Of a stretch of 44,691 nucleotides of DNA, positions 1 to 44,691 are shown one piece after another. Numbering within the stretch: position 1 is the first letter of the stretch; every line of letters begins with the position of its first letter. The notes beneath the pieces were generated by a model, which saw nothing but the letters and a program-made list of their open reading frames with translations, was not told the origin of the DNA and did no database searches. Made by a program: the position numbers and the translations under genes. The DNA comes from a virus: positions 1 through 44,691 of the IMG/VR virus record IMGVR_UViG_3300009034_000074. The stretch is one strand, 5' to 3'.

Positions 1-3000
1 CCTCCTCTGGTAATGCTATTGGCCTATACTGCTCAAGTAGACTTAGATAAATCCTCTCCGCTTCAGGAGTAAGGACAGTTGAAGTTCTGCCAAAGAAGAG
101 TAGCCAAGCATCCAGCTCAGGGCTGGCAAGTCGAGCGTTCCTTCTGGCGGTGCTGAGTTTAGATGTGTATTGAGAAATGACTTTCTCACCCTCTGCTGTT
201 TCAACTTCCCTTAGTTCGTCTCGCTTGGGGTCAGTAGCCCGAGCATACTGACGAATAACAGATTGCTCGTCCTCCTCAAAAGTATCTATGACTATCTCAC
301 GGACAACTCGGTAGGGCTGGAATAACTCACGGTTGATGTTCCACTGGAGCTTCCTCATTGGAGTCCACTCAGCCATGAGTCTTTCCATGAACTGACCTCT
401 AGCTGGTTCTGGGACTGATTCAATAAGAGCGTTAGTCATAGCGTAGTAGCTGTCAAAGTCCCGCTCCATAGCTCCAGTCTCAGGATTGTACTCCAGTTCT
501 GGAGTCAGGTCATAGTAAGCGTAGAGAAGCTCCTGGAGTGGATGATAAGTTGGCATCGGGATGCCATGAACCTCGTAGTAATCTGCCCGCTCCTCCATTG
601 TCTTTGGAACTCCATCGTGAGTTTCCATGTTGTACTTGTAGTATTCAGTGTTGCTCAGTCGCTCAGCGGCAGTAGAGGCATACTCTAGAGTTCTCCCAGT
701 CTCAGTCCGCCAGTCAGAAGCACTCATCGCCACAAGTTGGCCCTCTACCATCACGCCAGTAGTAAAGGCTTGCTCAAGGTAGTCCAAAGACATAATCCCC
801 TCTTCTACCCAACCAGTGTGTCTAGCAGTGTCCCAGATGTCCTCTGTCTCACTCCAGTACTGGCCAGTTCTAATCCTCTGCTTCTGCCATCCAGAGGGCA
901 TTAGTGGGGTAGTGTAAGTGCTACCAGCGAAGCGTCTAATCTTCTCCACTTCTTGGAGCATATACTTGTCAAAGGGTGGGAGTGGATAGACATCACTGAG
1001 CCGCTTCCCAGTCACTCCATACTGACGCATGGCTTCATCTTGGAGTTCTGGTGGGATGCCAGTTACTTCCTCTACAAAGGCAGAAGATGCTTCATAGGCT
1101 TGCTTTCGCTCCTCTGGTCGAAAAGTGAACATACCAGTGGTAGCGGCCAGGATTCCATGCTTAGCCACCTGTCGCTGGGCTTCATCCCAGAGGGCTTGCT
1201 CCTCATTAGTGAGCTTCACTCCCTGCTCCAGTTTCTCCCAAAGCCTCTGGCCATAGATATCTAGCCCACGATTGAAGGCTAGTTTATCTACCATCTGCAT
1301 AGTGTAGTAATCTCGGAATCGGTCTGGGAAGAACTGTTCTCGAAGAGTCTTGATAGCAGAGTCTGGGTGAGCAACTAACCAAGCATCCATAGCACTCTTG
1401 CCCCAAGCTGGGAGCATCTCACCAAATTGAGCCTTCTTATTTCTATCCTTAGCTCCAAACATGATAAAAGGAAGAGTCTGAAGAACTCCTGGGTAGAAGC
1501 CAAATCTCATCATAGCTCCGATTGGCTCACTCAGTCCAGGAATTAAGTCAAAATACTCAGGATAGTCCCTCATCTGGAGTCTAGCAAAAGCTGACATAAA
1601 GACAGTTCCACCAAAGGGGTTAAAGCGGAGGTCAGTGCTAGGAATATGGATGTAGCCCCTGTCTGTGTAGTCCATGTATCTGCCCATATTAGTAGCTATG
1701 TGCGGGCTTCGGAGGAAAGTCCTGAATAGCCAGGGCCAGCGTTGAGATTCATAAGTCCAGAATGGGAAAGTGCCTTTCATAAAAGCATCAAAGACATTAG
1801 CATCAGTAATATCAATGTGCTCTAACTCAAACTCCCCACGAGCCCTCTCCATAGCGGATTCTTGAATATCCAGCCAATCATCTGGGTAGATTCCCTCTGC
1901 CCTACTAGCTAAGTCATCCACTGCTGTATTGAGTTTGGCTATATCCTCTGGGGGAATCATATTGTGCTGATAAGCCAGCTTGACTTCGTCTCGGAGAGCG
2001 AATACTGCCTCAACAGTAGGGGAGATTTTAGAAGCAGTAGAAGGTTCAATCTTCATCTCCCTAACTAACTCTCGGTAGACTCGCCCAACTTCCTCTCGGG
2101 TGAAGCCTAGAGCATCAGCGGCAGCATCCACTCGTTCTGGGCCAGTTATATCAGCAGCCAAACCATTATTGATTCCTACTGCACCAGCAGCTCCCCGCAC
2201 CTCAGCGCAGAAGCCTTCCTCGGAGAATAGTAGAAAGGTGTTCAGGTCTATTGCTCTAATAGAGTCAGCTGTAGTTTGAGTAACGTCAGCTATGTCTCCC
2301 AGAGTGAGTGGCCGTTCTAGGGGCTTCATCGCTGGTAGTGGGTCGTAGCCAGCAGCCTCAAGCCATTGACTAGCACCCATTCTCATGTGGAGTTTAGCCA
2401 CATCCACATCAGCAGAGCCAAATATCTTTTCCACCGTGCCATAGTAGGCTGGCCACATCTTTTTACGGCCATACATCTTTTCCGCTTCTGTGAAAGTTAA
2501 AGCTGCTTTGTCCCTAGCCAGATGCCTAATAGCCCTTCGCTGTCGCATATAGTCAAGGAAGTTCACAGCTCTCAACCTCTCGCCAGCAGTCAGAGGTATC
2601 TCAGGAAGTTTGGGAGCTAGGTGTGCATCAAAGAACATAAGTGCTTCAGGGTTCTCAGCTCTCAACACACTAGGAGCCTCAAGATATAATATTATAGCAT
2701 CTGAGAACTCTTCATCAAAAGCCCTCCACTCACTCTTAGGTACTTCCATCGCACCTTGCGCTACACGCTTTCGCAGAAGCTCAGCCTGGGATTTACTAAA
2801 CCTGCCATACCCAGCAAGGGCATCAATAGCATCCAGGAAGAATGGAGCATCCCCAGCTTGAGCCCTAATACCCAGCCAGCCATGCCCAAATATCTCGTGA
2901 ATAAATGTATCCAAGTCTATCTTAGTGGGTACACTTCTAAGGAACACTTCCCCAGTGTACGGGCTATGTAGTCCTAAGATTACCTCCTCTGGGGATAAGC

Positions 3001-6000
3001 CAAGCTCCTTAGCCATCTGGTCTAGACCATCTGGGTCAAGATGGATGGCCGTTATATCAGATTGTAACTCAAAAGGAAGCTGATTAAACATCTCAATAAT
3101 CGGCTCTGCCTCCTCTGGCCCAATACCATGCCAGTCAATCGTAGTCCAATCTATCGGAGGTGGGGCTCTGCCTTCTAGCTGAGCCTCTATCATATTCATC
3201 ATGTAGTCGACTCTACGACCAACATCCTTCCTAGTTCTCAGATAAGTCAGATGCTCAGCTTCGTGCATAGCAGACTTTTCAGCCACATCCACTACGTCAT
3301 GAGCGGCTTCAGTGACTGCAGAGCGGGTAGCGTGAATCACATCATCTTCCAGCCGCATTAGTGTAGATAAGTCCCCTAGTAGAGCAAATAGCTGCTGTGC
3401 ATCTTCTGGTCTAGCAGTGACCATTTGGGAGATTACGAATCTGGTTCTATCATTAAACAGTTCAGCCTTCTGGAGCCAACCTTGTCTCCAAGCTCTCAAG
3501 ATGTTATCGAAGTTGTCCTCTATGGCTCCAACGCTTGTGAACTGACCTCGCTCAGCCAAGTCAATCGCTTGGTCAGTTAGGTCTCGTTCTAGATGGGGGA
3601 AGTGCTCAGTGGCCTCCATAACACTTTGAACTAGCCTAGCCCTCCGATACCAGTTAGGGTCTCGCTTCATAGCCCTAACTGCCTCTGGGCTAACTTGAGC
3701 ATTTCTCCATGCGCTGTGAGAAACCTCTGTTAACTCCCTGGAAGTTAGGCTCTCAATCCCAGATATATCATCTGCGAAGCGAGGCATCAAGTCGTCAATC
3801 CTTCGCATGGCATCTGGGGCTGCTTCTAGTAGATTCCGCTCATAAGACACCAGTATAGACCTGGCCCTCTGCAACTGCCCAACATATCCCCACCAGTCGT
3901 TCCAAGCAGGAGAGCCAGGAAGCATACGGAATACTTCTGGTAAGTCATTGAAGCGCTTAAGGAATGGAGCTTTCTTAATCAGGTCTCTAGGGAACTTTAC
4001 TGCTTCAGTTACTCCTGGGACTCTTCGACCCATTATTCGTCTAATTCGAGTCTGACCTTCTAGGAGACTTTCACCAGCCTCTCCCATGTACAAGCCACCA
4101 AGAGTTGGGGGAGCTACCCCAGGTCGGAACTCATAAGGAAGGCTACTCAAGTGACCAGCAACGGTCTGGAGTTCTGGAAAGGTGAGTCTAGATGGAAATG
4201 CAGCATCCATCCAGCCCACACCCATTCTATGGGCTCTAAAGGTAGTTTCCACCCAGTTCATAGGGCCAAAGTTGGGGAAGTAGAGAACCCAGGAGGCAAA
4301 GCGCCTGTTGATGCCAGCCAGCCTCTGGACTACTCCTATCTTAGAAATCATGTCTCCAACTCGAAGACTCCTACCCAGAAGTTCACTACCCTCACTGAAT
4401 CTCCAGTCGAAGTCCATCCAGTTCTTATAGGTAGTGTCAGCTACCACCTCGAACCAGTTTCTGAGAGATGCTTTGGTTGGGAGACGCTGGAACATACTCT
4501 TGGCAGTTCTAACAACGTCATCTTGGCGAGTTTTCCAGATGTTCTCAGCTATATCCATAAGTGTAGGGCTAGTTCTGTGTCCAAATATCTCTAGAAGCTC
4601 TTTAGCAGCCTCTCTAGGCTTATAGAGCCCACCAGCCTCAGATAGCCCCACCTTTGCCCACAACTCATTAACTTGGTCAAGAGTGGATTGAGTGATGGTC
4701 TTCTCAGGGTCTGGAACTCCTAGTCGAGTAGCCCATCTGATAGCCTCTGTTCTATCTATGTATCTGCCCACTCTAGTGAGGTAGTATCCAGCCTTTTGCT
4801 GTTGGGTTAGAGTGTTAGCAGCATAAGGGGCTGTTATGAAGTCATCAATAGCCCTGGAAGTATCCTCAGCCAGTTGAGCAGGACTAAGGTTGTTCAGTCC
4901 TTCTCCTGGGTGAAGTCGCCAGAGTAGTGTATCTACCTGTGTTAAAGCCTCACGAGCTACCTTCCTAGACATTCCATGAGGAGTCCAAGGGAGAGCCTTC
5001 CATGCTCGCTTACCAGCTAAGAATGGAGCAGCCAGAAGGTCATTGGGGAAGTTTAGAATCTTAACGGCAGCCACCGCTGCTTTGGGCATAGCCTCATAGC
5101 CAAGCTCCAAAGCGATACCTTTAGCAACTGCCCCAGTTGCTCCACCAATCAGAGCTAGAATGTTAGCGGGGTCGAATATGAGTTCCCAGACGAACTTGCT
5201 AACTCCCCCCATGTTAAGCTTCTGCCAAGCAGTGGAGTATGGGTCTTCCACTCCAGCACGTTGAGCTTCAGTGAGGAGCATTTGAAAATGAGAGAATCTT
5301 GGGTCGGTGGGCAGCAAGCGATATTCCCAAGGCCTACCACTAGGGACTCGCTCAAACGACCATCCAGTCAGTGGGAGTCGACTTGCTACATCAAAGGCTC
5401 GACCAGCAAGGGGAGCATTATACTTCCGATAGTACCAGCCATAAGCATTGATCAGAGCAGTAGCTGGCTGAGATATAACCAGTGCAAGTTGCTCCCTACT
5501 AGTTAGTGACGGCAATCTAGGGCTCATCAAGCCTTCTTGGAATGACTCATAAGTAGTGTACAAGTCCACAGCCTGAGTGCCCCAGTCATCCCACTGACGC
5601 TTGACACTCAGAAGCTCCTCTGGTAACTCAAGTCCACAAGCCAAGTACAAGTCCCGCATATCTTGGAAAGTACCTAGTTGAGCCACCACTGGTTCAGTTG
5701 GCAGCCGCTGCCGTCTCAGTATCTCAGCAGCAGGAGTGGAAACTCCAAAAGCCATAGGTCTAGGGCGAGTTGGAGAAGTCAGAGCATTAGCCAAGTCTTC
5801 ACAACTAGCACCTGGGTCGTAGCGGAGAGTACCAGATAGTTTGTGGAACAAATCAACAACAAACTCCTCGTATTCTGGACTCATAGCTCGCATCGCTATG
5901 TCTGGGCCAAGAGCGTCACCAATCTTGTCTCTAAGGAAGTTGATAGCATCCTCTGGGCTCAAAACTTCACCAATCATCATACCTTCTGGCAAGTGGTAGT

Positions 6001-6754
6001 AAGTTTGGAGCTTCAGGTTCTCAAGGTAGTACTGGGATATAATTGGTTGGAAAGCAGCCTGGGCCTCATGGAAAGCTCGGAGTGGGGCTATCTCCTTACC
6101 CACCAGCTCTAGTATCTCTTCTCCAATCAGTAGCTGCCAGAAACTAGCGTTCCGCTGGGCCTTAGCTAGCTCCATAGCACCCATCTCAAAGGCTGAATAA
6201 GCAACAGCCATGATTTGTTTCTGCCGCTCAATATCTGCGAGATATCCTTCGTAGTAAGGCTCAGCGTCTTGGATGGGTTCTTGGGGGGCTCTACGCTCGT
6301 CTACTTTTCGTTTGAATGGGTCTGGGGGAAGAACTCCACCTTCTGGTATCTCATCTGGGTGGTCTCCAATGTACTGCCACTGACTCCACTCCTGTATAGT
6401 CTCAGCGAACCTTGCTAAGTCCTCTTCAGATACATAGGGATTGTAGAAGCCCTTGTAGATATCTACTGGGTTTTTGCCGTACTTCTCGCCACCGACTGCC
6501 CAGAGCTGAGCAGTGTACTCAATGTTGAAGTTAGGATCTAGCAGCTCCTTGGTGGTCGGTCTAGTTTCAAAGCCAGGAACCTCACTGGGCATAATCTGAC
6601 CCAGCCCGACAGCTCCAGCTTTACTAATGGCATCAGGGTTGAAAGTGGACTCGAACTCAATCAAAGCAGCAAGATGGCTCCAGGGAACTTTATAGCGTTC
6701 AGCCATCGCTTTGATTTGTTCTTCAAAAGTTGACCATCCCCAGGGGTCTGGCAT
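1..6754 (-). CDS. Giant virion/ejection-type protein: N-terminal SLT lytic transglycosylase domain, internal HExxH motif (C-terminus outside window)
   Basis: The minus-strand frame is open without a stop from the ATG at 6754 to the window edge (2251 codons, more to come). Residues 25-60 read as a Slt/goose-lysozyme domain: EFEST with candidate catalytic Glu35, then GAVGLGQIMP. That fold cleaves peptidoglycan glycan strands, which would let phage DNA cross the wall. A hydrophobic stretch lies near residues 515-545. HEIFGH at 1286-1291, followed about 60 residues later by an EEFSDA segment, resembles a zinc metallopeptidase site with a downstream Glu ligand. The ATG overlaps the portal stop (TAATG), so the two are translationally coupled. 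Size, position after the portal and the lysozyme domain suggest an internal protein ejected with the DNA, like the T7 gp16 class. A tape measure is the alternative. The transglycosylase call is firm; the peptidase call and the overall role are inference. Confidence 0.85.
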   Translation of the reverse strand, partial: MPDPWGWSTFEEQIKAMAERYKVPWSHLAALIEFESTFNPDAISKAGAVGLGQIMPSEVPGFETRPTTKELLDPNFNIEYTAQLWAVGGEKYGKNPVDIYKGFYNPYVSEEDLARFAETIQEWSQWQYIGDHPDEIPEGGVLPPDPFKRKVDERRAPQEPIQDAEPYYEGYLADIERQKQIMAVAYSAFEMGAMELAKAQRNASFWQLLIGEEILELVGKEIAPLRAFHEAQAAFQPIISQYYLENLKLQTYYHLPEGMMIGEVLSPEDAINFLRDKIGDALGPDIAMRAMSPEYEEFVVDLFHKLSGTLRYDPGASCEDLANALTSPTRPRPMAFGVSTPAAEILRRQRLPTEPVVAQLGTFQDMRDLYLACGLELPEELLSVKRQWDDWGTQAVDLYTTYESFQEGLMSPRLPSLTSREQLALVISQPATALINAYGWYYRKYNAPLAGRAFDVASRLPLTGWSFERVPSGRPWEYRLLPTDPRFSHFQMLLTEAQRAGVEDPYSTAWQKLNMGGVSKFVWELIFDPANILALIGGATGAVAKGIALELGYEAMPKAAVAAVKILNFPNDLLAAPFLAGKRAWKALPWTPHGMSRKVAREALTQVDTLLWRLHPGEGLNNLSPAQLAEDTSRAIDDFITAPYAANTLTQQQKAGYYLTRVGRYIDRTEAIRWATRLGVPDPEKTITQSTLDQVNELWAKVGLSEAGGLYKPREAAKELLEIFGHRTSPTLMDIAENIWKTRQDDVVRTAKSMFQRLPTKASLRNWFEVVADTTYKNWMDFDWRFSEGSELLGRSLRVGDMISKIGVVQRLAGINRRFASWVLYFPNFGPMNWVETTFRAHRMGVGWMDAAFPSRLTFPELQTVAGHLSSLPYEFRPGVAPPTLGGLYMGEAGESLLEGQTRIRRIMGRRVPGVTEAVKFPRDLIKKAPFLKRFNDLPEVFRMLPGSPAWNDWWGYVGQLQRARSILVSYERNLLEAAPDAMRRIDDLMPRFADDISGIESLTSRELTEVSHSAWRNAQVSPEAVRAMKRDPNWYRRARLVQSVMEATEHFPHLERDLTDQAIDLAERGQFTSVGAIEDNFDNILRAWRQGWLQKAELFNDRTRFVISQMVTARPEDAQQLFALLGDLSTLMRLEDDVIHATRSAVTEAAHDVVDVAEKSAMHEAEHLTYLRTRKDVGRRVDYMMNMIEAQLEGRAPPPIDWTTIDWHGIGPEEAEPIIEMFNQLPFELQSDITAIHLDPDGLDQMAKELGLSPEEVILGLHSPYTGEVFLRSVPTKIDLDTFIHEIFGHGWLGIRAQAGDAPFFLDAIDALAGYGRFSKSQAELLRKRVAQGAMEVPKSEWRAFDEEFSDAIILYLEAPSVLRAENPEALMFFDAHLAPKLPEIPLTAGERLRAVNFLDYMRQRRAIRHLARDKAALTFTEAEKMYGRKKMWPAYYGTVEKIFGSADVDVAKLHMRMGASQWLEAAGYDPLPAMKPLERPLTLGDIADVTQTTADSIRAIDLNTFLLFSEEGFCAEVRGAAGAVGINNGLAADITGPERVDAAADALGFTREEVGRVYRELVREMKIEPSTASKISPTVEAVFALRDEVKLAYQHNMIPPEDIAKLNTAVDDLASRAEGIYPDDWLDIQESAMERARGEFELEHIDITDANVFDAFMKGTFPFWTYESQRWPWLFRTFLRSPHIATNMGRYMDYTDRGYIHIPSTDLRFNPFGGTVFMSAFARLQMRDYPEYFDLIPGLSEPIGAMMRFGFYPGVLQTLPFIMFGAKDRNKKAQFGEMLPAWGKSAMDAWLVAHPDSAIKTLREQFFPDRFRDYYTMQMVDKLAFNRGLDIYGQRLWEKLEQGVKLTNEEQALWDEAQRQVAKHGILAATTGMFTFRPEERKQAYEASSAFVEEVTGIPPELQDEAMRQYGVTGKRLSDVYPLPPFDKYMLQEVEKIRRFAGSTYTTPLMPSGWQKQRIRTGQYWSETEDIWDTARHTGWVEEGIMSLDYLEQAFTTGVMVEGQLVAMSASDWRTETGRTLEYASTAAERLSNTEYYKYNMETHDGVPKTMEERADYYEVHGIPMPTYHPLQELLYAYYDLTPELEYNPETGAMERDFDSYYAMTNALIESVPEPARGQFMERLMAEWTPMRKLQWNINRELFQPYRVVREIVIDTFEEDEQSVIRQYARATDPKRDELREVETAEGEKVISQYTSKLSTARRNARLASPELDAWLLFFGRTSTVLTPEAERIYLSLLEQYRPIALPEE

Positions 6755-8418
6755 TAGCTACCCCCCTCCGTAACTGTCCCACCGAGTCCAGGTAGTACCC
6801 TAGTCAGCGGAGACCCACCTGCTGCTTCCTCTTCTGGAGGAGCCATAGCTGCTTGACTGAGCATTTGAATCACCGTTTGAAAAGCCATAGCGTAGAGATT
6901 AGCCAGTTCATCCTGACCTTCCTCAGTTAGCTGTCTAGCCCGCTCCCGATAAGCCTGAGCCATTTCCACTTGCATTGCTACTGGATGCCGCATAGCCGCA
7001 TCAGCTATTGCTCTATTGATTTCTGCCTCTGGGTCTTTTATCTCAGGGAACAGTAAGTCCATAGTGGTAGCAGCACTCATCTGGAAGTTAGGACTCATCA
7101 TCCGAGCCACAGTAGCCCTGAGTACTAAGTCCCCAGGAATGTCCACAGTGTAAGCAGCGCTCATGTAGTAGCTCGGAGGGAGATTCTGAGGAATCTCAAA
7201 TCCCCAAGGATGGTACTTATGCTCTATCACCTGCTCAACCCAGAGGTTGTCAATGTCAGTGAGTACGTCTATCACTCCCTCATGGTAGGAGCGGAGTATC
7301 TTACGAGCAGCAGAAGCTACCTGGGTTAGTAAGTATGCAGATACCGTCTCCTGGAGATTGCCGTAGAGTTGGAATGGGAGTGAGCCACGCTGTAGCATAT
7401 TCTGAATGGTAAACATCTGGTTTGTTAACTCAACTGGAATCGGAGGAGAGACCAGTGGGGCAATCTTATCCTCTGGGCCACCTCTGAAGATGGCTCCACG
7501 CTTAAATAGCTTCTCCTCGGTCAGAATAACGTCCTCACCAGTAGACTGTTCAAAGTACTTTGGAGTAGCTACATCTCGCATAATCTGCTGTAAGAATGTG
7601 AGTTGCTTGTTGTAGTTCTCATACACCTGGAGGTTAGTGGCAACTATAGCTTCTCCGACTTCACCCTTCCAAGTCTCTAGGTCAGTGAGGGCTCCTCTAT
7701 CTGGGAGACCACCGATGGGAGCTATAAAGATAGGAATATAGGGGAAGTCCTCCTCTGTTTCTCGCTTAGGGATAGCGTTCCCAATAGACACAGCGTTGAA
7801 TACTCGGACTTCTCCACCTTTACTTATCTCCATTCTCCAGTAGTCCCTGAGTTCATTCTTATCAGCCTGAAAGCCACGACTGGGCTTCCGCCAGTTGTTA
7901 GCGTCACACTTGTGGTTAGCTTGGTCAGCAGTGACAGAGTAGATATGGACACACTCCACTAATCCCTCGTCTGTCCAGTTAGGATATACTGTCGCTGGAT
8001 GCCAGACTTCAGCGATGAGTTGTTCCTCTGTAGCCATAGCGAACACTGAGTACCAACCAGTACTAAGTAGCAACTCCACCAACTCAGTGACTGGGTCGTT
8101 TCTACCCCGTCTGCGGTTTCTGGCTGCCAGTTGCATCCAGCCGTGCTCAACCAACCGCTCCAGACTAGATGTAGCAGTAATCTGTGGCTGGTCTAGCCCC
8201 TCAACTGGGATTCTATGAGGAATGTCTCCTGGGTTGAGTAAGCTGAGAGCTAGATTGTAGAAAGTTCTAGGGTCGTTGGAGATGAATGACTCCATGTCTT
8301 TCTGAGCCAACACATTTACCAGCCTGATACACTTGTACCACTCTTTCATCTTCAAATTGCGTCTAGACCAGAAGCGGGTCAGTTCAGCACATCTGGCGTC
8401 TATTTCTCGCTTATTCAT
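6754..8418 (-). CDS. Portal protein
   Basis: A 554-residue protein forming the dodecameric ring through which DNA enters and leaves the head. It lies directly downstream of the large terminase. Size and composition fit the family: a charged, Arg-rich helical N-terminus, a mixed core containing the TWKGEVGEAIVATNLQ and LPFQLYGN segments, and a long Glu/Ala-rich C-terminal helix (residues about 450-525) with a Pro/Gly tail. The ATG at 8418 follows a TGAGGAGGAACT ribosome site. Its TAA overlaps the ATG of the giant protein. The call rests on gene order, length and general sequence character; no single diagnostic motif exists for portals. Confidence 0.85.
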   Translation of the reverse strand: MNKREIDARCAELTRFWSRRNLKMKEWYKCIRLVNVLAQKDMESFISNDPRTFYNLALSLLNPGDIPHRIPVEGLDQPQITATSSLERLVEHGWMQLAARNRRRGRNDPVTELVELLLSTGWYSVFAMATEEQLIAEVWHPATVYPNWTDEGLVECVHIYSVTADQANHKCDANNWRKPSRGFQADKNELRDYWRMEISKGGEVRVFNAVSIGNAIPKRETEEDFPYIPIFIAPIGGLPDRGALTDLETWKGEVGEAIVATNLQVYENYNKQLTFLQQIMRDVATPKYFEQSTGEDVILTEEKLFKRGAIFRGGPEDKIAPLVSPPIPVELTNQMFTIQNMLQRGSLPFQLYGNLQETVSAYLLTQVASAARKILRSYHEGVIDVLTDIDNLWVEQVIEHKYHPWGFEIPQNLPPSYYMSAAYTVDIPGDLVLRATVARMMSPNFQMSAATTMDLLFPEIKDPEAEINRAIADAAMRHPVAMQVEMAQAYRERARQLTEEGQDELANLYAMAFQTVIQMLSQAAMAPPEEEAAGGSPLTRVLPGLGGTVTEGGS

Positions 8419-8427
8419 AGTTCCTCC

Positions 8428-9966
8428 TCACCAAGACCAGCCTGGGGCTGCCCCAACATATCCCCGCTTGACAGTCTGATATTCTGTCATAGCAGCAATA
8501 CCTATCATGGCTGCCATCGCTAAGTCAACTGCGCCAAAGGATTCTACATCTGGCCCTACCCGCCTGAACCGTCTTAGCTCAGTAGCCAAACGTCTGTCTT
8601 GAGTAAACAGCGCCTCTCCCATCATCTCACCCCTAAAGTTGGATAGCAAGTGAGGCTTGGAACCTCTATCAGTTCTCCACCCAGGTTTCTTCTTTGGTTT
8701 GCCAGTAATTAAGTCAGGCATACAGTAGACATTTGGATAGTCCACCAGGGCATTAAGAACTGCTATCCCACAACTATTCCGCTCCACAGCAAGCATAGCT
8801 GGGTGTCTTCCCTTAGACTTGTAGTAACGCCCAACCTTCTTGAGCATATCAGCAATTAGTGGTGGCTCCCACCAGCCAAGTGCTGTGGCTTCGTGTCGAA
8901 TCTTCTCACCAGCAGCTATGTTCCATACTGTAATAGCCCCAGGGCTTTCCACTCCTTCAGTTGGGTCGCAAGACACAATATAGCGGCCACTCGGATTTGG
9001 CTTGAACCATACGTCTAAGAATGGGTCTTGGAGAGGCCACTGGAAGATTCTAGGAGTACTACCCTCTAACCACTCAGTTACAATGGTTTTGGGGAAGTAC
9101 AGCAGTGTACTAGTGTAGAAGCAGGACTCACTGTCCTCTGGAAACTCCTGGAAGAAGTCCTCAGCTCCTGGAGAGGCAAGCTTCATTCTTCGCCAACGGA
9201 TTTGAGCTTCAGTGATGCCAAACTTCTCCATGAGATGAAGCTCATCGTCCTGTAGTTCCATAAGTGGAGACCTTTGGTCTCGCTCAAGAGCATAAGGACT
9301 GTCTGCAGCAAGCTGATAGTCCTCCCCCCACCACCAAGGATAGAACTGACATTTGAAAGTGCTAGTACCAGCCTCAGCGGCCTTGAACACATCATAGTAC
9401 AGCGTGCCCTCTCCAAATGGAGTTGACTCAATGATGAGTCTTCCATCTAAAGGAACTCGGTCATTCGCTGGAGTTAGAATCTTTCCTGGGTTTTGCCAAA
9501 AGGCCATCTCAGAGGCTAGGAAGTTGTCAATACGCTCTCCACGAGCAAAGACATACTTCATAGAGCTTCCAATGTAGAAGGTGGAGTTCAGGTCTGGCCA
9601 AGTCAGCTCATGAGTTGACTTATGGTGGATTGGGGGCTTGAGCTCTACTGGGAGAATATCATAGAAGAATCTAGCCTTATTGAGTAGTCGCCCAGTGATG
9701 AACTCCTCATGAGCCACTACTATTGAAGTTGTCCCAGGGATAGTGATGCAGTCTATGAGGAAGTCAGCCATAATCTTAGAGGTAAATCCAAGCTGTGAGG
9801 CTTTGCAGATTATATCTCGATTAGACATATTGGCATGATAGTGGGCCTGGGTCTTGTTGTAGATAAAGGGGACTAAGTTCCTCTGCTTGTCATATATCTG
9901 AAGCAGATTCTCAGTGAATAGCCGTTTGTCAGCAATGAGTTGAGCGACAACTTGAGTATCAATCAC
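8428..9966 (-). CDS. terL: Terminase large subunit (packaging ATPase-nuclease)
   Basis: A 512-residue motor that pumps DNA into the prohead and cuts the concatemer. The ATPase half carries a divergent Walker A (KASQLGFTS, about residues 55-63) and a Walker B/catalytic segment FLASEMAFW with Glu153. The RNase H-like nuclease half begins at YIVSCDPTEG (Asp334), with VERNSCG (Glu395) and a late Asp in GAVDLAMA (about residue 477), the usual three acidic sites. The sequence SESCFYTS between the halves is typical of the family. The start is GTG at 9966 after AGAGGAT. Walker A lacks the classical GK(S/T), as in several terminase lineages. Confidence 0.95.
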   Translation of the reverse strand: MIDTQVVAQLIADKRLFTENLLQIYDKQRNLVPFIYNKTQAHYHANMSNRDIICKASQLGFTSKIMADFLIDCITIPGTTSIVVAHEEFITGRLLNKARFFYDILPVELKPPIHHKSTHELTWPDLNSTFYIGSSMKYVFARGERIDNFLASEMAFWQNPGKILTPANDRVPLDGRLIIESTPFGEGTLYYDVFKAAEAGTSTFKCQFYPWWWGEDYQLAADSPYALERDQRSPLMELQDDELHLMEKFGITEAQIRWRRMKLASPGAEDFFQEFPEDSESCFYTSTLLYFPKTIVTEWLEGSTPRIFQWPLQDPFLDVWFKPNPSGRYIVSCDPTEGVESPGAITVWNIAAGEKIRHEATALGWWEPPLIADMLKKVGRYYKSKGRHPAMLAVERNSCGIAVLNALVDYPNVYCMPDLITGKPKKKPGWRTDRGSKPHLLSNFRGEMMGEALFTQDRRLATELRRFRRVGPDVESFGAVDLAMAAMIGIAAMTEYQTVKRGYVGAAPGWSW

Positions 9967-9975
9967 AGCTATCCT

Positions 9976-10086
9976 CTACCGTGGTTTTCTTTTCTTCCTA
10001 CCAAACTTCCTACCCAGTCTTGATATCTGGGCCTTCTTGATATTTCTCCGAGAAGTGGCCTTCTGCCTCAAAGTTCGTCTAGCCAT
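9976..10086 (-). CDS. 36-residue highly basic protein between the terminase genes
   Basis: The short frame starts ATG at 10086, six bases after GGGAG, and overlaps the end of the small terminase gene by 8 bp (ATGGCTAG). It stops at 9976, ten bases before the large terminase GTG. About half the residues are Arg or Lys (MARRTLRQK at the start, RKKRKPR at the end), with no acidic residue. It probably binds nucleic acid or another phage protein. Its position suggests a packaging accessory role, but no family is recognised. Confidence 0.6.
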   Translation of the reverse strand: MARRTLRQKATSRRNIKKAQISRLGRKFGRKKRKPR

Positions 10087-10636
10087 CAGTCTCCCTGAAC
10101 TCCGCCTCTACAGTTTCCTCTGGTATCTGACCATTCTGCTTCTGCTTAGCAAGGCTGATTACTAGCTGAGTGAAAGTAATACTAGGTGGAGCTATCCCAC
10201 CACTTAGCACTCGCTTAAGTACTTCGAGCTGTTGGGGGGTGTAGAACTTCCGCATCTGTCCCAGATACTTCTGCTCCAACTTAGAAAGGTCTAATCCCTG
10301 GACAAACTTCATAAGAACATCAAAGTCCTTCTTGAGAAGCAATCTAACATTACGGAGGAACTCCATGTGAGTGAAGTCAGCCCCAAGCTGTTTACGAATC
10401 TCAGGAAGTTTGGGGCCATCCATCTCTTTGAAGTTTGGGTCTGCTTTACGCCAACGCATCACTGAGCGTTGAGTGATATCTGCTAGCTTAATAGCTTCCC
10501 TAACAGAGAAGCCACAGACCCGATAAGAGAGGTAGAGGGTTTTCTTGCTATCTCCCATCATGTAGGGAAGTACTGACTCGGCAATCAGTACTTCTGTGGG
10601 GGTATCTTGGTTCGCTGGGACTGGGAGTTTTTGCAC
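10079..10636 (-). CDS. terS: Terminase small subunit (DNA-recognition)
   Basis: A 185-residue protein, first gene of the leftward late operon. A helix-turn-helix lies near residues 50-75 (FSVREAIKLADITQRSVMRWRK), followed by a long helical region suited to oligomerisation, as in small terminases that bind the packaging site and load the large subunit. I place the start at GTG 10636, because AGGAGG lies six bases upstream. The upstream in-frame ATG at 10658 falls inside the -10 box of the promoter and cannot be in the mRNA. The leader is therefore only about a dozen bases long. The call is supported by gene order and HTH. Confidence 0.8.
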   Translation of the reverse strand: MQKLPVPANQDTPTEVLIAESVLPYMMGDSKKTLYLSYRVCGFSVREAIKLADITQRSVMRWRKADPNFKEMDGPKLPEIRKQLGADFTHMEFLRNVRLLLKKDFDVLMKFVQGLDLSKLEQKYLGQMRKFYTPQQLEVLKRVLSGGIAPPSITFTQLVISLAKQKQNGQIPEETVEAEFRETDG

Positions 10637-10655
10637 AAAAATCCTCCTACTCTTC

Positions 10656-10684
10656 ATTATACCACATAGTTGCCCCTTTGTCAA
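10656..10684 (-). promoter_or_regulatory. Late-operon promoter, consensus sigma70 type
   Basis: On the minus strand TTGACA (10684-10679), a 17-base spacer ending TATGTGG, then TATAAT (10661-10656). Transcription would begin near 10649, just before the small terminase ribosome site. The TGTG before the -10 is an extended -10 element. It is one of seven such promoters here. Confidence 0.92.
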
Positions 10685-10692
10685 GTCCACCC

Positions 10693-10721
10693 TTGACAGG
10701 AAATCACTTTTGTGGTATAAT
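10693..10721 (+). promoter_or_regulatory. Early promoter, consensus sigma70 type
   Basis: TTGACA (10693-10698), a 17-base spacer ending TTTTGTGG, then TATAAT (10716-10721). It is divergent from the late promoter, and the two -35 boxes are only 8 bases apart. The predicted mRNA 5' end begins near GAGTATATTAAAA at 10729, a segment also found at 21509. Confidence 0.93.
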
Positions 10722-10752
10722 ATAAGGGGAGTATATTAAAAGAGGAGAAACT

Positions 10753-10926
10753 ATGAACACTAATGCCACTGACACACCCGTTTCGTTAAGATGCCATATA
10801 TGTAGGAAGCTAATTACAGTCCAGTACGCATCCTATAGCCGATACTGTAGATACTGTAATAAGACGGTAATCACTTGCTCTCTGTGCTTCAACTTGGAGA
10901 ATGTCAGTTGTGAGGAGACACCATGA
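10753..10926 (+). CDS. 57-residue zinc-ribbon microprotein
   Basis: The frame begins ATG 10753 after AGAGGAGAAACT and ends at a TGA overlapping the next ATG (ATGA). It has CHIC at residues 14-17, CRYC at 32-35 and CSLC at 42-45, spaced as a zinc ribbon. It is the first gene behind the early promoter. The role is unknown; small Cys-pair proteins of phages often bind nucleic acid or host proteins. Confidence 0.75.
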   Translation: MNTNATDTPVSLRCHICRKLITVQYASYSRYCRYCNKTVITCSLCFNLENVSCEETP

Positions 10927-11339
10927 TAATCGCTGTTTCTTGGTGCAGACGACTCACTAAGTGTGCTTATTGTGGAGAGCATATCAAGCCTGCTACACCA
11001 ATGCTAGTGAAGCGGGTCTGGAGTAAGAGGAGAAAGCGGCAGTATCAGTTCCATTATCATATCACTTGTTGGCTAAAGGAAGCATTGGGGTATCTTGAAG
11101 CTCATCCCTATGAAGCCCAACCACCAGCTAGACCAAAGCTTGACTTGACAGATGAGCAGAGGGAACAGCGGAGGAAGCTAATAGCCAAGCGCCACTCCAT
11201 AAGACAACGAATCCGCAGATGGGAAGATAGTGACAGTAATAAAGCCCCTCAGAAGATAAAGGGGCTGATAGAGAAGGAGCTGACAATTATCAAGAAGATT
11301 CAGGAACTTGGAGGAGTTCCAAAGGGGTGGAAGGAGTAA
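10923..11339 (+). CDS. Hypothetical zinc-binding protein with charged helical tail
   Basis: 138 residues. CAYC (residues 14-17) and HYHITCW (about 44-50) make a Cys2-His-Cys type zinc site in the N-terminal half. The C-terminal half is Arg/Lys/Glu-rich and helical (a DEQREQRRKLIAKR segment). It overlaps its upstream neighbour by ATGA and its downstream neighbour by TAATG, so it is part of a coupled operon. The function is not recognised. Confidence 0.75.
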   Translation: MIIAVSWCRRLTKCAYCGEHIKPATPMLVKRVWSKRRKRQYQFHYHITCWLKEALGYLEAHPYEAQPPARPKLDLTDEQREQRRKLIAKRHSIRQRIRRWEDSDSNKAPQKIKGLIEKELTIIKKIQELGGVPKGWKE

Positions 11340-11572
11340 TGGACTACACAGAGGTATTCAAAGCAGCCAAAGACATCAAAGATGAGAAGAATCCAGTTTA
11401 TGGCTCTGTGTGGGATACTTGGCTTATTACCACTCTCCTTGATATCTCAACTGCTAAGGCACTGAGGTCAAGAATGCACTACCAGCGTGGAGACTTCCCT
11501 GATGCCATCGAAGAAGCTTTAGACGCTATAAACTACTTGAACAAGGCAGTTCAGAGGTTAACACAAGAGTGA
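11339..11572 (+). CDS. Small helical protein, possibly Nmad1/DUF1599-like
   Basis: 77 residues from the ATG in TAATG, with AAGGAG just upstream; a longer in-frame start at 11327 is less likely. The pattern KNPVYGSVWDTW, then RSRMHY, then DAIEEALDAINYL resembles the short helical domain annotated as nucleotide-modification-associated domain 1 in phages (Lys-x-Tyr-Gly, then a conserved D-x-x-x-D-x-x-N-Y helix). That match is from memory and tentative. Confidence 0.7.
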   Translation: MDYTEVFKAAKDIKDEKNPVYGSVWDTWLITTLLDISTAKALRSRMHYQRGDFPDAIEEALDAINYLNKAVQRLTQE

Positions 11573-11733
11573 AGTACTTAACCTATCTTCTTCCCGAGTG
11601 CTGTCCAAGGTGTGGTAAGGAGTTCGATTTACTTCTTAAGATTGGACAACTGGTAGCTAAGGGAAGACACTGTGGGAGCACTTGGATTAAGAGAATCAGC
11701 CCCAGTGAGTATGATAAAATTACCAGAAAATAA
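11569..11733 (+). CDS. 54-residue Cys-motif microprotein
   Basis: GTG start overlapping the previous stop (GTGA); it ends TAA just before the ribosome site of the next gene. CCPRCG sits at residues 11-16 and a further Cys at 35 with His34, a possible small zinc site. There is no strong ribosome site, so translation probably depends on coupling. The function is unknown. Confidence 0.55.
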   Translation: MKYLTYLLPECCPRCGKEFDLLLKIGQLVAKGRHCGSTWIKRISPSEYDKITRK

Positions 11734-11743
11734 GGAGGAAGTA

Positions 11744-11998
11744 ATGGAAGAACTAGAGGCCAGAGTCACCAAGCTTGAGAGATACATCCAGTGGTTTGAG
11801 TATGCACTGTTTGGAGATGAGTACACAGATGTTCACTTTGAGGAGCATCAAAGACTTAAAGATACAGTAAGTTCTCACAAAGCATCTATCACTAGTCAAG
11901 CTTTGGGGATAACCAAGCTGAAAGCTCAAGTGAAGTCTCTCCGCCAAACTATTATCAAACTCCACTCTGATGGCCCAGTCCATCCACTCATAGAGTGA
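11744..11998 (+). CDS. 84-residue coiled-coil protein
   Basis: ATG 11744 follows AAGGAGGAAGTA at ideal spacing; an in-frame upstream start at 11672 would overlap the previous gene and is not favoured. Two heptad-rich segments (LEARVTKLERYIQWFEYAL and ITKLKAQVKSLRQTIIKL) suggest an oligomer. It is the last gene before the non-coding regulatory island. The function is unknown. Confidence 0.7.
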   Translation: MEELEARVTKLERYIQWFEYALFGDEYTDVHFEEHQRLKDTVSSHKASITSQALGITKLKAQVKSLRQTIIKLHSDGPVHPLIE

Positions 11999-12114
11999 AG
12001 AATCCCCAGAAAAATAATTTTTGCGAGAGGATATAGAAAAACCCTTTTCGCTCACCAAAAGGTAGACCCCGTACCCTCGAACTTGACATAACATAGACCA
12101 GGAGGCAGAGGAGG

Positions 12115-12140
12115 GGAACTAATGTTCGGAACTAATGTTC
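12115..12140. promoter_or_regulatory. Tandem 13-bp dyads, GAAC-N4-GTTC operator candidate
   Basis: The 13-mer GGAACTAATGTTC occurs twice with no gap (12115-12127 and 12128-12140). Each copy contains the inverted repeat GAAC-TAAT-GTTC, the form of the LexA/SOS box known in Bacillus and Actinobacteria. The repetition and symmetry are seen in the sequence; LexA binding is inference. Confidence 0.6.
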
Positions 12141-12158
12141 TATGGTCTGCTTGCCTCA
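12138..12158. repeat. 21-bp direct repeat, copy 1
   Basis: Reads TTCTATGGTCTG-C-TTGCCTCA and matches 12943-12963 at 20 of 21 positions in the same orientation. It overlaps the end of the tandem dyads by 3 bases. The two copies flank the leftward gene at 12417-12929. Confidence 0.7.
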
Positions 12159-12378
12159 CGAGCAAGTGTCAATACATCAGGCGAGGCGAGCGACCCATAG
12201 ACGATGATCTATATGAGAGGTGGAATCAAGGGTCTAGGTAGGGTTTGGGCAAATCGTTTCTAACGCACCCAGGAGCACCATAACAGGTTTTGTGTTTTAC
12301 CACTTTACATAATACCATCAGAAATAACTAACTGTCAAATGGATGCATTTAAATATGTCTATATGTTAGATGGAACAG

Positions 12379-12409
12379 AAGGGCAGAGGTGGCAACATCC
12401 CCTGCCCTT
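12379..12409 (-). terminator. Terminator-like hairpin after the 12417-12929 gene
   Basis: AAGGGCAG (12379-12386) pairs perfectly with CTGCCCTT (12402-12409) across a 15-base loop, starting a few bases beyond the leftward gene's stop. No clear U-tract follows on the minus strand, so intrinsic termination is only probable. It may also stop readthrough from the rightward genes. Confidence 0.45.
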
Positions 12410-12416
12410 GTTCTCG

Positions 12417-12929
12417 TTATGCCTGGGGTTGTAGTAACCCCTCTGCCAACACTCGTTTCTTGACCGCAACCTTGACTTGGTAGGTCTTGTTTCCCCTCTT
12501 GGATAGGTCAGGGATTGCTTGGGCGACTTCGAATTCTTTGCGTTCCTCTGGGGTTGCGAATTGCTCAAACATCTCGCCAAGACTCATCCCGTGCTCAGCC
12601 TTCGTGCGGCCAGCACCACCACCGCCACCACCGCCACCTTTTCTGACCCTAGACCCTTTGGTCGAAAAGGCGTTGGCCTCTACCTTGTAGGTGAAGGATG
12701 TTATCCCCACCTCAGCCAGATCCTCCTTGAACTTATCCGCCACCTTGAGGACGGCCTTCTGTAAGGCTTCATACACTTCGGTGTGGAGGGCAGTCAGTTC
12801 TGCCTTGCGACCTTTCTCCTCCTCATCTGACAGGGCTTTTATCTGCCGTGATATCTGGGTGATCGCCTTAACATCACCTTTAGCGAAAGCCTCTTGACCC
12901 TGCGCAATGAGTTCCTGCATTGTAGGCAC
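12417..12929 (-). CDS. Hypothetical two-domain protein with poly-glycine linker
   Basis: 170 residues from GTG 12929, behind AAGGGGGTGATGAA. Three parts are visible: a helical, Glu/Lys/Ala-rich N-terminal region (residues 1-75), a short mixed segment, an eight-glycine linker (about residues 98-105), then a compact C-terminal domain containing GMSLGEMFEQFATPEERK and the basic segment KTYQVKVAVKKR. The plan (oligomerising coil, flexible linker, basic end domain) resembles nucleoid-type DNA-binding proteins, but no family is recognised. It has its own promoter and a hairpin-bearing leader. It lies leftward inside an otherwise rightward early region, which suggests an early regulator. Confidence 0.75.
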   Translation of the reverse strand: MPTMQELIAQGQEAFAKGDVKAITQISRQIKALSDEEEKGRKAELTALHTEVYEALQKAVLKVADKFKEDLAEVGITSFTYKVEANAFSTKGSRVRKGGGGGGGGAGRTKAEHGMSLGEMFEQFATPEERKEFEVAQAIPDLSKRGNKTYQVKVAVKKRVLAEGLLQPQA

Positions 12930-12942
12930 TTCATCACCCCCT

Positions 12943-12967
12943 TTCTATGGTCTGGTTGCCTCAGACC
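12943..12967 (-). repeat. 21-bp direct repeat copy 2 with 5' UTR hairpin
   Basis: 12943-12963 matches 12138-12158 at 20 of 21 positions. Here it overlaps a stem GGTCTG (12949-12954) / CAGACC (12962-12967) with a 7-base loop. It lies between the promoter at 12986 and the ribosome site of the leftward gene, so it would be in the mRNA leader. Confidence 0.65.
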
Positions 12968-12985
12968 CTAATCAATCCTACCTAT

Positions 12986-13014
12986 ATTATACCACACTTT
13001 TGACCCCAGCAACC
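12986..13014 (-). promoter_or_regulatory. Leftward promoter with TGTGG-TATAAT and weak -35
   Basis: TATAAT at 12991-12986 on the minus strand, preceded by GTGTGG as in the other promoters. At 17-base spacing the -35 is GGTTGC; TTGCTG lies at 15 bases. It would rely on the extended -10 or an activator. It serves the 12417-12929 gene. Confidence 0.7.
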
Positions 13015-13171
13015 ATCGAATTTCATCTATATGAGAAATTTTAAGGTATCTTATGTCAAGTTCCAGGTGTGTATATACACAATACCGATGACAAGATGAT
13101 GACAAGAGGCGAGTACTTTACATAATGCAGGCGTGCGAGTTAGGCGAATGGGCGAATGTTAGTTGATGGGT
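13015..13171. other. Intergenic stretch with 14-bp perfect palindrome
   Basis: The 157 bp between two leftward units hold the perfect palindrome TGTGTATATACACA (13068-13081), a good operator candidate. The 12-mer ACTTTACATAAT (near 13113) also occurs near 12302. No reading frame is supported. Confidence 0.55.
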
Positions 13172-13390
13172 TCAACTACGCACCATCAGGCGAGCAACCT
13201 CAGCAGGCGAGCGATTGATTGTGCCTTGCATACAGTTAGTAGGCGTCTCCCCCCTGCTTCGGTGCTCACGCTCCTCAGGCGAGTGATATGCTTGATATGC
13301 ACGACACTGACCCTGCCAGTTCTGAGGGCATCCTACACAGACCTCATCTTGTACACGACCCCACGCTTTGTTAAGAACCCTAGGAGCCAC
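13172..13390 (-). CDS. 72-residue Cys-motif protein
   Basis: GTG 13390 follows AGGAGGTGAGGAACTA and lies just downstream of a consensus promoter, so the frame on this strand is the real one despite an overlapping plus-strand frame. CVGC at about residues 18-21, a Cys at about 29 and a Cys at about 53 may bind zinc. The start MAPRVLNKAWGRVQ is basic. The C-terminus SPAEVARLMVRS is helical. The function is unknown; it is probably an early regulatory or host-interacting protein. Confidence 0.72.
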   Translation of the reverse strand: MAPRVLNKAWGRVQDEVCVGCPQNWQGQCRAYQAYHSPEEREHRSRGETPTNCMQGTINRSPAEVARLMVRS

Positions 13391-13416
13391 TAGTTCCTCA
13401 CCTCCTCTCCACCTAT

Positions 13417-13445
13417 ATTATACCACAATTAGTTGAAATTGTCAA
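13417..13445 (-). promoter_or_regulatory. Leftward consensus promoter
   Basis: TTGACA (13445-13440), a 17-base spacer ending AATTGTGG, TATAAT (13422-13417). The -35 box overlaps the stop codon of the gene upstream. It drives the 13172-13390 gene. Confidence 0.92.
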
Positions 13446-13672
13446 CCCTTTGCTTTTGCTTCCAACATCTCAACGATGCTTTCCAACATAGGTATTGTCT
13501 TTGTCTCAAGGAAGTTAGCGAGAAAGTTACAGTGTTCTGGTGGTATCTTGCCCATTTCCACGGACTCCCAACCTCGCTTCATCAAGCGCCTGTTCATATC
13601 TAGCATTTGCAAGAGGCGACCAGCGCCTGAATAATCTGGTGGGTGGGCTTTGAGGAAATCTCGCTTGTTCAT
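13442..13672 (-). CDS. 76-residue helical hypothetical protein
   Basis: ATG 13672 follows GGAGGTATA directly behind a consensus promoter; an upstream in-frame start lies within the promoter and is excluded. The N-terminus MNKRDFLKAHPPDYSGAGR is followed by helices rich in Met, Leu and Glu ending MLESIVEMLEAKAKG. There is one Cys (in PPEHCNFLANF). No family is recognised. It is the first gene of the leftward island. Confidence 0.75.
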   Translation of the reverse strand: MNKRDFLKAHPPDYSGAGRLLQMLDMNRRLMKRGWESVEMGKIPPEHCNFLANFLETKTIPMLESIVEMLEAKAKG

Positions 13673-13688
13673 TATACCTCCACTTATA

Positions 13689-13717
13689 ATTATACCACAA
13701 AAGCAGGCGATTGTCAA
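13689..13717 (-). promoter_or_regulatory. Leftward consensus promoter
   Basis: TTGACA (13717-13712), a 17-base spacer ending TTTTGTGG, TATAAT (13694-13689). It drives the 13442-13672 gene, with a leader of about 10-15 bases holding only the ribosome site. Confidence 0.92.
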
Positions 13718-13787
13718 ATCCCCTCAGTTGAAGTGGTCAACCCAAGCAATCCTGTTGATGCTTTCAACCGATGAGCGGAGCAAACCC

Positions 13788-13816
13788 TTGACAAACAGGA
13801 ACTTTTGTGGTATAAT
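13788..13816 (+). promoter_or_regulatory. Rightward consensus promoter of the main early operon
   Basis: TTGACA (13788-13793), a 17-base spacer ending TTTTGTGG, TATAAT (13811-13816). It is divergent from the promoter at 13689-13717; the -35 boxes are about 70 bp apart. Confidence 0.93.
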
Positions 13817-13847
13817 AGTAGTGAGGTCAAAGGGGAGTGAGAAAGGA

Positions 13848-13946
13848 ATGACCGTTCTGGAGTTCGTTCGAGATGAAGGAGGTGAACTAGGTGGATATAG
13901 AGTTCTATCCCGACTTATCAGCACCAGGCTGGGAGAAGGCCACTAA
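13848..13946 (+). CDS. Possible 32-residue leader peptide
   Basis: ATG 13848 follows GAGAAAGGA and is the first start behind the promoter. It encodes MTVLEFVRDEGGELGG and a basic tail. It overlaps the start of the next gene by 56 bp in another frame and contains that gene's AGGAGGTGA ribosome site. It may therefore be a leader that controls or couples translation rather than a functional protein. Confidence 0.4.
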   Translation: MTVLEFVRDEGGELGGYRVLSRLISTRLGEGH

Positions 13947-14103
13947 GGAAGGGTGCTCGTGTGAGCCGCCAGAGGGCGAGTCCCCCGAACTGCTCATAGA
14001 GGCAGTAGTGATGGCATCTCCAGGGCTCAGCAGCCCCACCATCCGCTTTGAGCGAGTGGGGTGTTATCACTGTGGTAAAGTCCTAGCCGTCCATCCTGAC
14101 TAG
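13891..14103 (+). CDS. 70-residue Cys-rich hypothetical protein
   Basis: GTG 13891 follows AAGGAGGTGAACTAG. CSC at residues 22-24 and CYHCGK near residues 58-63 may form a zinc site. The acidic N-terminus VDIEFYPDLSAPGWEK contrasts with the basic C-terminus. It is the first full gene of the long early operon. The function is not recognised. Confidence 0.65.
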   Translation: MDIEFYPDLSAPGWEKATKEGCSCEPPEGESPELLIEAVVMASPGLSSPTIRFERVGCYHCGKVLAVHPD

Positions 14104-14148
14104 CACCACTGAGCGGAGCGAAGCGGCAATCATTCTTAGGAGGTTACT

Positions 14149-14361
14149 ATGGAGCCAAAAAGGAAGCTAATCGAAGTTAAGGTGATCGTCTTGAAAAGTA
14201 TAGTGGACGACTTGCGAGACGATGAGTCGATCTACATCCCACCAGGTACGACTGATGAGCAGCTAGCCTCAGTGATGGTCAATGAGATACTTGACAGATA
14301 TCTCAACTGGGAATACCTTATCCTAGATGATATTGAGGCCGCTCTCCACGAGAATATCTAG
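14149..14361 (+). CDS. 70-residue acidic hypothetical protein
   Basis: ATG 14149 follows TTAGGAGGTTACT. Many Asp and Glu residues (DDLRDDESIYIPPGTTDEQ) and a helical end. It has no Cys motif, unlike its neighbours. Its net negative charge could suit DNA mimicry or a protein-binding role, but nothing specific is recognised. Confidence 0.7.
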   Translation: MEPKRKLIEVKVIVLKSIVDDLRDDESIYIPPGTTDEQLASVMVNEILDRYLNWEYLILDDIEAALHENI

Positions 14362-14379
14362 GGGGCAACGGAGATTACT

Positions 14380-14697
14380 ATGGTAAAACTAGGCGACTTA
14401 TCACCTGATGACCCAGCAGTGATGGTGTCTCCGAGTGAGGAGTGGAAGATTATGATGATGAAGCAACTTCGCAAGCAGTTGTTGCGAGACAAGTGTCTCC
14501 GTGCTCTCAAGCGAAGGCACTGGCAAGCGATACTGGATTGCGCTAACATAGGTATATCTCCACTGCCCGCTTGTATAGGTAAGTTCGTCCCCAGCAGCGG
14601 CAGAACTGGAGGGTGTAGTTACTACCTTAAGAAGAAAGACGCTACCTGCCAAGCGTGCACTATCATCACAAAGTTATGGGAGGTATTAGATGAGTGA
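14380..14697 (+). CDS. Cys-motif protein, distant member of the local KWE/CxxC family
   Basis: 105 residues; ATG 14380 after GGAGATTACT. The second half follows the plan of the 15488 and 17202 genes: a helix with HWQAIL in place of KWExIV, then spaced Cys residues and CQACTI near the end. The N-terminal half is helical and basic (MMMKQLRKQLLRDK). It is probably a zinc-binding accessory protein. The family link is by pattern, not alignment score. Confidence 0.65.
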   Translation: MVKLGDLSPDDPAVMVSPSEEWKIMMMKQLRKQLLRDKCLRALKRRHWQAILDCANIGISPLPACIGKFVPSSGRTGGCSYYLKKKDATCQACTIITKLWEVLDE

Positions 14698-15094
14698 GAA
14701 AGAAGATATCCTACGACGCTACGAACATGAAGTCAAGAACCATGCTGCTAACCTAGCCAACGACATACTCGCTGACCCATACTGCTTTCACTTAGACAGG
14801 CACACTCACGAGTTCAGGTGTCGGGTCAAGAGTGCTCGTGAGCGAAGGGAGCGGCGGCTGGCTAAGTTGGAGACAGTCAAGATTAGCCGAAGGCATCTGC
14901 AAGTGCTCACTGACTGGTTCGTGAGGGCAGTCAAAGGCTATGACCAGACGAACAAGTCAGCATATGATGTGCTGGGGCGTAATCCTGCTTGCTTTACAAG
15001 TGGGTGTAGCGTAGCGGTTGCATCTATGTTCCCAGAGAGTAAGTTATGTCAGGCTTGCCAAGCCATCAAGCCACTGCTCAAGGATGACTGCTAA
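14690..15094 (+). CDS. Cys-motif protein with basic helical domain
   Basis: 134 residues, start overlapping the previous gene by 8 bp. Residues 1-60 are a charged helix pair (SARERRERRLAKLE). The rest has DWFVRAVKGY followed by CFTSGC and CQACQAI, the same late CQAC seen in the gene just upstream. The two look like tandem duplicates. The stop overlaps the next ATG (TAATG). The function is unknown. Confidence 0.65.
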   Translation: MSEKEDILRRYEHEVKNHAANLANDILADPYCFHLDRHTHEFRCRVKSARERRERRLAKLETVKISRRHLQVLTDWFVRAVKGYDQTNKSAYDVLGRNPACFTSGCSVAVASMFPESKLCQACQAIKPLLKDDC

Positions 15095-15174
15095 TGGACG
15101 CACTCACGTTTCTCATCTTGACCTGCATAGCAGCCATTGTTCTGCTAGCTGATGCACTGGCCAATGAACTGTGA
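15094..15174 (+). CDS. 26-residue single-membrane-span microprotein
   Basis: ATG within TAATG of the upstream gene; the stop TGA falls 51 bases before the next AGGAGG-led start. MDALTFLILTCIAAIVLLAD is almost wholly hydrophobic with one acidic residue at each end, so a single membrane span is likely. It is one of six such tiny frames in this operon. Confidence 0.5.
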   Translation: MDALTFLILTCIAAIVLLADALANEL

Positions 15175-15224
15175 AGCAATCTGACTGGCGAGCAGAGTGG
15201 GCGAGAAAGAAAAGGAGGCCAGCA

Positions 15225-15488
15225 ATGTCTGCTTCTCGCATGACTGGCGAGCGGATAGTAACCATCTCATTCAAGTGTACTGGACTCCAAGCCGCTCATC
15301 TAGAGGATGCCATTGACGACTTCTATGAGGCTAATGAGGTCTTCGAAGAATGGGTGGAGACTGGTGGTCTGCTAACCGATACTACTAGTGGTGTCAGGCT
15401 AGCATTCTTCTCTGAGTACCTGGGTAATCTAGCAGGAGCAGCCCTGGCTCAGAAGAGGTTAGGGTATCAGATTAAGAAGGAGGAGTAA
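15225..15488 (+). CDS. 87-residue hypothetical protein
   Basis: ATG 15225 lies five bases after AAAGGAGGCCAGCA, much better than the in-frame GTG at 15171, which has no ribosome site but overlaps the previous stop. MTGERIVTISFKCTGLQAAH is followed by an acidic helix (DDFYEANEVFEEWVE) and a hydrophobic end. No family is recognised. If the GTG is used, 18 basic residues are added. Confidence 0.65.
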   Translation: MSASRMTGERIVTISFKCTGLQAAHLEDAIDDFYEANEVFEEWVETGGLLTDTTSGVRLAFFSEYLGNLAGAALAQKRLGYQIKKEE

Positions 15489-15790
15489 TGAAGGACTGGC
15501 TAGATGTGTTCGATGGGATTAGAATGTCCGTTGAGCACAGTACCGACTGGGAGGAAGGACTCAAGGCTACTATCCAGAAATGGGAGATAATAGTAGAGGG
15601 ACAGGGGCTTGTTCCAACTGGAACACAGTGTGGGCTATGTATAGTGGCAGAGAATCGAGATGAGTCCTGCTATGAGTGTTACGAGTTCTTGGGACTCAGC
15701 TATATTACAATCAGCTCTTGCCCCCCACCAGACTGGACTAGCGAAGAGACCCTAGCCTTCCTGAAGAAACGATTACTGGAGGTAGAGTGA
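15488..15790 (+). CDS. KWExIV/CxxC zinc-motif family protein, copy A
   Basis: 100 residues; ATG within TAATG, preceded by AAGGAGGAG. The order is an acidic N-terminus, EEGLKATIQKWEIIVEGQG (about residues 18-36), CGLCIV, CYECYEF, and an end helix SEETLAFLKKRLLEVE. It aligns well with the 17202 gene (KWEQIVRGEG, CGVCIV, CNDCF, DEETLARLKRCLEAE), so the two are paralogues. The pattern K-W-E-x-I, G-x-G, then C-x-x-C pairs is shared by many uncharacterised phage proteins, probably zinc-binding. Confidence 0.75.
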   Translation: MKDWLDVFDGIRMSVEHSTDWEEGLKATIQKWEIIVEGQGLVPTGTQCGLCIVAENRDESCYECYEFLGLSYITISSCPPPDWTSEETLAFLKKRLLEVE

Positions 15791-16068
15791 TGAAAGACTC
15801 ATATGACAGAAGCCATAAGCTAGATGAGGAGTTTGCTGGCCATCACTTCATTGACTGCGGGTGTGGCTCTCAGGTACATCTCATTGATACTATGAACATG
15901 GACACTGTGAAGTCTGAGTGCTTTGTCCTCTTCTGGTATGACTCCGAAGACAAGATATTGAAAGCCGTTCAGCACATGGGACTCAATATGATAGGGATGG
16001 AGCAACTCGCAGAGATGATGGCTAGGATTCTGGAGGGCTCTGTAGCAAGCCTAATGGGAGGTGAGTGA
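15790..16068 (+). CDS. 92-residue hypothetical protein with CGCG motif
   Basis: ATG in TGATG after GGAGGTAGAG; a GTG one codon earlier is possible. FIDCGCGSQVHLIDTMNMDT sits in the N-terminal third, and a Met-rich amphipathic helix follows. Paired Cys and nearby His residues may hold a metal. Its stop overlaps the next ATG. The function is unknown. Confidence 0.65.
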   Translation: MKDSYDRSHKLDEEFAGHHFIDCGCGSQVHLIDTMNMDTVKSECFVLFWYDSEDKILKAVQHMGLNMIGMEQLAEMMARILEGSVASLMGGE

Positions 16069-16166
16069 TGGAGTTCTGGACGCTAATGAAAGTATTGACA
16101 CTGATAGGAGTTGTTGGGACTCTGATAGTGCAACTCCTGATTCTAAGAGATATTAGAAGGAGGTAA
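16068..16166 (+). CDS. 32-residue single-membrane-span microprotein
   Basis: ATG overlaps the previous TGA (TGATG), with GGGAGGTGAG upstream. A hydrophobic core VLTLIGVVGTLIVQLLIL is followed by RDIRRR, the positive-inside pattern. Its last codons form the ribosome site of the next gene. Confidence 0.55.
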   Translation: MEFWTLMKVLTLIGVVGTLIVQLLILRDIRRR

Positions 16167-16169
16167 GTA

Positions 16170-16454
16170 ATGCCACTCGTAAGTGAAGTCGGCTGTCAAG
16201 TAGGCGACCAAGTAGTAGGTTGCTTGCCCCACTGGCGAACAGTGCATCACAAGTTGGTATTCATACTCTCTGGCCCTGAAAGATTCTTCGTTCGCCAACT
16301 CCTTCGAGAAGGCGGAGCACTAATCGCCAGACCAAGCGACCCAAGACGTGGCTGGTACAAAGATATCGGTATGGTTAAGATTTTCGTTCCAGAGCATCCA
16401 CCCAGCATCTATGTAGGAGCAGAGTTCTTTAGAAACTTTGCAGTAAAGGAGTGA
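16170..16454 (+). CDS. 94-residue hypothetical protein
   Basis: ATG 16170 follows AAGGAGGTAAGTA. It is a beta-rich sequence with Val/Gly repeats at the start (VSEVGCQVGDQVVGC), a basic middle and IYVGAEFFRNFAVKE at the end. No recognised family. It could be a small OB- or SH3-like fold, but that is a guess. Confidence 0.65.
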   Translation: MPLVSEVGCQVGDQVVGCLPHWRTVHHKLVFILSGPERFFVRQLLREGGALIARPSDPRRGWYKDIGMVKIFVPEHPPSIYVGAEFFRNFAVKE

Positions 16455-16459
16455 GACAG

Positions 16460-16510
16460 ATGAAGTCGAGAAGGAAGCCTGGGAGCAAGCAACGGCAGAA
16501 GCTATACTAA
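16460..16510 (+). CDS. Possible 16-residue basic peptide
   Basis: ATG 16460 behind AAAGGAGTGAGACAG encodes MKSRRKPGSKQRQKLY. It is very short but Lys/Arg-rich like the 36-residue frame between the terminase genes. It may be only spacing sequence. Confidence 0.25.
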   Translation: MKSRRKPGSKQRQKLY

Positions 16511-16529
16511 TACAGATGAGAGGAGAGTG

Positions 16530-16703
16530 ATGGAACCTGAAGAACACAAGAAGCGACACACCGAGCTACATCGCTCACTCGATGAACTAGTCGCTGACTT
16601 CATCATTCACACTGAGAATCGACCAAGTCAAGTGACATTACTGGAGTTTATGGAGTGGTCAGCCAAGGAGATGGAGAATCCTACCACAAGAAAGGAGGAA
16701 TAG
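16530..16703 (+). CDS. 57-residue helical hypothetical protein
   Basis: ATG 16530 within TGATG, after AGAGGAGAG. Charged N-terminus MEPEEHKKRHTELHRSLDEL, then helical. It ends ...TTRKEE, whose codons form the next gene's AAAGGAGGAA ribosome site. The stop overlaps the next GTG (TAGTG). The function is unknown. Confidence 0.6.
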   Translation: MEPEEHKKRHTELHRSLDELVADFIIHTENRPSQVTLLEFMEWSAKEMENPTTRKEE

Positions 16704-16975
16704 TGTTTCACAGACCAGTCTGTGTAAAGTGCGAAGTAGACATGAGACCAGAGACAAATGGAGTGCATCTAATCGACATGGCTAGCTTTGGCCCATATCG
16801 AGTCTGGCACGCTGACCTATGGAAGTGCCCCAATCCTGAGTGTGGAGTAGAAATCATAGTGGGATTCTGTGGAAGCTATATAGCTGAGCACTACATGGAG
16901 GGTTTTCCAAAGGTTATGGAGCACGCCAAGAAGGAAGGCAATATCTACTACTCCAGGGAGATAAAGTATGACTGA
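16703..16975 (+). CDS. 90-residue zinc-ribbon protein
   Basis: GTG 16703 behind AAAGGAGGAATA. The first CVKC pair (residues 7-10) and the second CPNPEC (about residue 46) are about 35 residues apart, a treble-clef or ribbon layout, with IIVGFCGSY after. The C-terminus is helical and basic. It is similar in plan to small phage zinc-finger proteins of unknown role. Confidence 0.7.
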   Translation: MFHRPVCVKCEVDMRPETNGVHLIDMASFGPYRVWHADLWKCPNPECGVEIIVGFCGSYIAEHYMEGFPKVMEHAKKEGNIYYSREIKYD

Positions 16976-17192
16976 GAGTGAAGCCCATAAGTTAGCCAAG
17001 TCCATGATGCTCCGTGACTTGCGGGGGCATCTGAAGGACTGGGAGGATGGCAGGTACACTTTCATGGATGTTGCTGATGTAGCCAAGATGCTCTGGAACG
17101 TGCTTTGCTCCGCTGACAAGTATCTTGAAGCAGCAGAACTGCAAGTAGCCAAGAAGCGAGAAGGTGAAGGCTCGGCGCAAGTAAATTTCTAA
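16968..17192 (+). CDS. 74-residue helical hypothetical protein
   Basis: ATG 16968 overlaps the previous stop by 8 bp. All-helical composition: EAHKLAKSMMLRDLRGHLKD, then DVADVAKMLWNVLCSADKYL. No motif is recognised. The next gene follows after 9 bases with an AAGGAGGAGAA site. Confidence 0.65.
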   Translation: MTESEAHKLAKSMMLRDLRGHLKDWEDGRYTFMDVADVAKMLWNVLCSADKYLEAAELQVAKKREGEGSAQVNF

Positions 17193-17201
17193 GGAGGAGA
17201 A

Positions 17202-17645
17202 ATGTCAGAACCAACTGGTCACTATAGAGGCAAGCCTAGATACAGGCGGGTCAAGCTGTTCGAGCCAAAGCTCATCGACAAGTACGATGTGCAGAAAGCA
17301 CTCGAAGAAAGTCTTAGCTTGGCTGAAGGGCTCGCTTGGTCTATCAAGAAGTGGGAGCAGATAGTCAGAGGCGAAGGGCGATACAATCGTGGAGACGACT
17401 GCGGAGTGTGTATAGTAAAAGACAACCTCCGTATGACTTGCAACGACTGCTTCCGATACTTCAACGCTTCATCCAAGCTGCCCAAGGGTGGCTCAGGATG
17501 CTGCCACTTCATAAGCCCACTCGATGGGAGCCCCGACTACCCCGATGAGGAGACACTCGCTCGTCTCAAACGTTGTCTGGAGGCTGAGCATCTTCGAGCC
17601 CAGATATTAGCCAAGATGGCAAGGAAGTGTGGGCTGATTGAGTAA
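17202..17645 (+). CDS. KWExIV/CxxC zinc-motif family protein, copy B
   Basis: 147 residues, ATG 17202 after AAGGAGGAGAA. It is the longer paralogue of the 15488 gene: AEGLAWSIKKWEQIVRGEG, CGVCIV, CNDCFRYF, then an extra loop with GSGCCHF, and the shared end helix DEETLARLKRCLEAE plus a basic extension. It probably binds zinc through the two CxxC pairs. It lies directly before the methyltransferase and overlaps it by 8 bp. Confidence 0.75.
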   Translation: MSEPTGHYRGKPRYRRVKLFEPKLIDKYDVQKALEESLSLAEGLAWSIKKWEQIVRGEGRYNRGDDCGVCIVKDNLRMTCNDCFRYFNASSKLPKGGSGCCHFISPLDGSPDYPDEETLARLKRCLEAEHLRAQILAKMARKCGLIE

Positions 17646-18438
17646 CTTTGCTACTGACTACGAGCGCACACCAGAGGGATGGATTATCTTTCCTTCTGAC
17701 ATAGAGGAGCGCCGAGCCATCTTTGGGCCAGAAGTAATGAAGCACCCAGCCAAGGCTAATCTCTGGATGGTCGAAGAGATTGTTACTCACTTCACCAAAC
17801 CTGGGGACTTAATACTCGACCCGATGGCTGGGACTGGGAGCATACTGGTCGCTACTATGATGGAGAGAAGAGTAGTGTGTATAGATGTGGAGGAAGGCTA
17901 TCATCACCTGCAGAGGGTAGCGGTGGCGAGATTGACCTCAGCCAACCCTGAGATTTCTACTCAGGCTACCTTACTGCATGGCGACTGCTTAGCCTTCCTC
18001 CCACTCCCAGTCGACCATATCATCTTCTCCCCACCATACGGGACTTCAATGAGGAGAAAGAAAGACCCCAAGGCCGAGAGTGACAAGTACTTATCTGGCT
18101 CTTACGTCGAAGGTCTTGCTGAGTACTCCGCTCACCATAAGAACGTGGGCAATATGAATGACTTTTTCTACAACATGGCTATGAAGAAAGTGTACTCTGC
18201 TTGCTTCGACTGTCTGTCGAGTGGTGGCACTATGACTGTGATTCTCAAAGACCACATGAAAGCAGGTAAGCGAGTCAAACTCTCCGACTGGATGATGAGA
18301 TGCTCCATCCGAACAGGGTTTGAGTTACTTGAGTGGCATAAGAGGTATTCACCTGGGAGTGGATACCTGAAGCTGTGGAAGACTAAAGGGTATGAAGTTG
18401 TGCAAGATGAAGATATTATAACTATGAGGAGGCCATAA
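17638..18438 (+). CDS. DNA methyltransferase (SPPY type, N4-cytosine or N6-adenine)
   Basis: A 266-residue SAM-dependent amino-methyltransferase. The SAM-binding motif I is DPMAGTGSIL (Asp61-Leu70) and the catalytic motif IV is SPPY (131-134), followed by a variable region and a C-terminal strand/helix part. Motif I before motif IV, with SPPY, is commonest among N4-cytosine enzymes; adenine N6 is possible. No restriction endonuclease is adjacent, so it is probably an orphan that protects phage DNA or marks it for regulation. The start is TTG 17638, overlapping the previous gene and lacking a good ribosome site; it is the only plausible start ahead of the conserved domain. Confidence 0.88.
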   Translation: MSNFATDYERTPEGWIIFPSDIEERRAIFGPEVMKHPAKANLWMVEEIVTHFTKPGDLILDPMAGTGSILVATMMERRVVCIDVEEGYHHLQRVAVARLTSANPEISTQATLLHGDCLAFLPLPVDHIIFSPPYGTSMRRKKDPKAESDKYLSGSYVEGLAEYSAHHKNVGNMNDFFYNMAMKKVYSACFDCLSSGGTMTVILKDHMKAGKRVKLSDWMMRCSIRTGFELLEWHKRYSPGSGYLKLWKTKGYEVVQDEDIITMRRP

Positions 18439-18638
18439 TGACAGTAATCTTCGAGGGCAGTTTGGATGAAGTGACGAAGCGTATGTTCCCTAAAGAAGAG
18501 GAGCGTAAGTCTAAGGGTCAGTGTCCATTCTGCGGGGAAGACATAAACCCAAATGAGTTCAGGGATGAGCTATCTCGCAGGGAGTTTGCCATCTCAGGGT
18601 TGTGTCAGGACTGTCAAGACGATACATTCGGGAGGTAG
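18438..18638 (+). CDS. 66-residue zinc-ribbon protein
   Basis: ATG in TAATG of the methyltransferase. CPFCGED (about residues 29-35) and CQDC (about 56-59) form two CxxC pairs 27 residues apart. The N-terminus is acidic. It is co-translated with the methyltransferase, which it could assist, but this is unproven. Confidence 0.7.
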   Translation: MTVIFEGSLDEVTKRMFPKEEERKSKGQCPFCGEDINPNEFRDELSRREFAISGLCQDCQDDTFGR

Positions 18639-18640
18639 CA

Positions 18641-18718
18641 GTGTGTGAGTTTGTTCTCATCATCACTGGGGTAATAGCTATCATATACACAATCTACGAC
18701 GCATATAGGAGGAAGTAA
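18641..18718 (+). CDS. 25-residue single-membrane-span microprotein
   Basis: GTG 18641 after GGAGGTAGCA. VCEFVLIITGVIAIIYTIYD is a hydrophobic span, followed by AYRRK. The codons for RRK form the next gene's AGGAGG and the TAA overlaps its ATG. It has the same plan as the 16068 and 15094 frames. Confidence 0.5.
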   Translation: MCEFVLIITGVIAIIYTIYDAYRRK

Positions 18719-18933
18719 TGGATGACATATACTACAAGAACTGCAAGCACTTCAATCCAGCTCACATCAAGCATGGGAGCGGAAGGAAGGATTGCTCACA
18801 TTGCAGTCTGGACAGAAAGTGTCCTGAGTGTAAGAGCCTACTTGGTAAAGCTCATCCAAACATACTACATGGGGGCTGTCCAGTAGATTGCAAGGACTTT
18901 AAGTACACACCAAGCAGAATGAGGCCAATATGA
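18718..18933 (+). CDS. 71-residue Cys-rich (zinc) protein
   Basis: ATG 18718 after AGGAGGAAGTA. Eight Cys: Cys9, CSHC (26-29), CPEC (35-38), Cys54 and Cys58, enough for two zinc sites. His residues are interspersed. The C-terminus is basic. The function is not recognised. The stop overlaps the next ATG. Confidence 0.7.
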   Translation: MDDIYYKNCKHFNPAHIKHGSGRKDCSHCSLDRKCPECKSLLGKAHPNILHGGCPVDCKDFKYTPSRMRPI

Positions 18934-19370
18934 GCAACACTCAATCCATGTGGGCACTAAGGAATCAAGTTAAGGACTTGAAGGAAGCCCGAGAAAGGCA
19001 AGTTAAACTACTAGAGAAGAAGGATGCAGAGATACTGAAACTCAAGCGAATGTTGAAAGATGCTAACCAGAGGAATCTTGACCAGGAAGATACTATGACT
19101 CAGATGCAGGTATTCCTCAGTGAGAAGACAGCAGAGTATGGCCATCTCATGACACTCAAGACGAGTAAAATCACCAACCTAGAAAATCTCGTTGGGGTGT
19201 ATGAGAAGCGGCTAGCTCGGATGGCTGAGAGACTTACCAACTTAGCTGCTGAGCGAAATGGGTTATATGCTAGCCTGAAGGATGCCCACCGAGCTATCGA
19301 CTTTCTTGAACGGAAAGAGGAAGACCTACGAATGATTAGTGAGATAGACCTCAGGAGTGGGGATGAGTGA
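18930..19370 (+). CDS. 146-residue coiled-coil protein
   Basis: ATGA overlap with the gene before. Nearly the whole length is heptad-repeat helix (LRNQVKDLKEARERQVKLLE, then KITNLENLVGVYEKRLARMA), highly charged and without Cys. It is probably a rod-like oligomer. The function is unknown. Confidence 0.7.
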   Translation: MSNTQSMWALRNQVKDLKEARERQVKLLEKKDAEILKLKRMLKDANQRNLDQEDTMTQMQVFLSEKTAEYGHLMTLKTSKITNLENLVGVYEKRLARMAERLTNLAAERNGLYASLKDAHRAIDFLERKEEDLRMISEIDLRSGDE

Positions 19371-19545
19371 CCAACCAGCCCGCATCTGTGTATCTGATAA
19401 ATACTTCTGCTCCCATCAAGGCGGCTGTCCAGCAATCCTTGAGTTCCGAGCTTTCCCACCGACTAAGCGCAACTTGAGACTGTATGCTAAGAACTGTTGC
19501 AAGCACAGACTAGAGGTAGTAAATAAGGAGGAGCACAATGAGTGA
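19363..19545 (+). CDS. 60-residue Cys-motif protein
   Basis: ATG 19363 overlaps the end of the coiled-coil gene; an in-frame GTG two codons earlier is an alternative. CVSDKYFCSHQGGC and a late NCCKHRL make a candidate zinc cluster with five Cys and two His. Its end overlaps the next ATG by 8 bp. Confidence 0.65.
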   Translation: MSDQPARICVSDKYFCSHQGGCPAILEFRAFPPTKRNLRLYAKNCCKHRLEVVNKEEHNE

Positions 19546-19801
19546 AAAACCAGTCAAGATAGCCAAGCTCCGAAGGGATGTACTCGCTGGCCGTCAAGTG
19601 GATATGGAAAAGCATACCAAAGAAATCATCCCACTTGAACGAGACATAACTCCACTCATGCGAGTGAAAGAGCTGGAGTTCGGAGAACCTATTGAGCGAC
19701 TAGTGGCTAAGAAGCGTGGCTCTATCTACAAAGTGGCTAAGCGGTTAGGAGTCCATCCAAGCACAGTGTACTTGTGGCGAAAGAGGCTACTCATTGAATG
19801 A
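19538..19801 (+). CDS. Helix-turn-helix protein
   Basis: 87 residues; ATG 19538 after AAGGAGGAGCACA. The C-terminal third, GSIYKVAKRLGVHPSTVYLW (about residues 61-80), is a clear HTH with the recognition helix HPSTVYLWRKRL, as in small phage and transposase-type DNA-binding proteins. The N-terminal two-thirds is charged. The gene overlaps the RepA-like ATPase by 4 bp (ATGA). It could be a replication-initiator DNA-binding partner or a repressor of the operon. Confidence 0.75.
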   Translation: MSEKPVKIAKLRRDVLAGRQVDMEKHTKEIIPLERDITPLMRVKELEFGEPIERLVAKKRGSIYKVAKRLGVHPSTVYLWRKRLLIE

Positions 19802-20538
19802 AAGCAGAAAGCCTTCAACAACTCATAGACTGGAAGCCACCCACTATCCAGTACATCATCCAAGACATACTTCCAATCCAGTCCCGCATGATTCTCTACG
19901 GCAAGTGGAAGACTTGGAAGTCTATGACAGCGATGCACACTGGCTTCGTAGTCACTAGCAACAAGCCCTGGTTTGGCTTCAAGACCTTCCCACATCGCAC
20001 TCTCATCTTCCAGTCTGAGATATCAAAAGCATTATTCAGGAAGCGAGTGATGAAGTACGCAGAAGGCAACGACTGCTATCCCAAAGAGCTGTACTTCACT
20101 AGTGACCCATACATCAAGTTTGACAGAGGATTCGGATTCTCTCAGATGGAGGCCGTACTGTCTATCCTTAGACCCAAGCTACTCATCATTGACCCTATCT
20201 ATAAGATACTCAGCGGAGACATATCTTCCTCTGTTGACGTGCAGAGGCTACTTGATAACTTCGAGCTGTGGATAAAGAACTATGAACTCAGTATCATACT
20301 CATCACTCACACCCGCAAGCCAGTAGTTACCTCTGAAGGTATAGTGGAGAGGGGTGAGGAAGAACTCATGGGTAGTAGTTACTTTGCAAACTGGGCTGAT
20401 TCCATCGTTGGGTTGAGGAAGCGTGGCACTGACGGGTTCACACTATCATTCACTAGCTTACGCCATGCTGAAGAAGAAATCAATCCGATTAAAGTTCAGA
20501 TAGAAAGAGAGACATTACAGTTTCGAGTGGTGAGATAA
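19798..20538 (+). CDS. RepA-like RecA-fold ATPase / replicative helicase
   Basis: 246 residues of the RecA/DnaB superfamily. Walker A is GKWKTWKS (residues 35-42), with Trp40 where the family usually has Gly; the catalytic Lys41-Ser42 remain. Walker B is LLIIDP (Asp132). THTRKP and the late SSYFANWADSIVGLRK resemble plasmid RepA and AAA_25 ATPases, which act as hexameric helicases or loaders. No other replicative helicase is visible in the window, so it is the likely helicase. It is coupled to the HTH gene upstream. Confidence 0.82.
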   Translation: MKAESLQQLIDWKPPTIQYIIQDILPIQSRMILYGKWKTWKSMTAMHTGFVVTSNKPWFGFKTFPHRTLIFQSEISKALFRKRVMKYAEGNDCYPKELYFTSDPYIKFDRGFGFSQMEAVLSILRPKLLIIDPIYKILSGDISSSVDVQRLLDNFELWIKNYELSIILITHTRKPVVTSEGIVERGEEELMGSSYFANWADSIVGLRKRGTDGFTLSFTSLRHAEEEINPIKVQIERETLQFRVVR

Positions 20539-20540
20539 AT

Positions 20541-20559
20541 CAATATACTCATTGGGAAC
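20541..20559 (+). repeat. Inverted repeat, left copy (19 bp)
   Basis: CAATATACTCATTGGGAAC. Its reverse complement recurs at 21500-21518 with 17 of 19 matches. The pair encloses three genes in the replication region. It lies just after the RepA-like stop codon. Confidence 0.7.
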
Positions 20560-20597
20560 CAGATATACCAATTTTGTGTATTAAAGAAGGGGGTAAG

Positions 20598-20864
20598 ATG
20601 ATACAATTACGACTGCCAGGGTTAGAGGGGCTAGATATAATTGGGAAGGTAACAGCTCAGCGTAGACTTAATGACTTCATCGGCTATGACCAGAGGTGCA
20701 TCAGCTTCGACTTAGATAATGGCTCCACTCTTCTCTTCCTCACAGGGCATAGTTGGAATGAGTCTAAAGGAGCCTGGAACGCTCACTTTATTCCTCACTG
20801 TATCCAGAAGCTCTTTGGGGGAGACCGAATTACTATAGTATTTCTAAAGGAGCCAGATGGTTGA
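20598..20864 (+). CDS. 88-residue hypothetical protein in replication region
   Basis: ATG 20598 after AAAGAAGGGGGTAAG; an in-frame TTG at 20574 has no ribosome site. MIQLRLPGLEGLDIIGKVTA, then alternating beta-type segments (CISFDLDNGSTLLFLTG) and a basic end suggest a small beta-barrel, possibly OB-like. The ssDNA-binding idea is speculative. It overlaps the next gene. Confidence 0.65.
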   Translation: MIQLRLPGLEGLDIIGKVTAQRRLNDFIGYDQRCISFDLDNGSTLLFLTGHSWNESKGAWNAHFIPHCIQKLFGGDRITIVFLKEPDG

Positions 20865-21300
20865 TGTTGAGTCCCTAGTCAAACGAATAGAAGCCATACG
20901 AGACTTTGACGAGGAGCTCATAGCCTACGTTAGAGCATTCGAGGCTCGTGAGCGACATCTATCTCGGGCTAAGCAGTGGATGCGCTGGGCAACTCCTGAG
21001 CAGAGGGAAGAGTTACTCAATCTACTAGAGGCACTCAATAATGACAAACAAGTGTTTCGTCTAGATACAGCTTTCCGATGGATGGGTAAGTACCCAAATC
21101 TGGAAGCTCCATCTTTCTCCCCCTCAGCCATCCGAAAGCGCTTCAGCTCTCGTAGCCCCAACAACATCTTCAATCAGTTCAAACTCTGGACTAACAATCC
21201 AGAGCATCCTAGACCAGAACTCACTGACCCACTACTTATCCAACTAGCAGATGAGATAGATGACATACTATGGGAGTTTGGTGTAAGAGATGATACGTAA
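20857..21300 (+). CDS. 147-residue hypothetical protein, helical
   Basis: ATG 20857 after AAAGGAGCCAG. Long helices (DEELIAYVRAFEARERHLSR) with Trp-rich QWMRWATPEQREELL, then a basic SPSAIRKRFSSRSPNNIFN segment and an acidic end. Placed between the helicase and an orphan zinc ribbon, it may be a primase or loader replacement, but I recognise no motif. Confidence 0.65.
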   Translation: MVDVESLVKRIEAIRDFDEELIAYVRAFEARERHLSRAKQWMRWATPEQREELLNLLEALNNDKQVFRLDTAFRWMGKYPNLEAPSFSPSAIRKRFSSRSPNNIFNQFKLWTNNPEHPRPELTDPLLIQLADEIDDILWEFGVRDDT

Positions 21301-21400
21301 ATGCCTATCTTGCCACACTGATTCTCTACATAGAAGGGTAATAATAGAGGAGAATGGAGCAGATAAATACTGGGGTTGGCATTGCTATAACTGTGGGTAG
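21290..21400 (+). CDS. 36-residue primase-type zinc ribbon
   Basis: ATG 21290 overlaps the previous stop. CLSC (residues 5-8) and CYNCG (32-36), with WGWHCYNCG before the second pair, match the zinc ribbon that begins DnaG/TOPRIM primases, where it recognises template. Here the protein ends straight after the ribbon: no TOPRIM domain follows in any frame. It is a free-standing ribbon or a primase remnant. Confidence 0.55.
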   Translation: MIRKCLSCHTDSLHRRVIIEENGADKYWGWHCYNCG

Positions 21401-21535
21401 ATTACCCCCAGTGATAAGTACTATCATATCTCAAAGAAGGATAGGGATAATAATAGAAGAGATATAGAATAATATACATTATATGTATTATATATATTTG
21501 TTCCCAACGAGTATATTAAAATGAGAGGAGGCAGT
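21391..21535 (+). promoter_or_regulatory. Hairpin and AT-rich dyad region, candidate origin or control segment
   Basis: Non-coding from 21401 to 21535. A hairpin pairs 21391-21399 with 21403-21411 (one mismatch, 3-base loop) over the preceding stop codon. There follow a very AT-rich run with dyad ATACAT-TAT-ATGTAT (21474-21488), the right inverted repeat (21500-21518) and GAGTATATTAAAA, as at 10729, leading to the next gene's ribosome site. Confidence 0.5.
21500..21518 (-). repeat. Inverted repeat, right copy (19 bp)
   Basis: The reverse complement of this segment matches 20541-20559 at 17 of 19 positions. It ends within the leader of the 21536 gene. Confidence 0.7.
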
Positions 21536-21742
21536 ATGGCACTATTAAGAAGGCATACTAGAACGGGAGTGTGCGGTGACTGTAATGAGTATAGACTTCT
21601 GAATGAAGTCGAAGTTTTCGAAGACGTTCATAATGGAGACCACCCATTCCAGCGTGATAGAGTAGTGGAAATCTGTGACGAGTGTCTATACAGCAGGCGA
21701 AGGGAATATGATTCAATGCTCAGAAGGTTTGGGGTAGGCTAG
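21536..21742 (+). CDS. 68-residue zinc-ribbon protein
   Basis: ATG 21536 after AGAGGAGGCAGT; an in-frame ATG five codons earlier lies in the leader and is less likely. CGDC (about residues 13-16) and CDEC (about 48-51) form a two-pair zinc site. N- and C-termini are Arg-rich. The function is unknown. Confidence 0.7.
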   Translation: MALLRRHTRTGVCGDCNEYRLLNEVEVFEDVHNGDHPFQRDRVVEICDECLYSRRREYDSMLRRFGVG

Positions 21743-21847
21743 ATGCCAGAGGATAAGTTATTGAATAAGACAATCGGCCTAGCACTGTTCATAGCTCTAT
21801 ACCTCTTTGGCTTGGCTGGGTGTCTTTTGGCTAGATACACACAGTGA
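21743..21847 (+). CDS. 34-residue single-membrane-span microprotein
   Basis: ATG directly follows the previous TAG. MPEDKLLNKTIG precedes the hydrophobic LALFIALYLFGLAGCLLA and a short ARYTQ end. It is the last frame before a new promoter. It belongs to the recurrent tiny membrane-protein set. Confidence 0.5.
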   Translation: MPEDKLLNKTIGLALFIALYLFGLAGCLLARYTQ

Positions 21848-21856
21848 AGCAAAACC

Positions 21857-21885
21857 TTGACAAATCCCACTTTTTGTGGTATAAT
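21857..21885 (+). promoter_or_regulatory. Rightward consensus promoter before the recombination/polymerase genes
   Basis: TTGACA (21857-21862), a 17-base spacer ending TTTTGTGG, TATAAT (21880-21885). It reinforces transcription of the genes from 21923 to 28899. Confidence 0.93.
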
Positions 21886-21922
21886 TGTAACTGATGGGGC
21901 AAATGCAAGGGGGTGAGAAGAT

Positions 21923-22135
21923 GTGAGATTATGGCAGATGAGAGCGATGATGGAAGAAGAAGAAATCCGTGATATTAAGGCTATGGCAGTTAAACATGGA
22001 CTGCCTGAGTACCGCTTCATCGCTCTACTACTGAGCATAGGAGTTGCAGGGTATATGAAGCAGGAGCGAGACCTAAGAGGATTAAGGGAGGCTCAAGTTG
22101 CCAGAAGAGAAGAAACCCCCAAAGCGGGTGCGTAA
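21923..22135 (+). CDS. 70-residue hypothetical protein, possibly RHH-like
   Basis: GTG 21923 after AAGGGGGTGAGAAGAT; internal Met starts are possible. EEIRDIKAMAVKHGLPEYRF, then a hydrophobic helix (IALLLSIGVAGYM), resembles the two-helix part of ribbon-helix-helix proteins. The tail is basic. It overlaps the RHH gene that follows, so the two may act together. Confidence 0.6.
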   Translation: MRLWQMRAMMEEEEIRDIKAMAVKHGLPEYRFIALLLSIGVAGYMKQERDLRGLREAQVARREETPKAGA

Positions 22136-22256
22136 GGTCGTAGAGCTCATTCCGTATGACTACCACCAAGTAGGCCATGCGGCTGAGCATAAGGGTATCA
22201 GTATCAAAGCCTGGATAGCGGAAGCTATCGCAGAGAAACTAGGAAGGGAGAAGTAA
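22098..22256 (+). CDS. 52-residue ribbon-helix-helix DNA-binding protein
   Basis: TTG 22098 follows AAGGGAGGCTCAAG. After a basic start (PEEKKPPKRVRK) comes VVELIPYDYHQVGHAAEHKG and then ISIKAWIAEAIAEKL: a short strand, helix, turn and helix as in Arc/MetJ-type RHH repressors, which bind operators as dimers. It is the first or second gene behind the 21857 promoter and could regulate it. Confidence 0.7.
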   Translation: MPEEKKPPKRVRKVVELIPYDYHQVGHAAEHKGISIKAWIAEAIAEKLGREK

Positions 22257-22257
22257 A

Positions 22258-22959
22258 GTGCCAGAGAATGACCTAAAAGACATGATTAAGACCAAGCCAG
22301 ACGAACTCCTTGAGACTCGGGAGCGAACTCCACTCCAGGAGTTCAAAGGTAGGTTGATGGAGTGGGTAGTAGCACCCCCAGACCAGTGGGAGCGGACTTA
22401 CGTCAACCTCCAGTTTGTGGACGTGGAAGTTATCAAGTCCAGTGAGTCCTACCCCTATCCAGTCGCTGAGATTGCCATTAAGTACAGCGATAGGACTAGG
22501 AGTGGCTGGGGGTTCTTCATCCGAAGTATGGGTGAAGTGACCGAACAGGATGTGGAAGTAGAAGAGGATAAGGTAGCAGAACTCGGCCCAGCACCCCATG
22601 CTCCATTCGCTGAGGACTTCCGAGACCTAGTTGGTCTCACACTCCATATGCTGAAGCGAGTGCATCACTATGGGGAGAATCCTGAGACTGGCGACCCCAT
22701 GCTCGGTGAGGTCTGGATGCTAGTCGGGCTAGAGGGTGAAGTGACTGAGAAGGTAGATGCCACTGTCCAAGCCATCTCGCTCATGCAAGGACTCACTGTA
22801 GCAGACTGGCAGCGGAAGGCTTTGAAAGATAGCAACGTGAAGTCTGATGCTGCAGTTATGTCTTCCATCTTGAACAACACCCTTCTGCCAGCGCTCATCG
22901 AAGAAGGGCGAGTGACTCAGGATGAAGACACTGGCATCTTGCACGTAGTGGAGGGATAG
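22258..22959 (+). CDS. 233-residue hypothetical protein, replication-region
   Basis: GTG 22258 after AAGGGAGAAGTAAA. An acidic protein with alternating strands and helices: RLMEWVVAPPDQWERTYVNL near residues 32-51, beta segments VAEIAIKYSD and GWGFFIRS, an acidic EQDVEVEEDKVAEL loop, and helices at the C-terminus. I recognise no family. Acidic tails and this location are common for phage single-strand binding or recombination mediators, but that is only a possibility. Confidence 0.7.
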   Translation: MPENDLKDMIKTKPDELLETRERTPLQEFKGRLMEWVVAPPDQWERTYVNLQFVDVEVIKSSESYPYPVAEIAIKYSDRTRSGWGFFIRSMGEVTEQDVEVEEDKVAELGPAPHAPFAEDFRDLVGLTLHMLKRVHHYGENPETGDPMLGEVWMLVGLEGEVTEKVDATVQAISLMQGLTVADWQRKALKDSNVKSDAAVMSSILNNTLLPALIEEGRVTQDEDTGILHVVEG

Positions 22960-23135
22960 TGGCTAAGAAATCCATAGAGGATGAGTTGGAGGCAGTAGCT
23001 AGGAAGTTTCTAGATAAGGCTAAGGAGCTTGCGGTGTATAGTGACCCCGAACGACTCGCAGATGCTCAAGGTCTGGCCTATGCTGCAGCCAAGCTCATTG
23101 AAGTATCACAGGGTATTAGAGTCACGAGTGCGTAG
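22959..23135 (+). CDS. 58-residue helical hypothetical protein
   Basis: GTG overlaps the previous TAG (TAGTG). VAKKSIEDELEAVARKFLDK, then AELADAQ-like Ala-rich helices: a helical hairpin of unknown function. There is a GGAGG about 10 bases upstream. Confidence 0.55.
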   Translation: MAKKSIEDELEAVARKFLDKAKELAVYSDPERLADAQGLAYAAAKLIEVSQGIRVTSA

Positions 23136-23232
23136 ATTCCGTCACGCACTGGGTAGTGGGGAAACACTGGGGAAGTTGGAGCGAGACGAGTTGACGAACT
23201 ATCCCAGAACTAGCCTCCTAGAGCTAGCCTGA
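23128..23232 (+). CDS. Possible 34-residue basic protein
   Basis: GTG 23128 overlaps the previous frame by 8 bp, which is the local habit, but the ribosome site is poor. It encodes VRRFRHALGSGETLGKLERD and a leucine-rich end. It may be chance. Confidence 0.3.
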   Translation: MRRFRHALGSGETLGKLERDELTNYPRTSLLELA

Positions 23233-23293
23233 AGATTAATTTAACAAGGATATGCGGTTCAGAGGTCTCGCCCCCACTACCCAAGGACTAATC

Positions 23294-23479
23294 ATGTGTG
23301 ATAATGAGAAGGAAGCCAGGATGTTCATAGACCTAGTAATCACTGCCTTATGTGAGGGGCTATCCACTAAGGAGCAAGAGGCCAAAGCCAAGAGTCTTAG
23401 GGACAAGTTCTTCCCTGGTCAGTACACTGGATGGAAGTTTAGAGATGAAGATAACTCAGAATCCAGAAATCGTCAATGA
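23294..23479 (+). CDS. 61-residue hypothetical protein
   Basis: ATG 23294 has AAGGA six bases upstream; an in-frame ATG at 23252 is the longer choice. MCDNEKEARMFIDLVITALC, then a charged helix and PGQYTGWKFRDEDNSE. The 3' end overlaps the Cas4-like gene start by 35 bp. The function is unknown. Confidence 0.6.
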   Translation: MCDNEKEARMFIDLVITALCEGLSTKEQEAKAKSLRDKFFPGQYTGWKFRDEDNSESRNRQ

Positions 23480-24107
23480 GATACTTGGCAGGCTAGTTGA
23501 GGAGTATGTAGAAGAAAGAGAATTTCCTCATGCCACTCAGCTTATCTACTGCCTCACTAAGTCCTACTTCGACATTACTCATAACACTAAGCCCACTAAT
23601 GAAGAACTGCTCCTATTTGCTATTGGCTGGGGCTTAGAGCGGGTATTGTTGGAGACTAAGTCTGAGCCTGGGCAGAAAGATGGGATTCATTACTCACCAG
23701 ACTTCGTCACTCTCAAAGGTGGTAAGGCTGAGTTGAAGACCACCAGATTGAGTAGCAAGAAGACTGAAGGCCCAGTGTACCAACTACCAGATGGATGGCT
23801 TAAGCAGATGATGGCTTATTGCTATGCCAATGGTGGCAACGAGTATCACTTAGTAGTCTATCACATAGTGGGTCAGTGGCGACCACCAGACCCCAAGTTG
23901 GTAGGGCTCACACTTGAGTTCACAGATGAGGAGCTGGAGGAGAATTGGCAAACCCTACTCGCTCGACGAGACTTTCTAAGCAACGCCCTGGAGACCTCAA
24001 CTCCTCCAGCTCCTTATGAATACCACTTAGGGGACTGGGAGTGTAAGAACTGCCGCTACAAAATAATCTGTGAAGCGTTCACAGTAATGGAGGAGAGAAG
24101 TGGCTGA
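23445..24107 (+). CDS. Cas4/RecB-like PD-(D/E)XK nuclease with Fe-S cysteines
   Basis: 220 residues. The nuclease core is PDF (Asp86) and AELKTT (Glu96, Lys98), the PD-...-ExK signature. TQLIYCLTKSYFD puts a Cys at 36. CKNCRYKIIC places three more at 200, 203 and 209, the four-Cys layout that holds a 4Fe-4S cluster in Cas4, AddB and related phage exonucleases. The likely role is 5'-3' processing of DNA ends for recombination. The start at ATG 23445 fits the domain; a longer frame exists but runs through the previous gene. The Sak4-like ATPase lies three genes downstream. Confidence 0.85.
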   Translation: MKITQNPEIVNEILGRLVEEYVEEREFPHATQLIYCLTKSYFDITHNTKPTNEELLLFAIGWGLERVLLETKSEPGQKDGIHYSPDFVTLKGGKAELKTTRLSSKKTEGPVYQLPDGWLKQMMAYCYANGGNEYHLVVYHIVGQWRPPDPKLVGLTLEFTDEELEENWQTLLARRDFLSNALETSTPPAPYEYHLGDWECKNCRYKIICEAFTVMEERSG

Positions 24108-24396
24108 GAAGGAAGATGAGAAACTAATCCTGTTGAGATTCCATGCCATAGGCTCGCTGGGTAAGGAGGGCAGAATCCAGATTGACCTAGACCCACCACC
24201 TGTACCTGCTATCTCAGAAGACCTTAAGAATGGTATCCCTGAGTGGGCCGAGAGGGATGCAGATAGGATTCTGCTGATACTCAATGGATATCTACCAGGG
24301 GCAACGAGTTCAGTCCTGATTCATCGGCTCCTACATAAGATACCCAGCTCCATGCTGATAGAGGAGTTGGAGCACAGACTAGGGAGAGAAATATAG
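24100..24396 (+). CDS. 98-residue hypothetical protein
   Basis: GTG 24100 overlaps the nuclease by 8 bp, with GGAGAG upstream. The N-terminal half is a beta-rich strand pair (LILLRFHAIGSLGKEGRIQI, then PPPVPAIS). The C-terminal half is helical and ends IEELEHRLGREI. No motif is recognised. Confidence 0.65.
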   Translation: MAEKEDEKLILLRFHAIGSLGKEGRIQIDLDPPPVPAISEDLKNGIPEWAERDADRILLILNGYLPGATSSVLIHRLLHKIPSSMLIEELEHRLGREI

Positions 24397-24531
24397 ATGA
24401 AGGTTGAGTGGTACTTTCACCTCTCCATCCAGCGGGGAACAGTGCTGGGCGTATCTTACTGCCTAAGTGCACTCGTTGCTGGCTCTATATTTGCATGGAT
24501 AGTAGTCACCTACTTACTAGGATATATCTAG
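24397..24531 (+). CDS. 44-residue single-membrane-span microprotein
   Basis: ATG directly follows the previous TAG. MKVEWYFHLSIQRGTVLG precedes a hydrophobic span (SALVAGSIFAWIVVTYLLGY). It has the same plan as the other tiny membrane frames and sits just before the Sak4-like gene. Confidence 0.55.
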   Translation: MKVEWYFHLSIQRGTVLGVSYCLSALVAGSIFAWIVVTYLLGYI

Positions 24532-24542
24532 GGGGGTAAGAC

Positions 24543-25283
24543 ATGAGTGAGATTGCAGGTCTCTGGGGCGATGAAAAGACTGGAAAGTCCAGTCTAGCTC
24601 TCACTTGGCCTAAGCCAATCGCTCACTTCGATATGGACTTTGGAGTGGGCCGAGTGATGCATAGATTTCAAGAGGACTTTGACAAAGGGCTCATAGTTAC
24701 TAAGCCTTATGCTCTAAAGCTAGAAGATGTCATGTTCACTTCATCTAAAGGCAGACCAATCAAGGGAGCAAGAGAGGTCTATGAGCAGTTCATCACTGAT
24801 TATGTAGCAGCAGTGATGGATGAAGATGTGGCTACTCTAGTGATTGACACTTCTACCCAGCTTTGGGAGATTGTCAGGCTTGGGTATCTCCAGGAGAAGC
24901 AGGAACTCCAAAAGGAAAGTGAGAAGTTACGAGAGCGGCTGCTCCCAGTAGAGTATGGTGAGCCCAATGGTAGGATGAGAAATATCATCCAGGCAGCAAG
25001 GAGCTATGACAAGCATCTTGTCTTAGTTCACTATGCCAAAGATGAGTACAAGCCTCAGCCTGATAGCAAGGGCGGGATTTCAGAGCAGCGCACTGGCAAA
25101 ATCATCCTTGATGGGTTCAAGTGGACACCAGACCTGTCAGACATAATCATCCAGACTCGTAGGGAAGACTCAACGTTCTTTGGTAAAGTGACGCTGTGTG
25201 GGCTAGCAGTAAGCCTGGAGGGGACTGAGCTGCAAGACCCGACTTATGAGCTCTTCATGGGAGCGCTAGATAAGCTAAGATGA
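24543..25283 (+). CDS. Sak4-like RecA-fold ATPase (AAA_24)
   Basis: A 246-residue single-domain ATPase. Walker A is GDEKTGKS (residues 9-16), close to the N-terminus as in Sak4/AAA_24 proteins. Walker B is TLVIDT (Asp102), followed by STQLWE. Sak4 proteins anneal or pair single strands in phage recombination together with an SSB. ATG 24543 follows GGGGGGTAAGAC. It lies in the cluster with the Cas4-like and XPF-like nucleases. Confidence 0.85.
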   Translation: MSEIAGLWGDEKTGKSSLALTWPKPIAHFDMDFGVGRVMHRFQEDFDKGLIVTKPYALKLEDVMFTSSKGRPIKGAREVYEQFITDYVAAVMDEDVATLVIDTSTQLWEIVRLGYLQEKQELQKESEKLRERLLPVEYGEPNGRMRNIIQAARSYDKHLVLVHYAKDEYKPQPDSKGGISEQRTGKIILDGFKWTPDLSDIIIQTRREDSTFFGKVTLCGLAVSLEGTELQDPTYELFMGALDKLR

Positions 25284-25525
25284 ACGAAGAGTCATTTGAG
25301 TCACTAAAAGAAGAGATCATAGGGAAGCCCCTTGTAGGGCTGCTATTTGGGGAGCCAGTTGCAGTGGTAGCTATCCCCCTAGACTACTCTCCAGTGTTAG
25401 TAGGCCCAGATAAAAGCAGGGCATACTACTTCGACCCAACAGATGTAATCAGTGACTGGTGGATGGAAGTCATTAGTGCTGCTAACAAAAGGAGACACGA
25501 GATTGATTCTCATAGACATTCATGA
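25280..25525 (+). CDS. 81-residue hypothetical protein
   Basis: ATGA overlap with the ATPase. A hydrophobic beta-rich middle (LVGLLFGEPVAVVAIPLDYS) and DVISDWWMEVISAANKRRHE at the end. It overlaps the XPF-like gene by 23 bp. No family is recognised; it may be a partner of one of its neighbours. Confidence 0.6.
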   Translation: MNEESFESLKEEIIGKPLVGLLFGEPVAVVAIPLDYSPVLVGPDKSRAYYFDPTDVISDWWMEVISAANKRRHEIDSHRHS

Positions 25526-26204
25526 GCCCACCCAGTTGGAGCTCCTTCTTAGCCAGACCACTGACGTATCCAAGACCAATCTCAACGGCAACCTGATGGC
25601 TGATTACTACTGGCCAGCAATAGACGGCCACACTATCCAGATTGAGCGGAAGCAAGCGGGTGAGTTGCTGAGTAACCTCAACCACTGTGAGAAGCAACTC
25701 ATGAAGTATCTCCCCAACGCTGATGAGACTATATTGCTGATAGAGGGAGTTATGCTTCCTCATGTTGAGCAGACAGTGGTCTATGTTCTAACTGGCGATT
25801 CCAGATTCTTCCGTAGGAGTAACGTCTATCGACCAAGATACAGTATGGTCATGGCTTGGCTCTGGCAGCTGGATAAGAGTGGAGTGACTATCTTCCAAAC
25901 TGGCTCGCTTGATGCAACAGCCATAGCCATCTCAGCGATGTACACTAACTCACAGAAGGAAGAGCATACAACGCTCAAGAGGTACATTAAGAACCAAGTC
26001 AAGCCACTAGTCCCTAACCCATTTGTAGAAACTCTCATGAATATCAAGAATGCTGGTATTGGAGAGACCAAAGCCCTGGCCCTGATTGAGCACTTTGAGA
26101 CGCCATTCAACTTCGTCATGGCAAGTGAGGATGAGTTGTGTGAAGTGGCTGGGATTGGGCCAGGGATAGCTCGCAAAATACATCTTGCTTTGGGGAGGAA
26201 GTAA
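25503..26204 (+). CDS. XPF/Mus81-type ERCC4 structure-specific nuclease with HhH domain
   Basis: 233 residues. The ERCC4 nuclease signature is present in order: IDIHEP (Asp5, Glu8; the D-x-R-E position with His for Arg), GNLMADY, and IERKQAGE (48-54; the ERK-x-x-x-D/E motif). The last 60 residues (NAGIGETKALALI and VAGIGPGIARKIH) are a tandem helix-hairpin-helix. XPF-family enzymes cut branched DNA, so it probably resolves replication or recombination forks. The TTG start at 25503 follows AAAAGGAGACACGAGA and puts the first catalytic Asp at residue 5, as the family requires. A GTG at 25452 would add an unrelated tail. Confidence 0.88.
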   Translation: MILIDIHEPTQLELLLSQTTDVSKTNLNGNLMADYYWPAIDGHTIQIERKQAGELLSNLNHCEKQLMKYLPNADETILLIEGVMLPHVEQTVVYVLTGDSRFFRRSNVYRPRYSMVMAWLWQLDKSGVTIFQTGSLDATAIAISAMYTNSQKEEHTTLKRYIKNQVKPLVPNPFVETLMNIKNAGIGETKALALIEHFETPFNFVMASEDELCEVAGIGPGIARKIHLALGRK

Positions 26205-26593
26205 TGATTCTAGCCTGGGTAGATGGAGCTAGCAAAGGGAATCCTGGGCCGAGTGGCTGGGGCGCTGTGGTATATGACCCTACCAGATACATAGTTGCCA
26301 GAAGATTCGGTGGGCGTATCAAGAGGGAAGTCACCAATAGTGTAGCCGAGCTCAGAGCAGTGTTAGAGGTACTATATCTATATCCGAATGAGAAGGAGTT
26401 TACCTTCTATTCAGATAGTAAGTATGTAGTCTACATCCTTAGTGGCCGATGGAAGGCTAAGGCTAACTTGCGACTCATACAAGATATATGGAGTGCCTCT
26501 CAGCACAAAGCGGTTGACTATCATCTTATCCCTAGAGAAGACAATGTAGTGGCCAACAATCTTGCCCAGACCTATGCTGGAATGGAAGCATGA
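26204..26593 (+). CDS. rnhA: Ribonuclease HI
   Basis: 129 residues; ATG in TAATG after GGAGGAAG. It has the full RNase HI pattern: WVDGASKGNPGPSGWG with Asp7, TNSVAELRAV with Glu49, FYSDSKYVV with Asp71, and REDNVVANNLAQ where the fourth catalytic Asp (134 in E. coli) is Asn118. The family tolerates that change with reduced activity. It removes RNA primers from Okazaki fragments. It overlaps the polymerase by 4 bp, pointing to joint lagging-strand work. Confidence 0.92.
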   Translation: MILAWVDGASKGNPGPSGWGAVVYDPTRYIVARRFGGRIKREVTNSVAELRAVLEVLYLYPNEKEFTFYSDSKYVVYILSGRWKAKANLRLIQDIWSASQHKAVDYHLIPREDNVVANNLAQTYAGMEA

Positions 26594-28182
26594 CAGAGGA
26601 ATGGACTTGGGCTCACTTTGGGAGCCATCCTGAGCCGCCACGATTGCTAGCAGAGTTTCAAACATCTCCTCCGAGCGTCGTCGCAGTAGATGTTGAGACG
26701 ATATCTCTCAAAGAGAGAATAGCAATCGGAATCGGGATGGCTCCCTCTCCTAATGATGCTTTCTACTTTCGGACTTTCCCAGAGGTTAGTCCTGAGATAC
26801 CCTGGCATGTAATGAAGAATCCAGATATCGCTAAGCTGATGCACAATGCTATGTTCGACTTATCAGCACTGAGAGAGTTCGACTTGGGCATCACTAATAT
26901 CCGAGATACCTCAGTGATGGCTCACCTTCTTGGCTATCCACCACAACTGGCTACGTTAGCTGGACTACTCCTGCTTTGGGAGATACAGACTGTCAAAGAC
27001 ATACTTCCTAAGAAAGCCACCATGCTTGACTTAGACCCAGCAGTGGTGGCTAGGAAGTGTTGTGATGATACTAAGGCTACTTTTGCAGTTTATAATGAGA
27101 TGCTTCCTTATGTGGACTTGGAGTATTATCTAACGGAGTGTCAGCTCCTACCTATCTTGGAGCAGATGGCTATTCAGGGGATAGCTATAGACCAGGAAGT
27201 GAGAGATGGGTTGGAGCTGAGTCTACAGTCCGAAGTTGATTACTACATCAAGCTAGCAGAAGCAGAAGGATTTAACCCAGCTTCAAACCAGCAGGTAGGC
27301 TACATACTAGCCACACGGGACAACTGGCTGCCGTTTACTAGGACTAAGAAGAGTCTATCAGTCAGCAAGGATGTTCTAAAAGGATTAGATGATCCACTAG
27401 CGGCACTTGTGCTGAACTATAGGAGTGCGGCTAAAGCACTGAACACCTATCTCAGACCTCTCGATGGACAAGACAGGGCTTATACCCACTGGCACTTGGA
27501 TGCTATCACTGGTAGAATCAGCTCCACTCAGCGCAACTTGCAGAACATGGATAGACGGCTCAGATGTATGTTCACCCCAGACTCAGGTATGTTTACTGAC
27601 ATGGACTACTCCCAGATTGAACTGCGTGTACTAGCCCATGTGTCTCAGGATAGAGAGATGCTTCACATCTATGAATCTGGTGGGGATATTCATACTAACA
27701 CTGCTTTGTTTATGAACATCGCTAGGAGATTAGCCAAGGGTGTCAACTTCGCCATGATTTTTGGAGCAACCGCCCAGACCATTATGGAAACAGCTGGAAT
27801 TAGAGACAGACGCAAAGCGGAGGCATTACTCTATGACTGGTTCATGCAGTACCGAGAAGCAGGAGACTGGATTCAGATGCAACAGGAGAGAGGCTTGCAA
27901 GAGGGGACTATCACCACTATATTCAATCGCAAAATTGTATTACCAACTACTATTAGTGAGAACGAGTGGGCTATCAGACGCAAAGCCGTCAACTATGTTA
28001 TCCAAGGAAGTGCAGCAGAAATCATCAAGCGAGCAATGATTAAGTGTGCCCACTTGCCAATGATACTCCAGATTCATGATAGCTTGCTGTTCGATGGAGA
28101 GATAGAACTACCAGACAGCCTGGAGCACATCGCCGAGTTTCATACTCCTATAGAAGTGAAAGTGGTGGAGAGATGGGAATGA
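26590..28182 (+). CDS. polA: Family A DNA polymerase with 3'-5' exonuclease domain
   Basis: 530 residues, shorter than E. coli Pol I (928) because no 5'-nuclease is present. Exonuclease motifs: DVET (Asp34, Glu36), HNAMFD (85-90) and DDTKATFAVY (159-168). Polymerase motifs: TGRISSTQRNLQNM (308-321), motif A DMDYSQIELR with Asp339, motif B RRLAKGVNFAMIFG (379-392), motif C IHDS with Asp497. Phe391 replaces the usual Tyr of the O-helix, and motif C has Ser in place of Glu. It is the likely replicative enzyme of the phage. ATGA overlap with RNase H. Confidence 0.95.
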   Translation: MTEEWTWAHFGSHPEPPRLLAEFQTSPPSVVAVDVETISLKERIAIGIGMAPSPNDAFYFRTFPEVSPEIPWHVMKNPDIAKLMHNAMFDLSALREFDLGITNIRDTSVMAHLLGYPPQLATLAGLLLLWEIQTVKDILPKKATMLDLDPAVVARKCCDDTKATFAVYNEMLPYVDLEYYLTECQLLPILEQMAIQGIAIDQEVRDGLELSLQSEVDYYIKLAEAEGFNPASNQQVGYILATRDNWLPFTRTKKSLSVSKDVLKGLDDPLAALVLNYRSAAKALNTYLRPLDGQDRAYTHWHLDAITGRISSTQRNLQNMDRRLRCMFTPDSGMFTDMDYSQIELRVLAHVSQDREMLHIYESGGDIHTNTALFMNIARRLAKGVNFAMIFGATAQTIMETAGIRDRRKAEALLYDWFMQYREAGDWIQMQQERGLQEGTITTIFNRKIVLPTTISENEWAIRRKAVNYVIQGSAAEIIKRAMIKCAHLPMILQIHDSLLFDGEIELPDSLEHIAEFHTPIEVKVVERWE

Positions 28183-28247
28183 TAGTTTGGATAGCCCTAT
28201 TCTTACTCTATATTCTGATACTAATAGTAGTGCCAGGGCCGCCATGA
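28179..28247 (+). CDS. 22-residue hydrophobic microprotein
   Basis: ATG overlaps the polymerase stop (ATGA). MIVWIALFLLYILILIVVPG is a single hydrophobic span ending PGPP. Its stop overlaps the next ATG (ATGA). It is the smallest of the six membrane frames. Confidence 0.45.
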   Translation: MIVWIALFLLYILILIVVPGPP

Positions 28248-28672
28248 GAAGTATAGTCAGAAGGGGCAATCACTTCATACACTTAGACGGCTGTGGCTGG
28301 GTGTTGATAGATGGGCCTTGGTACGAGAGGCTGATGGGATATAAGAATAAGCCTTATGTGCTCATATACTCACTACAGCCTGTACTTGCAGCTACGATTG
28401 AAGAGTCCGAGCCGTATCCAGATGTAGTGGACACTAGGGAAGTAACTTGGGAGCGGGTAAGATGGCATCCTGGCTGGTGCGTGTTTGAGAACCCACCTTT
28501 GTCTCTTATAATCTCTGATTGGATGCAATACAAGTGGCGAGAATTCTTAGGAAGTCGCAGAAAGTTTGGTTGGCGTATGCTCCCAGATGGAGTGTTACCA
28601 GCGTACTTATGCCAGCCAGAACTAGCAGAGGATTGGCATCACAGTAATTATCTCATGGAGCATGGATACTAA
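28244..28672 (+). CDS. 142-residue Trp-rich hypothetical protein
   Basis: ATG 28244 by ATGA overlap; a longer in-frame start at 28187 would overlap the hydrophobic frame. It is rich in Trp and Arg (EVTWERVRWHPGWCVFENPP, then DWMQYKWREFLGSRRKFGWR). No family is recognised. It is placed between the polymerase and the holin-like gene. Confidence 0.65.
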   Translation: MRSIVRRGNHFIHLDGCGWVLIDGPWYERLMGYKNKPYVLIYSLQPVLAATIEESEPYPDVVDTREVTWERVRWHPGWCVFENPPLSLIISDWMQYKWREFLGSRRKFGWRMLPDGVLPAYLCQPELAEDWHHSNYLMEHGY

Positions 28673-28692
28673 ATAGAAAGGAGGTGATAGAA

Positions 28693-28899
28693 GTGGAGGA
28701 TTTGTGGAAGCGGCTAACCAGCCGTAAGTTCCTTCTGACAGTGGCTGGCATCGCTGGCTTCATCCTGCTAGGTATCTCTGGTTCTGTAGCTTGGCCAGAG
28801 GCGCTAGATGGCATTAAGGCACTCATTCTGGCTTACCTGGCAGTTGAGGGATTCGGGGATGCTCTGGGCAAGTATAGCTACTTCAGAAACAAGAAGTAG
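28693..28899 (+). CDS. Holin-like small membrane protein
   Basis: 68 residues; GTG 28693 after AAGGAGGTGATAGAA. A charged start (VEDLWKRLTSRKF), then two hydrophobic helices (LLTVAGIAGFILLGIS and ALDGIKALILAYLAVEGFGD) and a basic end LGKYSYFRNKK. Two membrane spans with charged ends match small phage holins, which make the membrane lesion releasing endolysin. It is the last rightward gene. A general membrane protein cannot be excluded. Confidence 0.6.
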   Translation: MEDLWKRLTSRKFLLTVAGIAGFILLGISGSVAWPEALDGIKALILAYLAVEGFGDALGKYSYFRNKK

Positions 28900-28907
28900 A
28901 ATAGAAC

Positions 28908-28979
28908 TGGGCGGGCTAGTCTGAGGCAACCTAGAGGAGATGGGGATAGTGGGATGTGAGAAGGGGGCTAGCCCGCCCA
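28908..28979. terminator. 12-bp perfect inverted repeat with 48-base loop between convergent operons
   Basis: TGGGCGGGCTAG (28908-28919) pairs exactly with CTAGCCCGCCCA (28968-28979). The 48-base loop is purine-rich and includes GTCTGAGGCAACC, also present on the minus strand at 12965-12953. It lies just after the last rightward gene. The long loop and lack of a U-tract are unusual for an intrinsic terminator. A second small hairpin spans 28990-29010. Confidence 0.5.
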
Positions 28980-29028
28980 AGATTCTAATAAGGCTACAAG
29001 TTGTCGCCTTTAGGATACATCTTGTCGC

Positions 29029-30645
29029 CTATTTGAATTGTCTTCTACTAACTTCACTCCTCTTCTTCATATACTGCGCTCGGTGAGTGAGCACCTCCCA
29101 GAACTCAGCTCTCCGCTCAACAGCCTCAATCTTGGTGAGCGTAGCCAGCTCTGTGTACTTAGTCACTAGTCCAGCCTGTCGGTCAGACTCACCGAGATAA
29201 GCCTCGACTCGCTCATGCAGCCTAATAATCTCCTGCATATACATACCAGCAGCAGACAGTCGTCCTTCTGCCTCAGTGATATAAGCAGCAGCAGAGTTAA
29301 GACGTTGAGATGCCTCTGCTATGTAAGCGTTAGCGATGGCACTTCTACCAGTTCCCTCAGCGATTCGAGCCTGAGCACTGGTTACGTGCTGACCAGCTTC
29401 CCCAACGTAGGCTAGAGCAGCATTAACCCTGGCTTGAGCGGCAGCAACAAACCTCTCTGCTTTAGCAGTCCAGAGTCCAGCGATGGACACTTCGGTCTCA
29501 GCATACTCCCTTACCAGACCAGCAGGGTCAGCACCTTGAGTAACCTTGTTGATGTAGTCACTGAGTCCAGTCTGCAAGAATGGCTGAGCACCCTTGATGC
29601 CAGAAGCCCCAGTGATATACTTCACTAAGTCAGTCCACACTGCCTCTTGGTCTGCCAACTCAGCGGACATAGCAGTAATCTCAGTGTCAACTTTACCTAG
29701 GGCAGTCTGACCACTACTAATCAGAGATGCCACTGCATCTAGAGCATTCTTAGCCCCCTGACCGTGAGTGTGAACTCTATCCAGAGCAGTACTGGCCTTA
29801 GCAACCTCTGGAGCTGCTTTATCCAGAGCTCCATCAGCATCAGTGATAGCACTTTCCACTTTGGCTAGTATGCTATCCACAGAAGTGTGAACTGCTCCAG
29901 CATTGGTAAGAGCGGTTGCTGCTAGTACAGCGGCAGCTCTGGCTGAGTGTTGAAGTCTGAAAGCCTTAGTGAGCAGAGCATATGCCCCAGCGCCCTTAGC
30001 AATCACCTCGTCCAAGAAGATGGGGTAGCTGCCATCTGCCTCCTCAGTGGGAGCAGTGTGGTAAGCTTGGTAGAATATCAGGGCGTACTCACCTTCAGTT
30101 AGAGCCGCTTGCGACTCCTTGCCAGCACTAATGATATAGAGCCAGTCTCCCCAAGTAGAGAACGAAGCTCTCTCTTCGGGATAGCGCCCAGCTGGATACT
30201 CCACCATTGAGACCCTGATTAAATCTGTGAGGCTAGAGATATCCAGAGCCACTTTGCTCTTGATATAGCTAATGAGGAAATCTGTGGTAGCAGCCATACC
30301 ACCAGTAGACAGCACTGTAATCGTTCCAGCAGCATAGTCCATAGTGTAATCAGTATCCCGAGTGTAGTCAGTCCCAGCTGGCTTGCTAGTAACCTTCTCA
30401 CTCTTTGCCTGGATGATGGGAGTGCCACTAAGGGACACCGCTACATCTCTAGCACCAGAGTTGAAGGTCTCATCCGTCACAGTATACTCTACTTTAGTGC
30501 TGAGCACCTTCTCTAGTGGAATCAGACGGCTCAAGTCCCAGACTGCCCGCTTTACCGCTCGGTTGATATCTTTGTTTTTCCACTCTGTTTCATCTATGTC
30601 AGACAGGTCTCGCCTGACTGCTCTCCTAAGTTTTGCTAGATTCAC
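29029..30645 (-). CDS. Adaptor-like N-terminus fused to long coiled-coil; virion protein
   Basis: 538 residues; GTG 30645 after AGGAGGAATC. The N-terminus LRRAVRRDLSDIDETEWKNK, with regular helices, resembles phage head-tail adaptor proteins. A beta-rich part with GTDYTRDTDYTMDYAAGTIT follows (about 90-135). From about residue 225 it is Ala-rich heptad/hendecad helix with recurrent units such as AAAYITEAEGRLSAA. It is the last gene of the late operon, downstream of the tail-tip protein. It could be a connector or whisker-type fibre; the exact role is uncertain. Confidence 0.7.
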   Translation of the reverse strand: MNLAKLRRAVRRDLSDIDETEWKNKDINRAVKRAVWDLSRLIPLEKVLSTKVEYTVTDETFNSGARDVAVSLSGTPIIQAKSEKVTSKPAGTDYTRDTDYTMDYAAGTITVLSTGGMAATTDFLISYIKSKVALDISSLTDLIRVSMVEYPAGRYPEERASFSTWGDWLYIISAGKESQAALTEGEYALIFYQAYHTAPTEEADGSYPIFLDEVIAKGAGAYALLTKAFRLQHSARAAAVLAATALTNAGAVHTSVDSILAKVESAITDADGALDKAAPEVAKASTALDRVHTHGQGAKNALDAVASLISSGQTALGKVDTEITAMSAELADQEAVWTDLVKYITGASGIKGAQPFLQTGLSDYINKVTQGADPAGLVREYAETEVSIAGLWTAKAERFVAAAQARVNAALAYVGEAGQHVTSAQARIAEGTGRSAIANAYIAEASQRLNSAAAYITEAEGRLSAAGMYMQEIIRLHERVEAYLGESDRQAGLVTKYTELATLTKIEAVERRAEFWEVLTHRAQYMKKRSEVSRRQFK

Positions 30646-33500
30646 GATTCCTCCTCTAGTTTCTCTACTCTAGCAATCAGATTTTGAAGAGTTCCAATAG
30701 TCAACCCTGCGAACTTACCTTGGTCTATGAAGTCCTCCATCTCCCCCTCTTCACTCACTGACTTAATCTCATCTGGGATGACTAGCACTTTGGGGTTCTT
30801 CTTATTGGGCTTCATCTTCTTGATAAGAGCTATATCATCATGTTCCTGAAACGCACTGTGTGTCTTGTATCTGAGCTGGTTGAAGTATCCAGCAAACCAG
30901 TATCGACTAGCTATTCCAACGTAGCCCTGATTATTGATTCTTGGATAGTTGAAGTATGAGTACATAGTGTTAATATAGGAGTAGCTCCATCTATTGTTGT
31001 ATAAGCCCAAACTTCCTGACAAGTCATTAAGAGGAGTCCAAGACCCTTCTACACGAGCATCACTTGGGAGTACAAAAGCTTGCTGTATTAACTTCCAATC
31101 TCTACCAGAGTTGATAAGAACAGTCCCGCCACCCGACTGAATAGATGCTTGTCCAGCTGCAATTATGTTAACTGATGCGCCAGCTCCAGAGGCTAAGTCT
31201 AATCCTTCACCCGCCTCGATTCTGAGTCTATTTGTAGCGAGGAATATGGCCCCTCTAAGAGTCCCAGCACGCCAGAACTGAAGATAGGAGTTACTGAAAG
31301 AGGTGGAGCCATCAATCTTAATCCCATCTTTCCCGATTATGAGATGGGGAGACCCAGACTTATACCCAGCCATATAGCCATAGCCACCCTCCTCCCAAAG
31401 CCGCCAACCAGTGAAGTTACCAAGACTTCCAGTACCAAGACGAATCTCACCAGCCCTAATTAGCCCTAAGTCAGCGTTACCTATGACTGAGAGATTACCA
31501 ATCTCTATGTGCTCAGCCAAGACCTGACCAACTTCAATGTGGTCACTGACGATTGAGCGAGCCTGGATATGGTCAGCCATGATAGCATCAGCAGCAATGG
31601 CCACTGCATTAACTGTCAAGCCCTTAGAGGTCATGGGCAGAATGACTGGTGCATTACCCTTATCAGATGTCCCAGTGGTCACTATGCACAGGAGTGCTTT
31701 CTCATCCCCGATTGCAGTAGTATAACTACTAGTAGTCTTGAGATTCGGGTCTCCCAGTACATAGTAGATATATCTAGTCTTATTAGACGGGATTCCAGTT
31801 AGTGAACCAGAGTTAATACCATAAGTACTGCCATCAGCAAAGGCTAGATTACCAGATGACCACTGAACAGCGTTCCAGCCAGCTCCAGAGAATGTCACTG
31901 AGCAGTTCCAGGGTTGGGCAGTCTTCTTCAGGAGTGCAGCAGTAATAGCCCCATTGGCAATAGCATCTCTATTCAAAGTTGGGACAGTCCCTCTGAAAGT
32001 GAGAATCATTATCATCTGGAGAGCATCAGAGCCAGCCTGGAGCAAGGCCACTATTGCTCTATCATTCCCACAAGCAGCGGTGCTGAAGTCACTAGTCATG
32101 AATAGAGTATTGTAGCCAATCTTGAAGTAGAGATACTTCCGCTCACCATAAGATGATAGAGTCTTACTCCCAGCGGATATACTCTGACTTCCACCATCAG
32201 CAAACTCAATAGTGCCAGCAGTCCAGCTCACCTTCTTCCAAGACTCAGCAGTGAACTCAATGTTCACAGCGATTGGCTGAAGCCAGCGACCAATCCCACC
32301 AAGTGGAATACCTCCGCCATAGGGAGATGGCTGGAATGGAGTCCAAGGAACGAGACCAGTAATATCACTTATAATATCTCTTGGCCCAGGGAAGAGTCCC
32401 ACTGCTGTAACTCCACCAAGACGAATCTCCAGTCGATACTCACCAGAGCCATATACCCTGGTTAGTTGCCCAACTCGACCAGTAACTGTGCATCCAGCCC
32501 GAGTATCTGTAACCCTAACTTTATCATAGATTTCTTGTCCACAGTTCATAGGCACTATGATATTGCCCTGAGATGCTTCAGCCTCAGCCCGCTCCAACAC
32601 ACACTCAGCTAGAGTAACGGCCTCTGCATTACTCTCAACCCAGTCCATAATGATTATCTGGCGGAGTACTCCAAACTCGTCAATCGAGGCAGAGTCCTGA
32701 GCTGTGCCCTGGTAGAAGTCGGGGGAATCAGCATCCTTAGCAGACACTGGCTCTCTGTTCTGAACTATAATATAGTTATAAGCAGGAGCAGCAGCCTCTC
32801 GCACATCTGAGTAGAAAGCATGGTCAGTATCATATGTATAATCTACCCCACCAGTCAACTGAATGAGATGGAAGCCATCAGCTCTAACTCTAATAGCGCA
32901 CTTGGTCATACCAAGTAATTGTCTGATGACTGTCCGAGCTGGGGTATTAAGGTCAACGAAGTATCTAGGCTTATAGTTATTAGCCTGACTGTCTGGATTA
33001 TCTGGATGCCAAGCAATGCCCAAGTCGCTAAGTAGCTCAGCAATACAAGCCTTAACTGTAGTATCTGCCTCCCACCCAGGTCTAGTTCCCCAAGTCTCCC
33101 CTCTGACTATAGCTCGGGCTATTCGTTCCCACTCATCTACACAAGTAAGCTCAACTAGCAGTTCGCCCTGCTCGGATAGTGTTCGCTGACTCCAAACGTA
33201 CATAGGAGCAGAAGTGGACACTTCTCCACCCCCACCAAAGAAGAAACCCCAGCCAACTGATACTCGATAGCCCTTGAAGTTGATATTAGTTAGAGCTTTG
33301 TCATGGTTCTTGAGTCTAATAATAGCCCCACCAGAGTAAGCCCCCTCAGTGTGAGTGATGCCGAATATCCTACCAGAGTCATTCTCAGTGGTCTGATAAC
33401 TGTATCCTGGCTTACCAGACTTAGTCAAACCTACTATGACTAGTGGCTCACCAGTAGCTGCCCTCTGAGCACTCTTTAGTCCAGCAGATAGCGAGCGCAT
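30642..33500 (-). CDS. Tail-tip / central spike-like structural protein
   Basis: 952 residues; ATG 33500 after AGGAGTAAAG. The N-terminal 400 residues resemble phage tail-tip hub proteins: beta-rich ring domains, DEWERIARAIV, VDLNTPARTVIRQLLGMTK, DKVRVTD. The middle carries two similar carbohydrate-type beta modules (AESWKKVSWTAGTIEFADGG and AGWNAVQWSSGNLAFADGS), so an internal duplication is visible. Next comes a fibre-like segment (VSDHIEVGQVLAEHIEIGNL). The end (SGSLGLYNNRWSYSYINTMY, then HDDIALIKKMKP and a short coiled coil) resembles C-terminal folding domains of receptor-binding fibres. It probably contacts the host. Confidence 0.78.
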   Translation of the reverse strand: MRSLSAGLKSAQRAATGEPLVIVGLTKSGKPGYSYQTTENDSGRIFGITHTEGAYSGGAIIRLKNHDKALTNINFKGYRVSVGWGFFFGGGGEVSTSAPMYVWSQRTLSEQGELLVELTCVDEWERIARAIVRGETWGTRPGWEADTTVKACIAELLSDLGIAWHPDNPDSQANNYKPRYFVDLNTPARTVIRQLLGMTKCAIRVRADGFHLIQLTGGVDYTYDTDHAFYSDVREAAAPAYNYIIVQNREPVSAKDADSPDFYQGTAQDSASIDEFGVLRQIIIMDWVESNAEAVTLAECVLERAEAEASQGNIIVPMNCGQEIYDKVRVTDTRAGCTVTGRVGQLTRVYGSGEYRLEIRLGGVTAVGLFPGPRDIISDITGLVPWTPFQPSPYGGGIPLGGIGRWLQPIAVNIEFTAESWKKVSWTAGTIEFADGGSQSISAGSKTLSSYGERKYLYFKIGYNTLFMTSDFSTAACGNDRAIVALLQAGSDALQMIMILTFRGTVPTLNRDAIANGAITAALLKKTAQPWNCSVTFSGAGWNAVQWSSGNLAFADGSTYGINSGSLTGIPSNKTRYIYYVLGDPNLKTTSSYTTAIGDEKALLCIVTTGTSDKGNAPVILPMTSKGLTVNAVAIAADAIMADHIQARSIVSDHIEVGQVLAEHIEIGNLSVIGNADLGLIRAGEIRLGTGSLGNFTGWRLWEEGGYGYMAGYKSGSPHLIIGKDGIKIDGSTSFSNSYLQFWRAGTLRGAIFLATNRLRIEAGEGLDLASGAGASVNIIAAGQASIQSGGGTVLINSGRDWKLIQQAFVLPSDARVEGSWTPLNDLSGSLGLYNNRWSYSYINTMYSYFNYPRINNQGYVGIASRYWFAGYFNQLRYKTHSAFQEHDDIALIKKMKPNKKNPKVLVIPDEIKSVSEEGEMEDFIDQGKFAGLTIGTLQNLIARVEKLEEES

Positions 33501-33502
33501 CT

Positions 33503-33787
33503 TTACTCCTCAACCACGAAGTCAGCGTCCTCAATAGTAACCCGAGCTCCATCAGTGGCTACATAACGCACAAGATAGAGCCCCAACTCAGCAGTACCCC
33601 CAGGAGTGTAGTCTTTATGGAACAGCCCAACTCCATCATTGCTCATAGCTTGGTCATCTACCACCTTAGTGCCAACTGGGTCGGTAATAGTAATCTGCAT
33701 GGAAGTAGCTGGGTCGGTGAGAGTTCCAGTCTCAGCGTTTCGTACTTCAATGCTGCATACTATCGTTTCTGTCCTCTGGAACGCCAT
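33503..33787 (-). CDS. 94-residue beta-rich virion protein, Ig-like
   Basis: ATG 33787 after GGAGGTGGACT, overlapping the metallophosphoesterase by 41 bp. CSIEVRNAETGTLTDPATSM, then TITDPVGTKVVDD and GLYLVRYVATDGARVTI form alternating strands typical of a small Ig-like fold decorating virions. The stop lies 3 bases before the tail-tip ATG, suggesting a tail-associated part. Confidence 0.65.
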   Translation of the reverse strand: MAFQRTETIVCSIEVRNAETGTLTDPATSMQITITDPVGTKVVDDQAMSNDGVGLFHKDYTPGGTAELGLYLVRYVATDGARVTIEDADFVVEE

Positions 33788-34655
33788 AGTCCACCTCCGT
33801 TAGATAGCCACTACTCACGGCCTCAACGTATCTTACGTCGGGCTTAATCCGAATTATAGGAGCTCCAACTGGCTGAGGCCAGAATCCCCTTCGCTCTGCC
33901 CAAGCTGGAACTTTAGTACCAACTTTGTGAGCATCTAGCCAATGCTGAGTCATCATAGCCCAACGATGCATCTCAATAGGTCTATCCCCATAGGCACTAG
34001 CCCATCGAGCAGTCATAAGCTTAAGCGGTATAATCATCCCCTTATGGCCATGAGCGACAAGATATATGTCTGCATCATAGCTCTTACTCAACCGCTCTAG
34101 GTTCAGTGCTGTCTCACCCATCAGTCGCCCACCAAACCAGCCATGATGGAGCCAGAAGTGAACTATTGTTGTTCTATTCTTCATAGTTCCCTGATGTGGG
34201 GTCTGCTTACCTCTATGGAAGTGGACATTTAAGAAGCACTCAAACCCAAACCGCTTAGTCTCCAACTCCCGCACTAAGTCTGAATAAGTATCCCTGTTTG
34301 TCTTAATCCGCATAGATTCACTGTGGTTGTCAGTGAGCAGCCCCCAGCACTTATCCTTAATAGGCTTTAGCTTATCCAGGGCATACTCGTATTGAGACTT
34401 AGCTACATCTATAGTGTCCACCCAGGGAGCTAGCATCTGCGCATCGTAGCGCTTATCTCCTGGAACTATTAAGTCCAAGAACTCGCCCATCCCTATCCAG
34501 CGGGCACACTTATGGCGCTTGATGTAAGCAATACGCTTATCCAACTTTTCTTCATCGCAGATGACTAGCCCGTAGTGAATGTCCCCAAGTGGAAAGACCT
34601 CAAATACCACACTCCGATTTGGGTAATACTCGTCTAACTTAACGAACTCGCTCAT
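33747..34655 (-). CDS. Calcineurin-like metallophosphoesterase
   Basis: 302 residues. The family's metal ligands appear in order: GDIHYG (Asp25, His27), GMGEFLD (about 55-61, Glu where Asp is usual), TDNHSE (Asn110, His111), LHHGW (170-173) and AHGHKG (His202, His204). Such enzymes hydrolyse phosphodiesters or phosphomonoesters in nucleic acids or nucleotides. Here the gene sits between the endolysin and tail genes and overlaps both, so the product may travel in the virion or act late. The motif II change leaves activity to be proved. ATG 34655 after GGAGGACAA. Confidence 0.8.
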   Translation of the reverse strand: MSEFVKLDEYYPNRSVVFEVFPLGDIHYGLVICDEEKLDKRIAYIKRHKCARWIGMGEFLDLIVPGDKRYDAQMLAPWVDTIDVAKSQYEYALDKLKPIKDKCWGLLTDNHSESMRIKTNRDTYSDLVRELETKRFGFECFLNVHFHRGKQTPHQGTMKNRTTIVHFWLHHGWFGGRLMGETALNLERLSKSYDADIYLVAHGHKGMIIPLKLMTARWASAYGDRPIEMHRWAMMTQHWLDAHKVGTKVPAWAERRGFWPQPVGAPIIRIKPDVRYVEAVSSGYLTEVDYGVPEDRNDSMQH

Positions 34656-36124
34656 TTGTCCTCCACTTCAGACAACGCCTCATCTCCAACGGCTATCATC
34701 TCTCTTATAGCGTCCTTGAGGAGTTGCTTTCCTAAGTCCTCTTTTACCACTAGTCTACTAATATCAAAGTCACCAGGGCATAGATTGGACTCGTGTCCAG
34801 ACATCTGCTTGTGGCCTCTGAGTGGTAGTCGTCCACCAATAGCGTTGGTTATGGCTACAGTCAATCTACGACCAGATTTATACTGCTCCTCAGTTGGCAA
34901 TCGTCCCTCTATGAAACTGCCCTCAAAGCAGAAACCTAGGGTGTGCTCATTGTGACGTTTACAGTGAGCACTACGCACTTCTAAAGAGTTAGCCCAGTAG
35001 ATAGTCCCATCCCTTCTAATGTAGAAATGGTAGCCTGGGCCAGCCCAGTTGAGGGTTCTAACATGATATCTGGCTAGTCCTTCAGGAGTTACTTTAGCAT
35101 CAACTCCAATATGATGTACCACAATAGTATCTATACTAGATATACCTCTCCTACTGAACATTAGAGTTGGGTGTCGCTGAATATCAGAGCGGAGGTCTCG
35201 CAGCTCAATGTCCAGTTTGATATCTGTGTGGAGTGGTAAGTCAGTTCTCATCGCTTCCCTCCTTGGGTATGGAGATTCCACTTTGGGAGCTTCTCGTAAC
35301 CTTTGGAAGAACTCTGGTAAGTTGGGCTGAAATCTAGATATATCATTTACAGCGTTCCAGTGATCAGAGCGCAAGATGAATGGACAAGCCCCAATTACGT
35401 AGTGAGCATCCTCCTCTATCCGTCTGAAGTAGTAGATTAACTCCTGAGCCAACTTTGGATTCCCTGGGTAGAAGCTACCACACTCACTAATAAACATCGG
35501 AATCCAGTAGTTCTTACTCTCCAAGAAGTCATGAATCTTGCGGTGGCGGAGGCCTCTATGGTAAGACTCCTCTGGGTCATAGAGTCCAGGGGGATAGTAC
35601 CCCTGGTCTTTCTCCCAGTAGCAGTGTACGTCTAAGATATCACAAGCATCCATAACTGGCTTCCAGATGTCGAACCAGAGTGGAAGGTCGACTCGCTCAT
35701 GAGCTAGAGCTGGGGTGTGAATCATAGCAGTAGGACACTCATCACTGAGCCTATGGGCTACCGCTACATTCCAGTCACGAGCATATTTGAGTCTATCTAT
35801 AATAGGCTGTCCCCACCCTGGCCAGTTGGGGTAGATATCCTGTTCATTCTCCAGCATGATGTGCTCAGTGTATTGCTGATGCTCTCTGAACAATCTAGCC
35901 AGCTGCATAGCATAGTCCTGAGCAAACACATCCATCCAGTTTGGCACACAGTGTCTATGCACGATTATAGCCCCAGGAATCGCTTTAGCAATCTTCTCCA
36001 CAGCCCCATAAGCTCCATCTATTACCACAAAGTTGTGGCCACCCATGCTTAGAGCTTGTCTTCTTAGCCGCTCACTTATTAGTACATTTGCCCAATGGAT
36101 GCCAAATCTGTTATGCACTACCAT
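34652..36124 (-). CDS. Two-domain endolysin: GH-A glycoside hydrolase-like plus PGRP/amidase_2
   Basis: 490 residues. The N-terminal 280 residues look like a clan GH-A TIM barrel: LENEQDIYPNW with the Asn-Glu acid/base pair (Asn93-Glu94) and MFISECGSF with the nucleophile Glu214. The C-terminal 160 residues are a zinc amidase of the PGRP/amidase_2 type: TIVVHHIG (337-338), GYHFYIRRDGTIYW, GHKQMSGHES and CPGDFD with Cys449. The two would cut sugar and peptide bonds of the wall. ATG 36124 has GGGAG immediately before it, and a GTG at 36118 has better spacing. It is flanked by tail genes, so a virion-bound role at entry is possible. Confidence 0.85.
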   Translation of the reverse strand: MVVHNRFGIHWANVLISERLRRQALSMGGHNFVVIDGAYGAVEKIAKAIPGAIIVHRHCVPNWMDVFAQDYAMQLARLFREHQQYTEHIMLENEQDIYPNWPGWGQPIIDRLKYARDWNVAVAHRLSDECPTAMIHTPALAHERVDLPLWFDIWKPVMDACDILDVHCYWEKDQGYYPPGLYDPEESYHRGLRHRKIHDFLESKNYWIPMFISECGSFYPGNPKLAQELIYYFRRIEEDAHYVIGACPFILRSDHWNAVNDISRFQPNLPEFFQRLREAPKVESPYPRREAMRTDLPLHTDIKLDIELRDLRSDIQRHPTLMFSRRGISSIDTIVVHHIGVDAKVTPEGLARYHVRTLNWAGPGYHFYIRRDGTIYWANSLEVRSAHCKRHNEHTLGFCFEGSFIEGRLPTEEQYKSGRRLTVAITNAIGGRLPLRGHKQMSGHESNLCPGDFDISRLVVKEDLGKQLLKDAIREMIAVGDEALSEVEDK

Positions 36125-36128
36125 CTCC

Positions 36129-36968
36129 CTATGGCTTAGGAACTGACTCCACAGATAGGTTCTGCTGAGCTAAAGTAATAGCATCACCCACATTGTTCCG
36201 TGCCGCTTGGACAGTGATAGTACGAACCCCAGCAGCTGCACTAGGAAAGTGAGCCACGATAGTCGTTCCAATATAGCGGTTCAAAGCGCACCCAATCACC
36301 TCAGTCTCCCCAGCCTGACTAGCTCCATCTAAGTCAATTCTGAACTTAGTTGAAAAGGCTCTGTCAGCTGTAGTATTCCTCCAGTTGATAAAGCAAATTA
36401 CCTTCAAGTCAGATACTCGTGGCAAGTCGATGGTATCTGAACAGTTTGTGTTTTGCCATACGCCTGCCCCCGCAGTAATGCTAAAATCAGCTGGCTGCTC
36501 CACATACTCTAGCATAGACATTTCAGGAGCGAATACTCTCCTATCAGTAATATCAGCGTCGAGTATGGTAGTCTCAGCTGGCTCTACCCAGACTTCAGCC
36601 AGTATAACTTTACCTGATGGAATATCTGGTGGAGCTGGTTGGTAAGTTTGAGGCCCAGTCTTATCAGTTGGAAGTCTTGTCGCTGCTACTCCAGTCACTG
36701 AGCTCAAAGTCCCAGCACTATCACCAACTATCAAGTCCTTGCGGTAGAGAGTGCCATGAGCAGCTGACAAGGACACTTGTGTAGCTGAAGCCTTAACAAC
36801 CACAGTCCCATCAGCACAGTATGTACCAGCAGCCACTTGAACTGTCATGTCTGGAGTTGACCACTCAGTCACTGCTAGGCCAGATAGTACAAACTCCTTA
36901 CCCTCTAGAGCAGCTAGTACTGCGTTTATGTCATTATCGAATAAGTAATTACCGTCTGCCACTTTCAT
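36129..36968 (-). CDS. Beta-rich fibre/baseplate-type structural protein
   Basis: 279 residues; ATG 36968 after GGGAGGAGGGCTGTC, overlapping the repeat protein gene. The sequence is dominated by short strands: VQVAAGTYCADGTVVVKASA, KVILAEVWVEPAETTI, then a compact C-terminal beta domain ending NNVGDAITLAQQNLSVESVP. The N-terminal DNDINAVLAALEGKEFVLSG resembles a trimeric fibre attachment segment. Role inferred from place and composition. Confidence 0.65.
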   Translation of the reverse strand: MKVADGNYLFDNDINAVLAALEGKEFVLSGLAVTEWSTPDMTVQVAAGTYCADGTVVVKASATQVSLSAAHGTLYRKDLIVGDSAGTLSSVTGVAATRLPTDKTGPQTYQPAPPDIPSGKVILAEVWVEPAETTILDADITDRRVFAPEMSMLEYVEQPADFSITAGAGVWQNTNCSDTIDLPRVSDLKVICFINWRNTTADRAFSTKFRIDLDGASQAGETEVIGCALNRYIGTTIVAHFPSAAAGVRTITVQAARNNVGDAITLAQQNLSVESVPKP

Positions 36969-38359
36969 GACAGCCCTCCTCCCGTTATAGTGCTAGTAAT
37001 ATCCAGTGATGTATCAGAGGTAGCAGAGATACTAAGGCCAGTATCAAAAGTGGGGGTTAAGTTTAGAAGCCTAATCTTAGCCCCTCTGAAAGTGTCAAGC
37101 AGTGATAGAGCCTCACTAAAGTACCTCCTTGACCGTTTAGATATGGTTTCAGTTAGTGATATACTCTCTACCAGCGTTAAGAACATCTTCTTAACTGCTG
37201 ATACTGAGTCAGACAATGACAAGCCCTCAGTGAAGAGCCTTCTCACCCTCTTGGTCTGAGTATCCCATAGAGTTATGGTCTCTCTTAGAAGCTTCTTAGG
37301 ACTCCGAGTCAAAGTATCAGTGAGAGTAATACTCTCAGTCAGTGCCTTATACTTCTTCCTATAAGCCTCTACAGTGTCAGTGAGAGACAGCGGTTGGGTG
37401 AGTAGCTTCCTTGCCCGCTTAGTGATAGCATCAGACAGACTAAGAACCTCGGATAGTTCCCTTCTAGCCATCTTGCTTACAGAGTCTGAGATACTCAACG
37501 CTTCACTTAGCAACTTCTCATAATACCTTCTTGCTGCTACAGAGTCCGTAAGTGATAAAGCCTCAAATAGCACCCGCCCAGACACTCTCTTCTTGACTGT
37601 TTCTACTAGGGAAAGAGACTCGACTAGTTCATAAGTCCCACCTCCGTACTTAGCCATAAAGCCATACTGTGAGTAACCGTATTTGAGTTGAGTACCACCT
37701 GGGCCAGAGATAATAGGGCCAGCTAAGACAGGAGCACCAAAGGCTTCGGCGGTAGGGATACCAGAGGGAGTGATAGGGACTGAGTACAGCACTGTAAGAA
37801 CTGGTCTGTAGGCTGGGGTAGCGTGGTTGGCTGTTGCAAGTATAATAGTCTCTGTGTCTTCTCCAGTTGGAGGAACAGCGTTCTTATCTCTTGAACTTCG
37901 TAAGCTATAGTAAGTGAGTCCAGTTTTATTTATCCTAGATATATCCAGATTTGGGCTAGTATACTGCGTGCCTATAGATATACCAGCCGTGTTTCTCCAG
38001 ATTGCATCCAGAACACCAGCCAAGCAGTTGTCATAAGCCGCTTCCATATTACCCGCCCCTATGGGGTCTTGAGCTGACCAGTCTTGTTTAACAATCTCAA
38101 CATCAAAGTCCACAGGAGAATAATCCTCAACACAAACTAACTTCATATTGACTTGGAGAATCGTAGCACTATCAGGGATGTCACTTGTATCAAACTTGAA
38201 GAAGATACGGGTAGTTTGATAGTCGGCAGGTTTGTTCTGCCCAACTGTAACTACAGCACAATCCTCACTATAGCTAGTAGCAGTAGAGCGGGCCGTAGCA
38301 TACACTGGACTAATTCCGTATACTTCGTGACAGCCTGTGTGTCCCGAAAAGTCAGGCAC
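36965..38359 (-). CDS. Virion protein with DNRLRE-like domain and ten SLSLTDS repeats
   Basis: 464 residues; GTG 38359 after AGGAGAATAA. Residues 1-195 resemble a DNRLRE-type beta domain (TRIFFKFDTSDIPDSATILQ, and YRPVLTVLYS at its end), known from surface and adhesion proteins. A Pro/Gly linker follows. Residues about 246-423 hold ten units of 17-20 residues with core LSLTDS/T (ESLSLVETV, EALSLTDSV, SEALSISDSV and so on), separated by basic turns such as KRARRLL. It is probably a fibre whose repeats build a regular shaft. The extreme C-terminus is Thr/Ser-rich. Confidence 0.75.
   Translation of the reverse strand: MPDFSGHTGCHEVYGISPVYATARSTATSYSEDCAVVTVGQNKPADYQTTRIFFKFDTSDIPDSATILQVNMKLVCVEDYSPVDFDVEIVKQDWSAQDPIGAGNMEAAYDNCLAGVLDAIWRNTAGISIGTQYTSPNLDISRINKTGLTYYSLRSSRDKNAVPPTGEDTETIILATANHATPAYRPVLTVLYSVPITPSGIPTAEAFGAPVLAGPIISGPGGTQLKYGYSQYGFMAKYGGGTYELVESLSLVETVKKRVSGRVLFEALSLTDSVAARRYYEKLLSEALSISDSVSKMARRELSEVLSLSDAITKRARKLLTQPLSLTDTVEAYRKKYKALTESITLTDTLTRSPKKLLRETITLWDTQTKRVRRLFTEGLSLSDSVSAVKKMFLTLVESISLTETISKRSRRYFSEALSLLDTFRGAKIRLLNLTPTFDTGLSISATSDTSLDITSTITGGGLS
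37091..37624 (-). repeat. Tandem repeat region encoding ten SLSLTDS units
   Basis: Ten degenerate direct repeats of roughly 51-60 bp inside the 36965-38359 gene. The protein cores align closely while the DNA has drifted, so selection acts on the protein pattern. Confidence 0.75.
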
Positions 38360-38367
38360 TTATTCTC

Positions 38368-38775
38368 CTATAACTTAAATATCTTATTGGCCCCACTATC
38401 CCACTGCACATCTACATCACTTCCATCTGGGGTGAATGGTAGTCCACCAGCGGTATCTATGTAAGCTATGAGACGGCTTGTACCAGCATCCCCAGTGTCT
38501 TTGTATATGACTAGGGCCTCAACACTATCCCCAGATACCGCTGTGAAAGTAATATCAGCGGCGTCAGCCACTCCACCGACCACAGTCTTAGCAGTAAATG
38601 GAGGAGAGGTTGAGACCCTACCAGCAACTGGTATATCACTAAGGAAATCATGGTTGACTAAATCAACCGTGTAGTCAGCTACATCTACCAACACAGCCTT
38701 GATAGTATCTGTATCCCAGTCAATAGAGCCATCTAGGAAGCCTCTACGACCCCAGTCGTATAGTGCGTTAGCCAT
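38368..38775 (-). CDS. Common phage structural protein (MANALYDWGRRGFLDG family)
   Basis: 135 residues; ATG 38775 after GAGGAGTAATCA. The signature GRRGFLDGSIDWDTDTIKAV, with VLVDVADYTV, VAGRVSTSP, DVTFTAVSGD-like ADITFTAVSGD, ALVIYKDTGDAGTSRLIAYI and DVQWDSGANKIFKL, is a well-known phage virion family from many environmental phages, of uncertain placement (tail or collar). I recognise the family from memory. It lies among fibre genes. Confidence 0.75.
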   Translation of the reverse strand: MANALYDWGRRGFLDGSIDWDTDTIKAVLVDVADYTVDLVNHDFLSDIPVAGRVSTSPPFTAKTVVGGVADAADITFTAVSGDSVEALVIYKDTGDAGTSRLIAYIDTAGGLPFTPDGSDVDVQWDSGANKIFKL

Positions 38776-38785
38776 TGATTACTCC

Positions 38786-39292
38786 TCAGCTAACGGCAAT
38801 CTTCCAAGTTACTTCTAGCTTGTCTCCTGAGACCACAGCGATAGCACTGAAGACTTGACGAGCCAGCATGACACCAGCAGAAGCAGCATCAAATGGAGCA
38901 GATTCGGTGACTGAGAAACTAGCACTGAATGTCCACTCCTTGACCATCTGAGCGGTGTCATCAGTGACAGTCGTAGTCACTCGGCTACAAGTGGCTGCTG
39001 CTCGCTCACCACCACCAGTGGTTATCTCCGACCCTAGAGTAGTATCAGTGACGTCAGCAGCAACAACACCCACTCCAATAGCCAAGTAGGTGAAGCCACC
39101 ACTGGTCACTTCATTGATAAGACCAGCCACCTCGGCTAGTCCAACATTGACGAGTAGATTGTCAATAGTCTTGTCTAGCAGGACTTTGCCATCTTTGTCT
39201 TTGTGGACTAACCTGATACTGCCCTTGAGCCCTATCCGCTCAGTCTTCTGCTTCTTGGCCAGGAAACTTAAGCATCTTTCCCTCAGTCCCAT
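38786..39292 (-). CDS. Virion protein, paralogue of the 41418-41963 gene
   Basis: 168 residues; ATG 39292. The C-terminal half (ATCSRVTTTVTDDTAQMVKE, then FDAASAGVMLARQVFSAIAV and GDKLEVTWKI) matches the end of the 41418 protein (FDAATVGILMDRTVFSAINV, DKIEFTYEA). Such proteins are common small structural components of environmental phages. The N-terminal KGSIRLVHKDKDGKVL is basic. It overlaps its upstream neighbour by 53 bp in another frame. Confidence 0.7.
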   Translation of the reverse strand: MGLRERCLSFLAKKQKTERIGLKGSIRLVHKDKDGKVLLDKTIDNLLVNVGLAEVAGLINEVTSGGFTYLAIGVGVVAADVTDTTLGSEITTGGGERAAATCSRVTTTVTDDTAQMVKEWTFSASFSVTESAPFDAASAGVMLARQVFSAIAVVSGDKLEVTWKIAVS

Positions 39293-39488
39293 CTTCTTCC
39301 CCCTTCGCTAGTTGTTGCTCATACGCCTCAATCTTACCTTGAACTGTGAACGCTTCTTGAGTTAGTTGTTGCTTCTGCACCTCCATCTGTTGCTGCTGTG
39401 AGATTATTTGGTTTATCTGAGCAACTATCACTTGCTGGCGCTGTTGCTCAGCGGCTAGTGCTTGTTCCAGCTCCTCCTCACTCCACAT
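39240..39488 (-). CDS. 82-residue Gln-rich coiled-coil protein
   Basis: ATG 39488 after GGGAGGTGGAG; a GTG two codons earlier is also possible. Long heptad helix rich in Gln (QQQQMEVQKQQLTQEAFTVQ), ending with an acidic tail. Its start overlaps the membrane gene and its end overlaps the 38786 gene start. It may be a rod-like assembly or tail component. Confidence 0.65.
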   Translation of the reverse strand: MWSEEELEQALAAEQQRQQVIVAQINQIISQQQQMEVQKQQLTQEAFTVQGKIEAYEQQLAKGEEDGTEGKMLKFPGQEAED

Positions 39489-39735
39489 CTCCACCTCCCT
39501 TGTTTATAGTTTTTAACTGTCCCACTATCTCCCCGAGAGCGCCACTGACATCAGCACGAAAATCATTGAACTCTTTTGAGAACGCATCTACTTTAGCATG
39601 AATCCTATCAGCCTTAGAAGACAGGTGGTTAGATAACTCTTTGTAAGTGGTAAAAGTAAAGTATATACTTCCAATCACAGCACCATAGCATCCCACTATG
39701 AGAGTGAAGATTCCTAATAGTATCTTCCAGTCCAT
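39478..39735 (-). CDS. 85-residue membrane-anchored coiled-coil protein
   Basis: ATG 39735 after AGGAGGCGCT. One hydrophobic span at residues 4-27 (KILLGIFTLIVGCYGAVIGS), then a periplasm- or cytoplasm-facing coiled coil with Lys/Glu/Asp. This layout (N-terminal anchor plus coil) is seen in phage spanin- or holin-type proteins, so a lysis role is possible but unproved. Confidence 0.65.
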   Translation of the reverse strand: MDWKILLGIFTLIVGCYGAVIGSIYFTFTTYKELSNHLSSKADRIHAKVDAFSKEFNDFRADVSGALGEIVGQLKTINKGGGDVE

Positions 39736-39838
39736 AGCGCCTCCTATCCTACCCTTACCATTCCTACGCCTGGAAAACGCCTTAAAACGCCCCAGGATGC
39801 CCTACAGGAGGAGATACGGCAAATCCCAACCCCATACA

Positions 39839-41149
39839 CTACTGCCTCCCTCTCCAAACCCATCGGCTGATCTTATGGTATATTGCATCTCCATCGCCGC
39901 CAGCAATATACTGTGTAGCCAGGTCTCCAGCTGCAGTTATGCTTCCAGCTATAGATTTGAAAGTCTGATAAGCAGTTGTAAGAATCCCAGTGGGGGCCAC
40001 TGAACCAGATATAGACTTGCTGGTCTTCTTGAGTACCCCACCAGAGGGAGTTAGAGATCCGTTCACTCCCTTTGATATGGATTTCTGTATCACTCCCACA
40101 GCCGATACTGAGCCAGACAGCATCTTGAGCGTCTTCCTCACCAAATCCCCCACTGGAGTAAGAGAGCCAGCACAGTCCTGAGTGAACAGAACAGCAGTCT
40201 CCAAAATCCCTGACGGGGTTAGTGAGCCAGTGAGACTCTTAAATATCCCCTTGGACAGCGCCCCAGATGGAGTGGTGCTCCCAAGTAGATATTTACTTGT
40301 CTGTCTGCTAACTGAGCCAGTAGGAGTCACACTCCCCAATGGGTATTTACTTGTTAATCTACTAATGACTCCAACTGGAGTCACTGATCCTTCAAGCAGC
40401 TTGGTGAACATCCTTGCTGTAGCTAGCACTCCACTCGGAGTGATGCTCCCAACTGGGAACTTACTAGTCATTCTAGCCAGCACTCCTACTGGAGTTAGTG
40501 AGCCAGAAGGATACTTGCTTGTTAATCTTGTCAGAGCCCCAGATGGAGTTAAACTACCAGACGGAAACTTGCTGGACTTCCTGACTACTGCTCCTGCTGG
40601 AGTTAGAGACCCTTCACAGGTTTTATAGAATGTCTGACCAGAAGCTATTGTAATGCCCGCTAGCAGTGTTCCAATGGAAGCTCCATTGGTAGCATCCCAG
40701 AGTTGGAACTCATACTCATGGCCAGCATCAGCATCACCTGGATTGCAAGCGAAGTGAATCTCAGTGTAGGCCTCATCTGCCAGTACAATCGAGTCACAGG
40801 TAGATGCTCCTTCAACTTCCTCTCCATCCTGCCAAGAACCATCAGGCGTGTTATCACAGGCTTTCTCTCCGATGACTACAGCGTTGCCATTGACTAGGTC
40901 AGTCGCTGTGCCCTGCTTTATCTCACCTGCGGCAGCCAACTCTGCAAAAGCGCCTTCGTCAGTGACGTCACGCCAGCGCAGCATATACTGAGCAGTCCAA
41001 GGCCCCTTCTGTTCGTCTATCTGGGCAACAACGATGAACTCACTAGTCTTTAGCCAGCCAGTAACATCAGTGTCATCAGCTTCCTGTGCTACCCTAGAGG
41101 CATTTAGTATTCGTGATGCTACTAGGACTGGTGGATCTTGCGCTCCCAT
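39839..41149 (-). CDS. Virion protein with thirteen GSLTPSG repeats
   Basis: 436 residues; ATG 41149 after TTTGAGGC, overlapping the YkgJ-like gene. The N-terminal 175 residues form a beta-rich domain (AQYMLRWRDVTDEGAFAELA, then HEYEFQLWDATNGASIGTLL). Residues 180-414 are thirteen imperfect repeats of 18-20 residues. The consensus is G-S-L-T-P-S-G-x-L-x-R-x-T-S-K-x-P-x, probably a repetitive beta structure. Three copies (residues 234, 308 and 382) are two residues longer. A short end YHKISRWVWRGRQ follows. It is likely a fibre or decoration protein. Confidence 0.78.
   Translation of the reverse strand: MGAQDPPVLVASRILNASRVAQEADDTDVTGWLKTSEFIVVAQIDEQKGPWTAQYMLRWRDVTDEGAFAELAAAGEIKQGTATDLVNGNAVVIGEKACDNTPDGSWQDGEEVEGASTCDSIVLADEAYTEIHFACNPGDADAGHEYEFQLWDATNGASIGTLLAGITIASGQTFYKTCEGSLTPAGAVVRKSSKFPSGSLTPSGALTRLTSKYPSGSLTPVGVLARMTSKFPVGSITPSGVLATARMFTKLLEGSVTPVGVISRLTSKYPLGSVTPTGSVSRQTSKYLLGSTTPSGALSKGIFKSLTGSLTPSGILETAVLFTQDCAGSLTPVGDLVRKTLKMLSGSVSAVGVIQKSISKGVNGSLTPSGGVLKKTSKSISGSVAPTGILTTAYQTFKSIAGSITAAGDLATQYIAGGDGDAIYHKISRWVWRGRQ
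39908..40612 (-). repeat. Tandem repeat region encoding thirteen GSLTPSG units
   Basis: Thirteen degenerate repeats of 54 or 60 bp in phase with the gene, the last one truncated. The regular in-frame length (54/60) shows that whole-codon changes are tolerated. Confidence 0.8.
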
Positions 41150-41415
41150 GCCTCAAACCTCTCTGTACAGTAGTCGTATGTTACCACGCCTATACAGCAC
41201 TTCCAGGGCCTACTGAATCCTAAGCCACAAATGCGCTTATCTCCATCAGGCTTCAACTCAGGACAACCTTCGCAGCACTTACCACACATATTGCATCTGC
41301 TAGTCTTGACCACCCAAGGGTTGTTAAGGTACTTGTATGCTACCAACTCAATGCCAGCTAAGATGTAAAGATGTCTCCCCCCAACCCAGTCTGGAAGATC
41401 TATCTCTACTCTCAA
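41122..41415 (-). CDS. YkgJ-like Fe/Zn cysteine-cluster protein
   Basis: 97 residues. CNMCGKCCEGC (residues 41-51), Cys63, then CC (73-74) and Cys83 fit the YkgJ family, a putative zinc- or iron-chelating domain of unknown role. It starts at TTG 41415, with AAGG adjacent and a weak ribosome site. It lies between a virion gene and the GSLTPSG protein and overlaps the latter, so it is expressed with structural genes. It may help fold or modify a virion component. Confidence 0.7.
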   Translation of the reverse strand: MRVEIDLPDWVGGRHLYILAGIELVAYKYLNNPWVVKTSRCNMCGKCCEGCPELKPDGDKRICGLGFSRPWKCCIGVVTYDYCTERFEAWERKIHQS

Positions 41416-41417
41416 CC

Positions 41418-41963
41418 TTACCCTGCTGCTGGAAACGTTGCTTCGTAAGTGAACTCGATTTTATCATTCAGCACTACATTGATGGCCGAGAACACTGTTC
41501 TGTCCATCAAGATGCCAACAGTGGCAGCATCGAATAGCCCATGCTCAGTAACGGCGTAAGAAGCGTCGTAAGTGATAGTACCTACGCTCCTGTAGATATT
41601 AGCACTACCACCTTCTAGTTGAGTGCCAGTCGCCCTAGCAACACCAGTTGGAGTGCCTAGGCCAGTGTCACCCTCAGACTCGGCGACCACACCAGTTCCT
41701 GAGTCGTGGTACTTGTAATCGTTGAGATAAGCGGCTGCCACTAGCGAGTCCACTATGTCATTGACGAAGACAGTAGTGATACAGCCATGAGCCACACGCT
41801 TGTCAATCTCCTCATACTCACCAGTCTCAGGGTTCTCTCTAAGATGGCGAGCAGTCAGAGTAGCATTAGGCTTAATCCAGCCCTCAGTCCTGCCTCTTGG
41901 AGCCAGGCCACGACTAATCTTATAGCCAAGAATGGCAGACCTGATTCTTTGGACAACTCTCAT
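41418..41963 (-). CDS. Virion protein, paralogue of the 38786-39292 gene
   Basis: 181 residues; ATG 41963 after AGGAGGAAAC. A basic N-terminus (LGYKISRGLAPRGRTEGWIK), a middle with DYKYHDSGTGVV, and the C-terminal module ITYDASYAVTEHGLFDAATV shared with the 38786 protein. It belongs to the same small structural family as in many environmental phages. The gene order MCP, decoration, then this suggests head or neck decoration. Confidence 0.7.
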   Translation of the reverse strand: MRVVQRIRSAILGYKISRGLAPRGRTEGWIKPNATLTARHLRENPETGEYEEIDKRVAHGCITTVFVNDIVDSLVAAAYLNDYKYHDSGTGVVAESEGDTGLGTPTGVARATGTQLEGGSANIYRSVGTITYDASYAVTEHGLFDAATVGILMDRTVFSAINVVLNDKIEFTYEATFPAAG

Positions 41964-41971
41964 GTTTCCTC

Positions 41972-42277
41972 CTACTCAGTGTAGACTGTGAACTCACCAG
42001 TGCCAGTGAGCTCAGCCCATAAGCCCTTGGAGCAGTGCCCCCCATTAGGGCCAAAGAACAACCCCTGGGTGAGTGCCCCTGCTCCCGGGTTAGCACCAAT
42101 GCCCACAGCTCCAATCCAAGTGTCACCAGTGCTAGCTGCATCTTCTGAATCCCATAAGTCTACTCGGACAGCATCAGTGCCACCACTTATGACTAGCACA
42201 CCAAAGCAGACTGTAGGCACAGATTTGGCTAGATAGCTAGCAGTCTTCTTACCGTGACTTATGATGGGTAGCGCCAT
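41972..42277 (-). CDS. 101-residue virion protein
   Basis: ATG 42277 overlaps the previous stop (TGATG), with AAAGGATGAAG upstream. Beta-rich and Gly-rich: TVCFGVLVISGGTDAVRVDL, then GANPGAGALTQGLFFGPNGG and HCSKGLWAELTGTGEFTVYT. It resembles head-tail joining or decoration proteins in composition only. Confidence 0.65.
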   Translation of the reverse strand: MALPIISHGKKTASYLAKSVPTVCFGVLVISGGTDAVRVDLWDSEDAASTGDTWIGAVGIGANPGAGALTQGLFFGPNGGHCSKGLWAELTGTGEFTVYTE

Positions 42278-42549
42278 CACTTCATCCTTTCGTCCAGAGA
42301 TTTTCTCGCCTTCTTATACCAGTCTTCTAAGAAGTCGGAAACGTTGGTTAGCGCCTCTCGACCAGTGACTGGCTCCCTCCCTTCAGAAGCAAACCGCTGA
42401 ACATCCCCCCAGGCTTTCTTCCACCAGTCTATGTCTATCCAAGGCATCCACTCAGGCCACCACTCAGGAGGCTTTCCGCCTGGGGGCGCTCCTTCACCAC
42501 GTTCTGGGAATGGGCCTTGAGTTAAAGTTCTACTCTTCCTTCTAACCAT
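42277..42549 (-). CDS. 90-residue Pro/Trp-rich hypothetical protein
   Basis: ATG 42549 six bases after AGGAG; a GTG one codon upstream is the alternative. A basic, Pro-rich start (VRRKSRTLTQGPFPERGEGA), then a Trp-rich PEWWPEWMPWIDIDWWKK, then a charged helix. The aromatic cluster may contact membrane or the portal. The function is not known. Confidence 0.6.
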   Translation of the reverse strand: MVRRKSRTLTQGPFPERGEGAPPGGKPPEWWPEWMPWIDIDWWKKAWGDVQRFASEGREPVTGREALTNVSDFLEDWYKKARKSLDERMK

Positions 42550-42558
42550 CACACACTC

Positions 42559-42771
42559 CTATGGGCCAGACGCTAGATGTCTAGATTTACGCTTCTCTTT
42601 CTTCTTCAGAGGTTTACCAGTGGCTTTACGAGCCATACTATAAACCATAGCCTTGCATACGTCTTCTTCTCTTTCACCCTCTTTGATACAGAGACGTATG
42701 GATTCACTAATTGCCTCTTGGATAGCCTCTGACGAACTTTGTCGAGTTAGGTTCTCAACAGGGAGCGGCAT
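42559..42771 (-). CDS. 70-residue hypothetical protein
   Basis: ATG 42771 after GGAGAGGATTAG. An acidic helical N-terminus (SEAIQEAISESIRLCIKEGE) and a strongly basic end (KPLKKKEKRKSRH). It lies just after the hairpin that follows the decoration gene. No family is recognised. Confidence 0.6.
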   Translation of the reverse strand: MPLPVENLTRQSSSEAIQEAISESIRLCIKEGEREEDVCKAMVYSMARKATGKPLKKKEKRKSRHLASGP

Positions 42772-42794
42772 CTAATCCTCTCCAATTATGGAAT

Positions 42795-42854
42795 CTGGGG
42801 CTAGGAGAGTAGTATAGTATAGAATAAACTAGACTCTACTACCCCCAGCCCCAG
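42795..42854 (-). terminator. Hairpin downstream of capsid/decoration genes
   Basis: CTGGGGCT (42795-42802) and AGCCCCAG (42847-42854) form an 8-bp perfect stem around 44 bases that are AT-rich, just after the decoration gene's stop. No U-tract follows, so it is a partial terminator, processing site or stabiliser of the capsid mRNA. Confidence 0.5.
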
Positions 42855-42861
42855 TCTACGA

Positions 42862-43269
42862 CTATACCTTGGTTGAGCGGTTGCCAGCGATGTTGACTGC
42901 GATGCTGTCCAGACCAACTGAGACTCCAATCTCAGTTGTAGCATCCCCAGACGCTGCATCTGGCTTGGTCTCGGTGTACTGCCCTGCAGCAGCAGAAGCG
43001 TACACTCTAGTGCCAGGAACACAAGCGCCACCGAACCGACCACTAACTTGGGCAGCAGGTGCAGCAAGGATAACATCGCCGCTCACACCAGCTTCCAGTG
43101 CCACTAGGTCAGCATGGATTGGGCCAGCCGCTGCATCAGCATCGGCCCGCACCCAGCCTGAAGAGTACCCAATCGGGTCTCCTTTGGCTACTGTACCAGC
43201 TAGAGTCACTTTAATGGCAGCTGCGAGAGCGTAGATTTGGCCATTTGCACCAGTATCTGCAAGAGCCAT
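42862..43269 (-). CDS. Capsid decoration/stabilising protein (DUF2190-like)
   Basis: 135 residues; ATG 43269 after AGGGAGGTAAGTC. Very Ala/Gly-rich and beta-type: AIKVTLAGTVAKGDPIGYSS, then VRADADAAAGPIHADLVALE and GACVPGTRVYASAAAGQYTE. The G-D-P-I-G pattern and its place immediately after the capsid gene match head decoration proteins that clamp the shell. Confidence 0.75.
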   Translation of the reverse strand: MALADTGANGQIYALAAAIKVTLAGTVAKGDPIGYSSGWVRADADAAAGPIHADLVALEAGVSGDVILAAPAAQVSGRFGGACVPGTRVYASAAAGQYTETKPDAASGDATTEIGVSVGLDSIAVNIAGNRSTKV

Positions 43270-43296
43270 GACTTACCTCCCTAGTTTCTACCAGTC

Positions 43297-44304
43297 CTAA
43301 GCTACAATAGCGGTATCCAAGATACCGTCTATGAGAGCTATGGACTTGGTGCTTCCTAGACCCTGGTTCACGTACCACTTGAGTCGGAAGCGCTCAGCAT
43401 CCTTATCTTCCAGGTCAGGGAACTCGACCAAGTCGAACATAGGACTGCCAGTGATTAGACACAGACCACCTTCCTCGACTGAGCCAAACTTAACAGCAAA
43501 GATGGAGCTAGCAGTTCCACCTGTCTTAGCATTGAACTTGCTAGAAACCAGCTTCTCGGTCTGAGTCAGGTAGTCAGTCCGAACGATTCTCACACCCCTG
43601 TAGAAGTGAGACACAGGAGCCAGGTCGTCACCGACTCGTTGAGTGGTGACTACTGGAACGGTTATGCCCTGCTCACCCCGCCCCATCGCTTGGAATCTAC
43701 GCCAGAGGTTGAAGGTCATCAACAGGATATCTGGCTTAGGCTTAACCAAGTCAATGAGCTTATCCATGTTAGCCAGAGAGAGAGCACCACCAGCGGTGGC
43801 AGAAGCACCCTGATAGATTCTCTGGGCAGCCATACTTGCATCGTTAAGCAGAGTGTGCATACCCATAATCTGGAGTTCTTCACCACCAGAGCCAGCCACC
43901 CTAGGAGTTCCCACTCCATAGATTAGCTGGTCTTCCACCCAGCGCATTACACCTTTACGGCACTGGCTGACTGCGAGAGCCTTCAAGTCATTGGGGTCTC
44001 TATACGTACCAGTGATGAAGTGGTCTAAGTCCCACTGACCCACAACTCGCTTCAGCTGCACTGCTACATTGATGAACGCTGCTGGGGTAGCGCTGATTAT
44101 CTCTTCCCCAATATCTACGTACTGAGCTACTGGGAGAGTGCTCTCACGCCTGTACTGCAACTCTTTGCTATCGAGCTGCATGATGGGGAGTTCGGGGATG
44201 AGCTGTCCTTCTTCGATTATCTCTTCAATGATGCCCCTAAGCAGAGTATCGGTCACTAGCTTTTGGGCTTCAGCGAGAGTCTTGTAAAATTCTACAACAG
44301 CCAT
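43297..44304 (-). CDS. Major capsid protein (HK97-fold type)
   Basis: 335 residues; ATG 44304 after AGGGAGGTCAAG. It follows a scaffold-like gene and precedes the decoration gene. Family features: an N-terminal helix (FYKTLAEAQKLVTDTLLRGI), LPVAQYVDIGEEI, the spine segment LKALAVSQCRKGVMRWVEDQ, a surface G-loop near GSGGEELQIMGMH, and KPDILLMTFNLWRRFQAMGR in the core. The end (DAERFRLKWYVNQGLGSTKS) is the typical closing strand of this type. Confidence 0.9.
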   Translation of the reverse strand: MAVVEFYKTLAEAQKLVTDTLLRGIIEEIIEEGQLIPELPIMQLDSKELQYRRESTLPVAQYVDIGEEIISATPAAFINVAVQLKRVVGQWDLDHFITGTYRDPNDLKALAVSQCRKGVMRWVEDQLIYGVGTPRVAGSGGEELQIMGMHTLLNDASMAAQRIYQGASATAGGALSLANMDKLIDLVKPKPDILLMTFNLWRRFQAMGRGEQGITVPVVTTQRVGDDLAPVSHFYRGVRIVRTDYLTQTEKLVSSKFNAKTGGTASSIFAVKFGSVEEGGLCLITGSPMFDLVEFPDLEDKDAERFRLKWYVNQGLGSTKSIALIDGILDTAIVA

Positions 44305-44322
44305 CTTGACCTCCCTACTAGG

Positions 44323-44691
44323 TTACTCCTGAGCTGCAAGACCCTCTTTAATCAGCTGTCGGCCAGTTCTACCACCAGTGACTACTGCTTCACCTCCACC
44401 ACCAGCGTCAACTCCAGCCTTAGCGAGGTCTCGCTTTTGAGCTTTCGTGTCTTCGAGGACTTGTTTGTAGGTGTTGAGCTCATCGAGACTCTTACCTTCT
44501 AACACTCCCTCTTCTAGAACATATGTAGCTTCTATGTTCTGCCTAGTGAGGTCGATGACTGTCTGGGACAGCTCATCACGACTCTTGGTCGCAGTGTCTC
44601 TCTCGGCTTTTACCTTGTCAAGTTCCCCTACAGAAGCCTGTGCTTCGGTCAGCTCCTTCTGAACTTTCTTCAAAGAGCTTTCTACCCCCAG
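44323..44691 (-). CDS. Scaffold-like coiled-coil protein (N-terminus outside window)
   Basis: The frame is open to the right edge, so the start is not in the window; 122 codons are visible and it stops at 44323. Heptad-rich helix (LTEAQASVGELDKVKAERDT), then ELSQTVIDLTRQNIEATYVL and a Gly-rich stretch with GGGGEAVVTGGRTGRQ. The location just upstream of the capsid gene, the coiled coil and the short basic end match head scaffolding proteins. Confidence 0.7.
   Translation of the reverse strand: MGVESSLKKVQKELTEAQASVGELDKVKAERDTATKSRDELSQTVIDLTRQNIEATYVLEEGVLEGKSLDELNTYKQVLEDTKAQKRDLAKAGVDAGGGGEAVVTGGRTGRQLIKEGLAAQE

What the first reader, a model, noticed from the sequence alone, without database searches (positions are those of the whole stretch)
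1..6754. Very large virion-type protein combining a lytic transglycosylase and a metallopeptidase-like site
The single frame is open for over 2250 codons, directly coupled to the portal. It carries an SLT domain at the N-terminus (Glu35, GAVGLGQIMP) and HEIFGH at 1286-1291 with a downstream EEFSDA. Two enzymatic modules on one giant chain resemble the polyvalent proteins described in phages and conjugative elements, thought to be injected with the DNA. The rest of the chain (about 1900 residues) has no recognised domain and could hold more effectors.
Basis: partly seen in the sequence, partly recalled or inferred. Interest (0 to 1): 0.85.

Follow-up and report, generated by a model that had tools for sequence, protein, structure and literature searches.

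The report
Injected giant phage protein with cassettes
A bacterial virus known only from environmental DNA makes a 2,250-residue, almost cysteine-free protein that is probably injected with its genome, and relatives show it is a fixed chassis into which wall-cutting, protein-cutting and other enzyme modules are swapped at a few set places.

Summary
A frame open for 2,251 codons (window 2-6754, minus strand) starts on the last base of the putative portal gene, carries an SLT domain (E35; Pfam 2e-14), and has HEIFGH at 1286-1291 with EEFSDA at 1348. Homologues that end at the same point show it lacks only a few C-terminal residues.

No relative of the chain beyond its SLT domain was found in 50,697 phage records, and none in one genome from each of 84,980 prokaryote species. 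IMG/VR gave 54 non-redundant relatives, nearly all between a portal-like gene and scaffold/capsid genes. Comparison shows a conserved, mostly helical backbone of unknown fold plus modules at about six sites. The HEIFGH stretch (1196-1384) is one module: AlphaFold models a zincin-like fold (pLDDT 87), and relatives carry canonical HExxH, GNAT-like, ParB or nothing at that site. Inteins split the most conserved motif in relatives.

Cysteine is nearly absent (backbone 0.06%, modules 0.01%; other proteins of the loci 0.83%) but normal in the inteins, which should be spliced out. T7 gp15/gp16 and N4 virion RNA polymerase, which are injected, are also cysteine-free.

Best reading: an injected polyvalent-type protein of a new backbone family. 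Packaging, injection and enzyme activity are untested. A tape-measure role is the main rival.

The parts
2..6754 (-). giant protein gene, 2,251 codons in the window, lacking only a few C-terminal codons
   Evidence: homologues L010 and L011 that end in stop codons align to residues 2247-2250
6275..6754 (-). N-terminal module, residues 1-160, with SLT lytic transglycosylase (residues 14-84, catalytic Glu35)
   Evidence: Pfam SLT E 2e-14; present only in the window, L010, L011 and L094 of the relatives
3170..6262 (-). backbone, N-terminal half (residues 165-1195), no known domain
   Evidence: high occupancy across 42 complete relatives; no Pfam hit
2603..3169 (-). zincin-like metallopeptidase module, residues 1196-1384
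   Evidence: absent from L011 and most relatives, homologous modules in ten others; AlphaFold2 pLDDT 87.2, pTM 0.81; Foldseek best hits zincins
2882..2899 (-). HEIFGH motif (HExxxH), residues 1286-1291, in a predicted helix
   Evidence: aligned with HExxH of ten homologous modules; helix 94-112 of the model
2696..2713 (-). EEFSDA, residues 1348-1353, predicted third zinc ligand helix
   Evidence: glutamate column nearly invariant in A3; helix 153-172 of the model
2..2557 (-). backbone, C-terminal part (residues 1400-2251), most conserved, predicted mostly helical
   Evidence: no significant PDB or viral fold match
1736..1768 (-). signature FPFWTYESQRW (residues 1663-1673); split by inteins in relatives
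6754..8418 (-). portal, by position and synteny only (554 aa)
   Evidence: follows TerL in window and relatives; no profile hit
8428..9966 (-). terminase large subunit
   Evidence: PHROG 2, E 2e-14
10079..10690 (-). terminase small subunit, likely
   Evidence: PHROG 4044, E 0.004; conserved place in relatives
44323..44691 (-). scaffold-like protein, C-terminal part (cut by the record end)
   Evidence: homologue of the coiled-coil gene between giant and capsid genes in L010
43297..44304 (-). major capsid protein
   Evidence: PHROG 212, E 4e-33

Best explanation
The gene encodes a capsid-stored, injected protein of the polyvalent kind, on a backbone family not described before as far as I could find. 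Proposed course: it is made from the head operon between portal and scaffold genes, packed with the DNA near the portal, and passes through portal and tail at infection (inferred). The N-terminal SLT domain opens the peptidoglycan (inferred from the domain and its T7 gp16-like placement). The helical backbone follows and carries the module(s) towards or into the cell (inferred). The zincin module then either cuts the chain to free parts of it or cuts host proteins (open). Shown here by comparison: the backbone is conserved and enzyme modules are gained, lost and moved between a few fixed sites. Also shown: cysteine is almost excluded from everything that should remain in the mature chain but not from the inteins, as expected if the mature chain has to pass through a narrow channel and an oxidising space.
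For: Position between portal-like and scaffold/capsid genes in nearly every relative whose contig reaches both sides. SLT E 2e-14 and resemblance to PHROG internal virion proteins. 54 non-redundant proteins with 67 stretches outside the shared core, 6 of them listed as inteins and a seventh intein merged with a module in L137, at about six sites. Significant enzyme modules in relatives: ParB_N 9e-6, NTP_transf_2 6e-7, GNAT 2e-7; R-S-ExE ART-like motif invariant in five. Zincin module modelled at pLDDT 87 with zincins as best fold matches. Turnover: nine zincin carriers at site 1196 need at least 8 changes on the backbone tree; L124 has the module before a backbone block and L109 after it (27.7% identity, E 2e-6), and L124 and L137, 65-81% identical in most backbone segments, carry zincins at different sites. 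Cysteine: backbone 60/93,029, modules 1/10,314, inteins 35/2,147, other ORFs of the loci 1,033/123,864; no other residue is comparably depleted. T7 gp15, T7 gp16 and N4 vRNAP have none, and lack of cysteine has been proposed to matter for injection of N4 vRNAP (PMC2784036, PMC3915230).
Against: No virion proteomics. The backbone has no significant sequence or fold match, so its path is not shown. The zincin fold matches have E > 0.001 and low TM-scores, and this copy has HExxxH. Cysteine is also rare in tape measure proteins and in the scaffold (0.04%), so the signature is not specific to injected effectors. P1 DarB, a polyvalent-type protein, has 9 cysteines in 2,255 residues. Several stretches counted as modules have no recognisable fold. 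Morphotype is unknown.
Confidence: 0.72

Rival explanations
1. The giant is a tape measure protein moved upstream: it sets tail length, its SLT domain is the usual tape-measure wall hydrolase, and its inserts are tolerated decorations.
For: Tape measure proteins are long, helical, often carry SLT (general knowledge) and the long ORFs at the tape-measure place in siphovirus-like relatives of the capsid protein are mostly cysteine-free too; P1 Sit, an SLT tape ruler, has no cysteine. No other long cysteine-free tape-like ORF was seen downstream of the capsid gene in most giant-bearing loci. Weak, non-significant fold hits include tape measures.
Against: Gene place: between portal and scaffold, not after tail tube and chaperones as in the siphovirus relatives. 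Large length variation from inserts and inteins (1,538-2,584 aa). Enzyme modules such as ParB, nucleotidyltransferase and ART-like are not tape-measure features (general knowledge).
Confidence: 0.15
2. The giant is only an internal ejection protein like T7 gp16: it opens the wall and helps form the DNA conduit, and the modules are structural insertions without enzyme function.
For: Same plan as T7 gp16: SLT at the extreme N-terminus (E35 here, E37 in T7), very large, helical, almost no cysteine. This zincin has the unusual HExxxH spacing.
Against: Modules keep catalytic signatures (HExxH plus distant Glu; R-S-ExE; significant ParB, NTase and GNAT profiles) and are swapped as discrete units.
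Confidence: 0.2
3. The zincin module is a head-maturation protease that processes capsid proteins during assembly, not an effector.
For: Gene position between portal and scaffold, where many phages encode a maturation protease (general knowledge); polyvalent DdrB of P1 is processed before packaging (PMC5512222).
Against: Most relatives lack the module at any site while keeping scaffold and capsid genes; maturation proteases are normally indispensable (general knowledge).
Confidence: 0.08

Closest known systems
Polyvalent proteins of phages and conjugative elements (Iyer et al. 2017, PMC5512222)
   Same: Large chain near virion genes; unrelated enzyme modules in one polypeptide; zincin peptidase (including HEXXXH forms), lysozyme/transglycosylase, ART, GNAT, NTase and ParB modules
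   Different: Backbone has no Pfam LPD, MuF, ArdC-N or RNA polymerase match; modules sit at a few orthologous sites of one conserved backbone; inteins occur in the most conserved motif; cysteine almost absent (P1 DarB has 0.40%)
T7 gp16 internal virion (ejection) protein
   Same: N-terminal SLT with catalytic Glu at about residue 35, very large, helical, (almost) cysteine-free, gp16 known and this one proposed to enter the cell
   Different: No detectable homology outside SLT; T7 gp16 is encoded after the tail genes, not between portal and scaffold; no zincin module
N4 virion RNA polymerase (gp50)
   Same: Giant, cysteine-free; fused to a zincin peptidase domain according to PMC5512222
   Different: No RNA polymerase detected here; no detectable relation of the backbones; different gene position
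P1 DarB / DdrB / Sit
   Same: Giant or processed virion proteins with zincin (DdrB) or SLT (Sit)
   Different: Separate proteins in P1; DarB has 9 cysteines; no shared backbone found

Membership tests
Polyvalent proteins | two or more unrelated biochemical domains in one chain | tested here: met
   SLT plus zincin-like module in this protein; up to three modules in relatives
Polyvalent proteins | phage members lie among virion genes | tested here: met
   between portal-like and scaffold/capsid genes in nearly all relatives reaching both
Polyvalent proteins | contains known polyvalent domains (MPTase, LPDs, ArdC-N, PBECR, MuF) | tested here: inconclusive
   zincin-like fold but no Pfam MPTase/LPD profile hit
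Polyvalent proteins | packaged in the virion and injected with DNA | not testable with these tools
   inferred from gene position, SLT and cysteine exclusion
Zincin metallopeptidases | HExxH (or HExxxH) helix plus glutamate in a second helix behind a beta sheet | tested here: met
   order helix-strands-HExxxH helix-Glu helix in the model; best PDB hits zincins at E 0.013; profile search weak, best IrrE E 0.08
Zincin metallopeptidases | proteolytic activity | not testable with these tools
   needs expression
SLT lytic transglycosylases | SLT profile match with catalytic glutamate | tested here: met
   Pfam E 2e-14, E35
Tape measure protein | gene after tail tube/chaperone genes of a long-tailed phage | tested here: not met
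   gene is upstream of the scaffold and capsid genes
Inteins (relatives only) | N-terminal C/S, splicing-domain blocks, N before C/S/T at the exit | tested here: met
   sequence pattern in seven relatives, two insertion points; the one scanned with Pfam matches the intein splicing domain only weakly, 0.024

The most novel reading that the evidence does not exclude
The backbone is a dedicated protein-injection chassis with a handful of sockets. Cysteine-free enzyme modules of about 100-350 residues are slotted in and delivered with the phage genome, and modules move between sockets and lineages as exchangeable parts.
Probability: 0.45. Interest if true: 0.82.

Novelty: new variant of a known kind. 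Interest (0 to 1): 0.62.

Why it matters
Polyvalent proteins were defined from very varied architectures, and their injection is mostly predicted. Here about 50 orthologous chains share one backbone, so gain, loss and movement of modules can be counted on a tree. The inteins give a natural control, because cysteine is kept in the part that should be spliced out and is almost missing from the part that should stay. That makes the claim that such proteins are threaded into the host testable, and it suggests a simple sequence signature (long, cysteine-free, in the head or tail operon) for finding injected phage proteins.

Tried and rejected
Single-sequence searches of IMG/VR with the giant, its C-terminal third and TerL found no relatives; going through a capsid-protein alignment first worked. 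tblastn of the giant in phage records gave only the SLT domain of one phage, and two non-SLT parts gave nothing significant. Genome contigs gave none. HEAEH at 1164 as a second peptidase site: rejected, the Glu is not conserved. Membrane segments: none by hydropathy. Backbone fold: no significant PDB or viral match, no convincing PDB sequence match. Portal identity by profile: not confirmed. ART-like and GNAT-like groups against PDB sequences: nothing relevant, so ART and most GNAT assignments rest on motifs. Joining the two window ends: not done, since the gap size is unknown.

Full report
Observation. The frame 2..6754 on the minus strand is open for 2,251 codons and starts at the last base of the preceding 554-codon gene. 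The record is an IMG/VR virus contig of 44,692 bases. The right end of the window holds the C-terminal part of a scaffold-like gene followed by the major capsid gene, so the giant lies in the head operon, between portal-like and scaffold genes, and the record is probably short of a complete genome by only a few hundred bases (inference from the spacing in L010 and L011).

Domains in this protein. SLT at residues 14-84 is significant. HEIFGH (1286) and EEFSDA (1348) are present. No other Pfam family matches.

Relatives. tblastn against 50,697 phage records found only the SLT domain of one phage, and two non-SLT parts of the chain found nothing significant. Starting from the capsid protein (phage homologues at about 30%), an IMG/VR scan gave L010 and L011, whose capsid proteins are 58% and 54% identical and whose contigs hold homologous giants. 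A second scan with the three giants gave 68 loci; 54 proteins are non-redundant and 42 complete or nearly so. None was found in genome contigs, one genome for each of 84,980 bacterial and archaeal species. In nearly all loci that reach both sides the order is TerL, portal-like gene, giant, scaffold, capsid.

Backbone and modules. The alignment has 1,831 core columns; the most conserved stretch is residues 1650-1750 with FPFWTYESQRW. Sixty-seven stretches outside the core fall at the N-terminus and at sites corresponding to window residues 721, 1074, 1114, 1196 and 1622, plus inteins at 1666 and 1696; 38 of 54 proteins have at least one internal insert that is not an intein. SLT is present in only four. 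Significant modules: ParB_N, nucleotidyltransferase, GNAT. Motif-level only: an R, SS, ESE pattern typical of ADP-ribosyltransferases in five and a GNAT-like group of eight at three sites. Several inserts have no assignment.

Zincin module. Eleven modules align; only H, E and the second H are invariant, with a glutamate further on nearly invariant. The model of the window module has pLDDT 87 and pTM 0.81, with HEIFGH and EEFSDA in two helices behind strands. Foldseek's best solved matches are zincins of the lethal-factor type, probability 0.98 but E 0.013 and TM 0.37; a profile search lists IrrE-type zinc hydrolases first at E 0.08. Polyvalent zincins were themselves linked to this superfamily, and HEXXXH forms are described (PMC5512222). 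So the fold class is well supported, while activity is unknown.

Turnover. On a tree of the C-terminal backbone, zincin at site 1196 occurs in nine members and needs at least eight changes. The module of L124 lies before a backbone block, that of L109 after it, and the two modules are homologous (27.7%, E 2e-6). L124 and L137 are 65-81% identical in most backbone segments and carry zincins at different sites. This is what exchangeable modules would give.

Cysteine. The window protein has 3 cysteines and 18 of 42 complete relatives have none. Backbone 0.064%, modules 0.010%, inteins 1.63%, other ORFs of the same loci 0.83%. Cysteine is the only residue so affected; the next lowest ratio is 0.77, for histidine. 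T7 gp15, T7 gp16, N4 vRNAP and P1 Sit have none. The idea that lack of cysteine helps a giant protein to be injected is published for N4-like polymerases. What I did not find published is the scale and the intein control. Caution: portal proteins are also low (0.34%), scaffold very low (0.04%) and tape-measure-like ORFs of siphovirus-like relatives are mostly cysteine-free, so the signature marks passage through the particle rather than effector function.

Mechanism and limits. I propose packaging near the portal, ejection, wall opening by SLT, and delivery of the backbone with its modules. Gene position, domains, module turnover and cysteine exclusion are shown; packaging, transfer, cleavage and targets are inferred. 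The tape measure rival cannot be excluded until the particle is seen. The fold of the backbone remains unknown.

Noticed in passing
54 giants, e.g. L107, L108, L116, L123; window 2-6754: Near-total absence of cysteine from giants and their modules, but not from the inteins; same in T7 gp15/gp16 and N4 vRNAP.
   Followed up: yes
L097, L130, L132, L137, L142, L146 (at window residue 1666) and L153 (at 1696): Intein-like insertions of about 300 residues split the most conserved motif PFW^TYESQRW or a nearby motif.
   Followed up: partly
L012:2601-9284 and L017:3150-8888: Giants of 2,228 and about 1,900 aa with 0-1 cysteine also lie upstream of the capsid gene; L012's is in the same slot but was not recognised as homologous by tblastn.
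   Followed up: no
L154:3837-6686: A second long cysteine-free ORF (950 aa) between the portal-like gene and the giant in the most divergent relative.
   Followed up: no
window 38368-38775 (minus): 135-aa protein 58-64% identical to proteins of Mycobacterium and Pseudomonas phages (PHROG 644), far more conserved than the other proteins of this genome that were searched.
   Followed up: no
window 39839-41149 and 36965-38359 (minus): Two virion-region proteins made of short repeats (GSLTPSG..., LSLSDSV...).
   Followed up: no
window 33747-34655 (minus): DNA repair exonuclease-like gene (PHROG 7339, 3e-13) inside the tail/lysis region.
   Followed up: no
window 34652-36124 (minus): 490-aa protein with a C-terminal amidase domain and a long unassigned N-terminal part.
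   Followed up: no
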